64,000 nt of DNA from Rufibacter glacialis (GTDB taxonomy: Bacteria; Bacteroidota; Bacteroidia; Cytophagales; Hymenobacteraceae): NCBI RefSeq assembly GCF_008271745.1, contig NZ_VKKZ01000020.1, forward strand, positions 682,001 to 746,000, written 5' to 3'. The position numbers and the translations under genes were made by a program. Positions 1 to 64,000 of the stretch are shown piece by piece. Each line of letters starts with the position of its first letter. Position 1 is the first letter of the stretch. The notes under the pieces are model-generated. The model was not told where the DNA came from. It made no database searches and saw only the letters and a program-made list of their open reading frames with translations.

Positions 1-209
1 ACGGAAAGCCCCACCAGGCAATAAAATGAAATGGAAGGAAATGCCTTTTCCCTCCCCGGTAGACCTCTTTTGTCCCAAGTGAAAAAGAGCAAAGGCTGGG
101 TTTAACGGCTTCTTTTTTAAAACGGGCCTGAAACGGCTATTCCCCAAAGAAGAGAAATTAGTCCTTACCCCAGCCGTGAAGGAAGGTTGGTTGGAGGTAA
201 GGAAACGTT
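1..209. other. Intergenic stretch at the window edge
   Basis: I see no convincing coding region here. It precedes the terminator hairpin that closes the minus-strand cluster and may hold the end or promoter of a gene outside the window. Confidence 0.4.
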
Positions 210-268
210 AAAAGGCGGTGCGCTTTGGCGGTGTTTTAAAGAAACACTGCCAAAGCGCACCGCCTTTT
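210..268 (-). terminator. Long terminator hairpin after the rhodanese gene
   Basis: Two 27-nt arms (210-236 and 242-268) are complementary except at one position and enclose a 5-nt loop. The stem is GC-rich inside and ends in A and T runs, so it can work as an intrinsic terminator in either direction. It lies directly 3' of the minus-strand rhodanese gene. Confidence 0.85.
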
Positions 269-280
269 ACTTGGTTTAAG

Positions 281-589
281 TTACTGGGCTTCGTTGTAGG
301 CGATCATGCCACCCAGCACGTTGCGCACGTTTTTGAAGCCGCTTTGCTGCATGATGGCCTGGGCGGTAGCAGAACGTTTGCCTGAACGGCAGTGCACCAG
401 AATCTCCTGGTCTTTGTATTCCTCCAATTCCTGCAGGCGCTCCGGCAAGGAACCCAAAGGAATCAGCTTGGCACTGGCAATGTTCTGTTCCTCGTGCTCC
501 CAAGGCTCCCGCACATCCAGGATTATAGGGGTTTCGTTATTGGCTAAACGTTGTTTCAGTTCAGCAGCGGTGATATCTGAAGTAATCAT
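281..589 (-). CDS. Rhodanese-like domain protein
   Basis: A 102-aa single-domain rhodanese. The active-site loop CRSGKRS (about residues 67-73) contains the cysteine that would carry a persulfide, and the fold markers ILDVREPWEH and NVLGGMIAY are present. Stand-alone rhodaneses of this size move sulfane sulfur or protect against cyanide or thiol stress; the substrate cannot be told. Its ATG overlaps the stop of the upstream T9SS-cargo gene (ATGA), so the two are probably translationally coupled. A strong hairpin follows it. The family call is secure, the physiological role is not. Confidence 0.92.
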   Translation of the reverse strand: MITSDITAAELKQRLANNETPIILDVREPWEHEEQNIASAKLIPLGSLPERLQELEEYKDQEILVHCRSGKRSATAQAIMQQSGFKNVRNVLGGMIAYNEAQ

Positions 590-2421
590 CTGGTAAGGAT
601 TAATTTGACGGCTCTAAGTTGGTTTCCTTTTTGGGTTTTCACAAGATAAATTCCAGCCGGAAGTCCTGGAGAGACGGAAAGCGGCTGTCTTTCCCGCACC
701 TTGGCCCAGGTTTGGAGCAATTGCCCGGTGCTGGAATAGAGCTGGACCTGATCGGCGGACTGGCTCAGGGAGAAGTCTCCGGTGCCGGTGGGGTTTGGGT
801 ACAGATAGGTTTCCGGGGAAGCCAAGGCACCCGGTGAGGAGGTGAGCGTGCCGGTCATAACCGGTCGTATCTGCAGGGCCCCGCCCAGATCAGGGACAGT
901 TCCCCAGGCACTGGCACCGTTCATGGCGAACAGTTTGCCGTTGGTGTTCTCGTTCAGGTCAAACCCCACATTCACAAAGACAGCGGCAACGGGTTGGCGG
1001 TAGCCTACATAAAAGCGGCCCTGCACCTCTACCTGTCGTTCTAGAGGTATCTCTAACCAGTTGTTCAACCCTGAGGCGGCCGGCAGCACAAAGCGCTGTT
1101 CATACAAAGGCTGGTCGGCGGGTTGGCCATTCTGATCTGCCCAAAGGCGCAGGAACAGTTCGGTGCCGGGGGTGTTGGCACCCGTAAAGAAAATCCGGAC
1201 GCTCTTGATTCGGTCTGGTTTGTTCAGGTCAAATTGGTAGGCCAACTGAACCGTGGTCCCCGACGGATAGCTGAACCCGGTCTCGGCGGAGCCATCGTCA
1301 TAGGCGTAGAAATCCTGCAGGTCGGTCTGGCGCCGCAGGGTGTCATTGTACCGGGTGTTGAAATCAGGCTCACGCGTATTGAGAATTAAGGTAGTCTGCA
1401 CGGAGAAGGGTTGGCTCTGGCTGCTCAGGAAGGCACTGGAGGGGGCCGCCGCAAGAGCAGTCCTGGTGCCACCGCTCACGGGCGCACTTCCGCGCAGAAA
1501 AGTATCTACTGCGCCGGTAGACAGGTTCCGGACAAAGCCCCGCCAGCTGATGGCGGCCGGAATATTGCTGAGGTTGGCCATTTCTGACCCCACCTGCGGC
1601 CGGGTCTCTCCCGCGGGGTTCACCAGGAATTGCCAGATGGGCATGGCCGAGTACCGGTTCAACAGCGAGGGAAGGCGTTGGGTAAGGGCCACATCTGCGA
1701 CCTGCATCTGTCCCTGCCGCCGGTTCCGGTTCAGGTAAACGTAATCCAGGTGCCAGACATCCCGCAGGCCGCTTTGCTTGCCGCTGCTGACCCACCGGAA
1801 CTGGAAACCGTTGTAAAGGAAGCGGCTTTCTTTGAGAGCCACCATGGCCGGGGCAAAGGCCGTGTTGCGGCCGGTTCCTTTCTGCGACCAGACCGTGGAC
1901 CAGGTCCCGTTGGCTTCCTTGAACTCCAGTTGCAGGGAATAGATGCCCGCCGAAGAAAAGTCAGGTGCGTCTACCAATCCTCCGGCCTGCCAGTAAAAAC
2001 TCAGGTAGAGCGAGTCCTGGGGTTGATAATTGCCCAGGGACAGCGGTTTTGAGGTCAGCGTGTCGGTGGGGCCGGTGGCGTTTGGGCCGCCATAGGGTTG
2101 GCCATCGGCCTGCAGGCCGTCAAAGCTGGCCGCGAAGATGGTGGGCGGGTTAGCCGCGAGGCGGTTCGTGACGGCTACGCCGCCGCGGGTACGCCAGCGG
2201 GCGGGATCAGGGCCACCCTCGCCCTTGGCGAAATCGTCAAAGAAAGGCAAGCCCAAGGTATCGCCCGCCGCCAATGGTTGAGGGGTAGCGCCCGGCACGC
2301 CGGTTTTGGCCTGAACAGAAATAGCCTGCACAGGCAGGCTATTCAAGGGAGTCAAGACTTGCGCCCGAGCGGCCCATCCGCCCAAGAATAAAATCAGATA
2401 GAGGACGAGCCGTTGGCGCAT
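586..2421 (-). CDS. Secreted protein with type IX secretion C-terminal sorting domain
   Basis: About 611 aa from the ATG at 2421. I prefer this start because the residues after it form a signal peptide (MRQRLVLYLILFLGGWAARA, then Q), while the longer reading frame adds a charged leader. The body is rich in beta-type segments and has no enzyme motif that I recognise. The last ~80 residues show the Por/T9SS type A pattern: YPNPTGTG, a STGQ turn and a C-terminal PAGIYLVK. T9SS cargo is exported by Sec, crosses the outer membrane by the Por machinery and is released or anchored there. Its stop overlaps the rhodanese start by 4 nt. Confidence 0.85.
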   Translation of the reverse strand: MRQRLVLYLILFLGGWAARAQVLTPLNSLPVQAISVQAKTGVPGATPQPLAAGDTLGLPFFDDFAKGEGGPDPARWRTRGGVAVTNRLAANPPTIFAASFDGLQADGQPYGGPNATGPTDTLTSKPLSLGNYQPQDSLYLSFYWQAGGLVDAPDFSSAGIYSLQLEFKEANGTWSTVWSQKGTGRNTAFAPAMVALKESRFLYNGFQFRWVSSGKQSGLRDVWHLDYVYLNRNRRQGQMQVADVALTQRLPSLLNRYSAMPIWQFLVNPAGETRPQVGSEMANLSNIPAAISWRGFVRNLSTGAVDTFLRGSAPVSGGTRTALAAAPSSAFLSSQSQPFSVQTTLILNTREPDFNTRYNDTLRRQTDLQDFYAYDDGSAETGFSYPSGTTVQLAYQFDLNKPDRIKSVRIFFTGANTPGTELFLRLWADQNGQPADQPLYEQRFVLPAASGLNNWLEIPLERQVEVQGRFYVGYRQPVAAVFVNVGFDLNENTNGKLFAMNGASAWGTVPDLGGALQIRPVMTGTLTSSPGALASPETYLYPNPTGTGDFSLSQSADQVQLYSSTGQLLQTWAKVRERQPLSVSPGLPAGIYLVKTQKGNQLRAVKLILTR

Positions 2422-2429
2422 AGGTTCTT

Positions 2430-3224
2430 TTATTGGATGGGGGTCACGGGCTGAGGGCCGGCCACCCAAATGTCAATCAATTCTCCGGTCCTGATCTTGG
2501 TTTTGACACTGTCACCCGCGATAGGCCTTTGTCTCAATACGGTGCCATCGGCCTCGCCGTTGGGGGCTTCCATGTAGATCACGGAACCAAATTTCAAGCC
2601 TTGGCCGGTCACTAGCATGGTGGCCTCATCAATGGGCATGCCCACCAGCGCCGGCACATCCAGTTCCGTTTCGCCCAGGCCGTTGCCTACCTCCAGGTCA
2701 ATCCGTGAACCTTTGGCCACTGGGTCACCTGGCTGAATCTCCTTGCCGTGCAGCAACTGACGCAGCACCGAGTTGTGCGCCAGGTCTGGCACGTATTTGA
2801 TCTCGCCCAGGTTCAGGTCATAGCTCTTCAGAATCATCTCTGCGTTCTGCACCGACCCGTCAATCAGCTTGGGCATTTTGATGAGCGGCGGGTTCTTCAT
2901 GTTGATGCTCACGTAGATCTTACGGCCTTCTTTCACTTTCTCGCCAGCTTTGGGTTCCTGCGTGATCACCGTGAACGGCTCTTTGCCCTGCTCATAAGTG
3001 GAATCGCTCACATAAAAACGCAAATCCTTGTCGGCCAGGAAATCCTCCAGCTCATCTACCGACATACCGGCCAGGTTAGGCACCGAGATGGTTTCGCCGT
3101 GGTTGGTGGTACTGGGCAGGTACACAAAGAAGAACAAAAACAGCAGCGCCAACACAATGGCCACCATAATGGTCACATGCTTGAACACGTCTCCCAGGGT
3201 CTGGGCTTTCAGAAAACTACTCAT
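2430..3224 (-). CDS. Membrane-anchored triple-PASTA protein
   Basis: 264 aa from the ATG at 3224, which lies 4 nt after the ligase stop; the longer frame would overlap the ligase. A short cytoplasmic stretch is followed by one membrane segment (about residues 17-37, IMVAIVLALLFLFFFVYL) and three PASTA repeats that begin VPNLAGMSV, MPKLIDGSV and VPALVGMPI. PASTA domains bind peptidoglycan stem peptides or beta-lactams and usually sit on Ser/Thr kinases or PBPs. Here there is no kinase or transpeptidase domain. The tight linkage to a D-Ala-D-Ala ligase points to a cell-wall role. Confidence 0.88.
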   Translation of the reverse strand: MSSFLKAQTLGDVFKHVTIMVAIVLALLFLFFFVYLPSTTNHGETISVPNLAGMSVDELEDFLADKDLRFYVSDSTYEQGKEPFTVITQEPKAGEKVKEGRKIYVSINMKNPPLIKMPKLIDGSVQNAEMILKSYDLNLGEIKYVPDLAHNSVLRQLLHGKEIQPGDPVAKGSRIDLEVGNGLGETELDVPALVGMPIDEATMLVTGQGLKFGSVIYMEAPNGEADGTVLRQRPIAGDSVKTKIRTGELIDIWVAGPQPVTPIQ

Positions 3225-3228
3225 GTAC

Positions 3229-5928
3229 TTAAGAGGTAACTTTTTTGGTGCGCTCCATGCCGAACTGCAGGATGCGGTCAATGAAATCGTAGGGTTTGTA
3301 CCCGTTGATGGCCGTCTGGTGGAAGATACACGTGGCCGGGGTCATACCGGGCAGAGAGTTCACCTCAATGATGATGGTCTCCACGGTGTCATCTGGGTGT
3401 ACCCGTACAAAGGCGTCAATGCGGGCGTAACCTTCAATGCGAAGGATTTCTGCCACGCGCTTCAAGTCTTGCTTTACCTGGTCTGAGATGCGTTGCCGCT
3501 CCTGCTGGTCTCTGGCGTAACGGGCCGGGGTGATGTTCTGCCCCTCCCCCGCCAGGAACTTCTCTTCCAGGCTCAAAACCTCTCCTTCAGCCAACGCCTC
3601 AGAGGCCTCAAATATTTCATACTGGGTGCGTCCGTCGGGGCCGTAGCTGGTGAGCAAACCGCCGGTGATTTCCAGGAAATGCTTCGCTCCTTCGCGGGAG
3701 ATGAGGTTTTCAATCAGGAAATAACCTTTCATGGGTACCTCCTCTTTGAAGCTGAGCTTGAGCACCTGGGCCGGGTTCTCGGGTATTTCAACGGTGTTTC
3801 TGAAAATAAGCTCCGCAAACGCCTCTAACTCAGCACGGGTCTTGATCTTTTTCACCGCCGAGGAACAACCGTCATCAGCAGGCTTGCAGATGAACGGATA
3901 GGCGAACCGCTCTTCAATGTGTTGGAAGAAAGCAGCGGGGTTATCTTGCCAGTCTTTCTTGAAGGCCAGCATGTGTTCTGCCACGTGCACCCCGTTCTCG
4001 CGCAGGATCTTGTTCGTCTCAAACTTGTTGATGGTCACCTGGCTGGACTGGATGCCCGATCCGTTGTACGGGATTTGGAATTTCTCCAGTTCGGTCTGCA
4101 GTTCCCCGTCTTCGCCGGGACGGCCGTGCAGCGCGATGAAGACCGCGTCTACCAGGCTTTGCAGGTGCTCATAGGTGAGGCGCTGCGGTTTCTGCAGCGA
4201 GTTACCCGCGTACAGATTGGTGATGCCCGAAGCGGCTTCCTTGATCTGGGCCAGCACCGGGTGCGTAGGCACGCCGGCCTCAGAGGCTTCTATCTTCTCC
4301 CTGATGTCATCCGCGTTGTCCTTCAACATGATGTTGATGGGAATCTGGTACAGCTGGTGGGTTTCCTCGTTTCCGGTCAGGAAAATAGGAATGGGCTCGT
4401 ATTTGGTAGAAGAAGCCAGTTTCTCATAGATGTTCCGGCCGCTTTCTACGGAGATGTGGCGCTCAGAAGAGTACCCGCCCATGATCACACCCACGCGCAA
4501 TTTGTCGTGGCGGTGGGCGCGCTCATCGGCCATGGCCGCTTCCAGTTTCCTGAGCAAGCCGGTCAAATAGGCGGTGTTTTTACCGGATTTCACTCTTTCC
4601 GCCAGAGACGTCCGGATAATGTAGGTCAGGAACTGCGAGGGGTTCAACCCGATTTCAGCAGCCTGGTGGAAGAAGAACGAAGACGGCAACATACCTGAAG
4701 TGGTATTGGGGTCGTTCAGGAAAATCTCGCCGTTTTCGGTGATAAAGCCGTCCAGACGCGCATATACGTTGAAGCCCAGGCTGGTGTACAGGCGTTCGCA
4801 CTGCTGCCTGATCTCCTGGATCTGCTCAGTGGGCAAATCAATGGGCGTGATCTTCCGGCTCAGGCCGGGCAGGTATTTAGAACGGTAGTCAAAGACCTCG
4901 CCGCCTTTTTTGATCTCCGTGGGAGGCAAGGCGATAGGCAGCCCCTGCTGGTCCTGTACCACAATGCAGGAGAACTCGCGGCCGTTGATAAAAGCTTCAA
5001 TCAGTACCTGGGTCTCGCTCTCCACGTTGGTGAGGGTGAGCGTTTCAGGGCCGTTTTCTGCGAACGTAGCAGAAAGTAGACTCAGCAGTTCTTCCGGCGC
5101 ATAGATCAACTGACCGTCCTGGGTTTGTACCGGCAAGCCGATTCCCTCGCGGATATCGGTCAGGGTCTTCACGAAGTTCAGTTGCTGGGCCTCGTTCTTG
5201 GCGTTCCAGTCGCTTTTGCGAAGGGTGAGCGAGAACAGGCTGCGGGCTACGGCTTCCTCAAACAGCTGCAGGTTTTTTTCTTTGATGATGGAAACGCCAA
5301 TGGAAGAGCCTTGGTGCGGTGCTTTCAACACCAGCGGCAGCCCAAGGTCCGCCACCAGGCTATCCAGCATACCGGCGCGGTCTTGCGTGGCGTGCCACTC
5401 CTGCAAACTCAGGATGCGGTAATCAGGGGTGGCAAACCCGTGCTGCTGCAACAAGGCCTTCTGTGCGATCTTGTCAATACCAATGGCCGACGGCAGAATA
5501 CCGGAGCCCGAGTACGGAATGCCGTACCACTCCAGCAGGCCCTGGATGCTGCCATCTTCGCCGTACGGCCCGTGCAGGGTCAAGAACGCGAAATCAAACA
5601 GCCCCTTGAACTGGTGCGGATGGATGCGACGACCCACGCGGGCGGCAATGTCTTCCAGTTCCTCCTCGCTCAGTTGGCCCAGGCTTTCCAGGTACATCTG
5701 CAACCCGTGTTCCGAAGCCGGCAACACGTCTACCGGCGGGTAGAAATCGCGGATGGTTCCTTTGTAGATGTAGTGCCAGTCTAGCAGGATGAAGTTCCCC
5801 AGGCTGTCGGCAAACACCGGCACGGCCTCAAACAGGGATTTATCTAAATTATCGAAGACGGTGCGGCCACCGGCGAAAGAAATTTCGCGCTCCCGGGACG
5901 GTCCACCGAAGATGATTCCAATTTTCAT
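3229..5928 (-). CDS. ddl: Tandem (double) D-alanine--D-alanine ligase
   Basis: 899 aa, about three times a normal Ddl, because two complete ATP-grasp ligase domains are fused in line (about 1-450 and 477-899). Each half has the Ddl N-terminal glycine loop (GGPSREREIS; GGYSSERHIS), a LHG-x2-GEDG segment (118-126; 600-608), a nucleotide loop (GSSIG near 207; GCSS near 687) and a metal-binding tail. The second half keeps E-x-N (EVN, 855-857). The first half has D-x-N (NDPN, 405-408), replacing the usual Glu with Asp. Ddl makes the D-Ala-D-Ala dipeptide for peptidoglycan. The PASTA gene follows after 4 nt. Confidence 0.92.
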   Translation of the reverse strand: MKIGIIFGGPSREREISFAGGRTVFDNLDKSLFEAVPVFADSLGNFILLDWHYIYKGTIRDFYPPVDVLPASEHGLQMYLESLGQLSEEELEDIAARVGRRIHPHQFKGLFDFAFLTLHGPYGEDGSIQGLLEWYGIPYSGSGILPSAIGIDKIAQKALLQQHGFATPDYRILSLQEWHATQDRAGMLDSLVADLGLPLVLKAPHQGSSIGVSIIKEKNLQLFEEAVARSLFSLTLRKSDWNAKNEAQQLNFVKTLTDIREGIGLPVQTQDGQLIYAPEELLSLLSATFAENGPETLTLTNVESETQVLIEAFINGREFSCIVVQDQQGLPIALPPTEIKKGGEVFDYRSKYLPGLSRKITPIDLPTEQIQEIRQQCERLYTSLGFNVYARLDGFITENGEIFLNDPNTTSGMLPSSFFFHQAAEIGLNPSQFLTYIIRTSLAERVKSGKNTAYLTGLLRKLEAAMADERAHRHDKLRVGVIMGGYSSERHISVESGRNIYEKLASSTKYEPIPIFLTGNEETHQLYQIPINIMLKDNADDIREKIEASEAGVPTHPVLAQIKEAASGITNLYAGNSLQKPQRLTYEHLQSLVDAVFIALHGRPGEDGELQTELEKFQIPYNGSGIQSSQVTINKFETNKILRENGVHVAEHMLAFKKDWQDNPAAFFQHIEERFAYPFICKPADDGCSSAVKKIKTRAELEAFAELIFRNTVEIPENPAQVLKLSFKEEVPMKGYFLIENLISREGAKHFLEITGGLLTSYGPDGRTQYEIFEASEALAEGEVLSLEEKFLAGEGQNITPARYARDQQERQRISDQVKQDLKRVAEILRIEGYARIDAFVRVHPDDTVETIIIEVNSLPGMTPATCIFHQTAINGYKPYDFIDRILQFGMERTKKVTS

Positions 5929-6278
5929 TAGGGCAAAGATACTGGTTTTTGGTTGTTCGGCGCTAGTGGTTTAGCGGCTTCTTGCAGTGGCCTTACGGGA
6001 GGCCCGGAACAGCGGTAATTGGGCTGGTTTCTGTTTTTGACCCAGTATTTGGAAATGAGCCTGAAAACCCACCACACCTTCTGGTCGGAAAGCGACTTGG
6101 ATGGCTGCGAAATATATATATAAAACATTGAATATTTAGGTAAGACCTTTACATTTGAACCAATAGCGGAAAGCAACATTTAAAAAGCGTTTTAATCCAA
6201 AGAACCCGTTCCTTTTTTGCTGATACTCCCAAAAAAGCACTAAAAACCCGACTACCCAACCTAACCCTTTCTTACTAC
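5929..6278. other. Divergent intergenic region upstream of ddl
   Basis: About 350 nt between divergent genes. It should contain the promoters of both the ligase cluster and the outer-membrane-like gene. An 83-codon open frame on the minus strand (5928-6179) shows no protein-like features and I do not call it a gene. Confidence 0.4.
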
Positions 6279-6860
6279 ATGAAAAAACTGTTACTCACCT
6301 CTCTTATTGCCCTTTCAGGGTTCACCTATTCTTTCGCCCAAACCACCGAAAGCCCTGCCAAACCGTTCAAGTTTTTGGTAACCGGGGCCTTGGAATCTGG
6401 GGGTGACAAGGTAGGGGAAGTTATGTTCACCAATGGCGATACCCAGGCGATCAAGGCAGGCAATGGCGTCACCCTATCCGTAGGAGCGCAATACCAAATC
6501 CCGCAGGCCGAGAAATTTCTATTACGCGGCACGGTGGGCTTTAAATACGTGACTACGGCGGCAGATAATGCCCACATCCGCCTCACGCGCTTTCCGCTGC
6601 AACTAACGGGCAATTTCATGGCTACCGAGAAACTGCGTTTTGGCGCGGGGGTTGTCACGCACCAAGGCATTTCCTTAAATACCGATGGCCTGGGCGAAAA
6701 CGAACAGTTTGAAAGCGGTGCCGGGGCCGTGTTTGAGATCGCCTATAGCGCGGTGGGCCTTTCCTATACCGTGCTGAACTACCAACACAAAAACAAACAC
6801 ACGGTTTCGGCCAACGCCATAGGCATTACCTTCTCCCTAACCTTTCCTAAAAATAAATAG
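6279..6860 (+). CDS. Putative outer-membrane beta-barrel protein
   Basis: 193 aa with a clear signal peptide (MKKLLLTSLIALSGFTYSFA, then Q). The mature part alternates hydrophobic and polar residues and ends in a strand-like ITFSLTFPKNK, as in small outer-membrane barrels of Bacteroidota. It is probably inserted in the outer membrane by Bam. I do not recognise a specific family or ligand. It is a single gene, divergent from ddl and upstream of pgk. Confidence 0.6.
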   Translation: MKKLLLTSLIALSGFTYSFAQTTESPAKPFKFLVTGALESGGDKVGEVMFTNGDTQAIKAGNGVTLSVGAQYQIPQAEKFLLRGTVGFKYVTTAADNAHIRLTRFPLQLTGNFMATEKLRFGAGVVTHQGISLNTDGLGENEQFESGAGAVFEIAYSAVGLSYTVLNYQHKNKHTVSANAIGITFSLTFPKNK

Positions 6861-6988
6861 CGTCTGAGACTGCAGGGGGAAGCTGGACGAGAGGCTTGGT
6901 CCGTCCCGTTTTAAAGCCCTGTTTTCTGAAAATAGCCCCCAAACCGCTGCTTGCGTATAACGCACGGAGCAACACTCAGAACAATTAT

Positions 6989-6996
6989 TATATTTG
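6989..6996 (+). promoter_or_regulatory. Candidate -7 box for pgk
   Basis: TATATTTG fits the Bacteroidota TAnnTTTG consensus and lies 50 nt before the pgk start. I do not see a well-spaced -33 TTG partner, so the call is tentative. Confidence 0.4.
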
Positions 6997-7046
6997 CCCA
7001 GCCTGATATTTTCGGGCGGCATAGCCAGAACCAAACGAATCAGCCT

Positions 7047-8255
7047 ATGATAACCATTGACCAGTACAATTTCCGGGGCAAACGGGCCTTGGTGCGCGTA
7101 GATTTTAACGTGCCTCTGAACAGCAATTTTGAGATCACTGATGATACCCGCATCAGGGCGGCGGTGCCAACCATCAGGAAAATCCTGAATGAGGGCGGCT
7201 CAGTGGTGCTCATGTCGCATTTGGGCAGACCCAAAGGCGGACCAGAGGAAAAATACTCGTTGAAGCACCTCATCAAACCTTTGGAGGACATCTTCCAGAC
7301 CCAGGTCCTATTCTCCCCAGATTGTATTGGCAGCCAGGCGGTAGAGATGGCCAACAACCTGCAACCCGGCGAAATCCTGTTGCTGGAAAACCTGCGTTTC
7401 CATAAGGAGGAAGAGCAAGGCAACCAGATCTTCGCCGAGAAGCTGAGCCTTTTGGGCGAGGTGTACGTGAACGATGCCTTTGGTACCGCCCACCGCGCCC
7501 ACGCCTCTACCGCTATTGTCGCAGACTATTTCCCGCATGATAAAGTGTGTGGTTCTGTCATGCAGGCCGAACTGGAGAATGCCCAGCGGGTACTCGCGTA
7601 CGCGGATCGCCCCTACACCGCCATCATGGGCGGGGCCAAGATCTCAGATAAGATCCAGGTGATTGAACAGTTGCTGGACCGCGTAGACAACCTGATCATT
7701 GGCGGCGGCATGAGCTACACCTTCGCCAAGGCGCAGGGGGGCCACATTGGCAACTCCTTGCTGGAGGAAGACAAGCAGCAGCTTACCCTGGAATTATTGA
7801 AAAAGGCCGAGGAAAAAGGCGTAAAGATTTACCTTCCCACTGACTCTGTCATTGCCGATGCCTTTGACAATAACGCAAACACTGACGTGGTCCCCAGCGG
7901 CACCATTCCTGACGGCTGGATGGGCTTAGACATAGGACCTGACACCCGGGCGCAGTTCGCGGAAGTGGTACGAAACTCTAAAACCATCCTGTGGAACGGC
8001 CCTATGGGCGTGTTTGAGTTTTCCAATTTTGCCATTGGTACCAAAACCATTGCCGAAGCTGTGGTAGACGCCACTAAACACGGTGCCTACTCCTTGATTG
8101 GCGGTGGAGATTCCGCAGCGGCGGTTACTCAGATGGGCCACAGCCATGACGTTTCCTATGTATCTACCGGCGGCGGTGCCTTGCTGGAGTACATGGAAGG
8201 CAAACAATTGCCGGGCGTCATTGCCTTGCAGATGGAAGAGACTCCTCTTACCTAA
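7047..8255 (+). CDS. pgk: Phosphoglycerate kinase
   Basis: 402 aa from the ATG at 7047 ([21 protein letters not shown]); the upstream in-frame extension is not conserved in type. Catalyses 1,3-bisphosphoglycerate + ADP to 3-phosphoglycerate + ATP in cytosolic glycolysis. Seen: the substrate loop [17 protein letters not shown], the ENLRFHKEE segment, GGAKISDK, the nucleotide region NGPMGVFE and the C-terminal GGGDSAAAV. Length is typical. It is monocistronic, with its own -7 box and a strong terminator directly after it. Confidence 0.98.
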
Positions 8256-8270
8256 GCAGAGCTTTATCTT

Positions 8271-8314
8271 AAACAGAAGCGGCGGCAAGATCTTTCTTGC
8301 CGCCGCTTCTGTTT
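8271..8314 (+). terminator. Rho-independent terminator of pgk
   Basis: A perfect 20-bp stem (8271-8290 with 8295-8314), a 4-nt loop and a terminal GTTTT begin 16 nt after the pgk stop. Confidence 0.9.
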
Positions 8315-8540
8315 TCAGCCTGCTACCTCTTTGTTTATAGGCTTTTTATTAAAAATAAGAGTATAGAATTCATCAGAGAATACGAAGAATTTTTTTGAAA
8401 AGGATTCATGCTTAAGTAGAGGATTATCGTTCATACTTTTACCTCTTCCCTTAGTACGCTACCTTCTTTCACTACTACCTCTTTTCACTACTTTCTCCTC
8501 ATACTACCACTTTTTACTCCCCCCTTTATTCTACCCTATT

Positions 8541-8627
8541 GTCATCCTGAAAGGATCTTGTGGGCGAACGGTAATGGCCTTTCAGAACTGCTTTTCTAGT
8601 CCGCTCACAAGATCCTTTCAGGATGAC
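8541..8627. repeat. 87-bp palindromic intergenic repeat, copy 1
   Basis: Inverted arms of about 28 bp (GTCATCCTGAAAGGATCTTG at one end, its complement at the other) with two mismatches enclose a ~31-nt centre. A second copy of exactly the same length is at 17181-17267. No coding capacity. It resembles a non-autonomous palindromic (REP/MITE-like) element. The surrounding 8315-8769 holds nothing else that I can name. Confidence 0.75.
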
Positions 8628-8769
8628 AAAAAGAGAAGCATAAAAAGGGAAGAACAAAAGAAGAAGAGGACATCAAAGAAAAGGACAAAAGGAAATAAGC
8701 GAGCCTGCCAAATCCTCCTTAACCAAATCTCAAAATCCAATATTTAACATAATTTTACACCCAAAGACA

Positions 8770-10683
8770 CTACACCTCTTTCCGCTTTAGGTTCCCTTCA
8801 GAAGTATACCTAACCTGTCCGCTCTCCAGCATCTCCTGCAACAGGTCTCCCAGTAACTCCTGCTCTGAGGAGCTGAAGTGCATGGCAATGGATTTGGGGT
8901 GCAGCGGTGTTTCTTTCAGGTGGCTCAGCACGCGGGCTTCCATGTGCAGCTTGTTCTCGTCCAACTTCTTTTTCTTTTTCTGGGCCAGGCAATAGTCACA
9001 GATGCGGCAAGGAGCAGTGGAGATTTCGCCAAAATAGGCCAGAATCTGGAGGGTGCGGCATTGGGTGGCGGGTTGCATGTAGGCGACTACCGCCTGCGCT
9101 TTCTCCAGAGCCCGCTCCCGGAAGAGGTTCAGCCGTTTCTGGTCTACGGGCAAAGAAGCGGCGTCAAACCGGGGAGCGGTGAACTGCACCTGCGGGCCAT
9201 CATGCTGGGGCTCATACACCAGCACTTTGCGCTGGTGCAGGTGCTGTAAGTGCTGTTTGATGGTAGCCTCCGGCACCGACAGATGCTTCGCCAGACCTTT
9301 CTCAGAGATTCGCACAAAGTCCCGGAACATCTCGCCCCCGTACAACCGCAGCAAGCTTTTGATGACCGCCTCCAGGTTCTCGTTCAGGATCTGAAACTCA
9401 TATAATTGTGTATTGCTGAGCAGGAAGTACACCTTAGACGGACTGTAAAAGCCTTCGTTCAACTGCAGAAGCCCCTCGTGCTCCAACTGTTTCAGGGCGA
9501 AATGCACTTCAATGGGTGATATCTGGTAGGTGCGGCTGAACTCCGCTAAATCAAAGTCAAAAGATTGGAACGCGCCGCTTCCGGTGGCCAATTGGTAGAA
9601 ATTAGCCAGGGCTTGGTACACCCGCTTCAGGGTCTCTACGGGGGGGTAGGCTTCCTCCGTCTTCTTCAGGAGCAGACTGGTGTCTTCGGGACCCAGCAAG
9701 ACCGTAGCGTAGCTGTATTTGCCATCCCGCCCGGCCCGGCCGGCTTCCTGGTAATACGCCTCCAGCGAATCGGGCAAATCAAGGTGCACCACCAGGCGCA
9801 CATCGGGTTTGTCAATCCCCATCCCGAAGGCATTGGTAGCCACGATCACCCGGACCCGGTCCATGATCCAGTCGGTCTGCGCCGAGGCGCGGGTCTGGTG
9901 CGGCAAACCGGCGTGGTAGGCAGCGGCTTTGATGCCCTGCCGATTAAGCCAGTCGGCCAGTTCTACGGTGCGGCGGCGGTTACGCACGTATACAATGGCG
10001 GTGCCGTTCATCTTTTGCAGGATCTCGCGCAGCCGCCCTTCTTTGTCCTCGGTAGGCAACACCGAGTACGACAGGTTCTTCCGGGCGAAACTCTGCTGCA
10101 CCACCACCTGCTTCTTGAACTGCAGTTTTTCCTGGATGTCTTCCTTCACTACCTGGGTGGCCGAGGCCGTCAGGGCGAGCACGGGCACATCCGGCAGCAC
10201 CTCGCGCAGCTTGGCAATCTCTAAATAAGGCGGTCGGAAGTCATAGCCCCACTGCGAGATACAATGCGCCTCATCTACAGCCAGCAGGCACACGTTCATG
10301 CGCTTCACCCGCTCCAGGAACAGCTCGGTCTGCAACCGCTCCGGCGACACGTACAGGAACTGCACCCCACCGAACACGCAGTTGTCCAGGATCATGTCGC
10401 GTTCCCGTTCCGGTTGCCCCGCGTGCAGGGCCGCCGCCGTTAGCCCGCGCTTGCGGAGGTTCTCTACCTGGTCTTTCATGAGCGCCACCAACGGCGACAC
10501 CACCACGCAAACCCCGCCCAGCACCAGGGCCGGCAACTGGAAACACACGGACTTACCGCCGCCGGTTGGTAAAATAGCCAGGGTATCCTGCCCTTTCAGC
10601 ACCGAGGTGATGATTTCCTCCTGCCCCGGCCGGAAGGCTTCATGCCCCCAATATTGCTTCAGGATGTCTTGTACGTCTGCCAT
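8770..10683 (-). CDS. recQ: ATP-dependent DNA helicase RecQ
   Basis: 637 aa superfamily-2 helicase. Seen in order: FRPGQEEII (Q-motif region), Walker A LPTGGGKS (about 39-46), DEAH box with AVDEAHCISQWGYDFRP (RecQ aromatic loop), TASAT (motif III), FGMGIDKPDVR and the QEAGRAGRDG motif VI, then an RQC zinc-binding part with cysteines in CRTLQ and PCRICDYC. The length suggests little or no HRDC domain. RecQ unwinds 3'-to-5' in recombination repair. It stands alone, convergent with pgk. Confidence 0.97.
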   Translation of the reverse strand: MADVQDILKQYWGHEAFRPGQEEIITSVLKGQDTLAILPTGGGKSVCFQLPALVLGGVCVVVSPLVALMKDQVENLRKRGLTAAALHAGQPERERDMILDNCVFGGVQFLYVSPERLQTELFLERVKRMNVCLLAVDEAHCISQWGYDFRPPYLEIAKLREVLPDVPVLALTASATQVVKEDIQEKLQFKKQVVVQQSFARKNLSYSVLPTEDKEGRLREILQKMNGTAIVYVRNRRRTVELADWLNRQGIKAAAYHAGLPHQTRASAQTDWIMDRVRVIVATNAFGMGIDKPDVRLVVHLDLPDSLEAYYQEAGRAGRDGKYSYATVLLGPEDTSLLLKKTEEAYPPVETLKRVYQALANFYQLATGSGAFQSFDFDLAEFSRTYQISPIEVHFALKQLEHEGLLQLNEGFYSPSKVYFLLSNTQLYEFQILNENLEAVIKSLLRLYGGEMFRDFVRISEKGLAKHLSVPEATIKQHLQHLHQRKVLVYEPQHDGPQVQFTAPRFDAASLPVDQKRLNLFRERALEKAQAVVAYMQPATQCRTLQILAYFGEISTAPCRICDYCLAQKKKKKLDENKLHMEARVLSHLKETPLHPKSIAMHFSSSEQELLGDLLQEMLESGQVRYTSEGNLKRKEV

Positions 10684-11114
10684 AGATCATCCAAAATTAC
10701 GAAATACTTGGGTGCGGGTGGCAAGTCACTTCAACAGACAGATATAATCCAGCTCCCACCAGGACCTGATGGCCTGTGAAGGATAAGAAGTTTTGATCCC
10801 TACTCCCCGACAAAGCGCTAATAGGTGGTTTCTAAATCCCACGCCTCCCGCCAAAAGGACCGTTCCCCAGCCCTTCTCTTGCGGAGATGGGTTGGGAAAG
10901 ATTTTAGAAACCGGATTTATTAGAAAAGGTAGATTTGCGGAAACCTGTGAGGTCTTGGAGACCTCACAGGTTAAAAAGCAATTAGCGCTAATTTCTAGTG
11001 GTCCAGGACCACCGGCAGTCCTGCGTAACATCAATACGGGGGATAGCTAACGTTTTATGAAGATTAGAGGCAATGAGCAATGGCTCCAAATGGTTTTTTA
11101 AAAAGCCCCAAAAA
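10684..11114. other. Intergenic region upstream of recQ
   Basis: About 430 nt. Beyond the palindrome at 10942-10972 there is a short dyad around 10998-11012 (GTGGTCC, A, GGACCAC). No supported gene; frames of about 85-100 codons on both strands look random and mutually overlapping. Confidence 0.4.
10942..10972. repeat. Perfect 14-bp hairpin palindrome
   Basis: AACCTGTGAGGTCT at 10942-10955 pairs perfectly with 10959-10972 across a 3-nt loop. It is not directly downstream of any gene, so it looks more like a dispersed palindromic repeat unit than a terminator. Confidence 0.55.
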
Positions 11115-11138
11115 CAAAAAACCCGGCATGGGGCCGGG
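11115..11138 (-). terminator. Terminator of the 277-aa conserved gene
   Basis: On the minus strand CCCGGC (complement of 11133-11138), a 5-nt loop and GCCGGG are followed by a T-run (complement of 11115-11121). This is a compact intrinsic terminator 30 nt after the stop of the gene ending at 11168. Confidence 0.85.
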
Positions 11139-11167
11139 CTTCTGTACATTCACCTTTATTTTGCCTA

Positions 11168-12001
11168 TTAAGCAGCGGCAGATTGCTCATGCTCGCGGTC
11201 TTCAATCACCTTTTTCAACTTCACAATAGACTGCTTGGCGCGTTCCTCATCAAGTTTGTTGATGTTCAGGAGCATTTTGGTTTTCTCCTGACGCGTAATC
11301 ACTGGATTGTTCAGCAACCGGATGATCTCTTCCTTCTGCTTGGCAGTAGCATATTTCACCGGTGCCTCCTCTGCCACTGGGGCTTCTGATTTAGCAGCCG
11401 GTGCAGGTGCTACTTCTACGACGGCGTCTACCGGCACAGCTTTCATGGTCTTGGGCGCTGCGGCAGGTTTCACCTGTTGCTCCACCTTTGACTCCTGCAC
11501 GTTGCCTTGGTAATCCATTTCCTCGGCAGGGGTTGGCTCATAGCCGGCGGCCCTGATGATCCAGGCCAGTGCGTTCCGGTAAGCTTTCCCAATGGCTCTG
11601 GTTTGGGCCATAGAGGCAATGGCATATTCCTGGTAGTATTTGCGGCCTTGCTCTTTGTTAGAGCAGATGGCAAAACCAGCACCTACGGTTTGTTCTGTGC
11701 GCAGATTCAACAAGTTCACCTTGGCCAGGTACTTGATCTCGGTGCTGTCACTCATGTTGATCAGCTCGTCTACCACGGGTAGAATACCCAGGCGAGACCC
11801 AGCATATTGCCAGCCTTCCACATTCACGTACTCTTTGCCTTGAATGTTCTGGAAAAGGCGGTTCTCCTTGATGAACTTGGCCAAATCAATAGCCAGGTGC
11901 ATGGTCTCATCAGAGCGAGCAATATCATAGCTCTCGATTTTGCTCTTCTTAGACACTTTTTCTTCGTTGGTTACTTGATTGGTCATGGTCTGCATTCTCA
12001 T
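11168..12001 (-). CDS. Conserved protein of unknown function (possible phage-type DNA metabolism family)
   Basis: 277 aa. Residues ~50-165 form a compact domain with YVNVEGWQYAGSRLGILP, AICSNKEQG and SMAQTRAIGKAYRNALAWI, followed by AAGYEPTPAEEMD. I recall the same motif order from uncharacterised phage and actinobacterial proteins, but know no proven function. A Pro/Ala-rich linker (about 185-215) leads to a C-terminal helical segment (ATAKQKEEIIRLL...) resembling a small helical nucleic-acid-binding tail. Three ATG codons lie at the N-terminus (12001, 11995, 11986) and the start is uncertain. Single gene with its own terminator; backbone-like composition. Confidence 0.7.
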   Translation of the reverse strand: MRMQTMTNQVTNEEKVSKKSKIESYDIARSDETMHLAIDLAKFIKENRLFQNIQGKEYVNVEGWQYAGSRLGILPVVDELINMSDSTEIKYLAKVNLLNLRTEQTVGAGFAICSNKEQGRKYYQEYAIASMAQTRAIGKAYRNALAWIIRAAGYEPTPAEEMDYQGNVQESKVEQQVKPAAAPKTMKAVPVDAVVEVAPAPAAKSEAPVAEEAPVKYATAKQKEEIIRLLNNPVITRQEKTKMLLNINKLDEERAKQSIVKLKKVIEDREHEQSAAA

Positions 12002-12102
12002 TAGTTTCTGTTCAGATTCATAACAGAGCAGTGGTAGTAAAAGTGCATTTCAAGTCTAATTTTTACTTAAATTATCTAATTGAAACACAGCATGTTACAA
12101 TC

Positions 12103-12127
12103 AATTGCTAAATTTTTTTTAGCAATT
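12103..12127. terminator. Hairpin with T-run in the 12.0-12.5 kb intergenic region
   Basis: AATTGCTAAA (12103-12112) pairs perfectly with TTTAGCAATT (12118-12127) across a T5 loop. It could be a weak terminator or part of the leader of the divergent gene. The rest of 12002-12490 shows nothing that I can support. Confidence 0.4.
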
Positions 12128-12490
12128 TCAGAGGAGCCAAATCTCAGCTTAAGCCTGCCACAGCAGAACCCTTCCCCCTTCGGTTTTAAAAGGTTTAAAA
12201 GGAGGGGAAATAGTTTATACATTCAATTGGTTTTCAATGTTTTACTAAACCCCAATTAATATGTAATCCTTAGGGGCAGAAACTTATCGGAAGGATAGCA
12301 ACGGGCATCTTGCTCAGCAAAAGAAAGGAAAGGAGGTGTTATTTACCTTGTTTTTAGAGAAGAGGCTTAAAATAGGCAAGGTGAAAAGACCAACCCGGGA
12401 AACACTAAGGAATGCTCTAACCTGTCCCCCCTGTTTGCCTTCCCCCCTCATTTGCAGCCGTTAGGGGTTCAGACGATCTAGCAGGGGTTA

Positions 12491-14599
12491 TCATAAGACG
12501 AGCCGCCATGCCCCCTGCTCTTCCAATACATGGACCCGGTAGCCGGCGGCCCGCAATTCGGTGGCTTTTTTGCCGGTATACCAACGCGAATTGGTTTGAT
12601 CCAGGACAATGGTACGGGCCGTGGTGAAGGATTGTAGCCGTTCTGCCGGCGCCCAGACGTTATGTTGGAGCACCACGGCATCCAGGGGAAGCGGCTGGCC
12701 TGCCTGTTTGGGTAACCGTTTTAACCAGAAAAGTTTCTTGCCCTGCCATACCACCAACTGGTTGCCCTCTGGCAACAGCTGACGGGCTACTTTTAGTTTT
12801 TGCGGCACTTCTGAAGAATCAGGCCTTAAACGAATTTCATCCCTTACTCCTTTTGCCCACCAATAAGGCTGCACCTGGTAGGAGAAAAGCTGGGGCTGCG
12901 CGTAAAAGGCAGAGTCGGCTAGAAAATTTACCTGGCGGCCTTGCACCACACTGGTGGCACTACTTCTTCTGACACTATGCAGGACCAGCTCGCTAGAATC
13001 TCGTAGGTGATAGGCTTTGGCCAGCTCTGTACCAGAGAAAAAGGTTAAACACAGAACCGCCACCGCCAACCAAGGCAGTTGCCTCCTCACCAGGAACAGC
13101 ACCAGGCAGATCATCAACAGGTACAAGGCCAGTACTTGCCCCGGGGTAATCACGAACCCATCCAGCACAGAGGCCGGCCATTGCTCCAGCCACAGCAGCC
13201 CTTCATTCATGGCCCACAAAGTCCACTCCAGCAATCGGCCAAGGACAACGTTGAGCCCCGGAACCCAGAAGAACAGCATAAACGCAATGCCCAGGTACAG
13301 CGCGCCTGAGGATAGCGGCACCGCCACCAGGTTGCCTACCCAGAAATACACCGGAAACTGATGGAAGTAATGCAAACTCAAGGGGAGAGTAGCCAGCTGC
13401 GCCGCCACTGAGATAGACAGCAATTGCCACCCCGCTTTAATCGCCCGGTGCTCAGGGTGCCAGATCTGCAGGAAGAGGGGTTGCAGCAATACAATTCCTG
13501 CCACGGCTAAAAACGAAAGCTGGAAACCGACATCAAACAGAAAATTAGGCTCATACAGCAGCAAGGCCAGCGCCACCACCGCCAAGGTATTCAAAATCGA
13601 AGCCCTTCGGCGAAGTACCCGCCCCACCTCTACCAAGGAGAACATGCATACGGACCGCAGCACCGACGCCGACAACCCGGTCATGAACGCGTAGAACCAT
13701 ACCACGCCCACCGTCACCAGAAACACCACCAAGCGGCTGGTCTTGTCCCGCCCAAAAGGTTTCAGGAAAAGCAACAGCACCCCGTACAACAGCGCCACGT
13801 GCAGACCGCTGACCGCCAGCACATGCATGGTACCGGTACGGGCATAGGCATTCCTGATAGCAGTATCGAGGTCGTCCTGCACCCCCAGCACTAGGGCATA
13901 GGCAAGGGCCTTTTCCCGCCGGGGGGTGATGTGTTCCTGAAAGGCCTGCTCCAGCGTTTTCCTCACCTGCAAACTTACCGCCACCACCCTACTAGGCGGA
14001 GCATAGCCCATGGGCACCCAGGTACTGTTAGGAAGATAGGCCTGCCAGGCAATGTGTTTCAATGCCAGGTACCGCCGGTAATCAAACTGGTGGGGGTTAG
14101 CCGGTGGTTTTGGTGGCACAAGGGTACCCTGCACCAGCAATTCCTGCCCGTAGCGCAAGGTATCTGTTTTCGCAGACCTCGGGAAAAAGACGGCTACCTG
14201 CCCGCTGGCGGCATGCCATTTGCCTTGGGCCAACACTGCATCTACCCGGCCCACCGAACTGACCGAAGTAGGCTTCACCGCCACGCCCTTCACCAGCGTG
14301 AGGCGGTAATGGGTGATTTTCTGCGGCGCCACTGGCAGCGTTTGCGGCGTGTTTTTGAGATAACTGGTGCAAAACGAGAACGCTATAACCGTGGCCATAC
14401 CCGCTACCCCTGCCCAACGGCGGTAGCGCACCAAAGGCTTCCTCAAAGCCAGCCACCCCAGCCCCAGGAAAAGGAGCAATAAAAAAACCACGGCTTCTCC
14501 CGCAAAGGAAAAGCCGTGGCCTAAAAAATGGTACAGGACAATCCCTGTCAGAAAGCAACCCACCAGGCGCATAGAGCCGGTGAGCGTTGCGTTAGCCAT
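12491..14599 (-). CDS. comEC: ComEC/Rec2-type competence membrane protein
   Basis: 702 aa. Opening membrane helices, then a soluble OB-like region (about 95-215) with a VQGTLVPPK-type segment, then the competence core: VLGVQDDLD, the signature GTMHVLAVSGLHVALLYG, and a series of helices to about residue 520. ComEC forms the inner-membrane channel for incoming single-stranded DNA. The C-terminal ~170 residues are where other ComEC proteins carry a metallo-beta-lactamase domain; here I see no HxHxDH motif, so that domain is degenerate or replaced, as in other Bacteroidota proteins of this length. Its start overlaps the GNAT gene end by 8 nt. Confidence 0.92.
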   Translation of the reverse strand: MANATLTGSMRLVGCFLTGIVLYHFLGHGFSFAGEAVVFLLLLFLGLGWLALRKPLVRYRRWAGVAGMATVIAFSFCTSYLKNTPQTLPVAPQKITHYRLTLVKGVAVKPTSVSSVGRVDAVLAQGKWHAASGQVAVFFPRSAKTDTLRYGQELLVQGTLVPPKPPANPHQFDYRRYLALKHIAWQAYLPNSTWVPMGYAPPSRVVAVSLQVRKTLEQAFQEHITPRREKALAYALVLGVQDDLDTAIRNAYARTGTMHVLAVSGLHVALLYGVLLLFLKPFGRDKTSRLVVFLVTVGVVWFYAFMTGLSASVLRSVCMFSLVEVGRVLRRRASILNTLAVVALALLLYEPNFLFDVGFQLSFLAVAGIVLLQPLFLQIWHPEHRAIKAGWQLLSISVAAQLATLPLSLHYFHQFPVYFWVGNLVAVPLSSGALYLGIAFMLFFWVPGLNVVLGRLLEWTLWAMNEGLLWLEQWPASVLDGFVITPGQVLALYLLMICLVLFLVRRQLPWLAVAVLCLTFFSGTELAKAYHLRDSSELVLHSVRRSSATSVVQGRQVNFLADSAFYAQPQLFSYQVQPYWWAKGVRDEIRLRPDSSEVPQKLKVARQLLPEGNQLVVWQGKKLFWLKRLPKQAGQPLPLDAVVLQHNVWAPAERLQSFTTARTIVLDQTNSRWYTGKKATELRAAGYRVHVLEEQGAWRLVL

Positions 14600-15026
14600 T
14601 CAACACCATTTTGTAATGCTCAATATCACATTCAGTGAAAAGATCTCCTACAGTAGAGAAACTGTGGCGAAGGTAGAACGGCACCGCGTGCAACTGGGCG
14701 TGCATGTACACTTGTTGACCAGGTTTCAAAGCGCCGGTGAGGTCTTCCATGATCTTCTTCAGCAGGAAGCTACCAACTTGTTTATTGCGGTATTGGGCTA
14801 ACACGGCAAACCGCTCCAGTTTGATGCCTTTGTCGGTTTCGCGCCAGCGGGCGGTGCCTACGGGTTGGCCGTCTACCGTGGCCAGGTAATGGGTGGCGGT
14901 GGGTTCGTGTTCATCGTACTCGGCTTCTGCGGGTACGTTCTGTTCCTGGACAAACACCTGCTCTCTGATCTTGAAAGCCTGGGCCTGTTCCTGCGGGTCG
15001 GTGATTCTGTGGGCAGATACGGTCAT
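14592..15026 (-). CDS. GNAT family N-acetyltransferase
   Basis: About 144 aa from the ATG at 15026 (MTVSAHRITDPQEQ); the longer frame adds an unlikely leader. The GNAT acetyl-CoA loop is visible as RFAVLAQYRNKQVGSFLL, with GTARWR before it and a C-terminal FTECDIEHYKMV. The arrangement resembles ElaA/YjcF-type acetyltransferases with FVQEQNVP near the N-terminus. Acceptor unknown. It overlaps comEC and probably shares its transcript. Confidence 0.88.
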   Translation of the reverse strand: MTVSAHRITDPQEQAQAFKIREQVFVQEQNVPAEAEYDEHEPTATHYLATVDGQPVGTARWRETDKGIKLERFAVLAQYRNKQVGSFLLKKIMEDLTGALKPGQQVYMHAQLHAVPFYLRHSFSTVGDLFTECDIEHYKMVLNG

Positions 15027-15102
15027 GGTACAACTTCTTGGTAAAAAAGACGGCAAAGGTACATCCCCCGGGAGGAGAATGCGCCTTTGCCGAACTTAAA
15101 AA

Positions 15103-16143
15103 TTAGTCGTCGTAGCGGCGGAAGTTCTGGCGGCGGCGCGGGGCGTCCTGACCATCTGCCTCTACCTTTTCCCGATCTTCGCGCTCTTTCTGGCGCTTCT
15201 CGTCAAACTTGGTATAGGCCTCCACAATGTTCTTCACCAGGCGGTGACGTACCACATCCTCGGCCTGCATCTCTACAAAGCCAATCCCTTTGATGTCACG
15301 CAGCACGGTCATGGCCTCAATAAGGCCCGACCGCTGGTTGCGCGGCAAGTCAATCTGGGTGCGGTCACCGTTGATCATCACCTTGGAGGTGGGTCCCATC
15401 CGGGTCATGAACATCTTGATCTGCATGGGCGTAGTGTTCTGTGCCTCGTCCAACAGCACGAAGGCGTTGTTCAGGGTACGTCCGCGCATGTAGGCCAAGG
15501 GAGCTATCTCTATGATTTTGTTCTCATAGTAATATTTCAACTTCTCCACCGGAATCATCTCTTCCAAGGCATCATAGATCGGCCGCAGATACGGATCCAC
15601 TTTGTCTTTCATGTCACCGGGCAAGAACCCGAGGCTTTCACCGGCTTCCACCACCGGGCGGGAGATGATGATTTTCTTTACCTCTTTGTTCTTTAGCGCG
15701 CGCACGGCCATGGCCACCGAGATAAACGTTTTACCGGTACCGGCGGGTCCCAGGGCAAAAACCAGGTCATTCTTGGCTACCGCCTCAACCAGTTTGTGCT
15801 GGCTGGGGGTTTTGGCCTTGATCACACCGCCTTTGCTGCCGTACACAATCACATCCGGTGACGTGATCACCACGTCCTCCTCAAAGTCATTGTCGGCGGT
15901 CAGGAATTTATGCACGCTTTTGTCCGTGATTTTCCCGTACTGGTGGTAATGCTCAATGAGCGAGGAAAGGATTTCGTGTATTTTGGTGATCTCTGGGGTT
16001 TGGCCCTGGATCTTGATCTCGTTGCCACGGGAGATGATTTTGCTGCTTGGAAAAGCGGCGGCCAACTGCTTGATATTTTGATTTTCGAGGCCCAGGAAAT
16101 CTAACAGGGAGATATTCTCTAGGGTGATTGTTTTTTCTACCAA
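15103..16143 (-). CDS. PhoH family ATPase
   Basis: 346 aa. An N-terminal KH-like part (about 1-110) precedes the PhoH NTPase core with Walker A GPAGTGKT (about 137-144), Walker B FVLLDEAQN and GDRTQIDLPRN. The tail (about 315-346) is charged and Arg-rich. PhoH/YbeZ proteins are cytosolic ATPases linked to RNA metabolism and ribosome maturation, often with YbeY; ybeY is not adjacent here. It is divergent from the SAM hydroxide adenosyltransferase gene. Confidence 0.95.
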   Translation of the reverse strand: MVEKTITLENISLLDFLGLENQNIKQLAAAFPSSKIISRGNEIKIQGQTPEITKIHEILSSLIEHYHQYGKITDKSVHKFLTADNDFEEDVVITSPDVIVYGSKGGVIKAKTPSQHKLVEAVAKNDLVFALGPAGTGKTFISVAMAVRALKNKEVKKIIISRPVVEAGESLGFLPGDMKDKVDPYLRPIYDALEEMIPVEKLKYYYENKIIEIAPLAYMRGRTLNNAFVLLDEAQNTTPMQIKMFMTRMGPTSKVMINGDRTQIDLPRNQRSGLIEAMTVLRDIKGIGFVEMQAEDVVRHRLVKNIVEAYTKFDEKRQKEREDREKVEADGQDAPRRRQNFRRYDD

Positions 16144-16252
16144 AGGCTATTTCTGATTATTAGGTGCTATTTAAACCAATCTACTGAAAATATAGTAGAT
16201 TTGTTATAAGACAATTCTACAAATATTAAAGTTCTTTTGACCAACCGTTCCC

Positions 16253-17035
16253 ATGGGAATTCTCACTTTCATGTCAGACTTTGGCACCACAGATCACTAC
16301 GTGGCCGCTGTAAAAGCTAAAATACTGACTATCAACCCGGCGCAAGTAATCGTAGACATCTCACACCACGTGGAGCCCTTCAACATTGCCCATGGCTTTC
16401 ATGTGATCAACGCTGTTTTCCAGGACTTCCCCGCGGGAACCGTGCACCTGATTGCCATAGACACCCACGGTTCGCGCAGTGGCCGGTACCAGGTGGCCCG
16501 TCACAAAGGACATTATTTCGTCTGCGCCGACAATGGGCTTCTTTCCTTGCTCACCGAGAGCGACCCGGAGCAGTTGATAGACTTGCCCGCCCAGCCAGAC
16601 TCTTCCTCCCCTGCCCGTGATGTGATGGTGCCCGCCGCCGTTGCCCTGGCCCAGGGAGCCTCCATGGCCGAGGTAGGCGAACTAGCCGACGGCATGGTAC
16701 AGCTCATCAACCGCCAGCTAAGATTAAACGACCACTCCATCACCGGGCACGTGGTGCACGTGGACCATTACGGTAACCTCATCACCGACATCAGCAAAGA
16801 CAGCGTGGAAGCTATTGGGCACGGCCGCCGATGCTCTATCCATTTCAACCGCGAAGTGATTGACCGCGTCAGCACCCGCTACAGCCAACCCAGCGAGGGA
16901 GACAGCGTGGCTTTGTTCAACCGCCAGGGCTTCCTGACCATCGGGATCAACAAAGGGCACGCCTCTGAGTTACTGGGCATGTACTTTGACTCCCCCGTGG
17001 AAGTGCGCTTTGCCCCAGAACCTGCTGATTCTTAA
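16253..17035 (+). CDS. SAM hydroxide adenosyltransferase (DUF62 family)
   Basis: 260 aa, the usual family length. Seen: TFMSDFGTTDHYVAAVKA at the N-terminus (family signature around SDFG), VDISHHVEPFNI, FVCADNGLLS and a C-terminal barrel with HVDHYGNLITDIS. Members convert S-adenosylmethionine and water-derived hydroxide to adenosine and methionine and are relatives of the halogenating fluorinase/chlorinase. The assignment to the hydroxide branch is by overall type; I did not compare structures. Single gene. Confidence 0.93.
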   Translation: MGILTFMSDFGTTDHYVAAVKAKILTINPAQVIVDISHHVEPFNIAHGFHVINAVFQDFPAGTVHLIAIDTHGSRSGRYQVARHKGHYFVCADNGLLSLLTESDPEQLIDLPAQPDSSSPARDVMVPAAVALAQGASMAEVGELADGMVQLINRQLRLNDHSITGHVVHVDHYGNLITDISKDSVEAIGHGRRCSIHFNREVIDRVSTRYSQPSEGDSVALFNRQGFLTIGINKGHASELLGMYFDSPVEVRFAPEPADS

Positions 17036-17067
17036 TTAAGAATTAGGAATTAAGAATTAGGAATCAG
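17032..17067. repeat. Left heptamer repeats (AATTAGG / AATTAAG)
   Basis: Just after the stop of the SAM-hydrolase gene, units of AATTAGG and AATTAAG alternate. They are the reverse complement of the CTAATTC-type array at 17341-17430, so the two frame the intergenic region in inverted orientation. Confidence 0.6.
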
Positions 17068-17180
17068 GGGCCAGTGAGGAAGTAACCTATCTGTTGTTGG
17101 TATTATTTCTTCCTTGCCTTCTTCTTCTAATCATTCCGTTTTCTGCTTCTATTTTTGATTCTACCATTCTACTCCTTTTT

Positions 17181-17267
17181 GTCATCCTGGAAGGATCTTG
17201 GTTGCGAACGGGATTGGCGGTTCATTAAGGCCTTTCTAGTTCGCTCACAAGATCCTTTCAGAATGAC
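17181..17267. repeat. 87-bp palindromic intergenic repeat, copy 2
   Basis: Same length and plan as 8541-8627. Both ends match copy 1 closely (GTCATCCTG, AAGGATCTTG and CACAAGATCCTTTCA), while the centre varies. It lies between the two inverted heptamer tracts. Confidence 0.75.
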
Positions 17268-17340
17268 AGGAAAAGGGGAAGGGCTTTTGGTTTGTTTTCT
17301 TGAAAACACCGCCAAAACCACATAGGCAGCAAGGGAAAAA

Positions 17341-17430
17341 CTAATTCCTAATTCCTAATTCCTAATTCCTAATTCCTAATTCCTAATTCCTAATTCCTAA
17401 TTCCTAATTCCTAATTCCTAATTCCTAATT
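17341..17430. repeat. Tandem heptanucleotide array (CTAATTC, about 12.9 copies)
   Basis: Ninety bases of uninterrupted CTAATTC units end 13 nt before the ATG of the ABM-domain gene. Arrays of this kind change length by slippage, each step shifting promoter or leader spacing by 7 nt. Confidence 0.9.
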
Positions 17431-17442
17431 AATAAAAAAACC

Positions 17443-17733
17443 ATGTTGATCCGGGTAGTAAGGATGACGTTTGCGCCAGAGAACGTGGCGGCATTTCTGG
17501 AGATTTTCAAGGCTTCCCACGCCAAGATCAGCGCGTTTCCCGGGTGCCGCAGCGTAGAGTTGCTGCAGGATTACCACGTGCCGCACATCTACAGCACCTA
17601 CAGCCTCTGGGATTCAGACGCGGCTCTTAACCACTACCGCTCCTCTGAATTGTTTGGCAGCGTCTGGAAACCAACCAAGGCCCTGTTTGCTGAACCTGCC
17701 CAGGCTTTCTCCTTTAAACCAGCTTCTTATTAA
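17443..17733 (+). CDS. Antibiotic biosynthesis monooxygenase (ABM) domain protein
   Basis: 96 aa single ABM/ferredoxin-like domain: VVRMTFAPENVAAFLEIF, FPGCRSVELLQDY, YSTYSLWDSDAALNHYRSSELF. These dimeric proteins include small monooxygenases, haem-degrading enzymes and many of unknown substrate. The context gives no substrate. The start at 17443 is 13 nt from the heptamer array, so expression may depend on array length. Confidence 0.85.
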   Translation: MLIRVVRMTFAPENVAAFLEIFKASHAKISAFPGCRSVELLQDYHVPHIYSTYSLWDSDAALNHYRSSELFGSVWKPTKALFAEPAQAFSFKPASY

Positions 17734-17800
17734 TCTTTCTTCTTTTCCCCCTGACCTAGAAAGTAAAAGGAATCGGTGGGTTTTTGACCTGATTTTGGTC

Positions 17801-17829
17801 TCTAATCACATTCTAATCTGACTCTAACG
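17801..17829 (+). promoter_or_regulatory. Three direct repeats at 11-bp spacing (response-regulator site)
   Basis: TCTAATC at 17801, TCTAATC at 17812 and TCTAACG at 17823 are spaced by exactly 11 bp, one helical turn, as for OmpR/PhoB-family dimers. They end 20 nt before the -7 box of the efflux operon. The nearby OmpR-type regulator (26054-26737) is the obvious candidate ligand; this link is inferred. Confidence 0.6.
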
Positions 17830-17849
17830 GGTCTATAATACGGGTAGTC

Positions 17850-17857
17850 TACTTTTG
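17850..17857 (+). promoter_or_regulatory. Candidate -7 box of the metal efflux operon
   Basis: TACTTTTG fits TAnnTTTG, 17 nt before the TolC-family start. No good -33 element is seen, as expected for an activator-dependent promoter. Confidence 0.5.
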
Positions 17858-17873
17858 GACATTCTTAAACAGA

Positions 17874-19190
17874 ATGCCCATGCTGAAACCCAGATTGATC
17901 TTTTTGCATTTCCTGCTGGCCTTTACCCTCCAGCCGGCCCTTGCACAACGTAGCCCAAATTCCCCCAGTACCTTATCAGCTCCTTTAGATTCGCTTCAGA
18001 TTACTTTACCTGAGGCCGAACGGTTTTTTCAGGAACGCAACCTTCCTCTGTTGGCCCAGAAAACGGCCATTGAAGCGTCAAGGGCCGCCATCATCCAAGC
18101 CAGACTATTTGAGAACCCTACCCTAAGCCTTGACCAGGGCACCTACAACCCCACCAACGGCCGCTACTTTGACATTTCGCAACAAGGGCAGACCTATGTG
18201 CAGTTAGACCAACTCTTTTACCTGGCCGGCAAACGCAAAAAACGGGTACAGGTAGAACAGCTGAACACCCAGTTAACGGAGCAAGCCTACTTTGATCTGC
18301 TGCGCACCCTGCGGTTCGAGCTTCGCACCAGCTTTATTGAATTGCATTACAAACTGCAGGGGTTCAAAGTACTGCAGGAAAGAACCCAGACGGTGCAGCG
18401 GCTGGTCACCGCGCTAGATGCCCAATACAGAAAAGGCAACATCCCGCTTAAGGAGATCACCCGCCTCAAAGCCTTGCTGTTCCAGTTAGGCAACCAGCAG
18501 TTGAGTCTGCTCAACGAGATCCAGGAAGAGCAGGCAGACCTCAGGCTACTCACCCGCACGCCCGCCACCACGGTGCTAGTGCCGGTGGTAGATGAGGGCG
18601 CCTTGAACAACCTCAACGGTGATCAATTCTCCTATGCCCAACTTTTAGAAACCGCCCAGGAAAACCGCTATGACTTGAAAGCCGCTGAGACGGAGGTACG
18701 GCTACAGGAAAGCAACCTGAAACTTCAGAAGGCCCTGGCCATGCCAGACCTGATGGTAGGTGCCAACTATGACCGGCAAAGCAATTTCATCCGGGATTAT
18801 GTGGGATTGAACGTCTCTATGCCCCTTCCGCTCTGGAACCGCAACCAGGGAAACATCAAAATGGCGCGGCATGAGATTGAGCGCAGCCAGCAACTGCTCT
18901 CGCAGCAACAACTGGTAGTAGAGAACGAGGTAATGCAGGCTTATCAGAAGGCGCAGGAGGCACAGAAGTTCTATGCCTCCTTTGACCCTAACTTCCGGCA
19001 AGACTTTGACCGCCTGCTGGAAGGTGTTACCTCCAGCTTTGTGCGCCGCAACATCAGCCTCATTGAGTTCCTGGATTACTATGAAACCTACACCGACAGC
19101 ATCACCCAATTGCTGGAACTAAGCACCAACCGCCTACGCACCCTAGAGGAAATCAATTTCGCCGTGGGCAAACCGGTCATCACGTATTAA
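17874..19190 (+). CDS. TolC-family outer membrane efflux protein
   Basis: 438 aa with a signal peptide ending ...LQPALAQ. The rest is long amphipathic helices typical of TolC/CzcC channels, with repeated halves (ITLPEAERFFQERNLPLLAQ at the start and YAQLLETAQENRYDLKAAE in the middle). It forms the outer-membrane duct of a tripartite metal pump. First gene of an operon with the adaptor (26 nt on) and RND transporter. Confidence 0.92.
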   Translation: MPMLKPRLIFLHFLLAFTLQPALAQRSPNSPSTLSAPLDSLQITLPEAERFFQERNLPLLAQKTAIEASRAAIIQARLFENPTLSLDQGTYNPTNGRYFDISQQGQTYVQLDQLFYLAGKRKKRVQVEQLNTQLTEQAYFDLLRTLRFELRTSFIELHYKLQGFKVLQERTQTVQRLVTALDAQYRKGNIPLKEITRLKALLFQLGNQQLSLLNEIQEEQADLRLLTRTPATTVLVPVVDEGALNNLNGDQFSYAQLLETAQENRYDLKAAETEVRLQESNLKLQKALAMPDLMVGANYDRQSNFIRDYVGLNVSMPLPLWNRNQGNIKMARHEIERSQQLLSQQQLVVENEVMQAYQKAQEAQKFYASFDPNFRQDFDRLLEGVTSSFVRRNISLIEFLDYYETYTDSITQLLELSTNRLRTLEEINFAVGKPVITY

Positions 19191-19216
19191 TTGTCTCCTC
19201 CTCTCCCTGAAACTAT

Positions 19217-20326
19217 ATGAAAAGAATAATCTTTACCCCCATCCTGGCCTTATTAAGCAGCACCGCTTTCCTCACTTCGTGCTCTGAAGGCCGCAAGCCC
19301 GAAGCTTCCGCTTCCCTGGCCCCTACTGAACTTTGCCTTACCGATACCCTCTCCAACATGGTTAGAATAGACACGGCCCGCCTGCAGCAAGTCACGAACC
19401 AATTACAGTTGGTGGGCAGAATCGCCTTGGATGAGAAAAAAGTATTCAAGGTGTTTCCGCTGGTGGGCGGCCATGTTCAGTCTGTGAAAGTGGAGCTGGG
19501 CGACTACGTGCAGAAGGGACAGACCCTGGCCGTGATCAGCAGCGGCGAGATTGCTGAGTTTGAGCAGCAGCGTATTGCCTCACAATCGGCGCAGCAGGTA
19601 GCGCAGAAGAATCTGGAGGTGGCCAAGGATATTTTAACCGCCGGCCTTATCTCAGAAAGGGAACTGCTGGCGGCCCAGCAGGAGAAAAAGAACGCCGATG
19701 CGGAGGTTCAACGCCTCAAACAGATCTACGGCATCTACAGCATTGGCAAAGGGGCTGAGTATGTAGTAAAAGCGCCCTCGGCGGGGTTTGTGGTGGAGAA
19801 AAACATCAACGCCAACATGCAAATCCGCTCAGACAATGACACCAATATCTTCACCATCTCCAGCATGAATGAGATCTGGGTCATAGCCAACGTGTTTGAA
19901 TCTGATATCTTCAAGATCAAGGAAGGTTATGAAGCCGAAGTCACCACGCTCAGCTACCCAGACAAAGTATTCAAGGGCAAGACAGACCGCATCTTCAACG
20001 TGCTGGACCCCGAGACCCGCACCATGAAAGTGCGGGTGCGGCTGGACAACCCAGACTTCTCCCTGAAGCCGGAGATGTTCGCCAACATCCGCCTACAGTA
20101 CCCAAGTGACAAGCAACTGCTGGCGGTTCCCTCGCAGTCCATTGTGTTTGACCAAAGCAAGAACTACGTGATGGTATACCGCAAGCGCTGTGACGTGGAA
20201 ATGCGGGAGGTGCACTTGTACCAAACCGTTGGGGAAACCACCTACCTCAAAAGCGGCCTCCAGGAAGGGGAAAGCGTGATCAGTAAGTACCCGCTGCTGG
20301 TGTTCAATGCCGCCAAATCAAAGTAA
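19217..20326 (+). CDS. Efflux RND periplasmic adaptor subunit (CzcB/CusB type)
   Basis: 369 aa. A lipoprotein signal is visible (LLSSTAFLTSC, lipobox Cys about residue 22). It is followed by a barrel-sandwich hybrid (GGHVQSVKVELGDYVQKGQTLAVI), a helical hairpin, the second lipoyl half (VKAPSAGFVVEKNINANMQI) and a beta-barrel domain. It links the RND pump to the outer-membrane channel. It has no obvious His-rich metal-binding N-terminus. Confidence 0.93.
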   Translation: MKRIIFTPILALLSSTAFLTSCSEGRKPEASASLAPTELCLTDTLSNMVRIDTARLQQVTNQLQLVGRIALDEKKVFKVFPLVGGHVQSVKVELGDYVQKGQTLAVISSGEIAEFEQQRIASQSAQQVAQKNLEVAKDILTAGLISERELLAAQQEKKNADAEVQRLKQIYGIYSIGKGAEYVVKAPSAGFVVEKNINANMQIRSDNDTNIFTISSMNEIWVIANVFESDIFKIKEGYEAEVTTLSYPDKVFKGKTDRIFNVLDPETRTMKVRVRLDNPDFSLKPEMFANIRLQYPSDKQLLAVPSQSIVFDQSKNYVMVYRKRCDVEMREVHLYQTVGETTYLKSGLQEGESVISKYPLLVFNAAKSK

Positions 20327-20441
20327 ACGGGCGTAGCACCTCCCGCGATTTTCAAATCATAAAGACAATGGGCCATAACGTCTGTCAGGTATTCTGTGCC
20401 TGGCCCCGGGTACCCCTTGTCTCAGCAATTCGTTTTTGCCC

Positions 20442-23400
20442 ATGAATGCCTTCATAAAAAATATCATCTCGTTCTCGCTGAAGAACAGATTCCTGGTCTT
20501 CTTCATCACCGCCGGCATTGTGTTGGCCGGTATCTTCAGTTTTCTGCACACGCCCATAGAAGCATTCCCGGACGTGACCAACACGCGGGTGCAGATCATC
20601 ACCCAGTGGCCCGGCCGCAGCGCTGAAGAGGTAGAGAAGTTTGTGACCATCCCCATTGAGGTGGAAATGAACGTGGTGCCCAAAAAGACCAGCCTCCGGT
20701 CCATCTCGCTCTTTGGGCTCTCAGTGGTGACCATGATTTTTGAGGACGAGGTAGACGATTTCCACGCCCGGCAGCTGGTAGCGAACCAACTGGCCACCGT
20801 GAATCTGCCTGAGGGCATTGACGCCGAGATGCAGCCCTCCGCGGGGCCCACCGGCGAGATATTCCGCTACACCCTGGAAAGCAAAACCAAGGATGTACGC
20901 GAACTGAAAACCATTCAGGACTGGGTAATCGACCGCAAACTTAAGGGCGTACCGGGAATCGCCGACGTAGTGAGCTTTGGGGGAGAAGTGAAGACCTACG
21001 AAGTGAGCGTTGACCCCAGCCTGATTGGGAAATATAACATCACCGCGCCCGACGTGTACGAGGCCATTGCCAAAAGCAACCTCAACGTGGGGGGCGATGT
21101 GATAGAGAAAAACGGCCAGGCCTACGTGGTGCGGGGCATCGGCCAGCTTAACAACATTGAAGAGATAGAAAACGTGATGGTCACCGACCGCAACGGGGTG
21201 CCGGTCCTCATCCGCAACGTGGCCACGGTCACAGAATCACACTTACCCAACCTGGGCTACGTGGGCCGCGACGAGCAGACCAACCTGGTGGAGGGCATTG
21301 TAGTGATGCGCAAGAACGAGAACCCCAGTGAGGTGCTGGAACTCCTGAAAAATAAAATCACCGAACTGAACGAGCAGGTTCTGCCGGACGATGTGAAAAT
21401 TGTGCCGTTCTATGACCGCTCTGATCTGATTGGCTTCACCACCAAAACCGTATCGCATAACCTGCTGGAAGGAATTGTGCTGGTGACGGCCATCGTGTTC
21501 CTGTTCATGGCCGACTGGCGTACCACCGTGACGGTAGCCGTGATTATTCCGTTGGCCTTGCTCTTTGCCTTTGTGTGTATGCGGCTCAAAGGCATGTCGG
21601 CAAACCTGCTTTCCATGGGTGCCATTGACTTCGGGATTATCATTGACGGCGCTGTGGTAATGGTGGAGGGCTTGTTTGTGGTGCTGGACAAGAAAGCACA
21701 CGAGGTGGGCATGACTCGCTTCAATCTATTGTCAAAGCGGGGCCTCATCAAGAAAACGGCCATTGACCTGGGCAAGTCCATCTTCTTCTCCAAGCTCATC
21801 ATCATCACGGCCCTGCTGCCCATCTTCGCTTTCCAGAAGGTGGAAGGAAAGATGTTCTCGCCGCTGGCTTACACGTTGGGCTTCGCCTTGCTGGGCGCCT
21901 TGTTCTTTACCCTCACGCTGGTGCCGGTGCTTTCCAGCATGCTCCTGAACAAGAATGTGCGGGAGAAGAACAACCCCTTCGTAAATTTCCTAAACAAATA
22001 CGTCTATAAAGGCTTCAGCTTCACTTATGAACACAAGCGGGCCAGTCTGGTGGTAGCCATGGTGGTGATGGCCGTGGGTCTTTTCACCTTCCGGTTTTTG
22101 GGTTCTGAATTCCTGCCGCAGTTGAACGAAGGTGCGGTGTACGTACGGGCCAGCATGCCTATGAGCACTTCCTTGAAGCAATCCATTGAGATGTCAGAGA
22201 AGATCAGGAAGACCATTGGTTCGTTTGACGAAGTGAAACAGGTGATGTCCCAAACCGGCCGTCCCAACGACGGGACCGACCCTACCGGCTTCTTCAACAT
22301 AGAGCTGCACGTAGACCTGAAGCCGAAGGACGACTGGCAGCGGAAGATCAGCAAAGAAGACCTTATCCAGGAGATGCAGACCCATCTGGCGTCTTACCAG
22401 GGCATCAGCTTTAACTTCTCGCAGCCCATCATGGACAACGTGGAAGAAGCCGTGTCTGGGGTGAAGGGCTCTATGGCCGTGAAGGTGTTCGGTGATAACC
22501 TGCAGCGGCTGGAGGTGGTGGGCGACAGCGTCTACAACGTGCTCAGCAAAATTGAAGGCATTGATGATCTGGGGGTCATCAATCTGATTGGTCAGCCAGA
22601 GATGCAGATTGAACTGGACCAGCAGCGCATGGCCTCTTACGGCGTCTCCACCGCCGATGCCCAGGCCGTGATTGAGATGGCCATTGGCGGGAAAGGCGCC
22701 AGCAGCCTGTATGAAGGCGAGCGCAAGTTTGACATCAGAATCCGCTACCAGCAGGAGTTCCGGAACGATGAGACCCAGCTGGGTAACCTGCGGGTACCCA
22801 CCAGCCACGGCGGCAACATCTCCCTGAATGAAATCGCCAAGATTACGAGTGTGACCGGGCCGGCCTTTGTGTACCGCGAAGACAACGCCCGCTTCATTGC
22901 CGTCAAATTCTCGGTGCGGGGCCGCGACCTGGGCAGCACCATCAAAGAGGCCCAGGAAAAGGTAAACCAGGTGGTAACCCTGGACAAAGGCATGCACCTG
23001 GAGTGGAAGGGTGAGTTTGAAAACCAGATTAGGGCCACCGACCGCCTTATGGAAGTGGTACCGGTGAGTTTGTTGCTGATTTTCCTGATTCTGTTCGCCC
23101 TGTTCGGCAATGGCCGTGATGCGGCTCTGGTCATTCTGAACGTGCCTTTTGCTTTGATTGGCGGGATTCTGGCTCTACTCATCACCAATACCAACTTCAG
23201 TATCTCCGCAGGGGTAGGTTTTATCGCTCTTTTCGGAATATGCGTGCAAAACGGGGTGATTCTGATCTCGGTCTTCAAAAAGAACCTGTTAGAGGACATG
23301 CCCCTGGTACAGGCCATTAAAGAAGGCGTGAAGGAACGTACCCGTCCGGTGGTGATGACTGCCATGATGGCGGCCATTGGCCTGCTGCCGGCTGCCCTCT

Positions 23401-23582
23401 CTACCGGCATCGGTTCTGAGACTCAGAAGCCTCTGGCCATTGTGGTGATTGGGGGCCTTATCAGTGCCACCATCCTGACCCTGCTCATTTTCCCGCTGCT
23501 GTTTGACAGCGTTTACAAAAGAACACTCAAGAAACGGACCAGTACCCGCGTGGCTCAGAATTTAAGCGCTGTGCCCGCATAG
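20442..23582 (+). CDS. czcA: Heavy-metal efflux RND transporter, CzcA-like
   Basis: 1046 aa from the ATG at 20442 (MNAFIKNIISFSLKNRF); an in-frame TTG two codons earlier is less likely. Twelve membrane helices with two large periplasmic loops. In helix 4 the segment GAIDFGIIIDGAVVMVEG carries the D, D, E residues of the HME-RND proton relay, as in CzcA-type Zn/Co/Cd pumps; CusA-type Cu/Ag pumps differ here. It exports divalent metal cations by proton antiport. The metal choice is inferred from this motif only. Third gene of the operon. Confidence 0.93.
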   Translation: MNAFIKNIISFSLKNRFLVFFITAGIVLAGIFSFLHTPIEAFPDVTNTRVQIITQWPGRSAEEVEKFVTIPIEVEMNVVPKKTSLRSISLFGLSVVTMIFEDEVDDFHARQLVANQLATVNLPEGIDAEMQPSAGPTGEIFRYTLESKTKDVRELKTIQDWVIDRKLKGVPGIADVVSFGGEVKTYEVSVDPSLIGKYNITAPDVYEAIAKSNLNVGGDVIEKNGQAYVVRGIGQLNNIEEIENVMVTDRNGVPVLIRNVATVTESHLPNLGYVGRDEQTNLVEGIVVMRKNENPSEVLELLKNKITELNEQVLPDDVKIVPFYDRSDLIGFTTKTVSHNLLEGIVLVTAIVFLFMADWRTTVTVAVIIPLALLFAFVCMRLKGMSANLLSMGAIDFGIIIDGAVVMVEGLFVVLDKKAHEVGMTRFNLLSKRGLIKKTAIDLGKSIFFSKLIIITALLPIFAFQKVEGKMFSPLAYTLGFALLGALFFTLTLVPVLSSMLLNKNVREKNNPFVNFLNKYVYKGFSFTYEHKRASLVVAMVVMAVGLFTFRFLGSEFLPQLNEGAVYVRASMPMSTSLKQSIEMSEKIRKTIGSFDEVKQVMSQTGRPNDGTDPTGFFNIELHVDLKPKDDWQRKISKEDLIQEMQTHLASYQGISFNFSQPIMDNVEEAVSGVKGSMAVKVFGDNLQRLEVVGDSVYNVLSKIEGIDDLGVINLIGQPEMQIELDQQRMASYGVSTADAQAVIEMAIGGKGASSLYEGERKFDIRIRYQQEFRNDETQLGNLRVPTSHGGNISLNEIAKITSVTGPAFVYREDNARFIAVKFSVRGRDLGSTIKEAQEKVNQVVTLDKGMHLEWKGEFENQIRATDRLMEVVPVSLLLIFLILFALFGNGRDAALVILNVPFALIGGILALLITNTNFSISAGVGFIALFGICVQNGVILISVFKKNLLEDMPLVQAIKEGVKERTRPVVMTAMMAAIGLLPAALSTGIGSETQKPLAIVVIGGLISATILTLLIFPLLFDSVYKRTLKKRTSTRVAQNLSAVPA

Positions 23583-23837
23583 TTTTGATAGGTTTAACTG
23601 TTTGTGTTTCGGTTCGTGCTTGAGTGGACCGGGGTGGCCTTAGGTCACCCCGGTTACTTTGGTTTCAGGGTGCTTTTAAGGCGTTTTAAAGAAATGATGG
23701 CTAAAATGGTCTTCTTAAAAATCATAAGAAGACAGAGCTATTCCTTTTTAAACAAAGACCACTATCTGAGCCTACCCCTTTGGCGCTTGCTAAACGGTGG
23801 AAGCGATTTTTTATAGAGTAATCCTAATTATACCAAC

Positions 23838-24527
23838 ATGAAGACCATCATAGAGAAGTATCATAACCTCCTGAAGCAAATAGCCCATGATGTTACTGAC
23901 CAGGGGCACCCAGGGAAGGAAAGCCAGGCCACAGACCACCAGAGCCACCAGGTAGACGTCCTGTACCATGCCCTCTATGTGTTAGAGATTGGGGAACTGG
24001 CCAAGAAGAATTTTATCAAGCACGGATTACCTGGCCCAGCCCGGCACCCTGACGTAGGCGGGCGCTACCTCAGGCTCTATGGGGTTTTAAGCGCCGTATT
24101 CCAGCAGAAGCAGGCCTTGGAAAACCTGTTAACGTTTTACCAGATTGAGGAAAAGGACAAGATCTCTAACAGCTTGAACAACTCGGCTATTTTAAACTTG
24201 TGTAGCAAATTAGGGGTGCATGCTACCTACTTCAGAAGGAGCCTGACAGAACCCGAAGAACCGGCTGGGGTTTATGAAATCTCCAGGCCTGATCTGGAGG
24301 TGAATAAAATAAAACTGTTAATAAATAAGCTGGAATGTGAGAACTTTGATGTGCAGGAAGACTTAGACTGTTTTGACAAGAAGATGGAACTCACCCTGTC
24401 GTTCCTGATTGGGCGAATTCTCAAGAAGCCATGCAAAAACCAGAGCCACTTTTATGAACAATACACCCGGATCAATAAACTTAAAAACCATGCTCTGGAA
24501 GTAAGCAACCCAGGAGCCAATTCCTAA
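23838..24527 (+). CDS. Hypothetical protein, helical
   Basis: 229 aa, mainly alpha-helical by composition, no signal peptide or membrane segment. The central part (HALYVLEIGELAKKNFI, RYLRLYGVLSAVFQQKQAL) might be a helical bundle. I do not recognise a family. It lies 255 nt downstream of the RND gene and is convergent with the sensor kinase, so it may be a single gene. The sequence looks protein-like and fills the gap, hence the moderate confidence. Confidence 0.6.
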   Translation: MKTIIEKYHNLLKQIAHDVTDQGHPGKESQATDHQSHQVDVLYHALYVLEIGELAKKNFIKHGLPGPARHPDVGGRYLRLYGVLSAVFQQKQALENLLTFYQIEEKDKISNSLNNSAILNLCSKLGVHATYFRRSLTEPEEPAGVYEISRPDLEVNKIKLLINKLECENFDVQEDLDCFDKKMELTLSFLIGRILKKPCKNQSHFYEQYTRINKLKNHALEVSNPGANS

Positions 24528-24686
24528 AAAAGACCCCGGCAGAATAGCAGAGATTGCTGGCACGTCTGCTTTCCTTTTCTTTAGCTAATTGGGGCTAAGC
24601 CTGGTTAACATTCCTCTTCCCTCTTCTAAGGCCCTCTCCTCTTTTCGTTTCAGGCTCAGTTTTGGAAAACTCCCTCCTTAACAAGG

Positions 24687-26057
24687 TTACTGCTGAACCG
24701 AAGGAAACAGAAGCGTGACAGTAGTTCCTTTCTGCATTGATGATTCAATCTGGATAGAGCCGCCGTGCAACCGCATGATCTTCTCCGTCATGGCCAGGCC
24801 TATGCCGGTTCCGGTGCGGGAACGCGCGTTTTGGGCACGGTAGAAAGGCTCCAGCACGCGGCCTATCTCTGTTTCAGGAATACCTATTCCCTGATCCTGC
24901 ACCTGCACGGTCACTTGGTGTTCTTGCCAGGAAAGCAGTACCCGTACCTCCTGGTGATCTGAGAACTTGGAGGCGTTCTCCAATACGTTCTTCAAGGCGA
25001 TCTGCAAGAGGTTCGGGTTTCCTGGTACGGTGACCTGGTCAGGGTTGTCCGGCAACGCCGAAAGGTTTAGGTGGATCTGGTTCTGCGGCTGCTGGTGATT
25101 CAAATCGGCCTTCACCTCCAGCAACACCTCGTCTAGACGCACCTGCTCTTGCCGCACTACCTGTTCATCAAACCCGGTCTGGGCCAGGAGAATCAAATCT
25201 GAGGTAAGCTTTTCCAAGCGTTCAGTCTCTTTCTGCAGGGTCTCCAAGGATTCTTTGTACTCGGCTGCCCCCCGGTCTTTCAGCAAAGTAACTTCCAGTT
25301 CGCCTCTGATGGCCGTCAACGGATTCCGCAGCTCATGCGAGGCATTCGCGATAAAGCTTTTCTGCATGTAGAAGGACGTCTCCAGGCGCTCCAGCATCTG
25401 GTTGAAGGTGTGGATCAGTTCCCCTATCTCATCACGCGTGGGCCGCTCCTGTACGCGGAGGTGCAGGTGGGAGGCCCTTATTTTATTCACCTCCTGCACA
25501 ATGGCCACAATGGGTTGCAATACTTTGCGCGCGAAGAAATGGCCGGCCAGCACCATGACCAGGCACCCCAGCAACACGCTAATGATAAGGATATCCCTGA
25601 GGTTGTGCAGTTTACTGGTGCCGGTGATGTCAGAGGCCAGCACCAGCACATAGAAGTCGCCCTCGTTGTCTTCATACCACAAGCCTACGCCTTGCTGGTT
25701 TCCCTGCCAGAATTCAGAAAAGCCCTCTTTTTTAACCTGCTGGAACACCTTGTCTGAGATAACAATCCCAATGGAGTCTGATGCCGCATGCAGCTTCCGG
25801 TTTTGGTCATAAATGGCGAATTTTTCATCTGAAAGGCTCTGAAAGAACTTACGGCGGGTACGTTGGATGCGCTGGGCGCTGAACTCGTCCTGTTCCAGGT
25901 ACATCTGGGCGGCCACCATGCCCCTATCCATCAGCCGTTGGAAATACTGGCGGCGCGTGAATTGTTCTGCCACCAGGTAGATGATGACACACATGACCAG
26001 CAGGATGACGGTGGTAAGCCCGGTGAAGGTGAGCGTCAATTGGTTTCTGAAAGTCAT
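24687..26057 (-). CDS. Sensor histidine kinase
   Basis: 456 aa. Membrane segments near residues 7-29 and 155-175 enclose a periplasmic sensor region of ~120 residues. HAMP follows (LHLRVQERPTRDEIGELIHTFN), then HisKA with the H-box NASHELRNPLTAIRGE, N-box NVLENASKFSD, G1 DQGIGIP and G2 GTGIGLAM. It is a CusS/PhoR-like membrane kinase. Its ATG overlaps the stop of the regulator gene by 4 nt, so the two form one operon. Proximity suggests control of the metal pump. Confidence 0.95.
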   Translation of the reverse strand: MTFRNQLTLTFTGLTTVILLVMCVIIYLVAEQFTRRQYFQRLMDRGMVAAQMYLEQDEFSAQRIQRTRRKFFQSLSDEKFAIYDQNRKLHAASDSIGIVISDKVFQQVKKEGFSEFWQGNQQGVGLWYEDNEGDFYVLVLASDITGTSKLHNLRDILIISVLLGCLVMVLAGHFFARKVLQPIVAIVQEVNKIRASHLHLRVQERPTRDEIGELIHTFNQMLERLETSFYMQKSFIANASHELRNPLTAIRGELEVTLLKDRGAAEYKESLETLQKETERLEKLTSDLILLAQTGFDEQVVRQEQVRLDEVLLEVKADLNHQQPQNQIHLNLSALPDNPDQVTVPGNPNLLQIALKNVLENASKFSDHQEVRVLLSWQEHQVTVQVQDQGIGIPETEIGRVLEPFYRAQNARSRTGTGIGLAMTEKIMRLHGGSIQIESSMQKGTTVTLLFPSVQQ

Positions 26058-26737
26058 TTGCTCTCGGGCCCTTTCAAGATATAGCCCATGCCTACCACCG
26101 TGTGCAGCAACTTCACCGGGAAGTCTTTGTCTACCTTATTGCGGAGGTAGTTAACATAGACATCAACCACGTTGGAGCCCAAGTCAAAATGAAGGTCCCA
26201 GACATTCTCCAACAAATCTACCCTAGACAGCACTTTCCCCTGCTTTCTGAGGAAGTATTCTAACAGGGCAAATTCGCGGGCGGTAAGGTTGATCTCCTTT
26301 CCGGCCCTGACCACTTCTTTGGTATCTAAGTTCATCTGCAAATCACCGGCCTGCAACAGACTTTTGGCTTGGCCCGGTTCGGCCCGCCTTGCCAGCGCCC
26401 GCACCCGGGCCAAGAGTTCTTTGAATTTAAAGGGTTTGGACAGGTAATCATCTGCCCCGGCTTCCAGGCCGTCCACAATATCATCGGTGGTGCCCAGAGC
26501 GGTAAGCAGTAAGATAGGAGTGCGCACCTGCTCTTGCCGTAACTGCCGGCACAGGTCTAGCCCACTGAGGTGCGGCATGATAATGTCCATGATAATGACC
26601 TGGTAGTCGTTCTGCAGGGCTAGCCGCTTCCCCAGGTTTCCGTCATAAGCCACCTCTACGTCAAAGGTCTGCTCCTGCAAGCCCCGTTTGATAAATGCCG
26701 CTACGTTGGGCTCATCTTCAATGACCAGTATCTTCAT
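26054..26737 (-). CDS. OmpR-family response regulator
   Basis: 227 aa. The receiver domain has the acidic pocket (LVIEDEP), the phosphoacceptor in QVIIMDIIMPHLSG (Asp about 51), the T in LLTALG and K in YLSKPFKF. The C-terminal winged helix (about 130-225) includes NLTAREFALLEYFLRK and VDVYVNYLRNKVDK. It should bind direct repeats as a head-to-tail dimer; such repeats lie upstream of the efflux operon at 17801-17829. Co-transcribed with the kinase. Confidence 0.96.
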   Translation of the reverse strand: MKILVIEDEPNVAAFIKRGLQEQTFDVEVAYDGNLGKRLALQNDYQVIIMDIIMPHLSGLDLCRQLRQEQVRTPILLLTALGTTDDIVDGLEAGADDYLSKPFKFKELLARVRALARRAEPGQAKSLLQAGDLQMNLDTKEVVRAGKEINLTAREFALLEYFLRKQGKVLSRVDLLENVWDLHFDLGSNVVDVYVNYLRNKVDKDFPVKLLHTVVGMGYILKGPESK

Positions 26738-27102
26738 GCTGCCTGTTCGCTTTTGGTAATCCTGTACCTTACCCTTGTTTCTGCCCTCTTTTTAAGGAAG
26801 TATGGTAAAAGTAATGAATTAATGCCCTTACCAGGGTATCTGAACTAAGTTACTTGCCCTACTTACAGGCCCTAGCCTCCTCCAACCTAGAACAACGGCA
26901 GAGCCTGAATTACAGCAACGCCCCATTCTCTTTAGGGTGTGTAAACCATAGGTTGAACTGGTTCATGTCTTACAGGAATGCCCTGCGGGCCGATTCTGGC
27001 CCAATTTCCAAATAGCAGGAACAAATGTGTGGGAAACGAGTAATTTTACAGGGACAACGTCCTTGCCCCTCCTTACCTTCAAGGACCTTATACTGAAATC
27101 AC
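26738..27102. other. Intergenic region between the two-component system and hscB
   Basis: 365 nt between divergent genes, expected to hold both promoters. I see no gene and no copy of the TCTAATC repeats here, so autoregulation through that motif is not evident. Confidence 0.4.
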
Positions 27103-27642
27103 ATGAACTACTTTCAATTCTATGGCCTCCCCGAAAGCTTTCTGCCCGATGAGAAAGCCATCCAGACCAAATACTACGCCCTGAGCCGCGAGTTCCACCC
27201 TGATTTCTACACCCTGGAACCACAGGAGAAACAACAGGAGATTCTGGAGAAGTCTACCCTCAACACGAATGCCTATAAAACGCTTTCCCATTTTGACCGC
27301 CGTATGCAGTACATTCTGGAGCAACACGGCCTGCTGGAAGAAGGCGGGCAAAACGACCTGCCCCAGGATTTCCTCATGGAGATGATGGAATTGAACGAGC
27401 AATTGATGGACCTGAAGATGGAACCTGACAAGTTGCAGTTCAAGATTGTGTCTGACCAAACCCATGAAATTGAGGGTGCTTTGAAGGCGCACATCTGGCC
27501 GGTGCTACAAACCTATGAAAATTTACCCCCTGATGCTCAGGCAGAAGCCCTGAAGGAGGTAAAAAATTACTACCTAAAGCAGCGTTACCTCTTGCGTATA
27601 AAGGAATCATTGAATAAGTTTGCATCCTCTTCTGACAGATAA
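27103..27642 (+). CDS. hscB: Fe-S cluster co-chaperone HscB
   Basis: 179 aa. N-terminal J-domain with FQFYGLPESF and the HPD motif in REFHPDFYTL (about residues 32-37), then a C-terminal helical bundle for IscU binding (DFLMEMMELNEQLMDLK). HscB stimulates HscA to transfer Fe-S clusters from IscU to target proteins. Other isc genes are not adjacent. Located 46 nt before tRNA-Leu. Confidence 0.93.
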   Translation: MNYFQFYGLPESFLPDEKAIQTKYYALSREFHPDFYTLEPQEKQQEILEKSTLNTNAYKTLSHFDRRMQYILEQHGLLEEGGQNDLPQDFLMEMMELNEQLMDLKMEPDKLQFKIVSDQTHEIEGALKAHIWPVLQTYENLPPDAQAEALKEVKNYYLKQRYLLRIKESLNKFASSSDR

Positions 27643-27688
27643 AGCGTTTCACGCCACATTTCTCAGAATCTACCGAAAAAGAGCAAAT

Positions 27689-27772
27689 GCCCAGATGGCG
27701 GAATCGGTAGACGCGTTGGTCTCAAACACCAATATCTTCACGGATGTGCCGGTTCGACTCCGGCTCTGGGTA
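27689..27772 (+). tRNA. tRNA-Leu (anticodon CAA)
   Basis: The 84 nt fold into a class II tRNA: acceptor GCCCAGA with TCTGGGT (one G-U pair), D-stem GCG/CGC, anticodon stem TTGGT/ACCAA with loop CTCAAAC, a long variable arm containing ATC/GAT, T-arm GCCGG/CCGGC with TTCGACT, discriminator A. CCA is not encoded. Its 3' end is the insertion site of island 1. Confidence 0.95.
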
Positions 27773-27843
27773 CTTTTTAGATGGATAAGCCGCTGATAAT
27801 CAGCGGCTTATTTCGTTTATAGGTGGCAAGAATGGTGGCAAAA
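27761..27843 (+). other. attL-like junction of island 1
   Basis: The tRNA 3' end CGGCTCTGGGTACT (27761-27774) is repeated exactly at 49285-49298. Within the next 70 nt there is a hairpin (27786-27810, arms TAAGCCGCTGA/TCAGCGGCTTA) and two GGTGGCA units (27822 and 27834), a spacing also found at the far end. This matches core plus arm-type integrase sites. The hairpin can double as the terminator for the tRNA. Confidence 0.7.
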
Positions 27844-27960
27844 TGTGTGGTATAACACTTATGATGTCACTTCTATAATCTATTAACTTTCATTGACACG
27901 ATTAGAAAGTCAAAGCCTCTTTTATAAAGTTAATAGTTGACCATCAAACTCAGCAATCAA

Positions 27961-28723
27961 ACAGGGCAACGTTTAAGGCAACGTTGCTGAACTTCGGTGT
28001 TGCCCGCATGAGAACACCGTTATGAATCCCTTTTCAACCTGTTACCCTCTTTTGGCTTTGGCAAGTAGTTAAATTCTACATACGGCCAAGATATTGCCCA
28101 TGCCTCTTGCGTTACTATTGAATATATCTTTATATGGGCATTGGTTGTAGTCAACGCCTAGTCGGCCTCGTGGTCAACCTTCTGGTCAGCGTGTAAGTCA
28201 ACCATGGTCAGCGTTGAGGTGAACACAAAATTAAACCCATATTCTTACCGTAAACTAGGTTTCTTCAAGGCATAATAACCCGTTTTTAAGGGTATGCACA
28301 GCCTTTCCCGCTAATATCTTGTGTTTTTTACCAAATAACTGGTTGAAACATTTTGATTGGTTCTCGCATGGGTTTGAAGCGCCGGTCAACCAAAAAGTCA
28401 ACCATAGTCAACCAAAAGGTCAACCATAGTCAACCATCTGGTCAACCAAGCATTTAACTGTTTTTCATATCGCTGTGTGAGGTAATTTACCTAGTTTATA
28501 CCAATTTTATGGGAATGAAAGCTTGCCCCATCGTGTTTAAACCAAGTTTAGCCTTGAACAAATCAATAATTCCTCATTAGGTTTTAAGCTTTGGTAAAAA
28601 TCCTAGACACCTTCAACCAAAGGAATAGCCAACGTAAGCAAACGCCCTGGGCAACATCCCGGGCAACGCAAAGGGCAACGTAGATTTTAGATCGGGCAAC
28701 GTTCCAGGCAACGCCAGGTCAAC
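27961..28723 (+). repeat. Cluster A of GTCAAC / GGCAAC short direct repeats
   Basis: In an otherwise gene-free 1.08-kb stretch (27773-28854) the words GTCAACC and GGCAACG occur about 15 times on the plus strand. A dense run of GTCAACC lies at 28384-28447 and a run of GGCAACG at 28649-28712. The spacing is irregular (about 10-13 nt in the dense runs). They look like iteron-type protein-binding sites. No gene is supported in this stretch. Confidence 0.6.
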
Positions 28724-28854
28724 ATTCCAGAATGGCTTATTACAGAGCCACATTAGCTCGTTTCTATCCTTTAAAGTTTGTTATCCCTATCTAAAGGCCA
28801 GCTTTTTATTAAAAATATGTGATTCTCCCGATTGAGGACTGTGAAAAACGAAAT

Positions 28855-31800
28855 CTAATCAAGAACTGGCTGAATTTCACTAAGTTCTAACACCTTATCG
28901 ATTTCCTCCATCATTTCTGCGGTGTTAAACAGTGCCACGATCATGCGTTGGTAGTGTAGTATGTCCTCAAACTCCAGGGTACGGCCCTTACGGTCCTTTA
29001 GCCATTTCTGAGCGGGTTGGTAGCCGCCAATGTAGAATTCCCAGGCCTGCAGGGGCACTCCCTGGAAGAACTGGGACTCATTGATGTACACACGGCCCAT
29101 GCGGTACACGGGCTCCACCATGGTCACAGAGCCGCCTTTGCCCAGCAGTTCATAGCTCTCCTCAAACCTGATTTTGCCTACCACGTTGTCGCCGCCGATG
29201 GGGTATTGGGTAATGGGCTTCTCCACGGCTTTGTGCTCCAGAAGGTGCAGTTGGCGGAGCTCAGCGCCCAGGGACACCAGTTGCCAGAACTGGTCAGCGT
29301 CCTGCGGATAGGGCACGCGGGGGAAGTCTATCTTCAGGAATTCTTTGTAGCGCTCCCGGTAGGCGGGGCTATGCAGTACGGCGTAGATGTAGTCCAGCAG
29401 GTCAATGGGCGCGAAGGTCTGACGGAACTCAGATCGCACCTCGGAGCTTTGCGCGAAACAGACTTCGCCTTCTGCTTCCTTCTCTGGCACGAAGGTGAGG
29501 CCCAGCCCCTCGGCAATCTTCTGCACCAGTTGGGTGGCCAGGTTGGGCGTGCGCGCCGCCTGCATCCCGTCTAGTTGCTGGTGGTTCGTTTCGGGATAGA
29601 TGTAGAGGGGGAAAGTATTGACGCTGTCTAATGAAGAGGTGAGGTTTTTATCAGTGATTTTATCACTCAAGAAGTAATTGTGGGAATCAACAGACCTACC
29701 CATCTTGCATAGATTCAGGGCGATGTTCGGCCCCTTAATGAAATGTTGCATAACCTCTCCTCTAGGCATGCAATGAAAACCTTTCGATTTGCCTGTAAAA
29801 TAAGTGTATTTCGTGTCAAATGGTCTGTAACTGATGGGAACAATGTTCCTAAAGTCAGGCCCAGATTTTATTAAATCCTTTTTAGCGAGCTCAACAGTCC
29901 AGTCTCTAACATCCTTTCCCAAAGAATATCTAGACCTAGCAATCTCGTTTTCTAATTGCAAAAATTCCTCGATTACGCCTTTTACCTTTTCTTTAGAATC
30001 GTGAAGTGTAAATTCATCCCTAGCAGTCACAAGTCCGATAGAATTGACTACAAAAAGGTCTTTAAGGTAAAATCCTTCATTATATACCATTAGGGAGTCG
30101 TAATCTTTCTTTACAAAGAAGTAATTAGGCTCTGAAACATCAAGTTCTACAAATTTTATAGATTTTAAACTTTGCTGATTCAAGAAATCATACTTCGATT
30201 CCCTCTTCCCGAACAAGTCATAATGTAAAACCTTGCCTAATTCATCAGGCTTTTTCTTCCCTGTTTTTACAAATAGATTTATTGATACGCCTTGCATGAT
30301 GTCAAACACGTTCACATCAGCGGAGCCGTCCGGCGCAGTCTCCTTCTTCTTGCTGTTGCCGTGCAGGTCTAAGGTGTAGATCTTGTCGTAGGTCTTGAGC
30401 AGGTTCCAGCGCATTCCCCTGAACGTGGGGTTGTCCAGAAAACCGTGCGGGTTGATGAAGGCCAGAATTCCCTCGCCATTCTGCTCAATGAAATGCTGCC
30501 CGAAGCGCAGGAACTTCACGTAGTCATCGTTAATCCATTTTGAGTTCTTTTCCTTTAGTTTCTCCTTTCCGCCGGGCTCTTTTTTGTAGTCTTCCATCAG
30601 GTCCATGATCCACTTGCCCTTGTTCTGGCTCTCACCGGAGTACGGAGGGTTTCCCAGGACCACCATCACGGGAGTCTCACGTTTTACGGCGTTGGCCTGC
30701 ATGGCCTCGTCTGAGAGCCAGGAGGCGAAGAGGCTGAGCTGGCTGGGCGAGGCCTCCTCCAGGCTGTTGGTGAGGTACACTTTGAAGCGGCGCGGGTTCT
30801 GGGGCACGTAGCCGGTTTCCTGCAGGAGCAGGTCCAGCTTGAGGTGGCACATGGCGTAGCTGGCCATGAGTATCTCAAAGCCGTTGAGGCGCGGCAGCAG
30901 GTGCTTCTCCACGTACTGGCTCCAGATTCCCTCCTGCCCCTCAAAGCGCTGGTAGACGTGGCGCACCACCTCGGCCAGGAACGTTCCCGTGCCGGTGGCC
31001 GGGTCCAGCACCTGCACCTTGTGCACCGTCTGCTTGCCCTTGGCCTTCTTGTGCTGCACGTCCACCTCAATCTCAGTGGTCTCGGTAGAGGCCAGCCCGT
31101 CTTTGAGTCCGAACTCCGTTTTGAGGATGTCATCCACGGCGCGCACAATAAAGTTCACTACCGGCTCCGGGGTGTACCAGACGCCGCGGCTCTTCCTAAG
31201 TGCAGGGTCATACTCGGCCAGGAAGGTCTCATAAAAATGGATGATGGGGTCGTGCGTCTGGGTGCTCTTCCCGAAGTTCTTGAGGATGGCCTTGATGTCG
31301 GTGGCCCTGAACACGTCTGCCAGCGCGTCCACTATCCACTTGATGCGGTCGTCAATGTCCGGCCCCGCAATGTACCCGAACAGCTTGCGCAGGAACGGGT
31401 TGGTCTTGGGAATCAGCTCGGCGGCCTCCTGCCTTGAGAAGGTGGGCAGCGTGGGATCGTGCAGCCGCGCCGCGAACATGCCGTAGGCCACCGTCTGCGC
31501 GTAGATGTCTGAGAACTCCTTGGCCGTAATCTCATGCAATAGAATCTCTTTGAACGCCTGCATCTGCTCATGAAGGGTGCGGTTCTCGTAGTCATCTCCT
31601 TCGGCAGAAAGCGCCCGCTCAATGATCTGCGCCAGAAACTTCGCCTTGTCCGCCATCATGGTCGCCAGCTTGGCCGGCGACTTCAAGGTGACGCCCGTGA
31701 ACTGGCAGAAGTCTATGATGAAGGCCTCAAAAAGCGCAAAATTCTGGGGTAAAGGATTTACCTGCCCGTTGACGATCTCGGCGATCTTGAGCGTGGTCAC

Positions 31801-32133
31801 CAGCTCGCCCTCCTTGAAGAGCCAGAAGTCCAGGTAGTCGGTGATGATGAGGTTGCTTAGAGAGGCCTTGTAGCGGTCAAACTGTTCTTTGTAGTCTTTG
31901 CTGTTGAGAGGTTTGCCTAAGTCCTTCGCCTCAATGTAGCCCACCGGAATGTCCCTGCGCGTGATGATATAATCAGGCGCGCCGCAGGCCACGCGGGCCG
32001 GCTCATTGGTCACCAGTACGTCATCAGCTAAACTCTCCAGTAGCGTCTGCAAATCACCACGGTAGCTGTGCTCTCTGCTGATACCGGTCTGGTAGCGGGT
32101 CTGTATGCGGTTTAGGTATTCAGGTATGGTCAT
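28855..32133 (-). CDS. Restriction-modification fusion: nuclease plus N6-adenine methyltransferase (type ISP/IIG-like)
   Basis: 1092 aa. The N-terminal PD-(D/E)xK-type segment (GAPDYI with D54, EAK at 68-70) precedes a helical region, then a gamma-type adenine methyltransferase with motif I LDPATGTGTFL (about 376) and motif IV NPPYSG (about 494), then a long C-terminal specificity region. Type ISP enzymes such as LlaGI also carry an SF2 helicase between these; I see none, and the protein is about 450 residues shorter. It would cleave unmodified incoming DNA. The coding part for residues ~611-834 is strikingly AT-rich against GC-rich flanks. Confidence 0.85.
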   Translation of the reverse strand: MTIPEYLNRIQTRYQTGISREHSYRGDLQTLLESLADDVLVTNEPARVACGAPDYIITRRDIPVGYIEAKDLGKPLNSKDYKEQFDRYKASLSNLIITDYLDFWLFKEGELVTTLKIAEIVNGQVNPLPQNFALFEAFIIDFCQFTGVTLKSPAKLATMMADKAKFLAQIIERALSAEGDDYENRTLHEQMQAFKEILLHEITAKEFSDIYAQTVAYGMFAARLHDPTLPTFSRQEAAELIPKTNPFLRKLFGYIAGPDIDDRIKWIVDALADVFRATDIKAILKNFGKSTQTHDPIIHFYETFLAEYDPALRKSRGVWYTPEPVVNFIVRAVDDILKTEFGLKDGLASTETTEIEVDVQHKKAKGKQTVHKVQVLDPATGTGTFLAEVVRHVYQRFEGQEGIWSQYVEKHLLPRLNGFEILMASYAMCHLKLDLLLQETGYVPQNPRRFKVYLTNSLEEASPSQLSLFASWLSDEAMQANAVKRETPVMVVLGNPPYSGESQNKGKWIMDLMEDYKKEPGGKEKLKEKNSKWINDDYVKFLRFGQHFIEQNGEGILAFINPHGFLDNPTFRGMRWNLLKTYDKIYTLDLHGNSKKKETAPDGSADVNVFDIMQGVSINLFVKTGKKKPDELGKVLHYDLFGKRESKYDFLNQQSLKSIKFVELDVSEPNYFFVKKDYDSLMVYNEGFYLKDLFVVNSIGLVTARDEFTLHDSKEKVKGVIEEFLQLENEIARSRYSLGKDVRDWTVELAKKDLIKSGPDFRNIVPISYRPFDTKYTYFTGKSKGFHCMPRGEVMQHFIKGPNIALNLCKMGRSVDSHNYFLSDKITDKNLTSSLDSVNTFPLYIYPETNHQQLDGMQAARTPNLATQLVQKIAEGLGLTFVPEKEAEGEVCFAQSSEVRSEFRQTFAPIDLLDYIYAVLHSPAYRERYKEFLKIDFPRVPYPQDADQFWQLVSLGAELRQLHLLEHKAVEKPITQYPIGGDNVVGKIRFEESYELLGKGGSVTMVEPVYRMGRVYINESQFFQGVPLQAWEFYIGGYQPAQKWLKDRKGRTLEFEDILHYQRMIVALFNTAEMMEEIDKVLELSEIQPVLD

Positions 32134-32323
32134 CGGGAGAAGTCTTCTGTGCGGTAGGTAAAGATAGAATTTAATGAATAAACTGCTAGAGCAATAGGGA
32201 GAGTATTACTTTACACAAAAAGGATCTAATACTTAGGTTAGACTGTCCAAAGGTGCAGAGGTTCAATAGGTCTCTATAATTAGAGACTTTTAGGCATCTT
32301 ATTAATATCTAAAACTGTAGCTG

Positions 32324-32384
32324 GCATACCCATAAAATAAGAAAGCCGCTGAAAATCAACGGCTCTCTTATTTTATGGGTATGC
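32324..32384 (-). terminator. 61-bp near-perfect hairpin after the helicase gene
   Basis: Arms of 29 nt (32324-32352 and 32356-32384) with two mismatches and an AAA loop. The core AGCCGCTGA is shared with the hairpins at 27786-27810 and 51080-51120. It lies downstream of the minus-strand integrase-helicase operon and upstream of the R-M gene, so it probably ends that operon. Confidence 0.7.
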
Positions 32385-32447
32385 TAAACGGACGAATACC
32401 TTTTCATTTGAATAGATTAATCATTGACTTTCATAAAAACTCTTATT

Positions 32448-32572
32448 TCCTGTTGACTTGTTGACAATACCTTAAATGATTGGTTATCTAAATGTTACAA
32501 CTTTAGGCTTTAGGATTGTATTGTTTATGGCTGTTGACCTGTTGACATTAGGTTGCTGACTTGTTGACTAAA
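32448..32572 (-). repeat. Cluster B of GTTGAC repeats
   Basis: Five or six GTTGAC words (complement GTCAAC), often paired as GTTGACnTGTTGACA, lie directly downstream of the SF3 helicase gene. They are in the opposite orientation to cluster A. Confidence 0.5.
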
Positions 32573-32596
32573 ATACCATTCTTAAACACCTCATTT

Positions 32597-33949
32597 TTAA
32601 ATATTTACACAGACTTCCACTTGACTGTCAACAGATTTTTTTAAGGGCAACAACTTTTCTAAAGGAATTAAAAAGAATCTACCCTTCTTATTAGTATAAC
32701 TAAGGGCCATTTTAGTGTTTTCATTGCCATCTGGAATCTCTATCCACTTATAAACCTTATATGTACTGTTGGTTGACTCTAAACCCCACTTGTCACAAAT
32801 GATTTTCTTAATATCAGTTATACTATAAACTGATTTCTTTCCATTTGCCAGAGTCATTAATTCAGCGATATCATTTAATGCTAGCTTTAACCAAGGTTCT
32901 GTGTTTCCACGGCTAATAATCTCATCATTGAAATCCTGGTAGTAGTCTAAGACAGTATCAATCAATAGCTTTTCTATATTGCTTTTACTGCCTTTCATAA
33001 TCACCTCTAGATCAGAAGTCCAGATATCCTCCTCTCTGTGCCACATTCTAGTCATAGGCTTTGGAGTGTGCATTTCCCTCTCTAATAAAAATTTCAAGAA
33101 TGCAGGAATTTCTTTCTCAAGTTGCTCAATGAAGTTGACGTTGTCACTTTCCAGCGGGTTGATATACCTTACCCAATACCTGATTTCCTCCTCCTCTATC
33201 GGTAGGAAATCCCTGACATTGTTAGACGCAAAGACAAATTTTCCAAAGAACTCAGTTTCCACTTTATCCTTCTGTTTTGCCTCAGTTTTGAATACCGACG
33301 TAGTGGATAGGTTCTTAATTCGCTCCGCGGCTTTCTTGCTATCGATGAAAGTCTCATCAATTCCAATTAACAGTTTGGTCGTCCAGTCACTGTTGAATTT
33401 CCCTTCTATATCCTCACTGTTGATGCGAGTAAAATTTTTACCGAAGATAAGATTTAACCAATTCAGAAAAGTGGTTTTACCCGTATTCCTAAGATCTGAT
33501 ACTATGCAAAACACATATAATTTTTGAAGAGGTTTGGTATAAAGTAGCTGCAGGTAATCTAACCCTATCTCATACTGCTCCCCGAAAATATGTTTTAGAA
33601 AGTCTAAAGTATGTGGGAAGGGCAAAGGCTCTGCTGATGGTACATACTTTAATGGTTCATATAAATTATAACAGCCCTCTATGTCCCGCTCATATTTTAT
33701 GTGTTGAGGCCTGATCACAAAGGCTTTATATTTCTTCATCTTATGGAGAATGCTCTTGGCCTCGTTTCTATCATAGTCTTCAATGATGGTGATCCTTTTC
33801 CATGCATCAAGCCTCTCTCCTAAATGCTTACCTGGTGTCGCTGCTGGGATAAGGATTTTTCTAAAATAGTTGGTACCAACCTTAATGTATTCTTCATGCG
33901 GTTCCTTAAAAGAACTTAGACTTTCTAGGGTTATATCTATGGTTGTCAT
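32597..33949 (-). CDS. SF3 (D5/DUF5906-type) helicase of the mobile element
   Basis: 450 aa. Walker A in VSDLRNTGKTTFLNWL (about 152-160), Walker B LLIGIDETF (about 193-201) and a motif C-like KFVFASNN are the order of superfamily 3 helicases of plasmids, satellites and phages. The C-terminal third looks like a winged-helix region. There is no primase catalytic motif that I can see in the N-terminal part. It probably drives replication of the excised element. Last gene of the integrase operon; AT-rich like its neighbours. Confidence 0.8.
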   Translation of the reverse strand: MTTIDITLESLSSFKEPHEEYIKVGTNYFRKILIPAATPGKHLGERLDAWKRITIIEDYDRNEAKSILHKMKKYKAFVIRPQHIKYERDIEGCYNLYEPLKYVPSAEPLPFPHTLDFLKHIFGEQYEIGLDYLQLLYTKPLQKLYVFCIVSDLRNTGKTTFLNWLNLIFGKNFTRINSEDIEGKFNSDWTTKLLIGIDETFIDSKKAAERIKNLSTTSVFKTEAKQKDKVETEFFGKFVFASNNVRDFLPIEEEEIRYWVRYINPLESDNVNFIEQLEKEIPAFLKFLLEREMHTPKPMTRMWHREEDIWTSDLEVIMKGSKSNIEKLLIDTVLDYYQDFNDEIISRGNTEPWLKLALNDIAELMTLANGKKSVYSITDIKKIICDKWGLESTNSTYKVYKWIEIPDGNENTKMALSYTNKKGRFFLIPLEKLLPLKKSVDSQVEVCVNI

Positions 33950-33999
33950 TTGTTTGCTATGGTTAATTAGAATTGATTACTCTCTTCCGTTCTTATCTA

Positions 34000-34470
34000 T
34001 TATATTAAGTCGACCTGCTTTTCATTAATCTTTAAGTCTAAAGTTCCTGTCAACCACAGCCTATCCAAATCCTCAAGTAATTCATCGTTGGCTTGTTTGC
34101 ATAGTTTGTCTACCTCCTGCCTAGTCTTTATTTTAACCATTGCATCAACTTCAAGCCTCTTACACATAGCCATAATCCTTAAATGGGAGTTTAGCGTTTT
34201 CACTTCTCTCTTAAAGCCATTTAACTTTTGGTAGCAAGCTGATCTTTCATGGTCAACCATAATTGACCTGTTAATTAGAAACTTTAGTTGTTCATAGGCA
34301 TTTTGGTAAACAAGTATCTTTTCAGCCCATTTCACCTCTACATTTTGCTTTTTATGAACATAGCTCCTATACCTATCTAAGTCTTGCAAATCTTCCTTGA
34401 TTGTTCTATCTAATTGAGTTAGAGACTTCCTGAGTGTCATTTCTATTTCAAAAATGTATGAGTTATCCAT
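34000..34470 (-). CDS. Hypothetical coiled-coil protein of the mobile element
   Basis: 156 aa, charged and almost wholly helical, with heptad-like stretches (LTQLDRTIKEDLQDLDRYRS, VKTLNSHLRIMAMCKRLEV). No family recognised. It lies between the HTH gene and the SF3 helicase in the same orientation, gaps 50-64 nt, so it is probably part of the replication/excision operon. Confidence 0.65.
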   Translation of the reverse strand: MDNSYIFEIEMTLRKSLTQLDRTIKEDLQDLDRYRSYVHKKQNVEVKWAEKILVYQNAYEQLKFLINRSIMVDHERSACYQKLNGFKREVKTLNSHLRIMAMCKRLEVDAMVKIKTRQEVDKLCKQANDELLEDLDRLWLTGTLDLKINEKQVDLI

Positions 34471-34533
34471 CCATTTAATTCCTCATGGTTAAAACATCTT
34501 CTATAGTTCTCTTATCCATAAATCTGAATAGTA

Positions 34534-34818
34534 TCATTTGAGTAATCCGGGTGATACCTGGGCAATATCTAACAGCTCAGACTTATAGTAAAATACCGTT
34601 CTACCTACCTTGTTGAAGGGAATTATTCCCTTCTTCTGCCACCTTATAATGGTCACTGTTGTGACGCCAAACAGAGCTGCTGCCTGTTTTTGAGTTAACT
34701 TCTCACCTCTTTCTTCCTTAGAGTGTATGAATTTTGAATTCATATACTTTTCAATGTACCCGTCTAATTCCTGCTTTGTCATTGAAATGATTACCACTTG
34801 TTTGTCTTCTGTTTTCAT
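34534..34818 (-). CDS. Helix-turn-helix excisionase-family DNA-binding protein
   Basis: 94 aa from the ATG at 34818 (MKTEDKQVV); a start 11 codons earlier is possible. The C-terminal half is a MerR-like HTH_17 domain: LTQKQAAALFGVTTVTIIRWQKKGIIPFNKVGRTVFYYKSEL. Such proteins are excisionases or regulators of Bacteroidota conjugative and satellite elements. Genetic position beside the integrase supports this. Confidence 0.85.
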   Translation of the reverse strand: MKTEDKQVVIISMTKQELDGYIEKYMNSKFIHSKEERGEKLTQKQAAALFGVTTVTIIRWQKKGIIPFNKVGRTVFYYKSELLDIAQVSPGLLK

Positions 34819-34869
34819 ATTTAGATAACTTAATTTTTTTCTTGTAAACATTTTAATTAAAAAAAAGCC

Positions 34870-35643
34870 CTAGCTACTGAGCTCCTTTATAGTAGTAATG
34901 ACTGAATCATACATGTCATCAAAAATCCTTTTCATAACTGGTACTTGACTACCAGAGATGTGGCCATTCTTTTCTAAATATGTAAGGTACATTCTAGTAT
35001 GTTCCCCTTTAAACCAATAGAAGGCCAAAAAACCTTTGTAATCATCAACTAGGTACTCATAGTTGAAACTAGCATCTAGAAATTCTCCATAGTGTTCAAT
35101 GGCTATATTGAAGCATTCAATATTTATATCTTGTAAAACAGTTAGATTAAAAGCATTATTACCTTCTCCTAGTTCAGTTAAACCTCCTATTAACTCAATA
35201 TAGGGTTTGTCCCAATCAAGAATATAAAAAGGCTGATGCCACAAGTCGCTCATTCTTTCCCTAAGGAAGTTTTTCCCTGCCTGGGACATGACCTCTAACA
35301 TTTCCTCTGTACATATTTCGTATATAAGGGTAAAAGCTTTTAAGGTAAAGCTGTCCCTATCAAAGGGTCTTAAATAGGTGATAATATCATGTATTATACT
35401 ATTCTCCATTGAGAGACCTCTCCCAAGCCCCATGTCCAGCCCCCCCGCCAAGGAATTATCAAGCTCTTGCTGTGTAGACTGTAGCTCGATTTCAGTTAAC
35501 CCAGCAAACTTATTCGCACGGCTTCGCATTCTATTCACCTGCCTTTTAACAGTAACTTGCACATAGATTGTTTGACGCACATTCTTTCCTTCCTTATTGG
35601 ATAAGCTTTTATTCAAATAATGCTTAATAGTTATCTTACCCAT
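34870..35643 (-). CDS. Hypothetical protein linked to the integrase
   Basis: About 257 aa from the ATG at 35643 (MGKITIKHYLNKS), which overlaps the integrase stop by 8 nt; the longer frame would run into the integrase. The N-terminal ~45 residues resemble the short beta-rich opening of Bacteroidota element proteins (IYVQVTVKRQVNRMRS). The rest is helical without known motif. Probably translationally coupled to the integrase; function unknown. Confidence 0.7.
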   Translation of the reverse strand: MGKITIKHYLNKSLSNKEGKNVRQTIYVQVTVKRQVNRMRSRANKFAGLTEIELQSTQQELDNSLAGGLDMGLGRGLSMENSIIHDIITYLRPFDRDSFTLKAFTLIYEICTEEMLEVMSQAGKNFLRERMSDLWHQPFYILDWDKPYIELIGGLTELGEGNNAFNLTVLQDINIECFNIAIEHYGEFLDASFNYEYLVDDYKGFLAFYWFKGEHTRMYLTYLEKNGHISGSQVPVMKRIFDDMYDSVITTIKELSS

Positions 35644-36916
35644 TCTTCTGTTTTTGTTCACGTGCTCTCTTGTTCCAGGTGCGATCAAGTTCTTGTATCT
35701 GGAAAGATTCTGTGATATTTATATACTTGTTGAAACTCGCGTCTTTCTTGTGTCCAGTCATGCTTTTCAAGGCCTTTAGGTTTACATTGTCTTCGATAGA
35801 GAGAGTCGTAAATGTTTTTCTAGCTGTATGCGAAGTAATAAGTTCATACTTCGGCAAGGTGAACTCTTTTGCCTTTCCCCCTGAGTATTTGGTAATAGTC
35901 TGAGGTTGCTTAATTCCTGCTTCTTTGCAACAATCCTTAATCAGTTTGTTAAACCTAGGCTCAACAATCTTTGGGAGGGGGTAGTATGGTGATCCATCAT
36001 ATTTCTTTATGATATCAAGGGCGAAATCATTAAGGTGAATCCTCATTGTTTCCTTTGTCTTTACAATGGTTTTTATAATGGTTTTACCTTTTATATGACT
36101 TGAGTTGAGAGTATTTAAGTCAGAGTATCTTAGTCCTGTATAACAGCCAAAACAATAGACGTCTCTAACTTTTGTTAACTCATCCTCCTTAAAAACAAAA
36201 TCATTGAGAAACATAAGCTCCTCAAAAGTTAAGTATATAATGTCAACATCTCTTTCTGAGGCTTTGAACTTCTTATAAGAATCAAATCTATTCAACCCTC
36301 TTTCATCAGCCCATCTTAGAAAAGTTTTCAAAGATGCTACCAAAGCGGCAAAATAGTTATCAGAGCAGGCTTTTTTCCCATCATCTACCCTACTTATAAA
36401 GGCATACTTTTGAAGCTTATCGAAAAAATCAAGGTTAATGGTATCAAATCTTAACTCATATTTAGTAGAGCTTTCAAACTCCTTATAGAAGTTGAGTGCT
36501 GTATTATGCTTTTTGTAAGTTCTCATTGCTTTTGAGGAAAGGTACATTTCTGTGAACTCACCAAAAACCTCAAAAAAGTTTCTGCTTCTCACAAGAGTCA
36601 AAAAAGCATCATCTAATTGATTTTGCACATATTCCTTGGTTAACCTAATATCATTTAGAAGTGCATCATTAAAGATATCCTGCACCTTCTTCCTATATTT
36701 ATCAAGGGTGGCATTAAAAACCTCAAAATTATTCTCTGGCTCACCCTTGAGTGAAGGCTTTACCCTGCTTTTTGCTATACTCCAATGGGCAGGCTTCACT
36801 TTGACTTTAATCTGCTTTCTTATCCTTACTCCTTCAAAGGTAAGTACCATCATTATCGGGCACTCACCTTTCCTGTCCTTTTTATTAAAGAGAAGATTGA
36901 AGCTTAGATTTGCCAT
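35636..36916 (-). CDS. Tyrosine recombinase / integrase
   Basis: 426 aa from the ATG at 36916 (MANLSFNLLFNKKDRKG), the usual start for Bacteroidota integrases. An arm-binding N-terminal domain and a SAM-like core-binding domain (about 110-215) precede the catalytic domain with Arg in GCYTGLRYSDL, the HTARKTF box, GHKKD and the nucleophile Tyr in NKYINITE. It should catalyse insertion at the tRNA-Leu 3' end. The long gene-free region upstream of it (36917-38241) could hold its promoter. Confidence 0.93.
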   Translation of the reverse strand: MANLSFNLLFNKKDRKGECPIMMVLTFEGVRIRKQIKVKVKPAHWSIAKSRVKPSLKGEPENNFEVFNATLDKYRKKVQDIFNDALLNDIRLTKEYVQNQLDDAFLTLVRSRNFFEVFGEFTEMYLSSKAMRTYKKHNTALNFYKEFESSTKYELRFDTINLDFFDKLQKYAFISRVDDGKKACSDNYFAALVASLKTFLRWADERGLNRFDSYKKFKASERDVDIIYLTFEELMFLNDFVFKEDELTKVRDVYCFGCYTGLRYSDLNTLNSSHIKGKTIIKTIVKTKETMRIHLNDFALDIIKKYDGSPYYPLPKIVEPRFNKLIKDCCKEAGIKQPQTITKYSGGKAKEFTLPKYELITSHTARKTFTTLSIEDNVNLKALKSMTGHKKDASFNKYINITESFQIQELDRTWNKRAREQKQKNG

Positions 36917-37477
36917 TGAGAAAATGCTTAGTTTGTTACAAATGTTTACAAACATAAATTCTTATAAACATTTATCCAAACTTATTCATTTTTTTTTCAT
37001 CACAATCTAAAAGGTTGCTGCAATTAATCTTGAAAATTCAATATTACATGTTGATTATTAATCTCTTAAAAGACAATCTCCATAGCTACAACCATAGTGC
37101 CTAGGCTCTAAATGTGGAGTCTATGGCATGCGAGCGCCGTTGACTATAAACATAAAGCGGCCTTAAGGCCACTCTAGGGAAACTTCAGAGGCAACTTCAA
37201 AAAGCATTGCTTTTCTTTATAAAAAGCTATCAGTTACTCTTCAGTAAAACATATAACAAGGCGTTGTACAATGGATAGCGTGCGCCTTATTAAAGTAACC
37301 CAAAAAAGATTGACTACCCCTTTGTACAATCACTGCAGACTTATACATTAAACAACCAGTAAGTAGGAATCTTGTGCTCATCGGTCCTGCCTTTAAGAGA
37401 GCCTTCAAACTCTTAAGTCAGCACTAAGGAGGTATATATCCAGTAACCAGGCCAAGGTTCCTGACAGAGATTGGATT

Positions 37478-37705
37478 TACGTTGACTTTTACGTTGACCA
37501 AAGCTTCAAACCCAGACAAAAATACAATTAGCTATGATGGCTATACCAAAGAATATAAACAAGAAATGTCCGCTGTGCCTCTAAAAACGGGTAAATGCGC
37601 TTAAATCTTATCGGCTTGCGAGACAGCGAGCAGGTGAATCCATGCTGACTGTTGCGTTGACCAGGGTGTTGACTTTTACGTTGACCAATCCGTTGCCTTT
37701 CGGTT
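37478..37705 (-). repeat. Cluster C of GTTGAC / GTTGCC repeats
   Basis: About six GTTGAC words and GTTGCC variants occur upstream of the integrase (near 37481, 37490, 37655, 37668 and 37680), many as ACGTTGACC. Read on the minus strand they are GTCAACG, GGTCAACG and GGCAACG, the words of cluster A. Confidence 0.55.
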
Positions 37706-38024
37706 CTTGCCTTTCTTCTATGGACGGTAGCAAGCGGCACAGCCTACATCCAAAGTGCTGTCTCATTAATCCGTCTCAAAAATTGGTATTCAATTTTGAT
37801 TCTTGAGATGGCAAATAGAGACGAATTCACAGAAAATTAGGCAGATAAAGGTGGGGGCATAATCCTATCCCGTAAAATGGCCGTTTTACGAGACAGAAAG
37901 TAGGATCATTATTTATAAGAGCCCAAGGGGCAGACCTGGGGGAACAGATAGACTTTGTAGGATGGGAAGGTCAGTACTGCTCACTAAGTCAGCGGTTAAT
38001 ACTACTAAATTATGAATAGGCAGT

Positions 38025-38209
38025 GCCTAACGAAAGGCTCTCGCACCTTGCCTCAGTAAGCGACCTTATGCGTGTCTTGACGATCAGGTATAAGCGTAGT
38101 GCGGGTTTCGGAGCAATTCAACTGTCCACCAACCGCAAAGTTTCTTAGAAGCAATAATGGTTAATTTTAGCCGCTCAGCCCGCATTACGCTTATACAATG
38201 TTGTAGGCA
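38025..38209 (-). other. attC-like palindromic site 1
   Basis: On the minus strand the site opens with GCCTACAAC and closes with CGTTAGGC, the latter fitting the integron GTTRRRY rule. Between them is a ~20-bp imperfect inverted repeat (38088-38107 with 38178-38196, GTATAAGCGTAGTGCGGG type). It sits just 3' of the small-protein genes. At 185 bp it is longer than most attC sites. Confidence 0.4.
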
Positions 38210-38241
38210 GGCTTTTTTTTTATATTTCGAAGATTACTAAT

Positions 38242-38486
38242 CTAGTTTACTTCACTTTCCCCCATCCACTTTTTCATATTAGCTTGTAAGCGTGCTCCTT
38301 CATCTATCGTTAAAAAATTTAGTCGTCCATTAGGATGGTTTTTTATATTTTTTTATATGGGGATATGTTGCCCATATAAAATTCCTGATTAAACCATCAT
38401 TATCACTTTCAACTATCCTATTTGTATCTTCTGCCAATAGAAAAAAGATTGTGTTCGAATTCCCTTCTTGCTTTAGGCGGAGGCAT
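38242..38486 (-). pseudogene. Broken third copy of the ~81-aa small protein
   Basis: Reading the minus strand from the ATG at 38486 gives MPPPKARREFEHNLF, then a shifted frame, then after a second shift NGRLNFLTIDEGARLQANM and a stop at 38242. This matches the two genes upstream (xRREFER near the start, NxxTxDExxRLxAN near the end). Both shifts lie by T or A runs. It starts 7 nt after the stop of copy 2. Confidence 0.7.
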
Positions 38487-38493
38487 ACCATAT

Positions 38494-38739
38494 TTAATCT
38501 TCTCCATTTTCCTTTGATTTAAATTCCTTTTGTTGCACCATATTGGCAGTTGTATTTGCCATCAACCGGGCCATTTCATCAACTGTATTAAGGTTAGCTC
38601 TCCTGTTAGGGGCTAGTCTGGCATTTTTTATTCCTTTGATTGATTTGATGTTAGAGCGACTAATCTTCACCTGATCTCTTTCAAAACCTTCGGACAAAAA
38701 AAACATATTACGTTCAAATTCTCTCCTACTGTTTGGCAT
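38494..38739 (-). CDS. Small protein, copy 2 (unknown family)
   Basis: 81 aa from the ATG at 38739 (MPNSRREFERN), chosen because it matches the paralogue's start and length; an ATG ten codons earlier is in frame. Shared with copy 1: xFERxxxxLxE near the N-terminus and PNRRxNxxTxDExxRLxAN in the C-terminal half. It is basic in the middle, with no membrane segment. It overlaps copy 1 by 14 nt and follows the STAND gene. I do not recognise the family. Confidence 0.75.
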   Translation of the reverse strand: MPNSRREFERNMFFLSEGFERDQVKISRSNIKSIKGIKNARLAPNRRANLNTVDEMARLMANTTANMVQQKEFKSKENGED

Positions 38740-38971
38740 TATTTCTGTTTTTAAATTCTGGTCTCTCAAAATTTGCTAATGAATTAGCTAACAGCCGTGT
38801 GGATTCGTCAATAGTCAAAAAATTAGTACGTCTATTCGGCAATTTTTTGGCGTTTAGCAAGCTATTTAGCATTCTTCGACTGGGCGGCAGATGAAATGTT
38901 CTCTTTTCAATGCTTTCAACAAGGATGTTAATATGCCTTTCAAAATCCTTCCTATTATTTGGAGTAATCAT
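38726..38971 (-). CDS. Small protein, copy 1 (unknown family)
   Basis: 81 aa, starting in an ATGA overlap with the stop of the trypsin-STAND gene, so translation is probably coupled. It contains FERHINILVES, NRRTNFLTIDESTRLLAN and a charged tail. It is homologous to copy 2 and to the broken copy 3. The strict linkage to the STAND gene suggests a role as effector partner, regulator or inhibitor; this is inference only. Confidence 0.78.
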   Translation of the reverse strand: MITPNNRKDFERHINILVESIEKRTFHLPPSRRMLNSLLNAKKLPNRRTNFLTIDESTRLLANSLANFERPEFKNRNNAKQ

Positions 38972-41900
38972 CTTTTTATTTCCTTTTGTTCAAAAACATC
39001 AACGTATTTAGGGTCATATCCGTAATATATTTTCCAAATCAATTTATACTCGGATTTCAGCGTTTCTATTTTGCCTTTTATTACTGTTGTATAATAGCCT
39101 GTATTTTCAGCTACCCCTTGCTCCCTGTTATCCCAATTTCTTCCTTTTCGCCAGTATACCGATATAGTATTGTCTTTGAAATTTGGAATTAGAGTATTTA
39201 ACGTTGCATTCATTATAGCCGGAACCAACTCACTTCCGGCAACATTACCTGCATATTCACTCTTGATAAATAGCGGAATTACATCTTCTTCCTCCGAAAC
39301 AGTACTAGGATAACTATTCGCAGCAAAAGTCGGCCGGGGATAAGAGGGGTGTTTTGAAGAGAATTTTGCTACTGGGATCAGGTAGGCTGTGAGTTCTATT
39401 TTCTCTTTAGCGCTCCGGCGAGATTCCGAGTGTACTGCCGCATAATAGTTCAATGGCAGTTCATTGTTAACCAATAGTTTGTCAAAAGCAATAATTCCGG
39501 TTTCAAAAAAATCTTTTACAGCATTTTCAAAACTTTCAGTACTGCTATTAAACTGAGGTATCAAGGTGTTTTCCGGGAAAGTTGGCTGATAAAACCTTAG
39601 TATATTAGCAACTTTCTCTCTGTCACTGAGTGTAGTGCAAGTGTAAACAGCGACATTTAAAGCATATCTCAAAAGAGTATCGAAATCCGAAATAAGAGAA
39701 ATGTCGTTATGGTCATTAAAACTCCGATTAATATACCCACTTGCTTTCTGACTATCCTCAATAGATAATGGGGCTAATCCTTTTACCTGTCCCAACAATG
39801 TTTCAGCAAATTGTTTGGTCAAAATATTTAGCTCATTAAGCTCATATAAGGGGTCACTTATCGGTTCCAAATATTCTTCTTCAAATACTATTTCACCCTT
39901 GCTTTTATTAGTTGAAGTAAACGTTTGCTCAAACTTTATAATTAAATCATCCAGATCTGTAAGTCCAAGATTTTTTAGCTCGGTAAGAGATGCAAGAATA
40001 GCTTCTCTTATCATAAAGTGGTTAATCTTTAATAGCTCTTGTTCGTTTTCTTCTAAAACAGCTTTAAGATTTTCGGCAAAACCTTTGGGATTTAAATTTG
40101 AGAGTTGATGAATAACAGAAGAGGAAAGTTCTTTTGAAATGCTATAGCAGTCACTAAGTATTTCCTTTACTATTGCTCGCAAAATAATGCCTGGGTAAAT
40201 AGAGCCGAGCCAAACCAAGGTTTCAATAACTCGATTTTTTACAACTAATGAAGGGTGACTTAAAAACCAAATAAGGAACTTTAGTAAATGATCATCTTGT
40301 TCATCGGTATTTATTTTATCGGCTCCTTTATTCAGCCATTCATACCGGTCATAAAAATGCCGGCTAGTCCTCACCATCAAATTAATATGCTCCAGAACAG
40401 CTTCTAAGATCAACTGCTTTTCGTGCTCATCAGTTATATTCCGAAGCAATGAAATAATTTGGTTAGCAATTACCCATTCTTCAAAATAGGGCTCATTAAT
40501 AATCAGTTGTTTTATGTCTTTGATAAATTCTGCTGAGTTATCGTACGTTTCAGCAAAAAGATTTCTTATGTCATTAATTTTATTGGAATAGTTAAATGAC
40601 CATACCCCATATTTTTCATCCTGAACTTTTTGCAATGCGTCGGCTATTACTTTTCTTGCACCGCTCTTATTTTCTGTATCAATTTTCCGCTGTGCTTCTT
40701 CTTTTGCAATAATTAGGTCGTCGAGAGCATCTTTCTCTTCTCGTCTAGGAGTTGAAGGTTTTCTTTCTTCTTCAGTCTCTTCTTTTGAAGGTTGAGTCGG
40801 TTGCATTCCAACCGCTTCCAAATACGGTTTCACCTTATCAAAATTTGAGGTGCTTAATTCGCTAAACAATTCCCGCAGATACTCATAACGAAATTCATCG
40901 CTTATTTCGGCAACCACAAACCGAGCCACACGTTTGAATACTATGTCTAACTTTCCTGGCTCGCTGTTTTCTAAATGGTTCAGAATACCTGCCTGAATCT
41001 TTGCATAACCTCTGATATATCTATCGTCCCCAAGCATAAACAATTCACTTAGTCCCCAAACGATAAGAGACCCTGAATCTTCAATATTCCGCAGCATGTT
41101 CATTATAGCACTCTGCTCCTCGATTGCCCTGGCTCCCAATATATATCCCTCGCCTGTGTAAGGCATATCAACTAACCCCGATTCGGCATTGGTAATAATG
41201 GTTTGATGATCCGGAAGCAACAAGTACTTGAAGTACTCAATTGACTTATTTAAAAAACCTACTTTAGCTAGGTCACCGACAAACTCTTCCTGCTGCTGTT
41301 TCACATATCGTTGAAATGTCATCTCGCCGGATGAATTATGAAGATGCGCGGCGAACTCCTGAAGGTAGGATAGGTTACCATCTTTAGGGACAATATTCGT
41401 AACAGCAGTATTTATTATACCCAATTGGGCTTCTTTATACCATGATGGCCCCATTGAGGTATCAATCATTTCCTTAAAAACTTGCTTAGCTTTATCATGA
41501 TTCTTCAGGAGCGCATACAATTCAACTAATCTCAACAGGTATTCATTTCTTTCCCATCTATTTTCTATAGTGTTTATAATATGCTCTTCTAACACTTTTA
41601 CTACTTTGAAGGCCGTAACCTCATGTTTGGGTTCCTTAGCTAATTCCCTAGCTATAACAAACAAGCTATCTGTGTAGCCTTCGGTGTAAAGCCCAAGCTG
41701 ATATGACTTCTTGTTGACTATCTGCTCAACAAAAACAGGAATATAATCGGTGAAAGCATCCATTAATAAATGAATAAGGCTTTTGTAGATGACCGGGTAA
41801 ATTAATTCCGGAAGAGCATAGCTTTTCTTCCAATTCATCCTATCCCTTAAGTCTGGAATTAGCTTTTCAATCAGAACAGTTAGCTTGCTCTGAAGCTGTT

Positions 41901-44793
41901 TAACCTCTTCATTCCTGCCATCACTTTTATAACGCTTTACTTTTCCTGTCAGGAAACATAGATACTTAAAAACAGACTTTATATTTTCTTCCCAATTGTA
42001 TGAGTACCCATATTGCGAAAGTGCCGGAAATTGATCCTCAGCATCAAAATACCCAAGGCACTCTGCATAGAGTGTAAACCGATGTATGGATTGATGATTT
42101 AAGTCAACGCCATTTTCTTTTCGCAAATCGAATTCTTCAGCACCTAGAAAGACGTTCGTGTACAGGTTCTCAATGAGATCAAACCTCTTTGATCTTCCCA
42201 ATAGAATATAAAGTAAAAAGAAATGATAATCAGGATGAGTACCATACTTGTCAATCACGTACTCTAAATCTTCTATCCAAGCAGGGATATTGTCTTCTGT
42301 TTTAACAATGGGGCTTTTTTCCTGAAATTCTAATGCATGATATATACTCAATGCGATAAAGCCACTTGACTTTTCATCAAATTTAAATTTGTCTTCTGTG
42401 AGTTTTGTGAATGGAGGTATATTAAATCGCCAAATGAAGTAACCACTATTATACGAGCCAACATCATCTTTAAATTTGTGAACTGCTTCTGGTGGATTCC
42501 CGCTTGTTTCAATCATTTTAATGGCTGTATCTTTAATATGGCCAAATTCACGGTAAGCTCCTTTAAAATCTACATTTGAAGACAGTGTAACAGCACTACA
42601 TTTTAAATGAATAAATCGATTGAATGAATCGGATTTCAGATCTGATTCAATTATATTTCTGCAGGTTTGATTAATCGCATTCAATAAGATTTCAGCTTCT
42701 TCATCTGTCTCATACTCGTAAAATTTTTGTAGAAGGTACAATGCATCTCCATCAGCAGTGATTAGCGTTTTATTGCGTACAACATACCTTATTGCTTCTT
42801 CTGGTCTGCCCAAGGCCAATAAAGCATTTACAAGAAAAATAGCGTTTTCCTGAAAAAGTGTATTGTACCTAAAATTTACCCGCTGCGAAAGAAGCAATAA
42901 AGAAATGACTTTGTGCGCTATCCCCAATTCGGCGGCAAGACCAATTACATTTTTAACGTCTGCCAAAACAATATCAGGGTTAATACTGTTCAGTGCACAG
43001 TCATCAATCCATGCCTGGTTGCATTCATCTAATGCATTTCTTTTGCTTTGCTCATCTCCATGTGCCAAGTGATACACTTTCTCAGACAGGCTAAAATTTG
43101 TCTGAGAGTGTCTTTGAATATAATTACTTATGTTTTTATGTACCTGTTTGTCTATTGCATCTGTCTTTTTATTTACAAAATCAGAAAAAGAGGTGTGATA
43201 TATACTTATCGCTTCATTGTCTCTTAACAAGTGTTCGATCTTCTTAAAGCTTGACAGGAAACTGTGCTTCGTAGCTTCGGGCTGTATTTCTGATAAGGTT
43301 TTCTTATCTACCGATACTCTTAACCTTGATAAAGTAGCTGCAAGCCAGATTTCTTCCGGGTGATCATTTATTTGCAGCCATATTTTGTTATAATAGTTTT
43401 CTATTTCCCCACCAATTACAGGAATTGAATTGATCCAATCATCAATGGAAGGTATTTCGTCCACTCCTAAAATATACTTGGTCAAATACCTTAAATAAAG
43501 AGGATGTCCTTCTGATTTTTCTGCCAGTGCAGCTATTTGTTTTGTGTTAAGCCCTCTTTCTTTTACATGCTCGGAAAGATATTTTTCCGCATTCTGAATT
43601 GACAGTGGTGTAACCTTAATTTCTTTTGATGCATCTATTGCGGCCTGGAATGCATTAGGTAATAACTCTTTTGATGTACATGAGAAAATCACCTTGATGT
43701 GTGGAGGTAACTTAACAGGCAACACGGAGAGATAGTTATCTATTTTAGATTCGCTAACATCGTCCAAACCGTCTATTATCAAAAAGGCTATATTCCCTTG
43801 TTGTTGATAATGCAAGGATAACTGCTGTATCGCCTGGTGGATTTCTATTATCCTGTCATTTAATGATTTTTCAGCCTTGGGTTTGGGTGGCGGACTGTTA
43901 TATAGGGTACGATGACAAACTTCCTCTACCCATCTCATAAAGAAATCCGGTGTCGCCCTGATTTGTGTTGGAATTTCTTCGCTCTCCGGAACCTTTACAA
44001 AAAAACGGTCGCTTATAATATGATTGTCAGCCACTAATTCCAATTGAGCAGCTATAGTAGTTTTGCCTGAACCCGGGCTCCCACTTACCAAAAAATAACT
44101 CCCATCAATTTGCGTTGCAATTACATTATTTATTTTTTGCAACACTTCCTCATTTGGCGTAGTATCTGATATATCACTTTCTATCGAATCTGGTATAGAA
44201 TGCCCTTTTTCGATAGTGACAATGATATGGTGCTTGTTCAAAACCTCAGCAATGCTACTGATACTTGTTGCGCCAATTGTTCCTACTGTATCGTAGCCAA
44301 TAACTCCTACAACATGCCCATTAATTACTAAGGGCGAGCCTGACAACCCATCAAATTGTTCAATATTGTTGTATTGCTCACATTCTAAATCTACATCCCA
44401 TTTTGTTCCTTCATTAGTCCGAGAGACATTACCGGTATATCTTCCACCAGAGTTTACCCTTTGTTTCGGGAATCCATAAGTTTCCCAATGCTCATTGTAG
44501 GGAGTCTCTATTTTTTTTAAAGGAAGCGTATGAATAATTATTGAAGATTGATTTTTAAGTTCCAGTATGGCAACATCTCGATCTGAAATTCTTTCCAGAA
44601 TTTCAGCTTCTACCTCCGTTTCATTTAGATATAGTTTTATCGGGTGACCTTCAGGCAGATTATGCTCAGATGTAAGTAAGACTTGCTTATCCCCTTCTGT
44701 TGGAACAAAAAAGGCTGTACCTGACTTGCCTCCGCAATCGACTTGCACAGTTGCTACTTCTATTTGCTTTGGGTTTAATATTTTTACATTCAC
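38968..44793 (-). CDS. Trypsin-like protease-STAND NTPase (Avs1-like defence protein)
   Basis: 1941 aa. Residues 1-190 form a trypsin-like protease domain with a plausible triad: H44 (LLTSEHNL), D73 (SDRDVAIL) and S151 (FDGLSGSP). Next is a STAND/NACHT NTPase with Walker A GSPGSGKT (238-245) and Walker B IAFLIIDGLDD (335-345). From ~600 to the end is a very long, mostly helical region, probably the sensor. STAND proteases with a neighbouring MBL gene are known as type I AVAST (Avs1) antiviral systems, where binding of a phage protein triggers the effector. Both ends overlap neighbouring genes by 4 nt. AT-rich, foreign composition. Confidence 0.85.
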   Translation of the reverse strand: MNVKILNPKQIEVATVQVDCGGKSGTAFFVPTEGDKQVLLTSEHNLPEGHPIKLYLNETEVEAEILERISDRDVAILELKNQSSIIIHTLPLKKIETPYNEHWETYGFPKQRVNSGGRYTGNVSRTNEGTKWDVDLECEQYNNIEQFDGLSGSPLVINGHVVGVIGYDTVGTIGATSISSIAEVLNKHHIIVTIEKGHSIPDSIESDISDTTPNEEVLQKINNVIATQIDGSYFLVSGSPGSGKTTIAAQLELVADNHIISDRFFVKVPESEEIPTQIRATPDFFMRWVEEVCHRTLYNSPPPKPKAEKSLNDRIIEIHQAIQQLSLHYQQQGNIAFLIIDGLDDVSESKIDNYLSVLPVKLPPHIKVIFSCTSKELLPNAFQAAIDASKEIKVTPLSIQNAEKYLSEHVKERGLNTKQIAALAEKSEGHPLYLRYLTKYILGVDEIPSIDDWINSIPVIGGEIENYYNKIWLQINDHPEEIWLAATLSRLRVSVDKKTLSEIQPEATKHSFLSSFKKIEHLLRDNEAISIYHTSFSDFVNKKTDAIDKQVHKNISNYIQRHSQTNFSLSEKVYHLAHGDEQSKRNALDECNQAWIDDCALNSINPDIVLADVKNVIGLAAELGIAHKVISLLLLSQRVNFRYNTLFQENAIFLVNALLALGRPEEAIRYVVRNKTLITADGDALYLLQKFYEYETDEEAEILLNAINQTCRNIIESDLKSDSFNRFIHLKCSAVTLSSNVDFKGAYREFGHIKDTAIKMIETSGNPPEAVHKFKDDVGSYNSGYFIWRFNIPPFTKLTEDKFKFDEKSSGFIALSIYHALEFQEKSPIVKTEDNIPAWIEDLEYVIDKYGTHPDYHFFLLYILLGRSKRFDLIENLYTNVFLGAEEFDLRKENGVDLNHQSIHRFTLYAECLGYFDAEDQFPALSQYGYSYNWEENIKSVFKYLCFLTGKVKRYKSDGRNEEVKQLQSKLTVLIEKLIPDLRDRMNWKKSYALPELIYPVIYKSLIHLLMDAFTDYIPVFVEQIVNKKSYQLGLYTEGYTDSLFVIARELAKEPKHEVTAFKVVKVLEEHIINTIENRWERNEYLLRLVELYALLKNHDKAKQVFKEMIDTSMGPSWYKEAQLGIINTAVTNIVPKDGNLSYLQEFAAHLHNSSGEMTFQRYVKQQQEEFVGDLAKVGFLNKSIEYFKYLLLPDHQTIITNAESGLVDMPYTGEGYILGARAIEEQSAIMNMLRNIEDSGSLIVWGLSELFMLGDDRYIRGYAKIQAGILNHLENSEPGKLDIVFKRVARFVVAEISDEFRYEYLRELFSELSTSNFDKVKPYLEAVGMQPTQPSKEETEEERKPSTPRREEKDALDDLIIAKEEAQRKIDTENKSGARKVIADALQKVQDEKYGVWSFNYSNKINDIRNLFAETYDNSAEFIKDIKQLIINEPYFEEWVIANQIISLLRNITDEHEKQLILEAVLEHINLMVRTSRHFYDRYEWLNKGADKINTDEQDDHLLKFLIWFLSHPSLVVKNRVIETLVWLGSIYPGIILRAIVKEILSDCYSISKELSSSVIHQLSNLNPKGFAENLKAVLEENEQELLKINHFMIREAILASLTELKNLGLTDLDDLIIKFEQTFTSTNKSKGEIVFEEEYLEPISDPLYELNELNILTKQFAETLLGQVKGLAPLSIEDSQKASGYINRSFNDHNDISLISDFDTLLRYALNVAVYTCTTLSDREKVANILRFYQPTFPENTLIPQFNSSTESFENAVKDFFETGIIAFDKLLVNNELPLNYYAAVHSESRRSAKEKIELTAYLIPVAKFSSKHPSYPRPTFAANSYPSTVSEEEDVIPLFIKSEYAGNVAGSELVPAIMNATLNTLIPNFKDNTISVYWRKGRNWDNREQGVAENTGYYTTVIKGKIETLKSEYKLIWKIYYGYDPKYVDVFEQKEIKR

Positions 44794-45983
44794 AATGTTA
44801 GAGTATAAGGCTGCTGATCTAAATAGTGGATTGAGTAATTATATTCTTCCATCCAATCTTCCCTCTCAAAATATTTTGAGTTAGCAGTTATATAATTAAA
44901 GTATAATTTTCTATGAAAATCTGTTTTTCTGGTAACGATATGTGCTATCGTTTCTTTGTCTGGGTGATTATTCTTTTGACCATTAGTAGAGATAAGATAC
45001 ATTTCTGAATCAATTTTATCTAACAACTCACGGCTGATATTACCAAAACTGCCATGATGAGAAACTTTAATCAAATCAAAGATTATTGTTCCTTCGTTTT
45101 GATATGTTTTAAGAGACTGAACTATTAACCCAGGGTGGGCATCTGCCAGAAAAAGTAATTTTCTGTTTCGAATCTGTAAAATACAGGCAATAGAACTACC
45201 ATTTGTAGCAGTGTCATCTTCCTTAAAAGGCGTCTTTAGTAATTCTTCAAGAGTTTCTCTTGTAGCGGAAATTTGCTTTGGAACTACCTTAGCCTTCTCT
45301 TTTTCCCATGATAAAAGCATCTCAAAAGCATCATCATATAATTGCGAATTTCCCAAATTGAAATTAGCACCATACCTTTTCAACTCATCATTCCAAAGTT
45401 TTTTCAGCTTTTCTAACTTTTGCTTGTCAGGAGATAGAAGGTAAATATTGGTATCAGGATTGAGTTCAACTGTGGACTTTTGTTCAATACAAACAACTTG
45501 ATTATTAAAATCGCTATTCCATGAGTATTTCCCTTGTAAAAGCAATGCACCAACTGTTGTACCTTGCTCTGCACTGATTACTTGCTCTCCTTGCTTGCTT
45601 TCGTTTTGGGGATATCCTCTTCGAATTAACTGTAGTAAAATTCGCTCTTGCTTCTTATCTATTTCAACTTCCTTTTGTTCACAGAGATGACGATACGTAT
45701 TATGCCAAACTTCTTTAATTGTTACAAATTTTTTAGAATTGTTTTCTTTTAAAAGCTTTATTGCTCCTTGAATATGGTCAGCGTCAATATGTGTCAGAAT
45801 TAGCTTTTCAAGGGATGCTCCGCTTTCACCAATTTGTATTAAATCTTTCTTTAGATAATTTTGGTAAGTATCAACATAGCCGCAGTCAATAAGCAAATGC
45901 TTTTTCCCTTCTTCAGTTTCCCCAAAACTTATTAAGAAACAATCTCCATTTTTGGCTGGGTAAGATTTAATTGTTATTAACAT
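44790..45983 (-). CDS. MBL-fold hydrolase of the defence operon
   Basis: 397 aa. The metallo-beta-lactamase core shows AKNGDCFLISF, LLIDCGY, and THIDADHIQGA, an HxDxDH variant of HxHxDH common in ComEC/Avs-associated MBL proteins. Further motifs: LADAHPG and VSHHGSFGN. No signal peptide, so it is cytosolic. It starts 29 nt after attC-like site 2 and its stop overlaps the STAND gene start (ATGA). Probably a nuclease or phosphodiesterase partner of the STAND protein; the substrate is unknown. Confidence 0.85.
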   Translation of the reverse strand: MLITIKSYPAKNGDCFLISFGETEEGKKHLLIDCGYVDTYQNYLKKDLIQIGESGASLEKLILTHIDADHIQGAIKLLKENNSKKFVTIKEVWHNTYRHLCEQKEVEIDKKQERILLQLIRRGYPQNESKQGEQVISAEQGTTVGALLLQGKYSWNSDFNNQVVCIEQKSTVELNPDTNIYLLSPDKQKLEKLKKLWNDELKRYGANFNLGNSQLYDDAFEMLLSWEKEKAKVVPKQISATRETLEELLKTPFKEDDTATNGSSIACILQIRNRKLLFLADAHPGLIVQSLKTYQNEGTIIFDLIKVSHHGSFGNISRELLDKIDSEMYLISTNGQKNNHPDKETIAHIVTRKTDFHRKLYFNYITANSKYFEREDWMEEYNYSIHYLDQQPYTLTL

Positions 45984-46012
45984 ATTTTAGATAATGGTCG
46001 CTTTTCAAGTTT

Positions 46013-46084
46013 GCCTACAACGGTCTCGTGCATGAGGTGTGCAAGGCCGTCGGCCGAAGCATGGCTTATGCACAATGTTGGCGG
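46013..46084 (-). other. attC-like palindromic site 2
   Basis: A 72-bp imperfect palindrome. On the minus strand it opens CCGCCAACATTGTGCATAAG and closes CATGCACGAG, then ACCGTTGTAGGC. The inner arms GTGCATAAG/CTCATGCAC pair. It shares the ACAATGTTG end with site 1. It lies 57 nt after the 700-aa gene and 29 nt before the MBL gene, the place of attC between cassettes. Confidence 0.5.
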
Positions 46085-46141
46085 TTCGTTTTTTGTTCTC
46101 TCCGTTATTTAATTCTAATATTTATCCAATGTTGCTTTTTG

Positions 46142-48244
46142 TTATGCTTTTCGGTCTGTCCAAGTTAAATTTAATAGTTGAAAGTCGTCAATACTTACCG
46201 AAACATCGTTATCTAAGTTTGTTGAATGCTCGCAATATTTATAATCATTGCCACATTTTGTGCAGATTTGCTTTTTAAGTAAGTATCCAGGTGTAACATC
46301 AATTTTTCGTGTTTCATAAGCTTTTGCTAAGTCATACTGTTCTTTAGTGAACGCAAATCCAATGATAATTCCTCCGTTTTGGTCAGGCTTTAATTGGTAC
46401 TTGATTTCTGGTGCAATTCCTCTCCTCCTAATGTATTGAACTCCATCACCACAAACCATTTCAAAAAGAGGCGGACTGTCTCTCTTTAAAGGGTATTTAT
46501 TTATGAACGTACTTTGTTTTTCAAGCCAGTTTTTAAACTTATTCTTATCAACTGGAATTATCTTATTTTCATTTAACCATTTTAAAATATCAACGGAGTG
46601 CCCCATTACAGAAACCGATACTTGCTTTTCATCTTGTCTTTCCCAACTTAAAGTAAATGCTGCAACAGTATCCTTGTTTCTTGAAACCTTAGCTGCAAAA
46701 ATCATTTCTAAGGCTTGTAAAGTTTTAGAAACATTAAATTCTGTATTTTCATTTATTCCATGATTTATTGCTGGAATATTCCAATACATATCCTCAAAAC
46801 TAGCAAGAGTAACATTTTTAGGTAAATCTAATTTCTCACCTATTCTTTTTAAAGCTTTAACAACTTCAAGAATATCTGTCTCAATTACTCTAAGACTTGT
46901 TTCTCCAATAGAAATGATATCATACCCTGATATGTATCTTTCTGTATGAATATCATCTTCACGCTTTTGAATTTCATGATAGGAAACAAATAATCGTATT
47001 CCGTCTCCTTCATTTATTGAATAGGGAATTAATTCCTCGAAAACAGATTTTGCTTTTTCTTCAATAAGGTGGGGGGCATTTGCTTCTTCTTTGGCTTCGT
47101 CAAAGTATTCATGTATTAACGGGTTTGCTTGAAAATAATGACAAGTCAATGATTTCCAATCTTCAATAGACAACTCACCATCAACCCTAAATAACTTTGT
47201 ATACTCAGATTGCTTTCCCGCACTTTTGATATCATTTTCAATTCTACTAAGCATCTTTTCTGTGTCACACATTCGTATAGCTCCGTCAAAATGCTCAAAA
47301 GAATTTGTTGCTTCGTCAAAAATAGAATGAACATAACGACAGCCATAGTTGTCATTGTCAATTCCCAGAGACGGGTGTTCTTTTACTTCTTCTACTTCTA
47401 AAGTTTGTTTTCCTTCTTCATGTTTCCACCAAAATTCAGTCTGACTTATACCATAGTATAATTTTTGATACTCACTACTTCCATAAACAGTAACTCCTGA
47501 TTTAATTTTTGATACATCATTATTAAACTGCGGTCCTCGCCAATATTCTAACTCAATAGTGTCATTGTAAGTTTTTGCAAGACCAATTAAATTCCTGTCC
47601 AGTGAAATTCTGACCTTTATTTTTTCGTTTTTAACTTGTTTTACTAATTCATCAATCAAAAAATAATTAAGATTGTTGTGAAGTGATAAGGATTTACGAA
47701 AAAACTGATGGGCAATTACTGCAAATTCGGAATCATTATCTTTGAAAATTCCGTGTCCTTTGTACGTAAACTGTTGAAGTAAATCCGATAAATAAATCAG
47801 GCCGTCTTTGTCTTGTTTTTCAAATAACTTTGAAAAAACACGTTCAACAATTTTTTTTTCATTATAACATACGCAACCAGCATAAAGATAAGTAGCGTTT
47901 TCTGTCAAGTGTCCGGCCAAAAGACTTTTTAATTCGTCTATGTGCGGTAAACATTGTTCTTGATATCTTTTCTTTAAAGCTGTTAAGTGAGCTTTATTTA
48001 TAAATTTTTGTTCTTCATCAGTTTCAGCAATTATTTGATTTCCTACTAAGCGGCACATTCCGGGTTCAAAGTATAAGCCAAAAGGAATTGTCCATCCTAA
48101 TGGTTTGTGCATATCATGTCCTAAACAAGTAGGCACACCTTCCAATGCTTTTTGTTCTAAAGCGTCTTCTAAAGCGCCAACAGAAAATCTATAACCATAT
48201 CGGTTTACTGTGTCCGAATTAAGTACGGCTCTATTTTTAATCAT
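46142..48244 (-). CDS. 700-aa protein of unknown function with possible prohead-protease-like N-terminus
   Basis: The first ~85 residues (VNRYGYRFSVGALEDAL, VPTCLGHDMHKPLGWT, GMCRLVGNQIIAET) recall HK97-type prohead proteases, which have LLxHDxxxPIG and a following short strand pair. This is resemblance by eye. Residues ~90-650 match nothing that I know. Near the C-terminus CTKCGNDYKYCEH is a likely zinc site. No membrane segment. It is AT-rich, stands alone and is flanked by an attC-like half site at 48281-48287 and site 2 downstream. It is a candidate defence or phage-derived gene. Confidence 0.6.
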   Translation of the reverse strand: MIKNRAVLNSDTVNRYGYRFSVGALEDALEQKALEGVPTCLGHDMHKPLGWTIPFGLYFEPGMCRLVGNQIIAETDEEQKFINKAHLTALKKRYQEQCLPHIDELKSLLAGHLTENATYLYAGCVCYNEKKIVERVFSKLFEKQDKDGLIYLSDLLQQFTYKGHGIFKDNDSEFAVIAHQFFRKSLSLHNNLNYFLIDELVKQVKNEKIKVRISLDRNLIGLAKTYNDTIELEYWRGPQFNNDVSKIKSGVTVYGSSEYQKLYYGISQTEFWWKHEEGKQTLEVEEVKEHPSLGIDNDNYGCRYVHSIFDEATNSFEHFDGAIRMCDTEKMLSRIENDIKSAGKQSEYTKLFRVDGELSIEDWKSLTCHYFQANPLIHEYFDEAKEEANAPHLIEEKAKSVFEELIPYSINEGDGIRLFVSYHEIQKREDDIHTERYISGYDIISIGETSLRVIETDILEVVKALKRIGEKLDLPKNVTLASFEDMYWNIPAINHGINENTEFNVSKTLQALEMIFAAKVSRNKDTVAAFTLSWERQDEKQVSVSVMGHSVDILKWLNENKIIPVDKNKFKNWLEKQSTFINKYPLKRDSPPLFEMVCGDGVQYIRRRGIAPEIKYQLKPDQNGGIIIGFAFTKEQYDLAKAYETRKIDVTPGYLLKKQICTKCGNDYKYCEHSTNLDNDVSVSIDDFQLLNLTWTDRKA

Positions 48245-48280
48245 TGCTTATATCCTTTGTATCTTTCTTTCTTAAATGAC

Positions 48281-48287
48281 CGCCAAC
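48281..48287 (-). other. GTTGGCG half-site before the 700-aa gene
   Basis: Minus-strand GTTGGCG, 36 nt before the ATG of the 700-aa gene, is like the closing heptamer of an attC. A small hairpin (AAACGG/CCGTTT) lies just upstream. It is weak alone and is listed because the same position is occupied in the other three cassette-like units. Confidence 0.3.
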
Positions 48288-48427
48288 TAATTGCTAAACG
48301 GAGTTATTCCGTTTATCTGAACTATTTATTGAAGTAGGTTCAGTGCTTTATTCAGCTGTTTTTAGTATAGCGCAAAATGACAAAGCCTCTCCATGTATTT
48401 TTACCTAAAGTAGGAAAGTTTCAGAGG

Positions 48428-48637
48428 TTATCCAGCAAGCTCACAATTTAATCCTGGGAGTAGGCGGCATGCGCGAGGAGCCTGGATGTAGCGCAAGTCA
48501 GCGCCCTGCTCCAGCAGGCTGGTGACAAACGAGCGGCGTGCGTGGGGTGGCCCTTGCTTTAATTCCGGCCTTTTGTCAAAAGGCGCATAATGGAGATTAT
48601 GTAAAACTAAGGCTGCCAAGCATGAGCTGTTTACCAA
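48428..48637 (-). pseudogene. Tyrosine recombinase remnant
   Basis: A short frame contains HARRSFVTSLLEQGADLRYIQ, the HxxR-to-LRYIQ part of the catalytic domain of XerC/D-like or integron-like integrases. After IQ the frame is lost; the expected GHxSSxxT-like part seems to continue in another frame. The N-terminal domain and most catalytic residues are missing. A relic of a second integrase within island 1. Confidence 0.65.
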
Positions 48638-48654
48638 ATGCCAGCCTTCACCTT

Positions 48655-48996
48655 TTAGGCCAAAAGCTTTTCTTTGGCTTTGCTGAATTCGTCATCTGTG
48701 AGAAGCCCTAATTCCTTGAGGTCCCGCAGGCTCTCCAATTCGGATGCCAATGATTTGTGAGGCTTCTCACCAACGTGCACTACCTGTACCGGCATGGCGT
48801 CACTCGAGCAGGCCCAAACAAAGGCTATCACCCATCCAATGAAGGACCAGCCGAAAAACAGGTTGACTGCGAAGATAGCCCAGAAGTTGCGCTTCCGAAC
48901 ACCTACTACACTTGGAAGGAAATAGAAACACAGGAGAACTCCTAAGATAATGAGTGCCTCACCGATGCCAAGGTTACTCATGCTGAATTTGTCCAT
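48655..48996 (-). CDS. Superinfection immunity (T4 Imm-like) protein with SHOCT tail
   Basis: 113 aa. Two membrane segments (about 10-30 and 40-62) contain LLCFYFLPSVVG and NLFFGWSFIGWVIAFVWA, the pattern of the superinfection-immunity family of T4 Imm, which blocks phage DNA entry. A C-terminal SHOCT domain follows (LRDLKELGLLTDDEFSKAKEKLL). Alternative start at 48981. Family members are also widespread in non-phage contexts, so the defence role is plausible, not shown. Confidence 0.75.
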   Translation of the reverse strand: MDKFSMSNLGIGEALIILGVLLCFYFLPSVVGVRKRNFWAIFAVNLFFGWSFIGWVIAFVWACSSDAMPVQVVHVGEKPHKSLASELESLRDLKELGLLTDDEFSKAKEKLLA

Positions 48997-49154
48997 GATA
49001 AGTGCTTTAAAAGCTTTATAAGTGATGATGGGTTACACGCTATCAAAGCAATTGACTAGGAAAACTATTGTTTAAAATTGCTTGCAACTGGAAAATACAA
49101 ACTTATGATAATGTTAATAAACAATACACTACTATTTCTATATCAAATATGTGA

Positions 49155-49298
49155 GGTGGCAGAATAGGTGGCAAAACATTAGCTAAAATATGTTAACATA
49201 TCTTAAATTTTGTTTACAACCTACATTAGGCTTTATAAACGCACATTTTAAGAGAGTCACAACCATTAAAAACCCATAGAAGAACGGCTCTGGGTACT
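49155..49298 (+). other. attR-like junction of island 1
   Basis: Two GGTGGCA units (49155 and 49167) in the same spacing as at 27822 are followed by CGGCTCTGGGTACT (49285-49298), an exact copy of the tRNA-Leu end. This is the expected arm-core order for the right end of an island inserted at 27.77 kb. Confidence 0.7.
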
Positions 49299-49301
49299 CA
49301 A

Positions 49302-49335
49302 AAGGCCTTGTAAACGAAAGTTTGCAAGGCCTTCT
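49302..49335. terminator. Hairpin between the island end and tyrS
   Basis: AAGGCCTTGTAAAC pairs with the GTTTGCAAGGCCTT type sequence at its 3' side (one mismatch). It lies right behind the att core and 60 nt from the tyrS stop. It could be the displaced original terminator of tRNA-Leu and may also serve tyrS. Confidence 0.6.
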
Positions 49336-49396
49336 TGATTTCCGGGGACATTTAAGCTTCAAGCAGGGTTGCCTAAGATCCTTAAGGTTAGAAAAC

Positions 49397-50602
49397 TTAT
49401 AACAATTCATAAAAGTCTCTTTTACCTATCCTGATTTTAGTACCTGCCACCAATTCAATATCCAGGAAGGAATCCATGACTTTGTCATTATTTACCTGGA
49501 CACCCCCACCTTCTATCAATCTCTTTAGTGCAGATTTAGTCATGTCAGCCTTCAATTTCTGACATAGGTTAATCAAGGCTAATGCAGTATTCTGTGCTTC
49601 CAGTGATTCGATGGCAACGGGAGTGAAAGCTTTTTCGTCAAACTTTTTGTTTTGGAACTGGTTTTGGAAAAACCGTTCTGCTTTGTCAGCGTCCTCCTTG
49701 CTATGGTACTGCGAGATGATATTTTTGGCAATGGCTTTCTTTATGTCCATTGGGTTTTCACCAGTGGATAACCTTTCCTTTACCACTTGTTTTTCTTCAG
49801 GTGAAAAGTCAGTAGCCAAATCCAGGTATTCTAAAATCAAGTTGTCTGGAATAGACATGGTTTTGCCAAACATCTCAGTAGGTTCATCTGTCAGACCAAT
49901 GATGTTGTTAAGCGATTTGCTCATTTTCTCTTTTCCGTCCAACCCTTTCAGCAAAGGCATACACATGACGATTTGTGGACTCAGATTAAATGTCTCCTGC
50001 AATTGCCGTCCCATGGTGCAGTTGAATAGTTGGTCTGTTCCACCCATCTCAACGTCACAGTTCAGTTTAACCGAGTCAAACCCTTGTAGAATTGGGTACA
50101 GCAGTTCATGCATAGATATAGGCGTGTTTTCGGTAAACCGCTTGTTGAAATCGTTGCGGTGCATCAATTGGGCAACCGTAACTTTAGACAGTAGCTGTAT
50201 TAGTTCACTGGAAGAAAGTTTGTCCAGCCATTCAGAATTAAAGACAATCTTGGCTTTGCTAACATCAATCACCTTTGATAACTGGCTGATGTAGGTCTCT
50301 GCGTTGTGCTGCACCTCTTCAATGCTTAAGGGCTTTCGGCTTTTGTTCTTACCAGTCGGGTCTCCGATTGTTGCAGTGAAGCTTCCAACCAGTATTACAA
50401 TCTGATGCCCGAAATCCTGGAACTGCTTCATCTTCTTGAGAACAACAGCGTGTCCGAGGTGCAGGTCTGGTGCAGTTGGGTCAAAGCCTAACTTTATGAC
50501 CAGACTGCGGTTCTCATTTTTAGCCTGCTCCAATTTCTGTTCCAACCCATCTTGGGGAAGGATGATTTCCACGTTTTCTTTTAATCTGTTGATTGTTTCC
50601 AT
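49397..50602 (-). CDS. tyrS: Tyrosyl-tRNA synthetase (TyrZ-like clade)
   Basis: 401 aa class I synthetase. HIGH-like HLGH in GFDPTAPDLHLGHAVVL (about 38-54), the tyrosine/tRNA region MHRNDFNKRF, GGTDQLFN, the KMSKS loop (EKMSKSLNN) and a C-terminal S4 RNA-binding domain (about 340-401). Charges tRNA-Tyr. The GFDPTAPDLHLGH opening is typical of the TyrZ-like branch, which in some bacteria is a second, regulated enzyme. Its leader carries an apparent Tyr-codon attenuator. It lies between the two islands, so it may be native or acquired. Confidence 0.95.
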   Translation of the reverse strand: METINRLKENVEIILPQDGLEQKLEQAKNENRSLVIKLGFDPTAPDLHLGHAVVLKKMKQFQDFGHQIVILVGSFTATIGDPTGKNKSRKPLSIEEVQHNAETYISQLSKVIDVSKAKIVFNSEWLDKLSSSELIQLLSKVTVAQLMHRNDFNKRFTENTPISMHELLYPILQGFDSVKLNCDVEMGGTDQLFNCTMGRQLQETFNLSPQIVMCMPLLKGLDGKEKMSKSLNNIIGLTDEPTEMFGKTMSIPDNLILEYLDLATDFSPEEKQVVKERLSTGENPMDIKKAIAKNIISQYHSKEDADKAERFFQNQFQNKKFDEKAFTPVAIESLEAQNTALALINLCQKLKADMTKSALKRLIEGGGVQVNNDKVMDSFLDIELVAGTKIRIGKRDFYELL

Positions 50603-50619
50603 TTTCCCATAAATAAAAA

Positions 50620-50645
50620 AAGCCCGAGCATTGCTGCTCGGGCTT
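50620..50645 (-). terminator. Attenuator terminator before tyrS
   Basis: On the minus strand AAGCCCGAGCA, loop GCAA, TGCTCGGGCTT, then a T-run, all ending 12 nt before the tyrS ATG. It lies in the leader and not at a gene end. The 5' arm can pair instead with TGCTCGGG inside the leader ORF (50706-50713), giving a mutually exclusive antiterminator of 8 GC-rich pairs. Confidence 0.85.
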
Positions 50646-50667
50646 CTGGTTATGTAAATATCCTTTG

Positions 50668-50775
50668 TTACAGTAGTTTTAGAACTGAAGTATGAACATA
50701 CCCTTCCCGAGCATCTACTATAGCGTAATAGGTACTGAAGAAAGGAAGGCGAAGTATGCTGTTCAAGAATTTCAT
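50668..50775 (-). CDS. Tyrosine leader peptide of tyrS (35 aa)
   Basis: ATG at 50775, TAA at 50668-50670. The peptide begins MKFLNSILRL and contains FFSTYYAIVDAREGYVHT: two adjacent Tyr codons (TAT 50730-50728, TAC 50727-50725) and a third at 50700-50698. About 12 nt after the Tyr pair comes TGCTCGGG, which can base-pair with the terminator's 5' arm. A ribosome stalled at the Tyr pair would leave it free. This is the logic of trp/his/phe attenuators. Too short for most gene finders. Confidence 0.75.
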   Translation of the reverse strand: MKFLNSILRLPFFSTYYAIVDAREGYVHTSVLKLL

Positions 50776-50783
50776 TTCTGGTG

Positions 50784-50815
50784 CAAAGTTAATTAGTAAT
50801 AACATCAGGAACAAA
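50784..50815 (-). promoter_or_regulatory. Bacteroidota promoter of the tyrS leader
   Basis: On the minus strand TTTG (50815-50812), 20 nt, then TAACTTTG (50791-50784): both boxes fit TTTG-N19-21-TAnnTTTG. The -7 box ends 8 nt before the leader ATG, so the transcript would have almost no 5' UTR before the leader ORF. Confidence 0.75.
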
Positions 50816-51701
50816 ATTTATGCTATAAGGAAGAAGCTTCATTCAAACTCTCATAGTCAAGTCCCCCCTTATAAATCACTGCAAATTTTAAAACCTTAAA
50901 AGTGACTGTCTTTGATGTGTTCAGCAGAAAGGAGCGTTAGTTATTTCAGCACAAAAAGGAAAGACCTAAAAATCACCCCTAAGTCTATATAAACAGATGT
51001 TCGTGGTCATCATAGAAACAGATGATACTTTCCAATTCATCTATGAAAAAGTTCGACATGAGCCCGCTAGAGGGTACAGAAACAAAATAAGCCGCTGAGT
51101 ATCAGTGGCTCATTTTGTTTTATGTGTGGCAATAAAAGTAGCCTCCTTTAAAGTTTCTTTATTTTTAGTACTATAACTTTATATCTATGCCCTTTAACTG
51201 ATTTTCTATTAAAAGAATGAGCCTTAAGGGCATGATTAACATTCTTACGAAGCTATCCCAATAACTCAATTTATCTATTAAATCATAGGATGGTTTGTGA
51301 GACGTCAAAAGTAGAAAACCAAAACGCAACTTGATCTTACTAATGCTAGGATTAGCAATGTTCTATCATTGCTTGTTTAGTGTGTTATAGTTTCGCTCTG
51401 ATAAGTACTTCTCCTTACAAACGCTTTATACCAGCAAAATGAACTTTAATAAGGTGAAATACTCCGCTGGGCTTCAGAAAAGTAAGGAGCAAATTAGAAA
51501 AAGAAAATCTCAGTAACTGGCCAACAGGCGAATTCAAATCAATCATTGATTTAAGGATTGAGCTGTTCGCTTACTAAAGGTGAATTTGATTATTTCGTTT
51601 CCTGAAGGTCTGATGAATGTCCATATTACTTAGGATTCCAGCTTCTTGATGTTGAAAATGCTCATAGGCAAGGATGACTACTCGGTGAGCGAAAAGTATA
51701 C
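50816..51701. other. Gene-free region between tyrS and the redox island
   Basis: About 890 AT-rich nt. Apart from the hairpin at 51080-51120 I find only short open frames, such as 25 codons from 51439, none protein-like. It may hold the decayed left edge of island 2. Confidence 0.4.
51080..51120. repeat. AGCCGCTGA-type hairpin, copy at the left edge of island 2
   Basis: Arms of 19 nt (51080-51098 and 51102-51120) with two mismatches and a GTA loop. The core AGCCGCTGA/TCAGTGGCT and the following TTTATGTGTGGCAA recall the sequence behind tRNA-Leu at 27786-27828. A degenerate core-like GAGGGTAC precedes it at 51070. A remnant attL is possible. Confidence 0.5.
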
Positions 51702-52610
51702 CTACTCTTTTTGACTAGCCGAGGCTACCAGCACGTCTTTATTTTCAAGTAAGTATTCCCGGACTGTTTTTGCAGGCCTGCCGAGGATGTACGGAATGTC
51801 ATTCTGGACCATTGACATATACGACATTCTTCCATCCAGCATTTGCGTAACAAATTCGATGTTTGCGCTTGCGTACCAACTGTCTGCCCCTTCGGATATC
51901 CATGCTTCAATCAGCTGTTTGAATTCTTCTACGCCTTTTTCCTCGCACTTAATTTCAAGGCCGGTTACCTCGCTCATGAGCTGAGCAATTTCTTTTCCAT
52001 TATGGCTCTCTACACTCAGCCAATAATCCTTACTGGCGTGCCGTTGAGGTCCGTCCACAAGAATTTTTGCCGCAACGGCCGCTATATCACTTGAAGCAAT
52101 GTAACCTACCCTGCGGTCTTCCCAGTAGGTAGTATAGGTAAGATTTTTCGGTAGGTAAGCACTTGTAATGGCTTCCATAAACATATTCGGATGGAGGTGT
52201 GTCCAGGCAATCCCGCTCGCCTCAATGTATTTCTCGATCATCTGGTGCCACGCAAAGTGAGCATCCGTCGTATCCCACTCCGCGAATACACCTACGTGTA
52301 CGATATGGCTGACACCTGCTTTCTTCGCAGCATCCACTAATGTTTTGCTCTGCGTGAGCATACCCACCGTGTACCCAGTTAGAAGAAATACCCGGTCAAC
52401 GCCAGCAAGGGCAAGCGCAAACGTTTGCGGGTCATCTAGGTCAAGGTACCTGCCGTCTTTCCCTTCGCTACGAAGTTGCTCCACCACGTCCTGTTTACGC
52501 GAAGTGATGCGGACCTTGACAGCTTTACCCTCAAGGTCCTTTACGACTTGCTTGCCGATCGTTCCGCTGGCGCCTAAAACGAGTATGGTCGGATACTGAT
52601 TATTTTCCAT
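51702..52610 (-). CDS. NmrA/SDR-type NAD(P)-binding oxidoreductase
   Basis: 302 aa from the ATG at 52610 (MENNQYPTILVLGASGTIGKQ). Atypical short-chain dehydrogenase fold with the dinucleotide loop GASGTIGKQ (about 13-21), RITSRK for NADPH preference, GVDRVFLLTG and HVGVFAEWD. The catalytic YxxxK is not evident, as in NmrA and quinone-oxidoreductase-2 type proteins. Last gene of the run that begins with the nitroreductase, 170 nt after the MsnO8-type gene. Confidence 0.85.
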   Translation of the reverse strand: MENNQYPTILVLGASGTIGKQVVKDLEGKAVKVRITSRKQDVVEQLRSEGKDGRYLDLDDPQTFALALAGVDRVFLLTGYTVGMLTQSKTLVDAAKKAGVSHIVHVGVFAEWDTTDAHFAWHQMIEKYIEASGIAWTHLHPNMFMEAITSAYLPKNLTYTTYWEDRRVGYIASSDIAAVAAKILVDGPQRHASKDYWLSVESHNGKEIAQLMSEVTGLEIKCEEKGVEEFKQLIEAWISEGADSWYASANIEFVTQMLDGRMSYMSMVQNDIPYILGRPAKTVREYLLENKDVLVASASQKE

Positions 52611-52780
52611 TCGTGTTTGTTCAGATATTTTTATTTGCAACCCGATAGAGTGCTTTTGTTAATTCTCCTCTCGGGCTCGGCTCATGTTTACCTTTACTTC
52701 CGTCCGCAGCTTAAAGACCTTTATAGTTGAATCTTCACGTTTAGTTGCCCCCCTGTCACTACCTGATTAAGCCATCGTTT

Positions 52781-53833
52781 TTAAAGCCCTCCCTGTGTAG
52801 CTTTCTTACCTTCCTCTTTGGTGGCGCCTTCATTTATCTCCGCCATCACCTCAGCAAACAGCTGGGCAGATTTTATACGCGATTCATGGTTGTGCATGGT
52901 GGACACGGCAATGAGCTCGTTCACTTGGGTCTGGTCAAGGAACGCCTGAATCTGCTTCTTCACGGTCTGCTTGCTCCCCACAAAGGAATACTTCAGCATC
53001 TGATTTACGGCAGGGTGTTGAAGCAGGTCTTTCAATTCATCCGTCATCTCAGTGGGTGGATGCAGCGGGTCCTTGGCCCCGGTCAGCACGCCCACAAACA
53101 TCCTGATCAGGCTGGTGAACAGCCTTTCCGCCTCTTCATCCGTGTCGGCGAGGTAGACGTTTACCCCAGCCATGGTGTAGGGCCTGTCCAGAAACTCAGA
53201 AGGCTTAAACTCCTGGCGATAAATCTTCAAAGCGTTGAGTAAGTGCGTGGAGGCAAAGTGGCTGGCAAACGCATAGGGCAAGCCCTTTGAGGCTGCCAGG
53301 TGGGCGCTGTCTGGGCTGGACCCCAAGATATACAACGGCACCTCCGTGCCCTCGGCAACGGCTGCCCTTACAGAGGCATTCTTGTTCTCCGGTGAAAAGT
53401 ACTTCTGGATTTTAGCTACTTCCTCAGGAAAGGAATGGGCCGCCTTCATGAAATCTGACCGGATGGCTTGCGCGGTGGCCTGGTCTGTGCCGGGCGCCCT
53501 GCCAAGCCCCAGATCAATGCGGTTGGGGTATAGATGCGCGAGGGTACCGAACTGCTCTGCCACAATCAGAGGAGAGTGGTTGGGGAGCATGATGCCCCCC
53601 GAGCCCACCCGGATGATAGAGGTATTCTCTGCCACGTACCCGATGAGCAGGGAGGTGGCACTACTGGCGATGCTGTCTGAGTTATGGTGCTCGGCAAACC
53701 AGATGCGTTTGTAGTTATTTGCCTCCGCTTCTTTCGCCAGCGCCAAGGAATCGTTTAGGGTCTGTTTTATGGTATTCCCCTCAGAAACAATGGCAAGCTC
53801 TAAAATGGAATGGGCAATCTTTTGGGTATTCAT
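52781..53833 (-). CDS. LLM-class flavin-dependent oxidoreductase (MsnO8-like)
   Basis: 350 aa from the ATG at 53833 (MNTQKIAHSILELA). Luciferase-like TIM barrel: RIWFAEHHNSDSIASSATSLLIG, VGSGGIMLPNHSPLIVAEQFGTL and RIDLGLGRAPGTD are the family signature of the subgroup close to bacterial luciferase-like MsnO8 proteins. It uses reduced flavin and O2; the substrate is unknown. It lies 57 nt after the ohr gene, probably in the same operon. Confidence 0.9.
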   Translation of the reverse strand: MNTQKIAHSILELAIVSEGNTIKQTLNDSLALAKEAEANNYKRIWFAEHHNSDSIASSATSLLIGYVAENTSIIRVGSGGIMLPNHSPLIVAEQFGTLAHLYPNRIDLGLGRAPGTDQATAQAIRSDFMKAAHSFPEEVAKIQKYFSPENKNASVRAAVAEGTEVPLYILGSSPDSAHLAASKGLPYAFASHFASTHLLNALKIYRQEFKPSEFLDRPYTMAGVNVYLADTDEEAERLFTSLIRMFVGVLTGAKDPLHPPTEMTDELKDLLQHPAVNQMLKYSFVGSKQTVKKQIQAFLDQTQVNELIAVSTMHNHESRIKSAQLFAEVMAEINEGATKEEGKKATQGGL

Positions 53834-53890
53834 AGAATTCGATAATATTGGGGTGGTGTGGCTTATTGCCCTGCTCCGATACACGGCAAC

Positions 53891-54316
53891 TCATTGATTA
53901 TTGGTTGTCGTTAGTTTCACCTCGATGTTATTGCGGGTCGCATTGGAGTAAGGGCATACCTGGTGCGCCCGTTCAGTAAGTCGTTGCGCTTCTTCAATAG
54001 AAACATCTGAAATATTTACCGCAAGCTCTACCGCCAGTCCAAATGCACCACCTTCAAGAGGGCCAATTGACACTTTTGCAGTAACTGAGGTTTCGCCAGT
54101 CTTTGCTTTTTCCAAGCGGATGGTATGGTTCAGTGCACTATCAAAACATGCCGCGTAACCGGCTGCAAATAATTGTTCTGGATTAGTGTAATCATCGTTC
54201 GCACCGCCCATTGCTTTGGGTGGTCTTACCTGTAGATCCAAAATGCCATTATCACTTTTTACCTGACCACTTCTACCTCCGGTAGCAGTTGCCTCTGCCG
54301 TATACAAAACTTTCAT
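53891..54316 (-). CDS. ohr: Organic hydroperoxide resistance protein (Ohr, OsmC family)
   Basis: 141 aa, the typical Ohr length. The two redox cysteines appear in AAGYAACFDSAL (about residue 60) and HQVCPYSNATR (about 125); the Ohr subgroup marker ATATGGRSG is near the N-terminus. It reduces organic peroxides with lipoylated partners. Within the redox operon, 18 nt after the F420-reductase-like gene. Confidence 0.94.
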   Translation of the reverse strand: MKVLYTAEATATGGRSGQVKSDNGILDLQVRPPKAMGGANDDYTNPEQLFAAGYAACFDSALNHTIRLEKAKTGETSVTAKVSIGPLEGGAFGLAVELAVNISDVSIEEAQRLTERAHQVCPYSNATRNNIEVKLTTTNNQ

Positions 54317-54334
54317 AATTATTTGTTTTAAACG

Positions 54335-55087
54335 TTACTGATTTTGATTTCTTCCCATTTGAATTCTACGGTTTCCCGCTAAAATTTCTTCGTAGGAAGG
54401 CCAGGTAGGCTTTCTCCTCAGATCATCCATGATAAAATCCCGGATGGCAGGGGCTTTTCCTTTTTCAGCGTCAGCAAGTGCCTTCTTTAGTTCTGCTTCA
54501 TTCAATTCGGTGCAATAGGCTGGCGTGCCGGGCTGCTGTCGCCAGGATTCGGCTAGGCTTCCGGCATCAACGGTATCAAAACCTGTGATATCAACCAGTT
54601 GAGCAACCACTTTTTTATGTTCCTCGTTGTCGCCAGCTATAGAAATTGCTATTCTTCCTTCCGCACCGGCTGTTTTGCCTTTGTATTTTAGGGTGTGTTC
54701 CAGGATATTATTAAAAACCTTAACAAGCGGGCGGTTTAGTATTCCGGAAATATATTCAGTTTCGGATATTTGCTCCAGTTCAGCAATCTCACCATCCCTG
54801 AAAGGATAATAGTTGGAAGTATCCATTACCACTACATCTTGCGGTACAGCCTTCAACAAGTCCTTAGGTAAGTCTTTGTATGCTCCAAAGGGCATTGAGA
54901 AGATAATGGCATCCACGTCTTTGACCACATCGTGTATGGTGGCAGCGGTTGCGCCTAAACTGGCTGCTATCTTCTCTAATTCAGGCATTGCCCTGGTGTT
55001 GGTTACTTTTACATGATGCCCAGCTTGAGAAAATCTCTCTGCTAAAATGCTTCCTATGGCACCTGTTCCAATTATTCCTATTCTCAT
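54335..55087 (-). CDS. NADP-binding oxidoreductase (F420-dependent NADP reductase-like)
   Basis: 250 aa. N-terminal Rossmann fold MRIGIIGTGAIGSILAERF with VTNTR after the second strand, and IIFSMPFGAYKDLPKDLL. The family (COG2085) includes F420H2:NADP oxidoreductases and many enzymes using other cofactors. F420 is not expected in this phylum, so another hydride carrier is likely; this is inference. Eleven nt after the LLM monooxygenase gene. Confidence 0.85.
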   Translation of the reverse strand: MRIGIIGTGAIGSILAERFSQAGHHVKVTNTRAMPELEKIAASLGATAATIHDVVKDVDAIIFSMPFGAYKDLPKDLLKAVPQDVVVMDTSNYYPFRDGEIAELEQISETEYISGILNRPLVKVFNNILEHTLKYKGKTAGAEGRIAISIAGDNEEHKKVVAQLVDITGFDTVDAGSLAESWRQQPGTPAYCTELNEAELKKALADAEKGKAPAIRDFIMDDLRRKPTWPSYEEILAGNRRIQMGRNQNQ

Positions 55088-55098
55088 GCTGTTGATTT

Positions 55099-56457
55099 TT
55101 ACTTTATAGTCGCTTGTGGGGCTTTCGCCTCAAATTCAGCGAAGCCGTTCCGGTATGGCAGGCCCAGATGTTCTCGCAGGGTGGAACCGGAATATTCGGT
55201 TCTTAACAAACCTCTTTTTTGTAGAATAGGCACCACCTGGTCCACAAAATCAGCCAGTGAGCTCAGCCCGGTATCCCCGATGATGTTAAATCCCTTTCCG
55301 GTGCCAGCTTCAAACCATTGCTGCAGTTTATCTGCGATACTTTCAGGAGTTCCCAGGAAAACAGGATGGTAATTGATGGGGCCGTGGGCTAACACTTCCC
55401 GGATGGTAAAACCCTTCATCGCCAGGTCATAGGCATATTGGGAGCGGTGATCCTGCCGGTTGGGACGGGCGAGTTTCAATAAACGATCCGGAATGGGGGC
55501 ATCAATATCCAAGCCTGTTATAGGAATACTCAGCATATGGCTTAGATACTGTTGTCGTGAAGATGGGTCACCCAGTTCATCCAGGGCAATCCGCCTTTCC
55601 AGCGCCTCTTTCTCGGAGGAGGCAATCGAAACCCCGATGCCGTTGAAAACCGTGAACTCGTCCGGATTGCGGCCGGCCTGCCTGATACTTGAAGATAGCT
55701 GCTGCCAAAATGCCTTTGCATATTCCAGCGTGGGCGGGTTGCCGTACATGGCATCGGCCTTGGTAGCGGCAAAATCATAGCCGTACTGTCCACCACCGGC
55801 CGTGAACACCGCCGGCATGCCCTGGGGAGAGGGCGGCAGGTTGATAGGCCCTTTGGAGGAGACATATTCTCCCTTGAAGTTGATAGGCTTAATAAGCTTG
55901 TCGTCCGCAAAATGCCCGGACGCCACGTCTAATTTCAAAGCACCTTCAGGCCAGCTTCCCCACAGGCGGAGTACGGCTTCCCATACTTCCTGGGCGCGGC
56001 CATGTTTCTCTCCATGTGCCGGGGTTCCGGCAAAGTAGTTGAGCAAGGCATGGGGGTTACCAGTCGTTACTACGTTCCAGCCCATTCTTCCTTTGCTAAC
56101 CAAGTCCAGTGACCGCATGGTCCGGGCAATGCTGTAAGGCTCGTAGATGGAGGTGGACATGGTGCTGATAAGCCCAATATGGGTAGTAGCCTTAGCCATC
56201 AGCGCCATCAGGACGATAGGGTCCAGGCTGCTTCCCTGTGGGGTTGTAGCGATATCGGCACTTATTGCCGGGACATCCACCAAAAAGAACCCGTCCAGCT
56301 TTCCCTTTTCGGCAAGCTGTGCCCCTTTTATGAAAATATCATCGTTCATGAAGGCGGCTTTGTCTTCACCCGGCCACCGCCAGCCGCCCGGCTCCAGCCC
56401 TTGCCCAGCGGACAATTGCGCAATGATGTGCATTTGTCCCATATTATTTTTACCCAT
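55099..56457 (-). CDS. LLM-class flavin monooxygenase (NtaA/SnaA/DszA family)
   Basis: 452 aa. Seen: GMRW-type opening replaced by GGWRWPGEDKAAF, AQLAEKGKLDGFFLVD, EPYSIARTMRSLDLVSKGRMGWNVVT and QAGRNPDEFTVF. These match the nitrilotriacetate/sulfone monooxygenase branch, two-component enzymes that need FMNH2 from a separate reductase and oxidise S- or N-containing or other small organics. The nitroreductase of the same run could supply reduced flavin. Part of the redox operon. Confidence 0.9.
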   Translation of the reverse strand: MGKNNMGQMHIIAQLSAGQGLEPGGWRWPGEDKAAFMNDDIFIKGAQLAEKGKLDGFFLVDVPAISADIATTPQGSSLDPIVLMALMAKATTHIGLISTMSTSIYEPYSIARTMRSLDLVSKGRMGWNVVTTGNPHALLNYFAGTPAHGEKHGRAQEVWEAVLRLWGSWPEGALKLDVASGHFADDKLIKPINFKGEYVSSKGPINLPPSPQGMPAVFTAGGGQYGYDFAATKADAMYGNPPTLEYAKAFWQQLSSSIRQAGRNPDEFTVFNGIGVSIASSEKEALERRIALDELGDPSSRQQYLSHMLSIPITGLDIDAPIPDRLLKLARPNRQDHRSQYAYDLAMKGFTIREVLAHGPINYHPVFLGTPESIADKLQQWFEAGTGKGFNIIGDTGLSSLADFVDQVVPILQKRGLLRTEYSGSTLREHLGLPYRNGFAEFEAKAPQATIK

Positions 56458-56579
56458 TACTTAATCTCCTCTATTCTGAGAACCAGGATGATGCCTCGGC
56501 TCTCGGTTATTTATTCTTTCAAAAATTTTTGATTGCTTTCTTTCAGATGCACGCTTTAGCTTATATGGTATGCGGCTGC

Positions 56580-57590
56580 TCAGTTTGCTACCTCGATGAC
56601 TACCTTCCCGACATGGTTTCCACTTTCGATGCGCCGGTACGCCGCCTGGTATTCCGCAAAAGGGAAGACCTGATCGATGACCGGTTTCACTTTGTGCAAG
56701 TCCATTGCCTTAAGTAACGCGTCAAAATTTGTCCGGGGACCGATGCCTGTGCCATGAACACTCAAAGCTCGAGAAAGGATGTCTATCGGAGGTAGCCCAC
56801 CGCCAAAGCCGCTAACGAAACCCACGATGGTAATATCACCTCCTTTTCGGGTTGAGGCTGCCGATTTCACGATTGTTTTGTCTCCGGCAATATCGACCAC
56901 CTTGTCTACGCCTTTGCCGCCGGTAAGGAAAAGTATCTCCTGTTCCCAATCCGGAAAGGTGCAGTAATTAACGACTGCTTCTGCTCCTAACCCCTTTAGT
57001 ATTTCCGCTTTTTCATCCGTAGAGGTAATCGCCAGCACACGTGCGCCGAACATGCGTGCTACCTGGAGGGAAAACAAGGCAACACCACCGGTTCCTTGTA
57101 CCAGTACCGTCTGGCCCGGTTGCAGTGGCGACCCAAGGTTAAGGGCCGTCCAGGCTGTAACGGCAGCACATGGCAGCGAGGCCGCCTCGATGTAAGACAT
57201 ATAGGCAGGTAGGTGAACAATTCCATTTTCATGCACCAGGATATAATCGGCCAGCCAGCCATCACTGATCATACCCAGGCTATCGGACTGATATTCTGGA
57301 AGATTACTTCCGCCAATCCAATGCGGGTGACAATTGGCACTAACACGGTCGCCAACTTTTGCCCGTGTAACGCCCTCTCCAATTGCAAAAACTTCGCCGG
57401 CACCATCTGATAAAGGCACACCGGTTTTCTGAAATGAACCACCATACTCTCCATCCAATATCGCCTGGTCACGGTAGTTAAGGGAAGCAGCGTGTACTTT
57501 GACCAGTACCTCATAGCGGCCCGGCTTAGGGGTGGGCTCTTCATTCAAGGCCAGGCTTCGGCCTTCATTCGTAAATCGGATAGCTTTCAT
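56580..57590 (-). CDS. Zinc-independent medium-chain alcohol dehydrogenase / quinone-oxidoreductase-like
   Basis: 336 aa. The GroES-like part has HAASLNYRDQAILDGEYG and the DGAGEVFAIGEG segment; the Rossmann part has VQGTGGVALFSLQVARMFGA. Structural and catalytic zinc cysteines are mostly absent (SLNYRD replaces the metal Cys), as in zeta-crystallin/MDR quinone reductases. It probably reduces quinones or activated alkenes with NADPH. Second gene of the operon, 16 nt after the nitroreductase. Confidence 0.88.
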   Translation of the reverse strand: MKAIRFTNEGRSLALNEEPTPKPGRYEVLVKVHAASLNYRDQAILDGEYGGSFQKTGVPLSDGAGEVFAIGEGVTRAKVGDRVSANCHPHWIGGSNLPEYQSDSLGMISDGWLADYILVHENGIVHLPAYMSYIEAASLPCAAVTAWTALNLGSPLQPGQTVLVQGTGGVALFSLQVARMFGARVLAITSTDEKAEILKGLGAEAVVNYCTFPDWEQEILFLTGGKGVDKVVDIAGDKTIVKSAASTRKGGDITIVGFVSGFGGGLPPIDILSRALSVHGTGIGPRTNFDALLKAMDLHKVKPVIDQVFPFAEYQAAYRRIESGNHVGKVVIEVAN

Positions 57591-57606
57591 CTTTTTATCT
57601 TAACGT

Positions 57607-58323
57607 TTACCCGTGAAAAGTTACATTTTTAGAAATTGGGTCCCGGCCCATTTGAATGGAATTGCCCGGTGCATCGGGATCAGCGAATCCGAAAGAAATC
57701 CCGAATAGCAGCTTAAACTCATCGGAAACATTCAATACTTTCCTAGTTGTCTCTGCGAAAAAGCCCAACCCGGTCTGTGGAATTCCGGCCAGGCCATGGT
57801 CGGTAAGGGACAGAAGAAACGTTTGTGCGTACATACCCATGTCGGAAGCTACCCTGACATGGTCTCCGAAGGAGGGCATAAAGAGAAAAGCCGCATGCGG
57901 CGCATTGTAGAATTTCCAATTCAGCGCTTCGACTGCCCTGCGACTTTCCCTGTCACCGCGGGCTACACCCATCCCTTCATAGTACGCCTTCCCTTGCGCC
58001 TTCTGGCGATCGGAGTAAGTACCATAGAAATGATCGTTGTCAAAGGTGAAGTCCGGGGTGAAGTTCCCGGCTTCAAGTTCCTTCAGTAGGGCTGCAGACA
58101 GCTCTCTCAATTTATCCCCTGACACGATGTGCGTGTTCCAGGGCTGCGTGTTGCAGTTGGAGGGGGCCTGTTGGGCATCTTCCAGCACCGAAGTGATGAT
58201 CTCCCCGGGGACTGCCGTCGGCAGGAACCCGCGGCAGGATTTGCGCCTTCGGACTACGTCTTGGAAAGCCAGGCCCGTGCTTTGGCTCCCGGTATTATCT
58301 TTGGTCGATGTCGGATTTTCCAT
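57607..58323 (-). CDS. Nitroreductase family protein
   Basis: 238 aa FMN-binding nitroreductase: RRRKSCRGFLPTAVP and EDAQQAPSNCNTQPWNTHIV at the N-terminus (FMN and dimer contacts), GLAGIPQTGLGFF, and ISFGFADPDAPGN near the C-terminus. It reduces nitroaromatics, quinones or flavins with NAD(P)H. First gene of the minus-strand run; its start lies 62 nt from the 35-bp operator at 58385-58419, facing the truncated hxlR. Confidence 0.92.
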   Translation of the reverse strand: MENPTSTKDNTGSQSTGLAFQDVVRRRKSCRGFLPTAVPGEIITSVLEDAQQAPSNCNTQPWNTHIVSGDKLRELSAALLKELEAGNFTPDFTFDNDHFYGTYSDRQKAQGKAYYEGMGVARGDRESRRAVEALNWKFYNAPHAAFLFMPSFGDHVRVASDMGMYAQTFLLSLTDHGLAGIPQTGLGFFAETTRKVLNVSDEFKLLFGISFGFADPDAPGNSIQMGRDPISKNVTFHG

Positions 58324-58384
58324 ATGCCACTAAATGAATGATAGGAACCTTGCGGAGAATGATGTTGCAAATTTAACCGAATAT

Positions 58385-58419
58385 ACTTTCCTTTATATAG
58401 CACCTTACTAAAGGAGAGT
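58385..58419. promoter_or_regulatory. HxlR-type operator, copy 1
   Basis: ACTTTCCTTTA (58385-58395), 13 nt, TAAAGGAGAGT (58409-58419): an 11-bp inverted repeat with one mismatch. Copy 2 at 60003-60037 has the same arms and spacer length. It lies between the nitroreductase and the truncated hxlR start (24 nt away). Confidence 0.65.
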
Positions 58420-58442
58420 GATATTCCTATATAAATAGACCA

Positions 58443-58670
58443 TTGGCTGTAAAGAAAGCATGCAGTGATTGCCTAGCCACGGTGATGCCAGTGCGGGATG
58501 CCCTGAAGGTGATCAACGGAAAATGGAAGCTATCCATCATCATCTCCGTGGGTACCGACAATGAGCGGTTCACCGACATCCAGGAGAGCATCCCGGGGAT
58601 CAGTCCTTCATGCTTCTTTTACATATCCTTGTATTGCTCTTTTATTAATCGCTTTATAAATTGGGTGTAA
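58443..58670 (+). pseudogene. Truncated HxlR-family regulator
   Basis: From a TTG at 58443 the frame gives MAVKKACSDCLAT, then VINGKWKLSIIISVGT and ERFTDIQESIPGISP, collinear with the intact HxlR at 60061 (ATG there aligns with TTG here). After residue ~56 the similarity stops, replaced by an unrelated 19-residue tail, so the rest of the winged helix and the dimer helix are missing. Cys7 and Cys10 are retained. Probably not functional as a repressor. Confidence 0.75.
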
Positions 58671-58685
58671 AGCGATTTCAGGTGT

Positions 58686-59822
58686 TTACCCAACACCCAC
58701 TTTTCTAAAAGCCGGCTTTGGAATCTCAAGGTTTCCCCTGAGGGTATCAGACTCGTATTCGGTTCTGAATATTCCACGATCCTGCAGAATGGGAACCACC
58801 AGCTCTATAAAATCACGCTGCCCATGCGGATGGTCCTGCCGTATCATGAACATATCCATTGCCCCGGACTCGTACCAAAGCTGGACCTGGTCCGCAACCG
58901 TTTCGGCCGAACCGAAAAACAGAGGTGTCGGTAGGCTGTTTCTTGGGCGAAGGCTCAACAACTCCATATACTTCTCTACGGCTTCCTTCTCCGTTCTGCC
59001 GACAATGGGGTTCTGGGAGATGGCGATGATAAAATCCTCTGCCTTCCGCCCTTTTTCCGCCAGTTTTTTCCGTATTCTTCCTGCCACAGCCACTGTGTCT
59101 TCCAGCGTTTCGCCATGTGTAAAGGCCCCGTCCGTGTAGCTGGTGGCATGGTCAATGAATTTAGCGGAGGTACCTGCCGTGTACAGTACAGGTCTGCCCT
59201 GCACGGAACGGCTAAGGTTCAGTGGTCCGTCAACGGAGAAATAATCGCCCCGGTAGTTTAGCGTATGCATCTTGCGGTGGTCAAAATAGATCCCCCGGGC
59301 CTTATCACGGATAAAGGCATCCTCCTCATAGGTGTCCCACAAACCAATCAGGATCTCAAGGAACTCCTTGTTCATGGGGTACTGGTCTTCCTTACCCAGA
59401 TGCCCACGGCTGAAGTTTACCATACCGCCTGGGTTGGAGGTGATGGCATTAAGGGAGGCCCGCCCCTTACTGATCTTATCCAGCGACAGGATCTGCCGGG
59501 CGGCACTGTATGGATCACCGTAAGAGGAGGCGATGGTGGCAGACAACCCTATAGTCTTGGTTTTCATGCTCAGGGCCGACATGATGCTGACGCCCTCAAA
59601 CATGCTGAGGTAATGGGGTATATTGCCGGGGCCTACGTGGCTGACGTCCACCAGGAAAAGCGTGTCAAATTTGGCAGCCTCCGCCAGCTGGGCCTGCTGT
59701 ATATAAAAATCGATGTTCTCACTCGCATCTGCGGGCATATCTGGGTGTTGCCAGGCCATGTGGTTCCACCCCAAGCCATCCAAGACGGCTCCCATCTTCA
59801 GTTTCTTTCTCTTACTCATCAC
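58686..59822 (-). CDS. LLM-class flavin monooxygenase (NtaA/DszA-like), second copy
   Basis: 378 aa, distinct from the gene at 55099. AQLAEAAKFDTLFLVDVS, GDPYSAARQILSLDKISKGRASLNAITS and EEDAFIRDKARGIYFDH are family segments; the C-terminal 40 residues (VVPILQDRGIFRTEYESDTL) match those of the other copy. It is monocistronic, divergent from hxlR, with copy 2 of the operator 181 nt upstream of its start. It is likely regulated by the intact HxlR. Confidence 0.9.
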   Translation of the reverse strand: MMSKRKKLKMGAVLDGLGWNHMAWQHPDMPADASENIDFYIQQAQLAEAAKFDTLFLVDVSHVGPGNIPHYLSMFEGVSIMSALSMKTKTIGLSATIASSYGDPYSAARQILSLDKISKGRASLNAITSNPGGMVNFSRGHLGKEDQYPMNKEFLEILIGLWDTYEEDAFIRDKARGIYFDHRKMHTLNYRGDYFSVDGPLNLSRSVQGRPVLYTAGTSAKFIDHATSYTDGAFTHGETLEDTVAVAGRIRKKLAEKGRKAEDFIIAISQNPIVGRTEKEAVEKYMELLSLRPRNSLPTPLFFGSAETVADQVQLWYESGAMDMFMIRQDHPHGQRDFIELVVPILQDRGIFRTEYESDTLRGNLEIPKPAFRKVGVG

Positions 59823-60002
59823 GTTCGGACTTCTAATGTTCAGTGGCTTTGCCTGCTGTTCAATTAATTAAGCGGCAAGGGCTTATTCAGTGAAACTCAA
59901 TCTCTCTTTCAGACTTATTCTGTCGTATTACCTTTCCCATTTACCTCTCTTTCAAGATGATGAGCTGCAGCTGAATAGACTGTTGCAAAATTACGGGTAT
60001 TC

Positions 60003-60037
60003 ACTTACCTTTGTATAGTACTTTCCTAAAGGAAAGC
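60003..60037. promoter_or_regulatory. HxlR-type operator, copy 2
   Basis: ACTTACCTTTG (60003-60013), 13 nt, TAAAGGAAAGC (60027-60037). The end lies 24 nt before the hxlR ATG, exactly as in copy 1. Nested inside is CTTTCC-TAAA-GGAAAG (60021-60036). Autoregulation is likely. Confidence 0.65.
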
Positions 60038-60060
60038 GAAATACTTTTATTTTGAGGGTT

Positions 60061-60411
60061 ATGGCCAATAAAATAGGATACCTGTCCTGCCTGGACACGG
60101 TGAAGCCGGTGCGGGATGCGATTGACGTGATCAACGGCAAGTGGAAACTGTCCATCATCATCTCTGTGATGACCGGCAACGAGCGGTTCACTGATATCCA
60201 GGGGAGCATTCCTGGGATTTCCCCTAAGGTCCTGGCCAAGGAACTCAAGGACCTGGAGCAGCACCAACTGATAAAGAGGGTTGTGATAGAGGACTACCCG
60301 GTGAAGATCCTGTACAAGCCCGAACCCTACGCAGATACCCTAACTCCCATCATACAGGCCTTAAAAGTTTGGGGCCTCACCCACCGGGAAAGGATCTTCA
60401 GCAAGGCATAA
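60061..60411 (+). CDS. HxlR-family transcriptional regulator
   Basis: 116 aa from the ATG at 60061; a TTG three codons earlier is less likely. Winged-helix core VINGKWKLSIIISVMTGNERFTDIQ, GISPKVLAKELKDLEQHQLIKR, then a wing and a dimerisation helix. Cys10 (LSCLDT) is where YodB/HypR-type members carry their redox-sensing cysteine. Relatives control genes against quinones, aldehydes and disulfide stress, which fits the neighbours. Confidence 0.92.
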   Translation: MANKIGYLSCLDTVKPVRDAIDVINGKWKLSIIISVMTGNERFTDIQGSIPGISPKVLAKELKDLEQHQLIKRVVIEDYPVKILYKPEPYADTLTPIIQALKVWGLTHRERIFSKA

Positions 60412-60496
60412 ACCAGTCTTTTTGTATTGTCAACAGCCCCTGAACCCTAAATGACGTACCTATACCCTTGAGGGATTTAAAACTGAAAGTTGAGGT

Positions 60497-61564
60497 ATGA
60501 GCAGAGTAGCGTTAGTGGTGGGGATAAGCGGCATAACGGGAAGCAACCTTGCCCAGGAATTGGTAAAGCAAGGGTGGATTACCTATGGATTGGCTAGAAA
60601 CCCCTATATAAGCATGGAGGGTTTGCAGCCAATAGCTGCAGACCTGTTAAACCCCGAGAGTCTGGCAGCCGCACTCGTCAGCATTTCACCCACACAAGTG
60701 TTTTTCACCAGTTGGACCCGCATGCACACGGAGGCAGAAAACATTAGGGTGAATGCTGCCATGGTGAGGAACCTGCTGAATGCTTTGGCTCCTAAAAAAT
60801 CTGTGCAGCACATGGCGTTGGTAACAGGGCTCAAGCATTACCTGGGACCTTTTGAGGCTTACGCCCAACAGGGTTTTCTACCCGAAACACCCTTGCGCGA
60901 GGAACAACCCCGACTAGATATAGAGAACTTTTATTACGCCCAAGAGGATGAGGTATATGCCGCCGCAGTACGTGATGGCTTTACCTGGAGTGTCCACCGG
61001 CCTCACACCGTAATAGGAAAAGCGGTAGGCAACCAGATGAACCTGGGCACTACCCTGGCGGTCTATGCCGCCATCTGTCATGAGACAGGCCGTCCTTTCC
61101 AGTTCCCAGGCTCTGAGGCGCAATGGAACGGCCTTTCTGATGTGACAGATGCCCGGGTATTGGCCAAGCACCTGGTTTGGGCGTCCACCACCGAAGGAGC
61201 CCGTAATGAGGCTTTCAATATAGTAAACGGGGATTACTTCCGATGGAAATGGCTGTGGCCGCGCCTTGCTACTTGGTTTGGCGTAGAGGCCATGGGGTTT
61301 GACAGAACCATTCGTCCTTTGGAAGTTGAAATAGCCAATGACGCCCCTGTCTGGCGGGAGATAACAGAGCGGCATGGTTTACTAGAACCTGATTTGGACA
61401 AGCTTGCCTCCGCCTGGCACACCGACTTGGACCTGGGGCGCCCTATTGAGGTGATGACCGACATGTCCAAGAGCCGCAAATTAGGGTTCTTGGAATACCA
61501 GAGTACAGAGGATTCCTTTTTTGACTTATTCACCCAATTACGCACTGACCGGTTAATTCCTTAA
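60497..61564 (+). CDS. PRISE-type SDR (progesterone 5beta-reductase / iridoid-synthase-like)
   Basis: 355 aa. N-terminal NADPH loop VVGISGITGSNLAQEL and GLARNP. The family's non-canonical catalytic pair appears as TGLKHYLGPFEAY (Lys) and NFYYAQEDE (Tyr), with SVHRPHTVIG and the C-terminal NEAFNIVNGDYFRWKWLW. Such enzymes reduce activated C=C bonds of enones and aldehydes. It lies 86 nt after hxlR in the same direction, probably co-transcribed. Confidence 0.88.
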   Translation: MSRVALVVGISGITGSNLAQELVKQGWITYGLARNPYISMEGLQPIAADLLNPESLAAALVSISPTQVFFTSWTRMHTEAENIRVNAAMVRNLLNALAPKKSVQHMALVTGLKHYLGPFEAYAQQGFLPETPLREEQPRLDIENFYYAQEDEVYAAAVRDGFTWSVHRPHTVIGKAVGNQMNLGTTLAVYAAICHETGRPFQFPGSEAQWNGLSDVTDARVLAKHLVWASTTEGARNEAFNIVNGDYFRWKWLWPRLATWFGVEAMGFDRTIRPLEVEIANDAPVWREITERHGLLEPDLDKLASAWHTDLDLGRPIEVMTDMSKSRKLGFLEYQSTEDSFFDLFTQLRTDRLIP

Positions 61565-61826
61565 CCTCACTTTTTCACACACGAAAAGGAATCAGCATCC
61601 AATAAGGAGGCGAGATTGATGGACCTGCAACCTTGTATCTATTGAGATCTGTAATTGGGAAGCGCAAAGGACTGACTTAGATGAGTATTGTGTTCAACTG
61701 AGGCTTTTATAGAAAATCAATTATCTCTTCCATATCATTAGTGAGGTACAAATATTCAATATTGAAATTAGGGAAACGGGTTATGCACCACCGTCTAAAA
61801 CCCCATATTTTGCTTAAAGACCGATT

Positions 61827-61966
61827 GCAGAATAGGTGGCAAAAATAAAGTAAGTTATGTTTACCATTCAAAAGCTATTTCAACATCACTAATTATTTGG
61901 TCTAAATACGTGTTCACACTCTATTACACTTATTAAAAGTCATATAAGAATGGCTCTGGATACTCA
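61827..61966 (+). other. attR-like sequence closing island 2
   Basis: GCAGAATAGGTGGCAAAA (61827-61844) is identical to 49159-49176, and GGCTCTGGATACTCA (61952-61966) is one base different from the core and flank at 49286-49300. A CCTTGTAAA/TTTGCAAGG hairpin follows (about 61980-62010), as behind the first site. The rest of 61565-62214 has no supported gene. Confidence 0.6.
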
Positions 61967-62214
61967 GAACACATAGAAGACCTTGTAAATTAATAATTTG
62001 CAAGGCCTTCTTGTTTTCAGGGGAAATGACAGACCCATTAAATTCTTTGAACAATATTTGAACAGTAGTAGATTTCCCCAAAATTAGTATTTACTAAATT
62101 ATATATAGTATATTAGGTGGTCCGGTTCCGTTTATACAGCCTATGCCTGATGGATATACGGATATTTGCCTCCACCCAAAGAGCTAATAACCGGAGGAGG
62201 CCTTATATACAATA

Positions 62215-62221
62215 GTTGGGC
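62215..62221 (+). other. GTTGGGC half-site
   Basis: This heptamer fits the attC/attI closing rule GTTRRRY and lies 16 nt before the start of the membrane protein gene. The ~50 nt upstream show a weak inverted repeat (GCCTCC/GGAGGC). Confidence 0.3.
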
Positions 62222-62237
62222 GTAAGTAAATTTATAA

Positions 62238-62768
62238 ATGAGAAAACAGGAAATCATCGAAAGTACTGGAGCAAGGGCTTCCTTATTCTTGGGTTTGCCC
62301 TTAGGAATCTCTGCGATGGTGCTTTTTGCAATGGTATCTGTTCTCATCACAGGAGAAAGCCTCTTCCTGTTTGGGTGGTTCTTTACAAATGGAATCCCTA
62401 CTTTAGGATTGTTGGTTGCCTTTACCTTGATTCTTTGGTTTGCAGGAAAAATGTTAGCAGGAGACATCTATGCGAACAAGGGTAGGTTCTGGTCAATCAT
62501 GAAATACCCTACACTTGTCAATCTTGTAATCTGGTCAGTGTTTCTGTTGGTGTATCTAGTCGCCAATAAGGGATTAGATACTTACTTTGGACTTGAAGTC
62601 CCTTTAACATTAGCTGTGATTTCTGTTCTTTTTACACCTTTTACTGTCGGGCTTTGGATTTACAATGCAGTAGACAAAAGAATAAAAATGCCTTCGCCCA
62701 ACAAAGTGCATAGTTTAGGTTCAGCTATGCCTCCCCGCATTCTGCACGAACAGTTAGCCTTATCTTGA
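62238..62768 (+). CDS. Hypothetical membrane protein
   Basis: 176 aa with four predicted membrane helices (about 17-40, 45-68, 90-110 and 120-142), separated by short charged loops, and a cytosolic C-terminus of about 35 residues. I do not recognise a family. The stop is 3 nt before the next gene's ATG. AT-rich and possibly part of a cassette with the following gene. Confidence 0.65.
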   Translation: MRKQEIIESTGARASLFLGLPLGISAMVLFAMVSVLITGESLFLFGWFFTNGIPTLGLLVAFTLILWFAGKMLAGDIYANKGRFWSIMKYPTLVNLVIWSVFLLVYLVANKGLDTYFGLEVPLTLAVISVLFTPFTVGLWIYNAVDKRIKMPSPNKVHSLGSAMPPRILHEQLALS

Positions 62769-62771
62769 ATA

Positions 62772-63278
62772 ATGAAACTCCCTATACTTGATAAAAAAAG
62801 GAAGGCCTTGAATAGAGCAATAAATGTCTCTGTTTTTAGCTTAACGTTTCTATGGCTTATCATCTTCATCTTGGCCTTATTTACTAATGAATTTACGACC
62901 AAAGCAATAGCATACCTTATGATTATCAGCGGATTACCTCTACTTACAGGATTGTTAAGCTTAGCAGGGTTAGCGATATATAGGAAGAAGCTTATCGAGT
63001 TTAACAGAAATGGCGAAATTTGCCTTACGCTTAATATAAGTGAGGAGGACTATAAGCTCAATAAGTTGCTAAATATGGAATATTCGGAAAACTTCATAAC
63101 TGTACCTGAGCTTGGTGCAGAGTATGAAATCTCATCAGGAGAAGCTAAAATGCTTTTATCGCAAATGGAGAGAGAGAAATGGCAGATAAGGTTCCAAAAA
63201 AGAAAAACAAGAGCACTCACACAATCTCCCAAAGAAGTATTGGACTCAGCAATGGGAATGCTTTGGGCGGCTTCTTAG
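62772..63278 (+). CDS. Hypothetical membrane protein with C-terminal helical domain
   Basis: 168 aa. Two membrane helices (about 20-42 and 48-68) then a soluble domain with TVPELGAEYEISSGEAKMLLSQMEREKW, which could be a small winged-helix-like domain; this is by eye only. It starts 3 nt after the upstream gene, so the two are likely one transcription unit. Function unknown. Confidence 0.65.
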   Translation: MKLPILDKKRKALNRAINVSVFSLTFLWLIIFILALFTNEFTTKAIAYLMIISGLPLLTGLLSLAGLAIYRKKLIEFNRNGEICLTLNISEEDYKLNKLLNMEYSENFITVPELGAEYEISSGEAKMLLSQMEREKWQIRFQKRKTRALTQSPKEVLDSAMGMLWAAS

Positions 63279-63292
63279 ACAAAAAAGCAATG

Positions 63293-63356
63293 GCTAACCC
63301 AGCACAAAAGTTAAGCTTCAGCTGCGCCTCTCTCACCTTTTGTACAAGCCGTTAGC
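63293..63356 (+). other. attC-like palindromic site 3
   Basis: GCTAAC (63293-63298) pairs with GTTAGC (63351-63356), and ACAAAAG (63304-63310) pairs with CTTTTGT (63337-63343); the 64-bp size and the two-box plan are those of integron attC sites. It starts 15 nt after the membrane-protein gene and ends 13 nt before the next ATG. Confidence 0.55.
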
Positions 63357-63369
63357 GCAAATAACAACA

Positions 63370-63978
63370 ATGAAAAGTTTAATATTGGCATTCCTCATTT
63401 GCTTGCCTTTTTACAGTTTATTTGCTCAGAAGACTGAAAAGGTTTTTTACAATTCTAGCTTAGATGCCTGGGGATTATTGGGAAGCACTGAAACGCTATT
63501 GATACCAGATGATTCTGTTTACCTTCTCTACCGAATTAGTTATGGAAAGTTATCAGGGGGAAGTATTGACACTCTTTGTTTTAAGGATGGAGTGTATGAA
63601 GGTGAAAAATGGAGGATAACCTTTAATAAAAAGAGGATGGTGTTGAACCACCTTGGTGAATTTAGCTGGAGCAAGAAACTGAGATTTAAGGAATTTGAAA
63701 GATGCGATTCCTTCATCAATAGGAGACAGAATTATTTCTATGCCAGATTGCTATATTATGAATTGAAGGAGACTACTCAAAAATTACTGAAAGAGCCCAA
63801 CGAACAGTGGTCAAACAGACCAAGGCACAATTCAGAGATTGTCCCCCAAAAGGACTCTGAAACTCATTTGAGAATCTATGGGGAGCAATGCCACAAGGAA
63901 TTCAAGCTTGTAGCCGATTCCATCCATAAAGAAAACATAGCCCTTCTAATGAAATTAGCCAAGAAGGAAAGGGAATGA
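63370..63978 (+). CDS. Hypothetical exported protein
   Basis: 202 aa from the ATG at 63370, chosen because it starts a clean signal peptide (MKSLILAFLICLPFYSLFA, then Q); the longer frame reaches into the attC-like site. The mature part has beta-type segments (LLIPDDSVYLLYRISYG) and a charged helical C-terminus. No family recognised. Probably periplasmic or surface. The window ends 22 nt after the stop. Confidence 0.7.
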   Translation: MKSLILAFLICLPFYSLFAQKTEKVFYNSSLDAWGLLGSTETLLIPDDSVYLLYRISYGKLSGGSIDTLCFKDGVYEGEKWRITFNKKRMVLNHLGEFSWSKKLRFKEFERCDSFINRRQNYFYARLLYYELKETTQKLLKEPNEQWSNRPRHNSEIVPQKDSETHLRIYGEQCHKEFKLVADSIHKENIALLMKLAKKERE

Positions 63979-64000
63979 GTAATTTAAGTTAACCCTATAG

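Follow-up and report, generated by a model that had tools for sequence, protein, structure and literature searches.

On the minus strand of the stretch of DNA analysed here (hereafter the window; 64,000 nucleotides of Rufibacter glacialis), a tyrosyl-tRNA synthetase (TyrRS) gene is preceded by a short open reading frame (ORF) with two adjacent Tyr codons (YY) and by a GC-rich hairpin. This arrangement raises the question of whether the gene is switched on by ribosomes that stall for want of charged tRNA-Tyr, as the initial annotation had proposed from the DNA letters. In the trp, his, and phe attenuators of enteric bacteria, a short ORF with cognate codons is combined with a terminator and with an antiterminator that forms upon stalling. 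Our analysis makes it very probable that an accessory TyrRS is controlled here by ribosome-mediated transcription attenuation at Tyr codons, while we are less sure of the details of the stem between segments 1 and 2 (1:2), which would sequester the antiterminator segment.

Layout of the locus and its synthetase gene

All of the attenuator parts that had been named are present in the sequence, on the minus strand (Table 1): a promoter with both boxes, a 35-codon leader ORF with adjacent Tyr codons and a third one downstream, a GC-rich intrinsic terminator hairpin followed by seven T, and an 8-nt antiterminator segment that repeats the terminator 3' arm and is complementary to the 5' arm. This segment, TGCTCGGG, lies 11 nt 3' of the Tyr pair (about 12 had been given), the distance from the T-run to the tyrS ATG is 12 nt as described, and 8 bases separate the promoter box TAACTTTG from the leader ATG. 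The pairing potential of segment 1 with segment 2 was an addition to the original list. Upon folding, the leader was more stable than all 200 of its own shuffles (z = −3.35). When the window's sequence 3' of YY was shuffled 20,000 times with dinucleotides preserved, 28 shuffles paired with the terminator 5' arm as well as segment 2 does.

Table 1. Features of the tyrS leader region in the window.
Feature	Position	Strand	Sequence or basis
Promoter, Bacteroidota-type	50784..50814	-	TTG 50814-50812, 20-nt spacer, TAACTTTG 50791-50784
Leader ORF MKFLNSILRLPFFSTYYAIVDAREGYVHTSVLKLL	50668..50775	-	35 codons + stop
Segment 1, CCTTCC	50744..50749	-	can pair with segment 2 GGAAGG; minimum-energy fold
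Regulatory Tyr codons TAT TAC (codons 16-17)	50725..50730	-	sequence
Segment 2, antiterminator 5' half	50702..50713	-	TGCTCGGG 50713-50706; GGAAGG 50707-50702 pairs with segment 1
Third Tyr codon (codon 26), 3' of segment 2	50698..50700	-	sequence
Segment 3, terminator 5' arm AGCCCGAGCA, alternative partner of segment 2	50635..50644	-	
Segment 4, terminator 3' arm TGCTCGGGCT (50630-50621) + seven-T run	50615..50630	-	
tyrS paralogue (accessory tyrosyl-tRNA synthetase, 401 aa)	49397..50602	-	PF00579, TIGR00234

The promoter recurred among related leaders. Across the 81 leaders aligned below, the box TAnnTTTG was exact in 49, carried one mismatch in 26 and two mismatches in 6; in 48 of the 49 exact cases its last G was located 4–9 nt before the leader start, compared to a shuffled rate of 1.1%, and a TTG was found 17–23 nt 5' of the box in 52 of 89 cases. 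This box is described as occupying positions −12 to −5 (PMC9723704). Transcription in the window is predicted to start near position 50779, some 4 nt 5' of the leader ATG; for the 48 leaders with a suitably placed exact box we infer a start 0–5 nt before the leader ATG. Since leaderless transcripts are reported to account for 5.5% of the mRNAs in Flavobacterium psychrophilum (PMC9723704), an ORF this close to the 5' end would not be a typical arrangement.

The product of the downstream gene matched PF00579 with 246.8 bits (cut-off 21.1) and TIGR00234 with 340.8 bits (cut-off 113.8), and 23 distinct sequences of solved structures matched it at E ≤ 1e-20 (best E 5.4e-95). It is the second TyrRS gene of the genome; the other copy (G000:C19:18601-19794) is 31% identical, and its upstream region contained neither a terminator nor a YY ORF. 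The control of "tyrS" that had been proposed is to be read in a narrower sense: the leader does precede a TyrRS gene, but this gene is an accessory copy beside a distant housekeeping TyrRS that lacks such a leader. By one identical scan, a YY ORF with a terminator was found before 83 of 89 genes of the window's kind (the six missed being L003, L007, L010, L044, L046, and L104), before none of 22 housekeeping TyrRS genes (21 from relatives and the window genome's own, with start codons that were guesses), and before none of 27 TyrRS genes of approximately 45% identity from other members of the phylum, drawn from 198 further genomes with a match. The leader as a control of the housekeeping TyrRS was rejected, as no such leader is present there.

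Conservation of the leader peptide and of the RNA pairings

One scan of genome contigs yielded 115 related stretches, and the 80 best of them were retained. These were 69–78% identical and belonged mainly to Chryseobacterium and Flavobacterium, with further relatives in Arenibacter, Gelidibacter, Aequorivita, Sphingobacterium, Chitinophagaceae, and others; together with the window they formed an alignment of 81 rows (A1). The short ORF with Tyr codons was conserved, an in-frame YY being present in the leader ORF of all 80 of these best 80 of 115 relatives and of the window, and the peptide before YY mostly read MKxLNxILRLPFFSx among the same 80. The initial annotation had suggested an alignment of tyrS upstream regions from related Cytophagales; the conserved ORF and the covariation that it anticipated were recovered, but the relatives had been chosen by gene, not by species, and were mainly Flavobacteriia.

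The Tyr pair was encoded as TATTAT in 47 and as TATTAC in 34 of the 81 leaders. Among the 62 distinct leaders, Tyr-Tyr was kept in every one, the second codon being TAT or TAC; L8 and P11 were invariant, and R9, L10, F12, and F13 occurred in at least 57. The ratios of pN/pS, which are descriptive because the leader rows are related, were 0.07 at codons 2–8 in Chryseobacterium (39 distinct leaders) and 0.431 in other genera (23 distinct leaders), 0.087 and 0.15, respectively, at codons 9–14, and 0.98 and 0.99 after YY, where rows of differing spacing were initially compared by position. Out-of-frame readings of the leader gave 1.2 and 1.9. When rows of equal spacing were used (sets of 51 and 21 rows, which omit 9 rows from smaller classes), the ratios were 0.06 and 0.36 at codons 2–8, 0.09 and 0.16 at codons 9–14, and 0.88–1.33 after YY. 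From the low ratios before YY, the peptide appears to be translated, with constraint reaching as far as the presumed stall site. A His-codon leader (MKPNFLTLHHYYHHLC and variants) was found before hisG at 29 of 29 Chryseobacterium-group loci (L128–L156; 30 genomes searched), which suggests that attenuation-style control is in use in the genus and serves as a positive control for leaders of this type. Its pN/pS at codons 2–8 was 0.395 (21 distinct leaders) and its N-terminus was also kept; the comparison hints at an unusually strong constraint on the N-terminus of the Tyr leader in this genus.

A covarying antiterminator had been expected, and the pairing of segments 2 and 3 (2:3) bore this out: the six core pairs were formed in 486 of 486 cells of the 81 leaders, with a compensatory change at one pair. 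One core pair was U-A in 56 rows and C-G in 25, the adjacent one was U-G in 53, U-A in 27, and C-G in 1, and a seventh, outer pair was formed in 26 of the 81 leaders only. The paired percentage, the doubly changed cells, and the covariation score were above those of all 500 shuffles; the number of pairs with changes in both partners, like that of pair types, was no higher than in the 500 shuffles. With the partner shifted by one base, the share of 2:3 paired cells fell from 90% to at most 55%, and all 1000 partner shuffles had a poorer duplex energy (46 distinct pairs from 79 of the 81 rows; L044 and L080 left out). The terminator was likewise conserved in all 81 aligned leaders, in one of them with a mismatch (L104), and 5 of its 11 predicted pairs showed double changes. 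The automatic terminator scan returned none in L104 and picked incorrect hairpins in L003 and L046, the latter of which was then read again from its matched start.

The 1:2 stem was present in the minimum-energy fold of the window. Across relatives it was scarcely more often paired than shuffled sequences (84.0% vs. 83.2%, 49/500), with a covariation score at 16/500, and its duplex energies were somewhat better than those of shuffles, 4 of 1000 being as good. The reading frame of segment 2 varied among genera, with its bases kept. By eye, many of the Chryseobacterium rows in A1 were also seen to carry CCCG or CCGA shortly 3' of YY, opposite the CGGG of segment 2; the two may form a small hairpin, which would be covered by a ribosome located at YY.

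Among 15 other genomes from the genus of the window, eight carried a 60–62% identical TyrRS with a different leader. The leader peptide of these congeners was of the MTLHQxSFYxYSAYSTYY type, with five YY and three TYC at the YY place, and the promoter box showed 2–4 mismatches in all eight. Their segments had changed jointly, the leader having CCTGGG and the terminator arm CCCAGG in 7 of the 8; congener L003 had a mismatched terminator arm. In the tree, the eight congener enzymes formed one group (100/100) and the window enzyme fell outside it, among Flavobacteriia-type sequences. In one congener, L004, the TyrRS-matching stretch contained one in-frame TAG.

Proposed ribosome stalling and competing explanations

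Ribosome-mediated attenuation requires a ribosome close behind RNA polymerase. From the sequence, we infer stalling, RNA switching, termination efficiency, and tyrosine supply as the signal, in the following form. RNA polymerase would start a few bases 5' of the leader ATG, and a ribosome would trail it into the 35-codon ORF. If charged tRNA-Tyr were scarce, either through tyrosine shortage or because the housekeeping TyrRS fails or is inhibited, stalling would occur with one of the two YY codons in the A site, and the ribosome's footprint would cover the RNA that otherwise sequesters segment 2. The freed segment 2 could then pair with the terminator 5' arm, and the polymerase would read into the spare TyrRS gene. 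With tRNA-Tyr charged, the ribosome would advance, segment 2 would be covered or re-paired, the terminator would form, and the gene would be off.

The stalling step was modelled by equilibrium folding of the leader before segment 4 is made, using the E. coli value for the ribosome footprint. Averaged over the 81 leaders, 2.43 2:3 pairs were expected when no ribosome was present and 2.15 when one sat at the stop codon; placing the A site on the first Tyr codon (Tyr1) raised the mean to 6.89, and on the second (Tyr2) to 5.80. When the A site was moved from −13 to +13 codons around Tyr1, the mean peaked at Tyr1, with 6.56 one codon before it, 5.47 two codons after, 1.03 three codons after, and less than 0.1 with the stall four to twelve codons after. 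For the window's own leader there was no contrast in this equilibrium model (7.68 pairs without a ribosome vs. 7.82 when stalled), so that it gives no switch for the window RNA; 22 of the 81 leaders, the window among them, exceeded 5 expected 2:3 pairs without a ribosome. In the eight congeners, the model mean was highest five codons before the Tyr codon and the Tyr position was not singled out. The order of transcription, with 1:2 formed before segment 3 exists, could affect the switching.

The constraint on the peptide bears on a variant in which the nascent MKxLNxILRLPFFSx would act as an arrest peptide, adding to stalling from within the exit tunnel beyond the effect of the codons alone. 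The amino-acid constraint stops at YY, also in the rows of equal spacing, the residues between L8 and F13 listed above are invariant or nearly always kept, and codons 2–8 are less constrained in the His leader of this genus, all of which speak for such a contribution. It nevertheless appears unlikely to us, as codons 2–8 are weakly constrained in other genera, codons 9–11 overlap RNA segment 1, the eight congeners have a quite different peptide, and the His leader keeps an N-terminus of its own too. A hybrid sensor with its ORF near the 5' end, in which the Tyr-codon stall would be tuned or strengthened by the nascent ILRLPFFSx and which would form, with the spare synthetase, one mobile cassette functioning across Bacteroidota orders, is a doubtful extension of the same idea.

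Genes for tyrS and tyrZ in Firmicutes use T-boxes, which favours considering a leader to which uncharged tRNA-Tyr or TyrRS would bind directly, with the ORF playing no part. The statement that no T-box is visible here held up: nothing in the whole window exceeded the Rfam cut-off except a tRNA at 27689, and a T-box was absent among the 20 Rfam matches up to E 10 in 50550–51000. A T-box riboswitch was rejected, there being no covariance-model match at cut-off, and any such binding leader is very improbable given that no Rfam family was above cut-off at the leader, that the ORF is conserved as codons, and that the bases of segment 2 are kept across different frames. It is also hard to credit that the hairpin would merely terminate stray transcripts while the short ORF boosts translation by re-initiation, a role proposed for leader genes in general (PMC4833913). 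The terminator is indeed close to the gene, and many leader genes are reported to lie near gene starts, with a peak at 11–14 bp in Bacteroidetes (PMC4833913). Against this, at least about 64 nt, including the terminator, separate the leader stop from tyrS, such hairpins precede 0 of 22 housekeeping TyrRS genes, and segment 2 covaries with the terminator arm. We retain attenuation at the Tyr codons as the preferred reading.

Linkage of leader and gene, and relation to known systems

A sequence model of the leader (R1), used with stricter filters on 395 genomes of the phylum, matched three of them, once each, and these three were the only genomes among the 395 whose best TyrRS match exceeded 600 bits. 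In 118 genomes of one genus, taken as Chryseobacterium, with the gene called at E 1e-100, the leader was found in 82, the gene in 81, and both in 80, leaving one alone in 3. Among these exceptions, G573 has an intact Tyr leader with a TyrRS gene that is open for 87 codons only, G570 has a decayed leader without segment 4 and no such gene, and in G485 the gene is cut by the end of a 3.3 kb contig. The first two are remnants (loci L123 and L124).

A leader common to other genes was rejected, as there was one R1 match per genome save two weak ones (23.0 and 21.9 bits), which were located inside longer open frames of 108 and 307 codons. A conserved operon partner was likewise rejected, with none of the 14 largest neighbour families occurring in more than one genus. 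Given the co-occurrence of leader and gene, the tree, and the lack of shared neighbours, the two look like a unit that moves together.

In the window, the tyrS cassette adjoins a low-GC block (32597–48244; 0.34–0.37 vs. approximately 0.5 in most of the window). This block contains a phage-type integrase (35636–36955) and an Avs1a/Avs1b-like defence pair (44790–45983 and 38968–43938; Avs1b model 814 bits), after which follows a 700-aa protein without a Pfam or PADLOC match (46142–48244). Next to the block lies a gene (28855–32133) whose 1092-aa product combines a Type ISP restriction-enzyme specificity domain with an N6-methylase.

The putative attenuator shares with those of trp, his, and phe the ORF with cognate codons, the terminator, and an antiterminator made from a leader segment upon stalling. 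It differs from them in serving a single accessory synthetase gene, in its Tyr codons and Bacteroidota promoter, in having almost no predicted untranslated region before the leader ATG, and in a stop codon well downstream of segment 2. Vecchione and Sello are said to have reported in 2010 that TrpRS1 of Streptomyces coelicolor is under ribosome-mediated attenuation. TrpRS1 is an auxiliary, indolmycin-resistant TrpRS (PMC9437257). The two cases can be likened by their logic, a spare synthetase that is on when the cognate tRNA is uncharged; S. coelicolor differs in the amino acid, Trp instead of Tyr, and in the phylum. Judging by its title, a 2015 study by Williams-Wagner reportedly places tyrZ of Bacillus subtilis under a T-box and a MarR regulator. 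As here, tyrZ encodes a second TyrRS with its own regulation beside the housekeeping TyrRS (PMC9437257), but that regulation is reportedly by a T-box and MarR, and no T-box is present at our locus.

Within the phylum, a study of F. psychrophilum mentions clues to leader-peptide attenuation upstream of amino-acid operons, as well as structured 5' regions that precede aminoacyl-tRNA synthetases (PMC9723704). Those leaders resemble ours in phylum and in the clues to attenuation and differ in that neither tyrS nor tyrosyl is named in the main text of that paper. Short ORFs resembling leader peptides are also described in Bacteroides (PMC7366714). A Tyr-codon synthetase attenuator in Bacteroidota was found in none of the open-licence titles and abstract starts among the matches listed.

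The Tyr leader falls outside every Rfam family. Bacteroidota are a phylum without Shine-Dalgarno initiation, and the leader offers a conserved example of probable attenuation, its ORF predicted to begin 0–5 nt from the 5' end, in which the coupling of transcription and translation is directly testable. The analysis suggests that the spare TyrRS is a rescue enzyme, which would be produced only upon failed charging of tRNA-Tyr, and the putative tyrosine-sensing switch and the spare synthetase recur together in dozens of other bacteria of the phylum.
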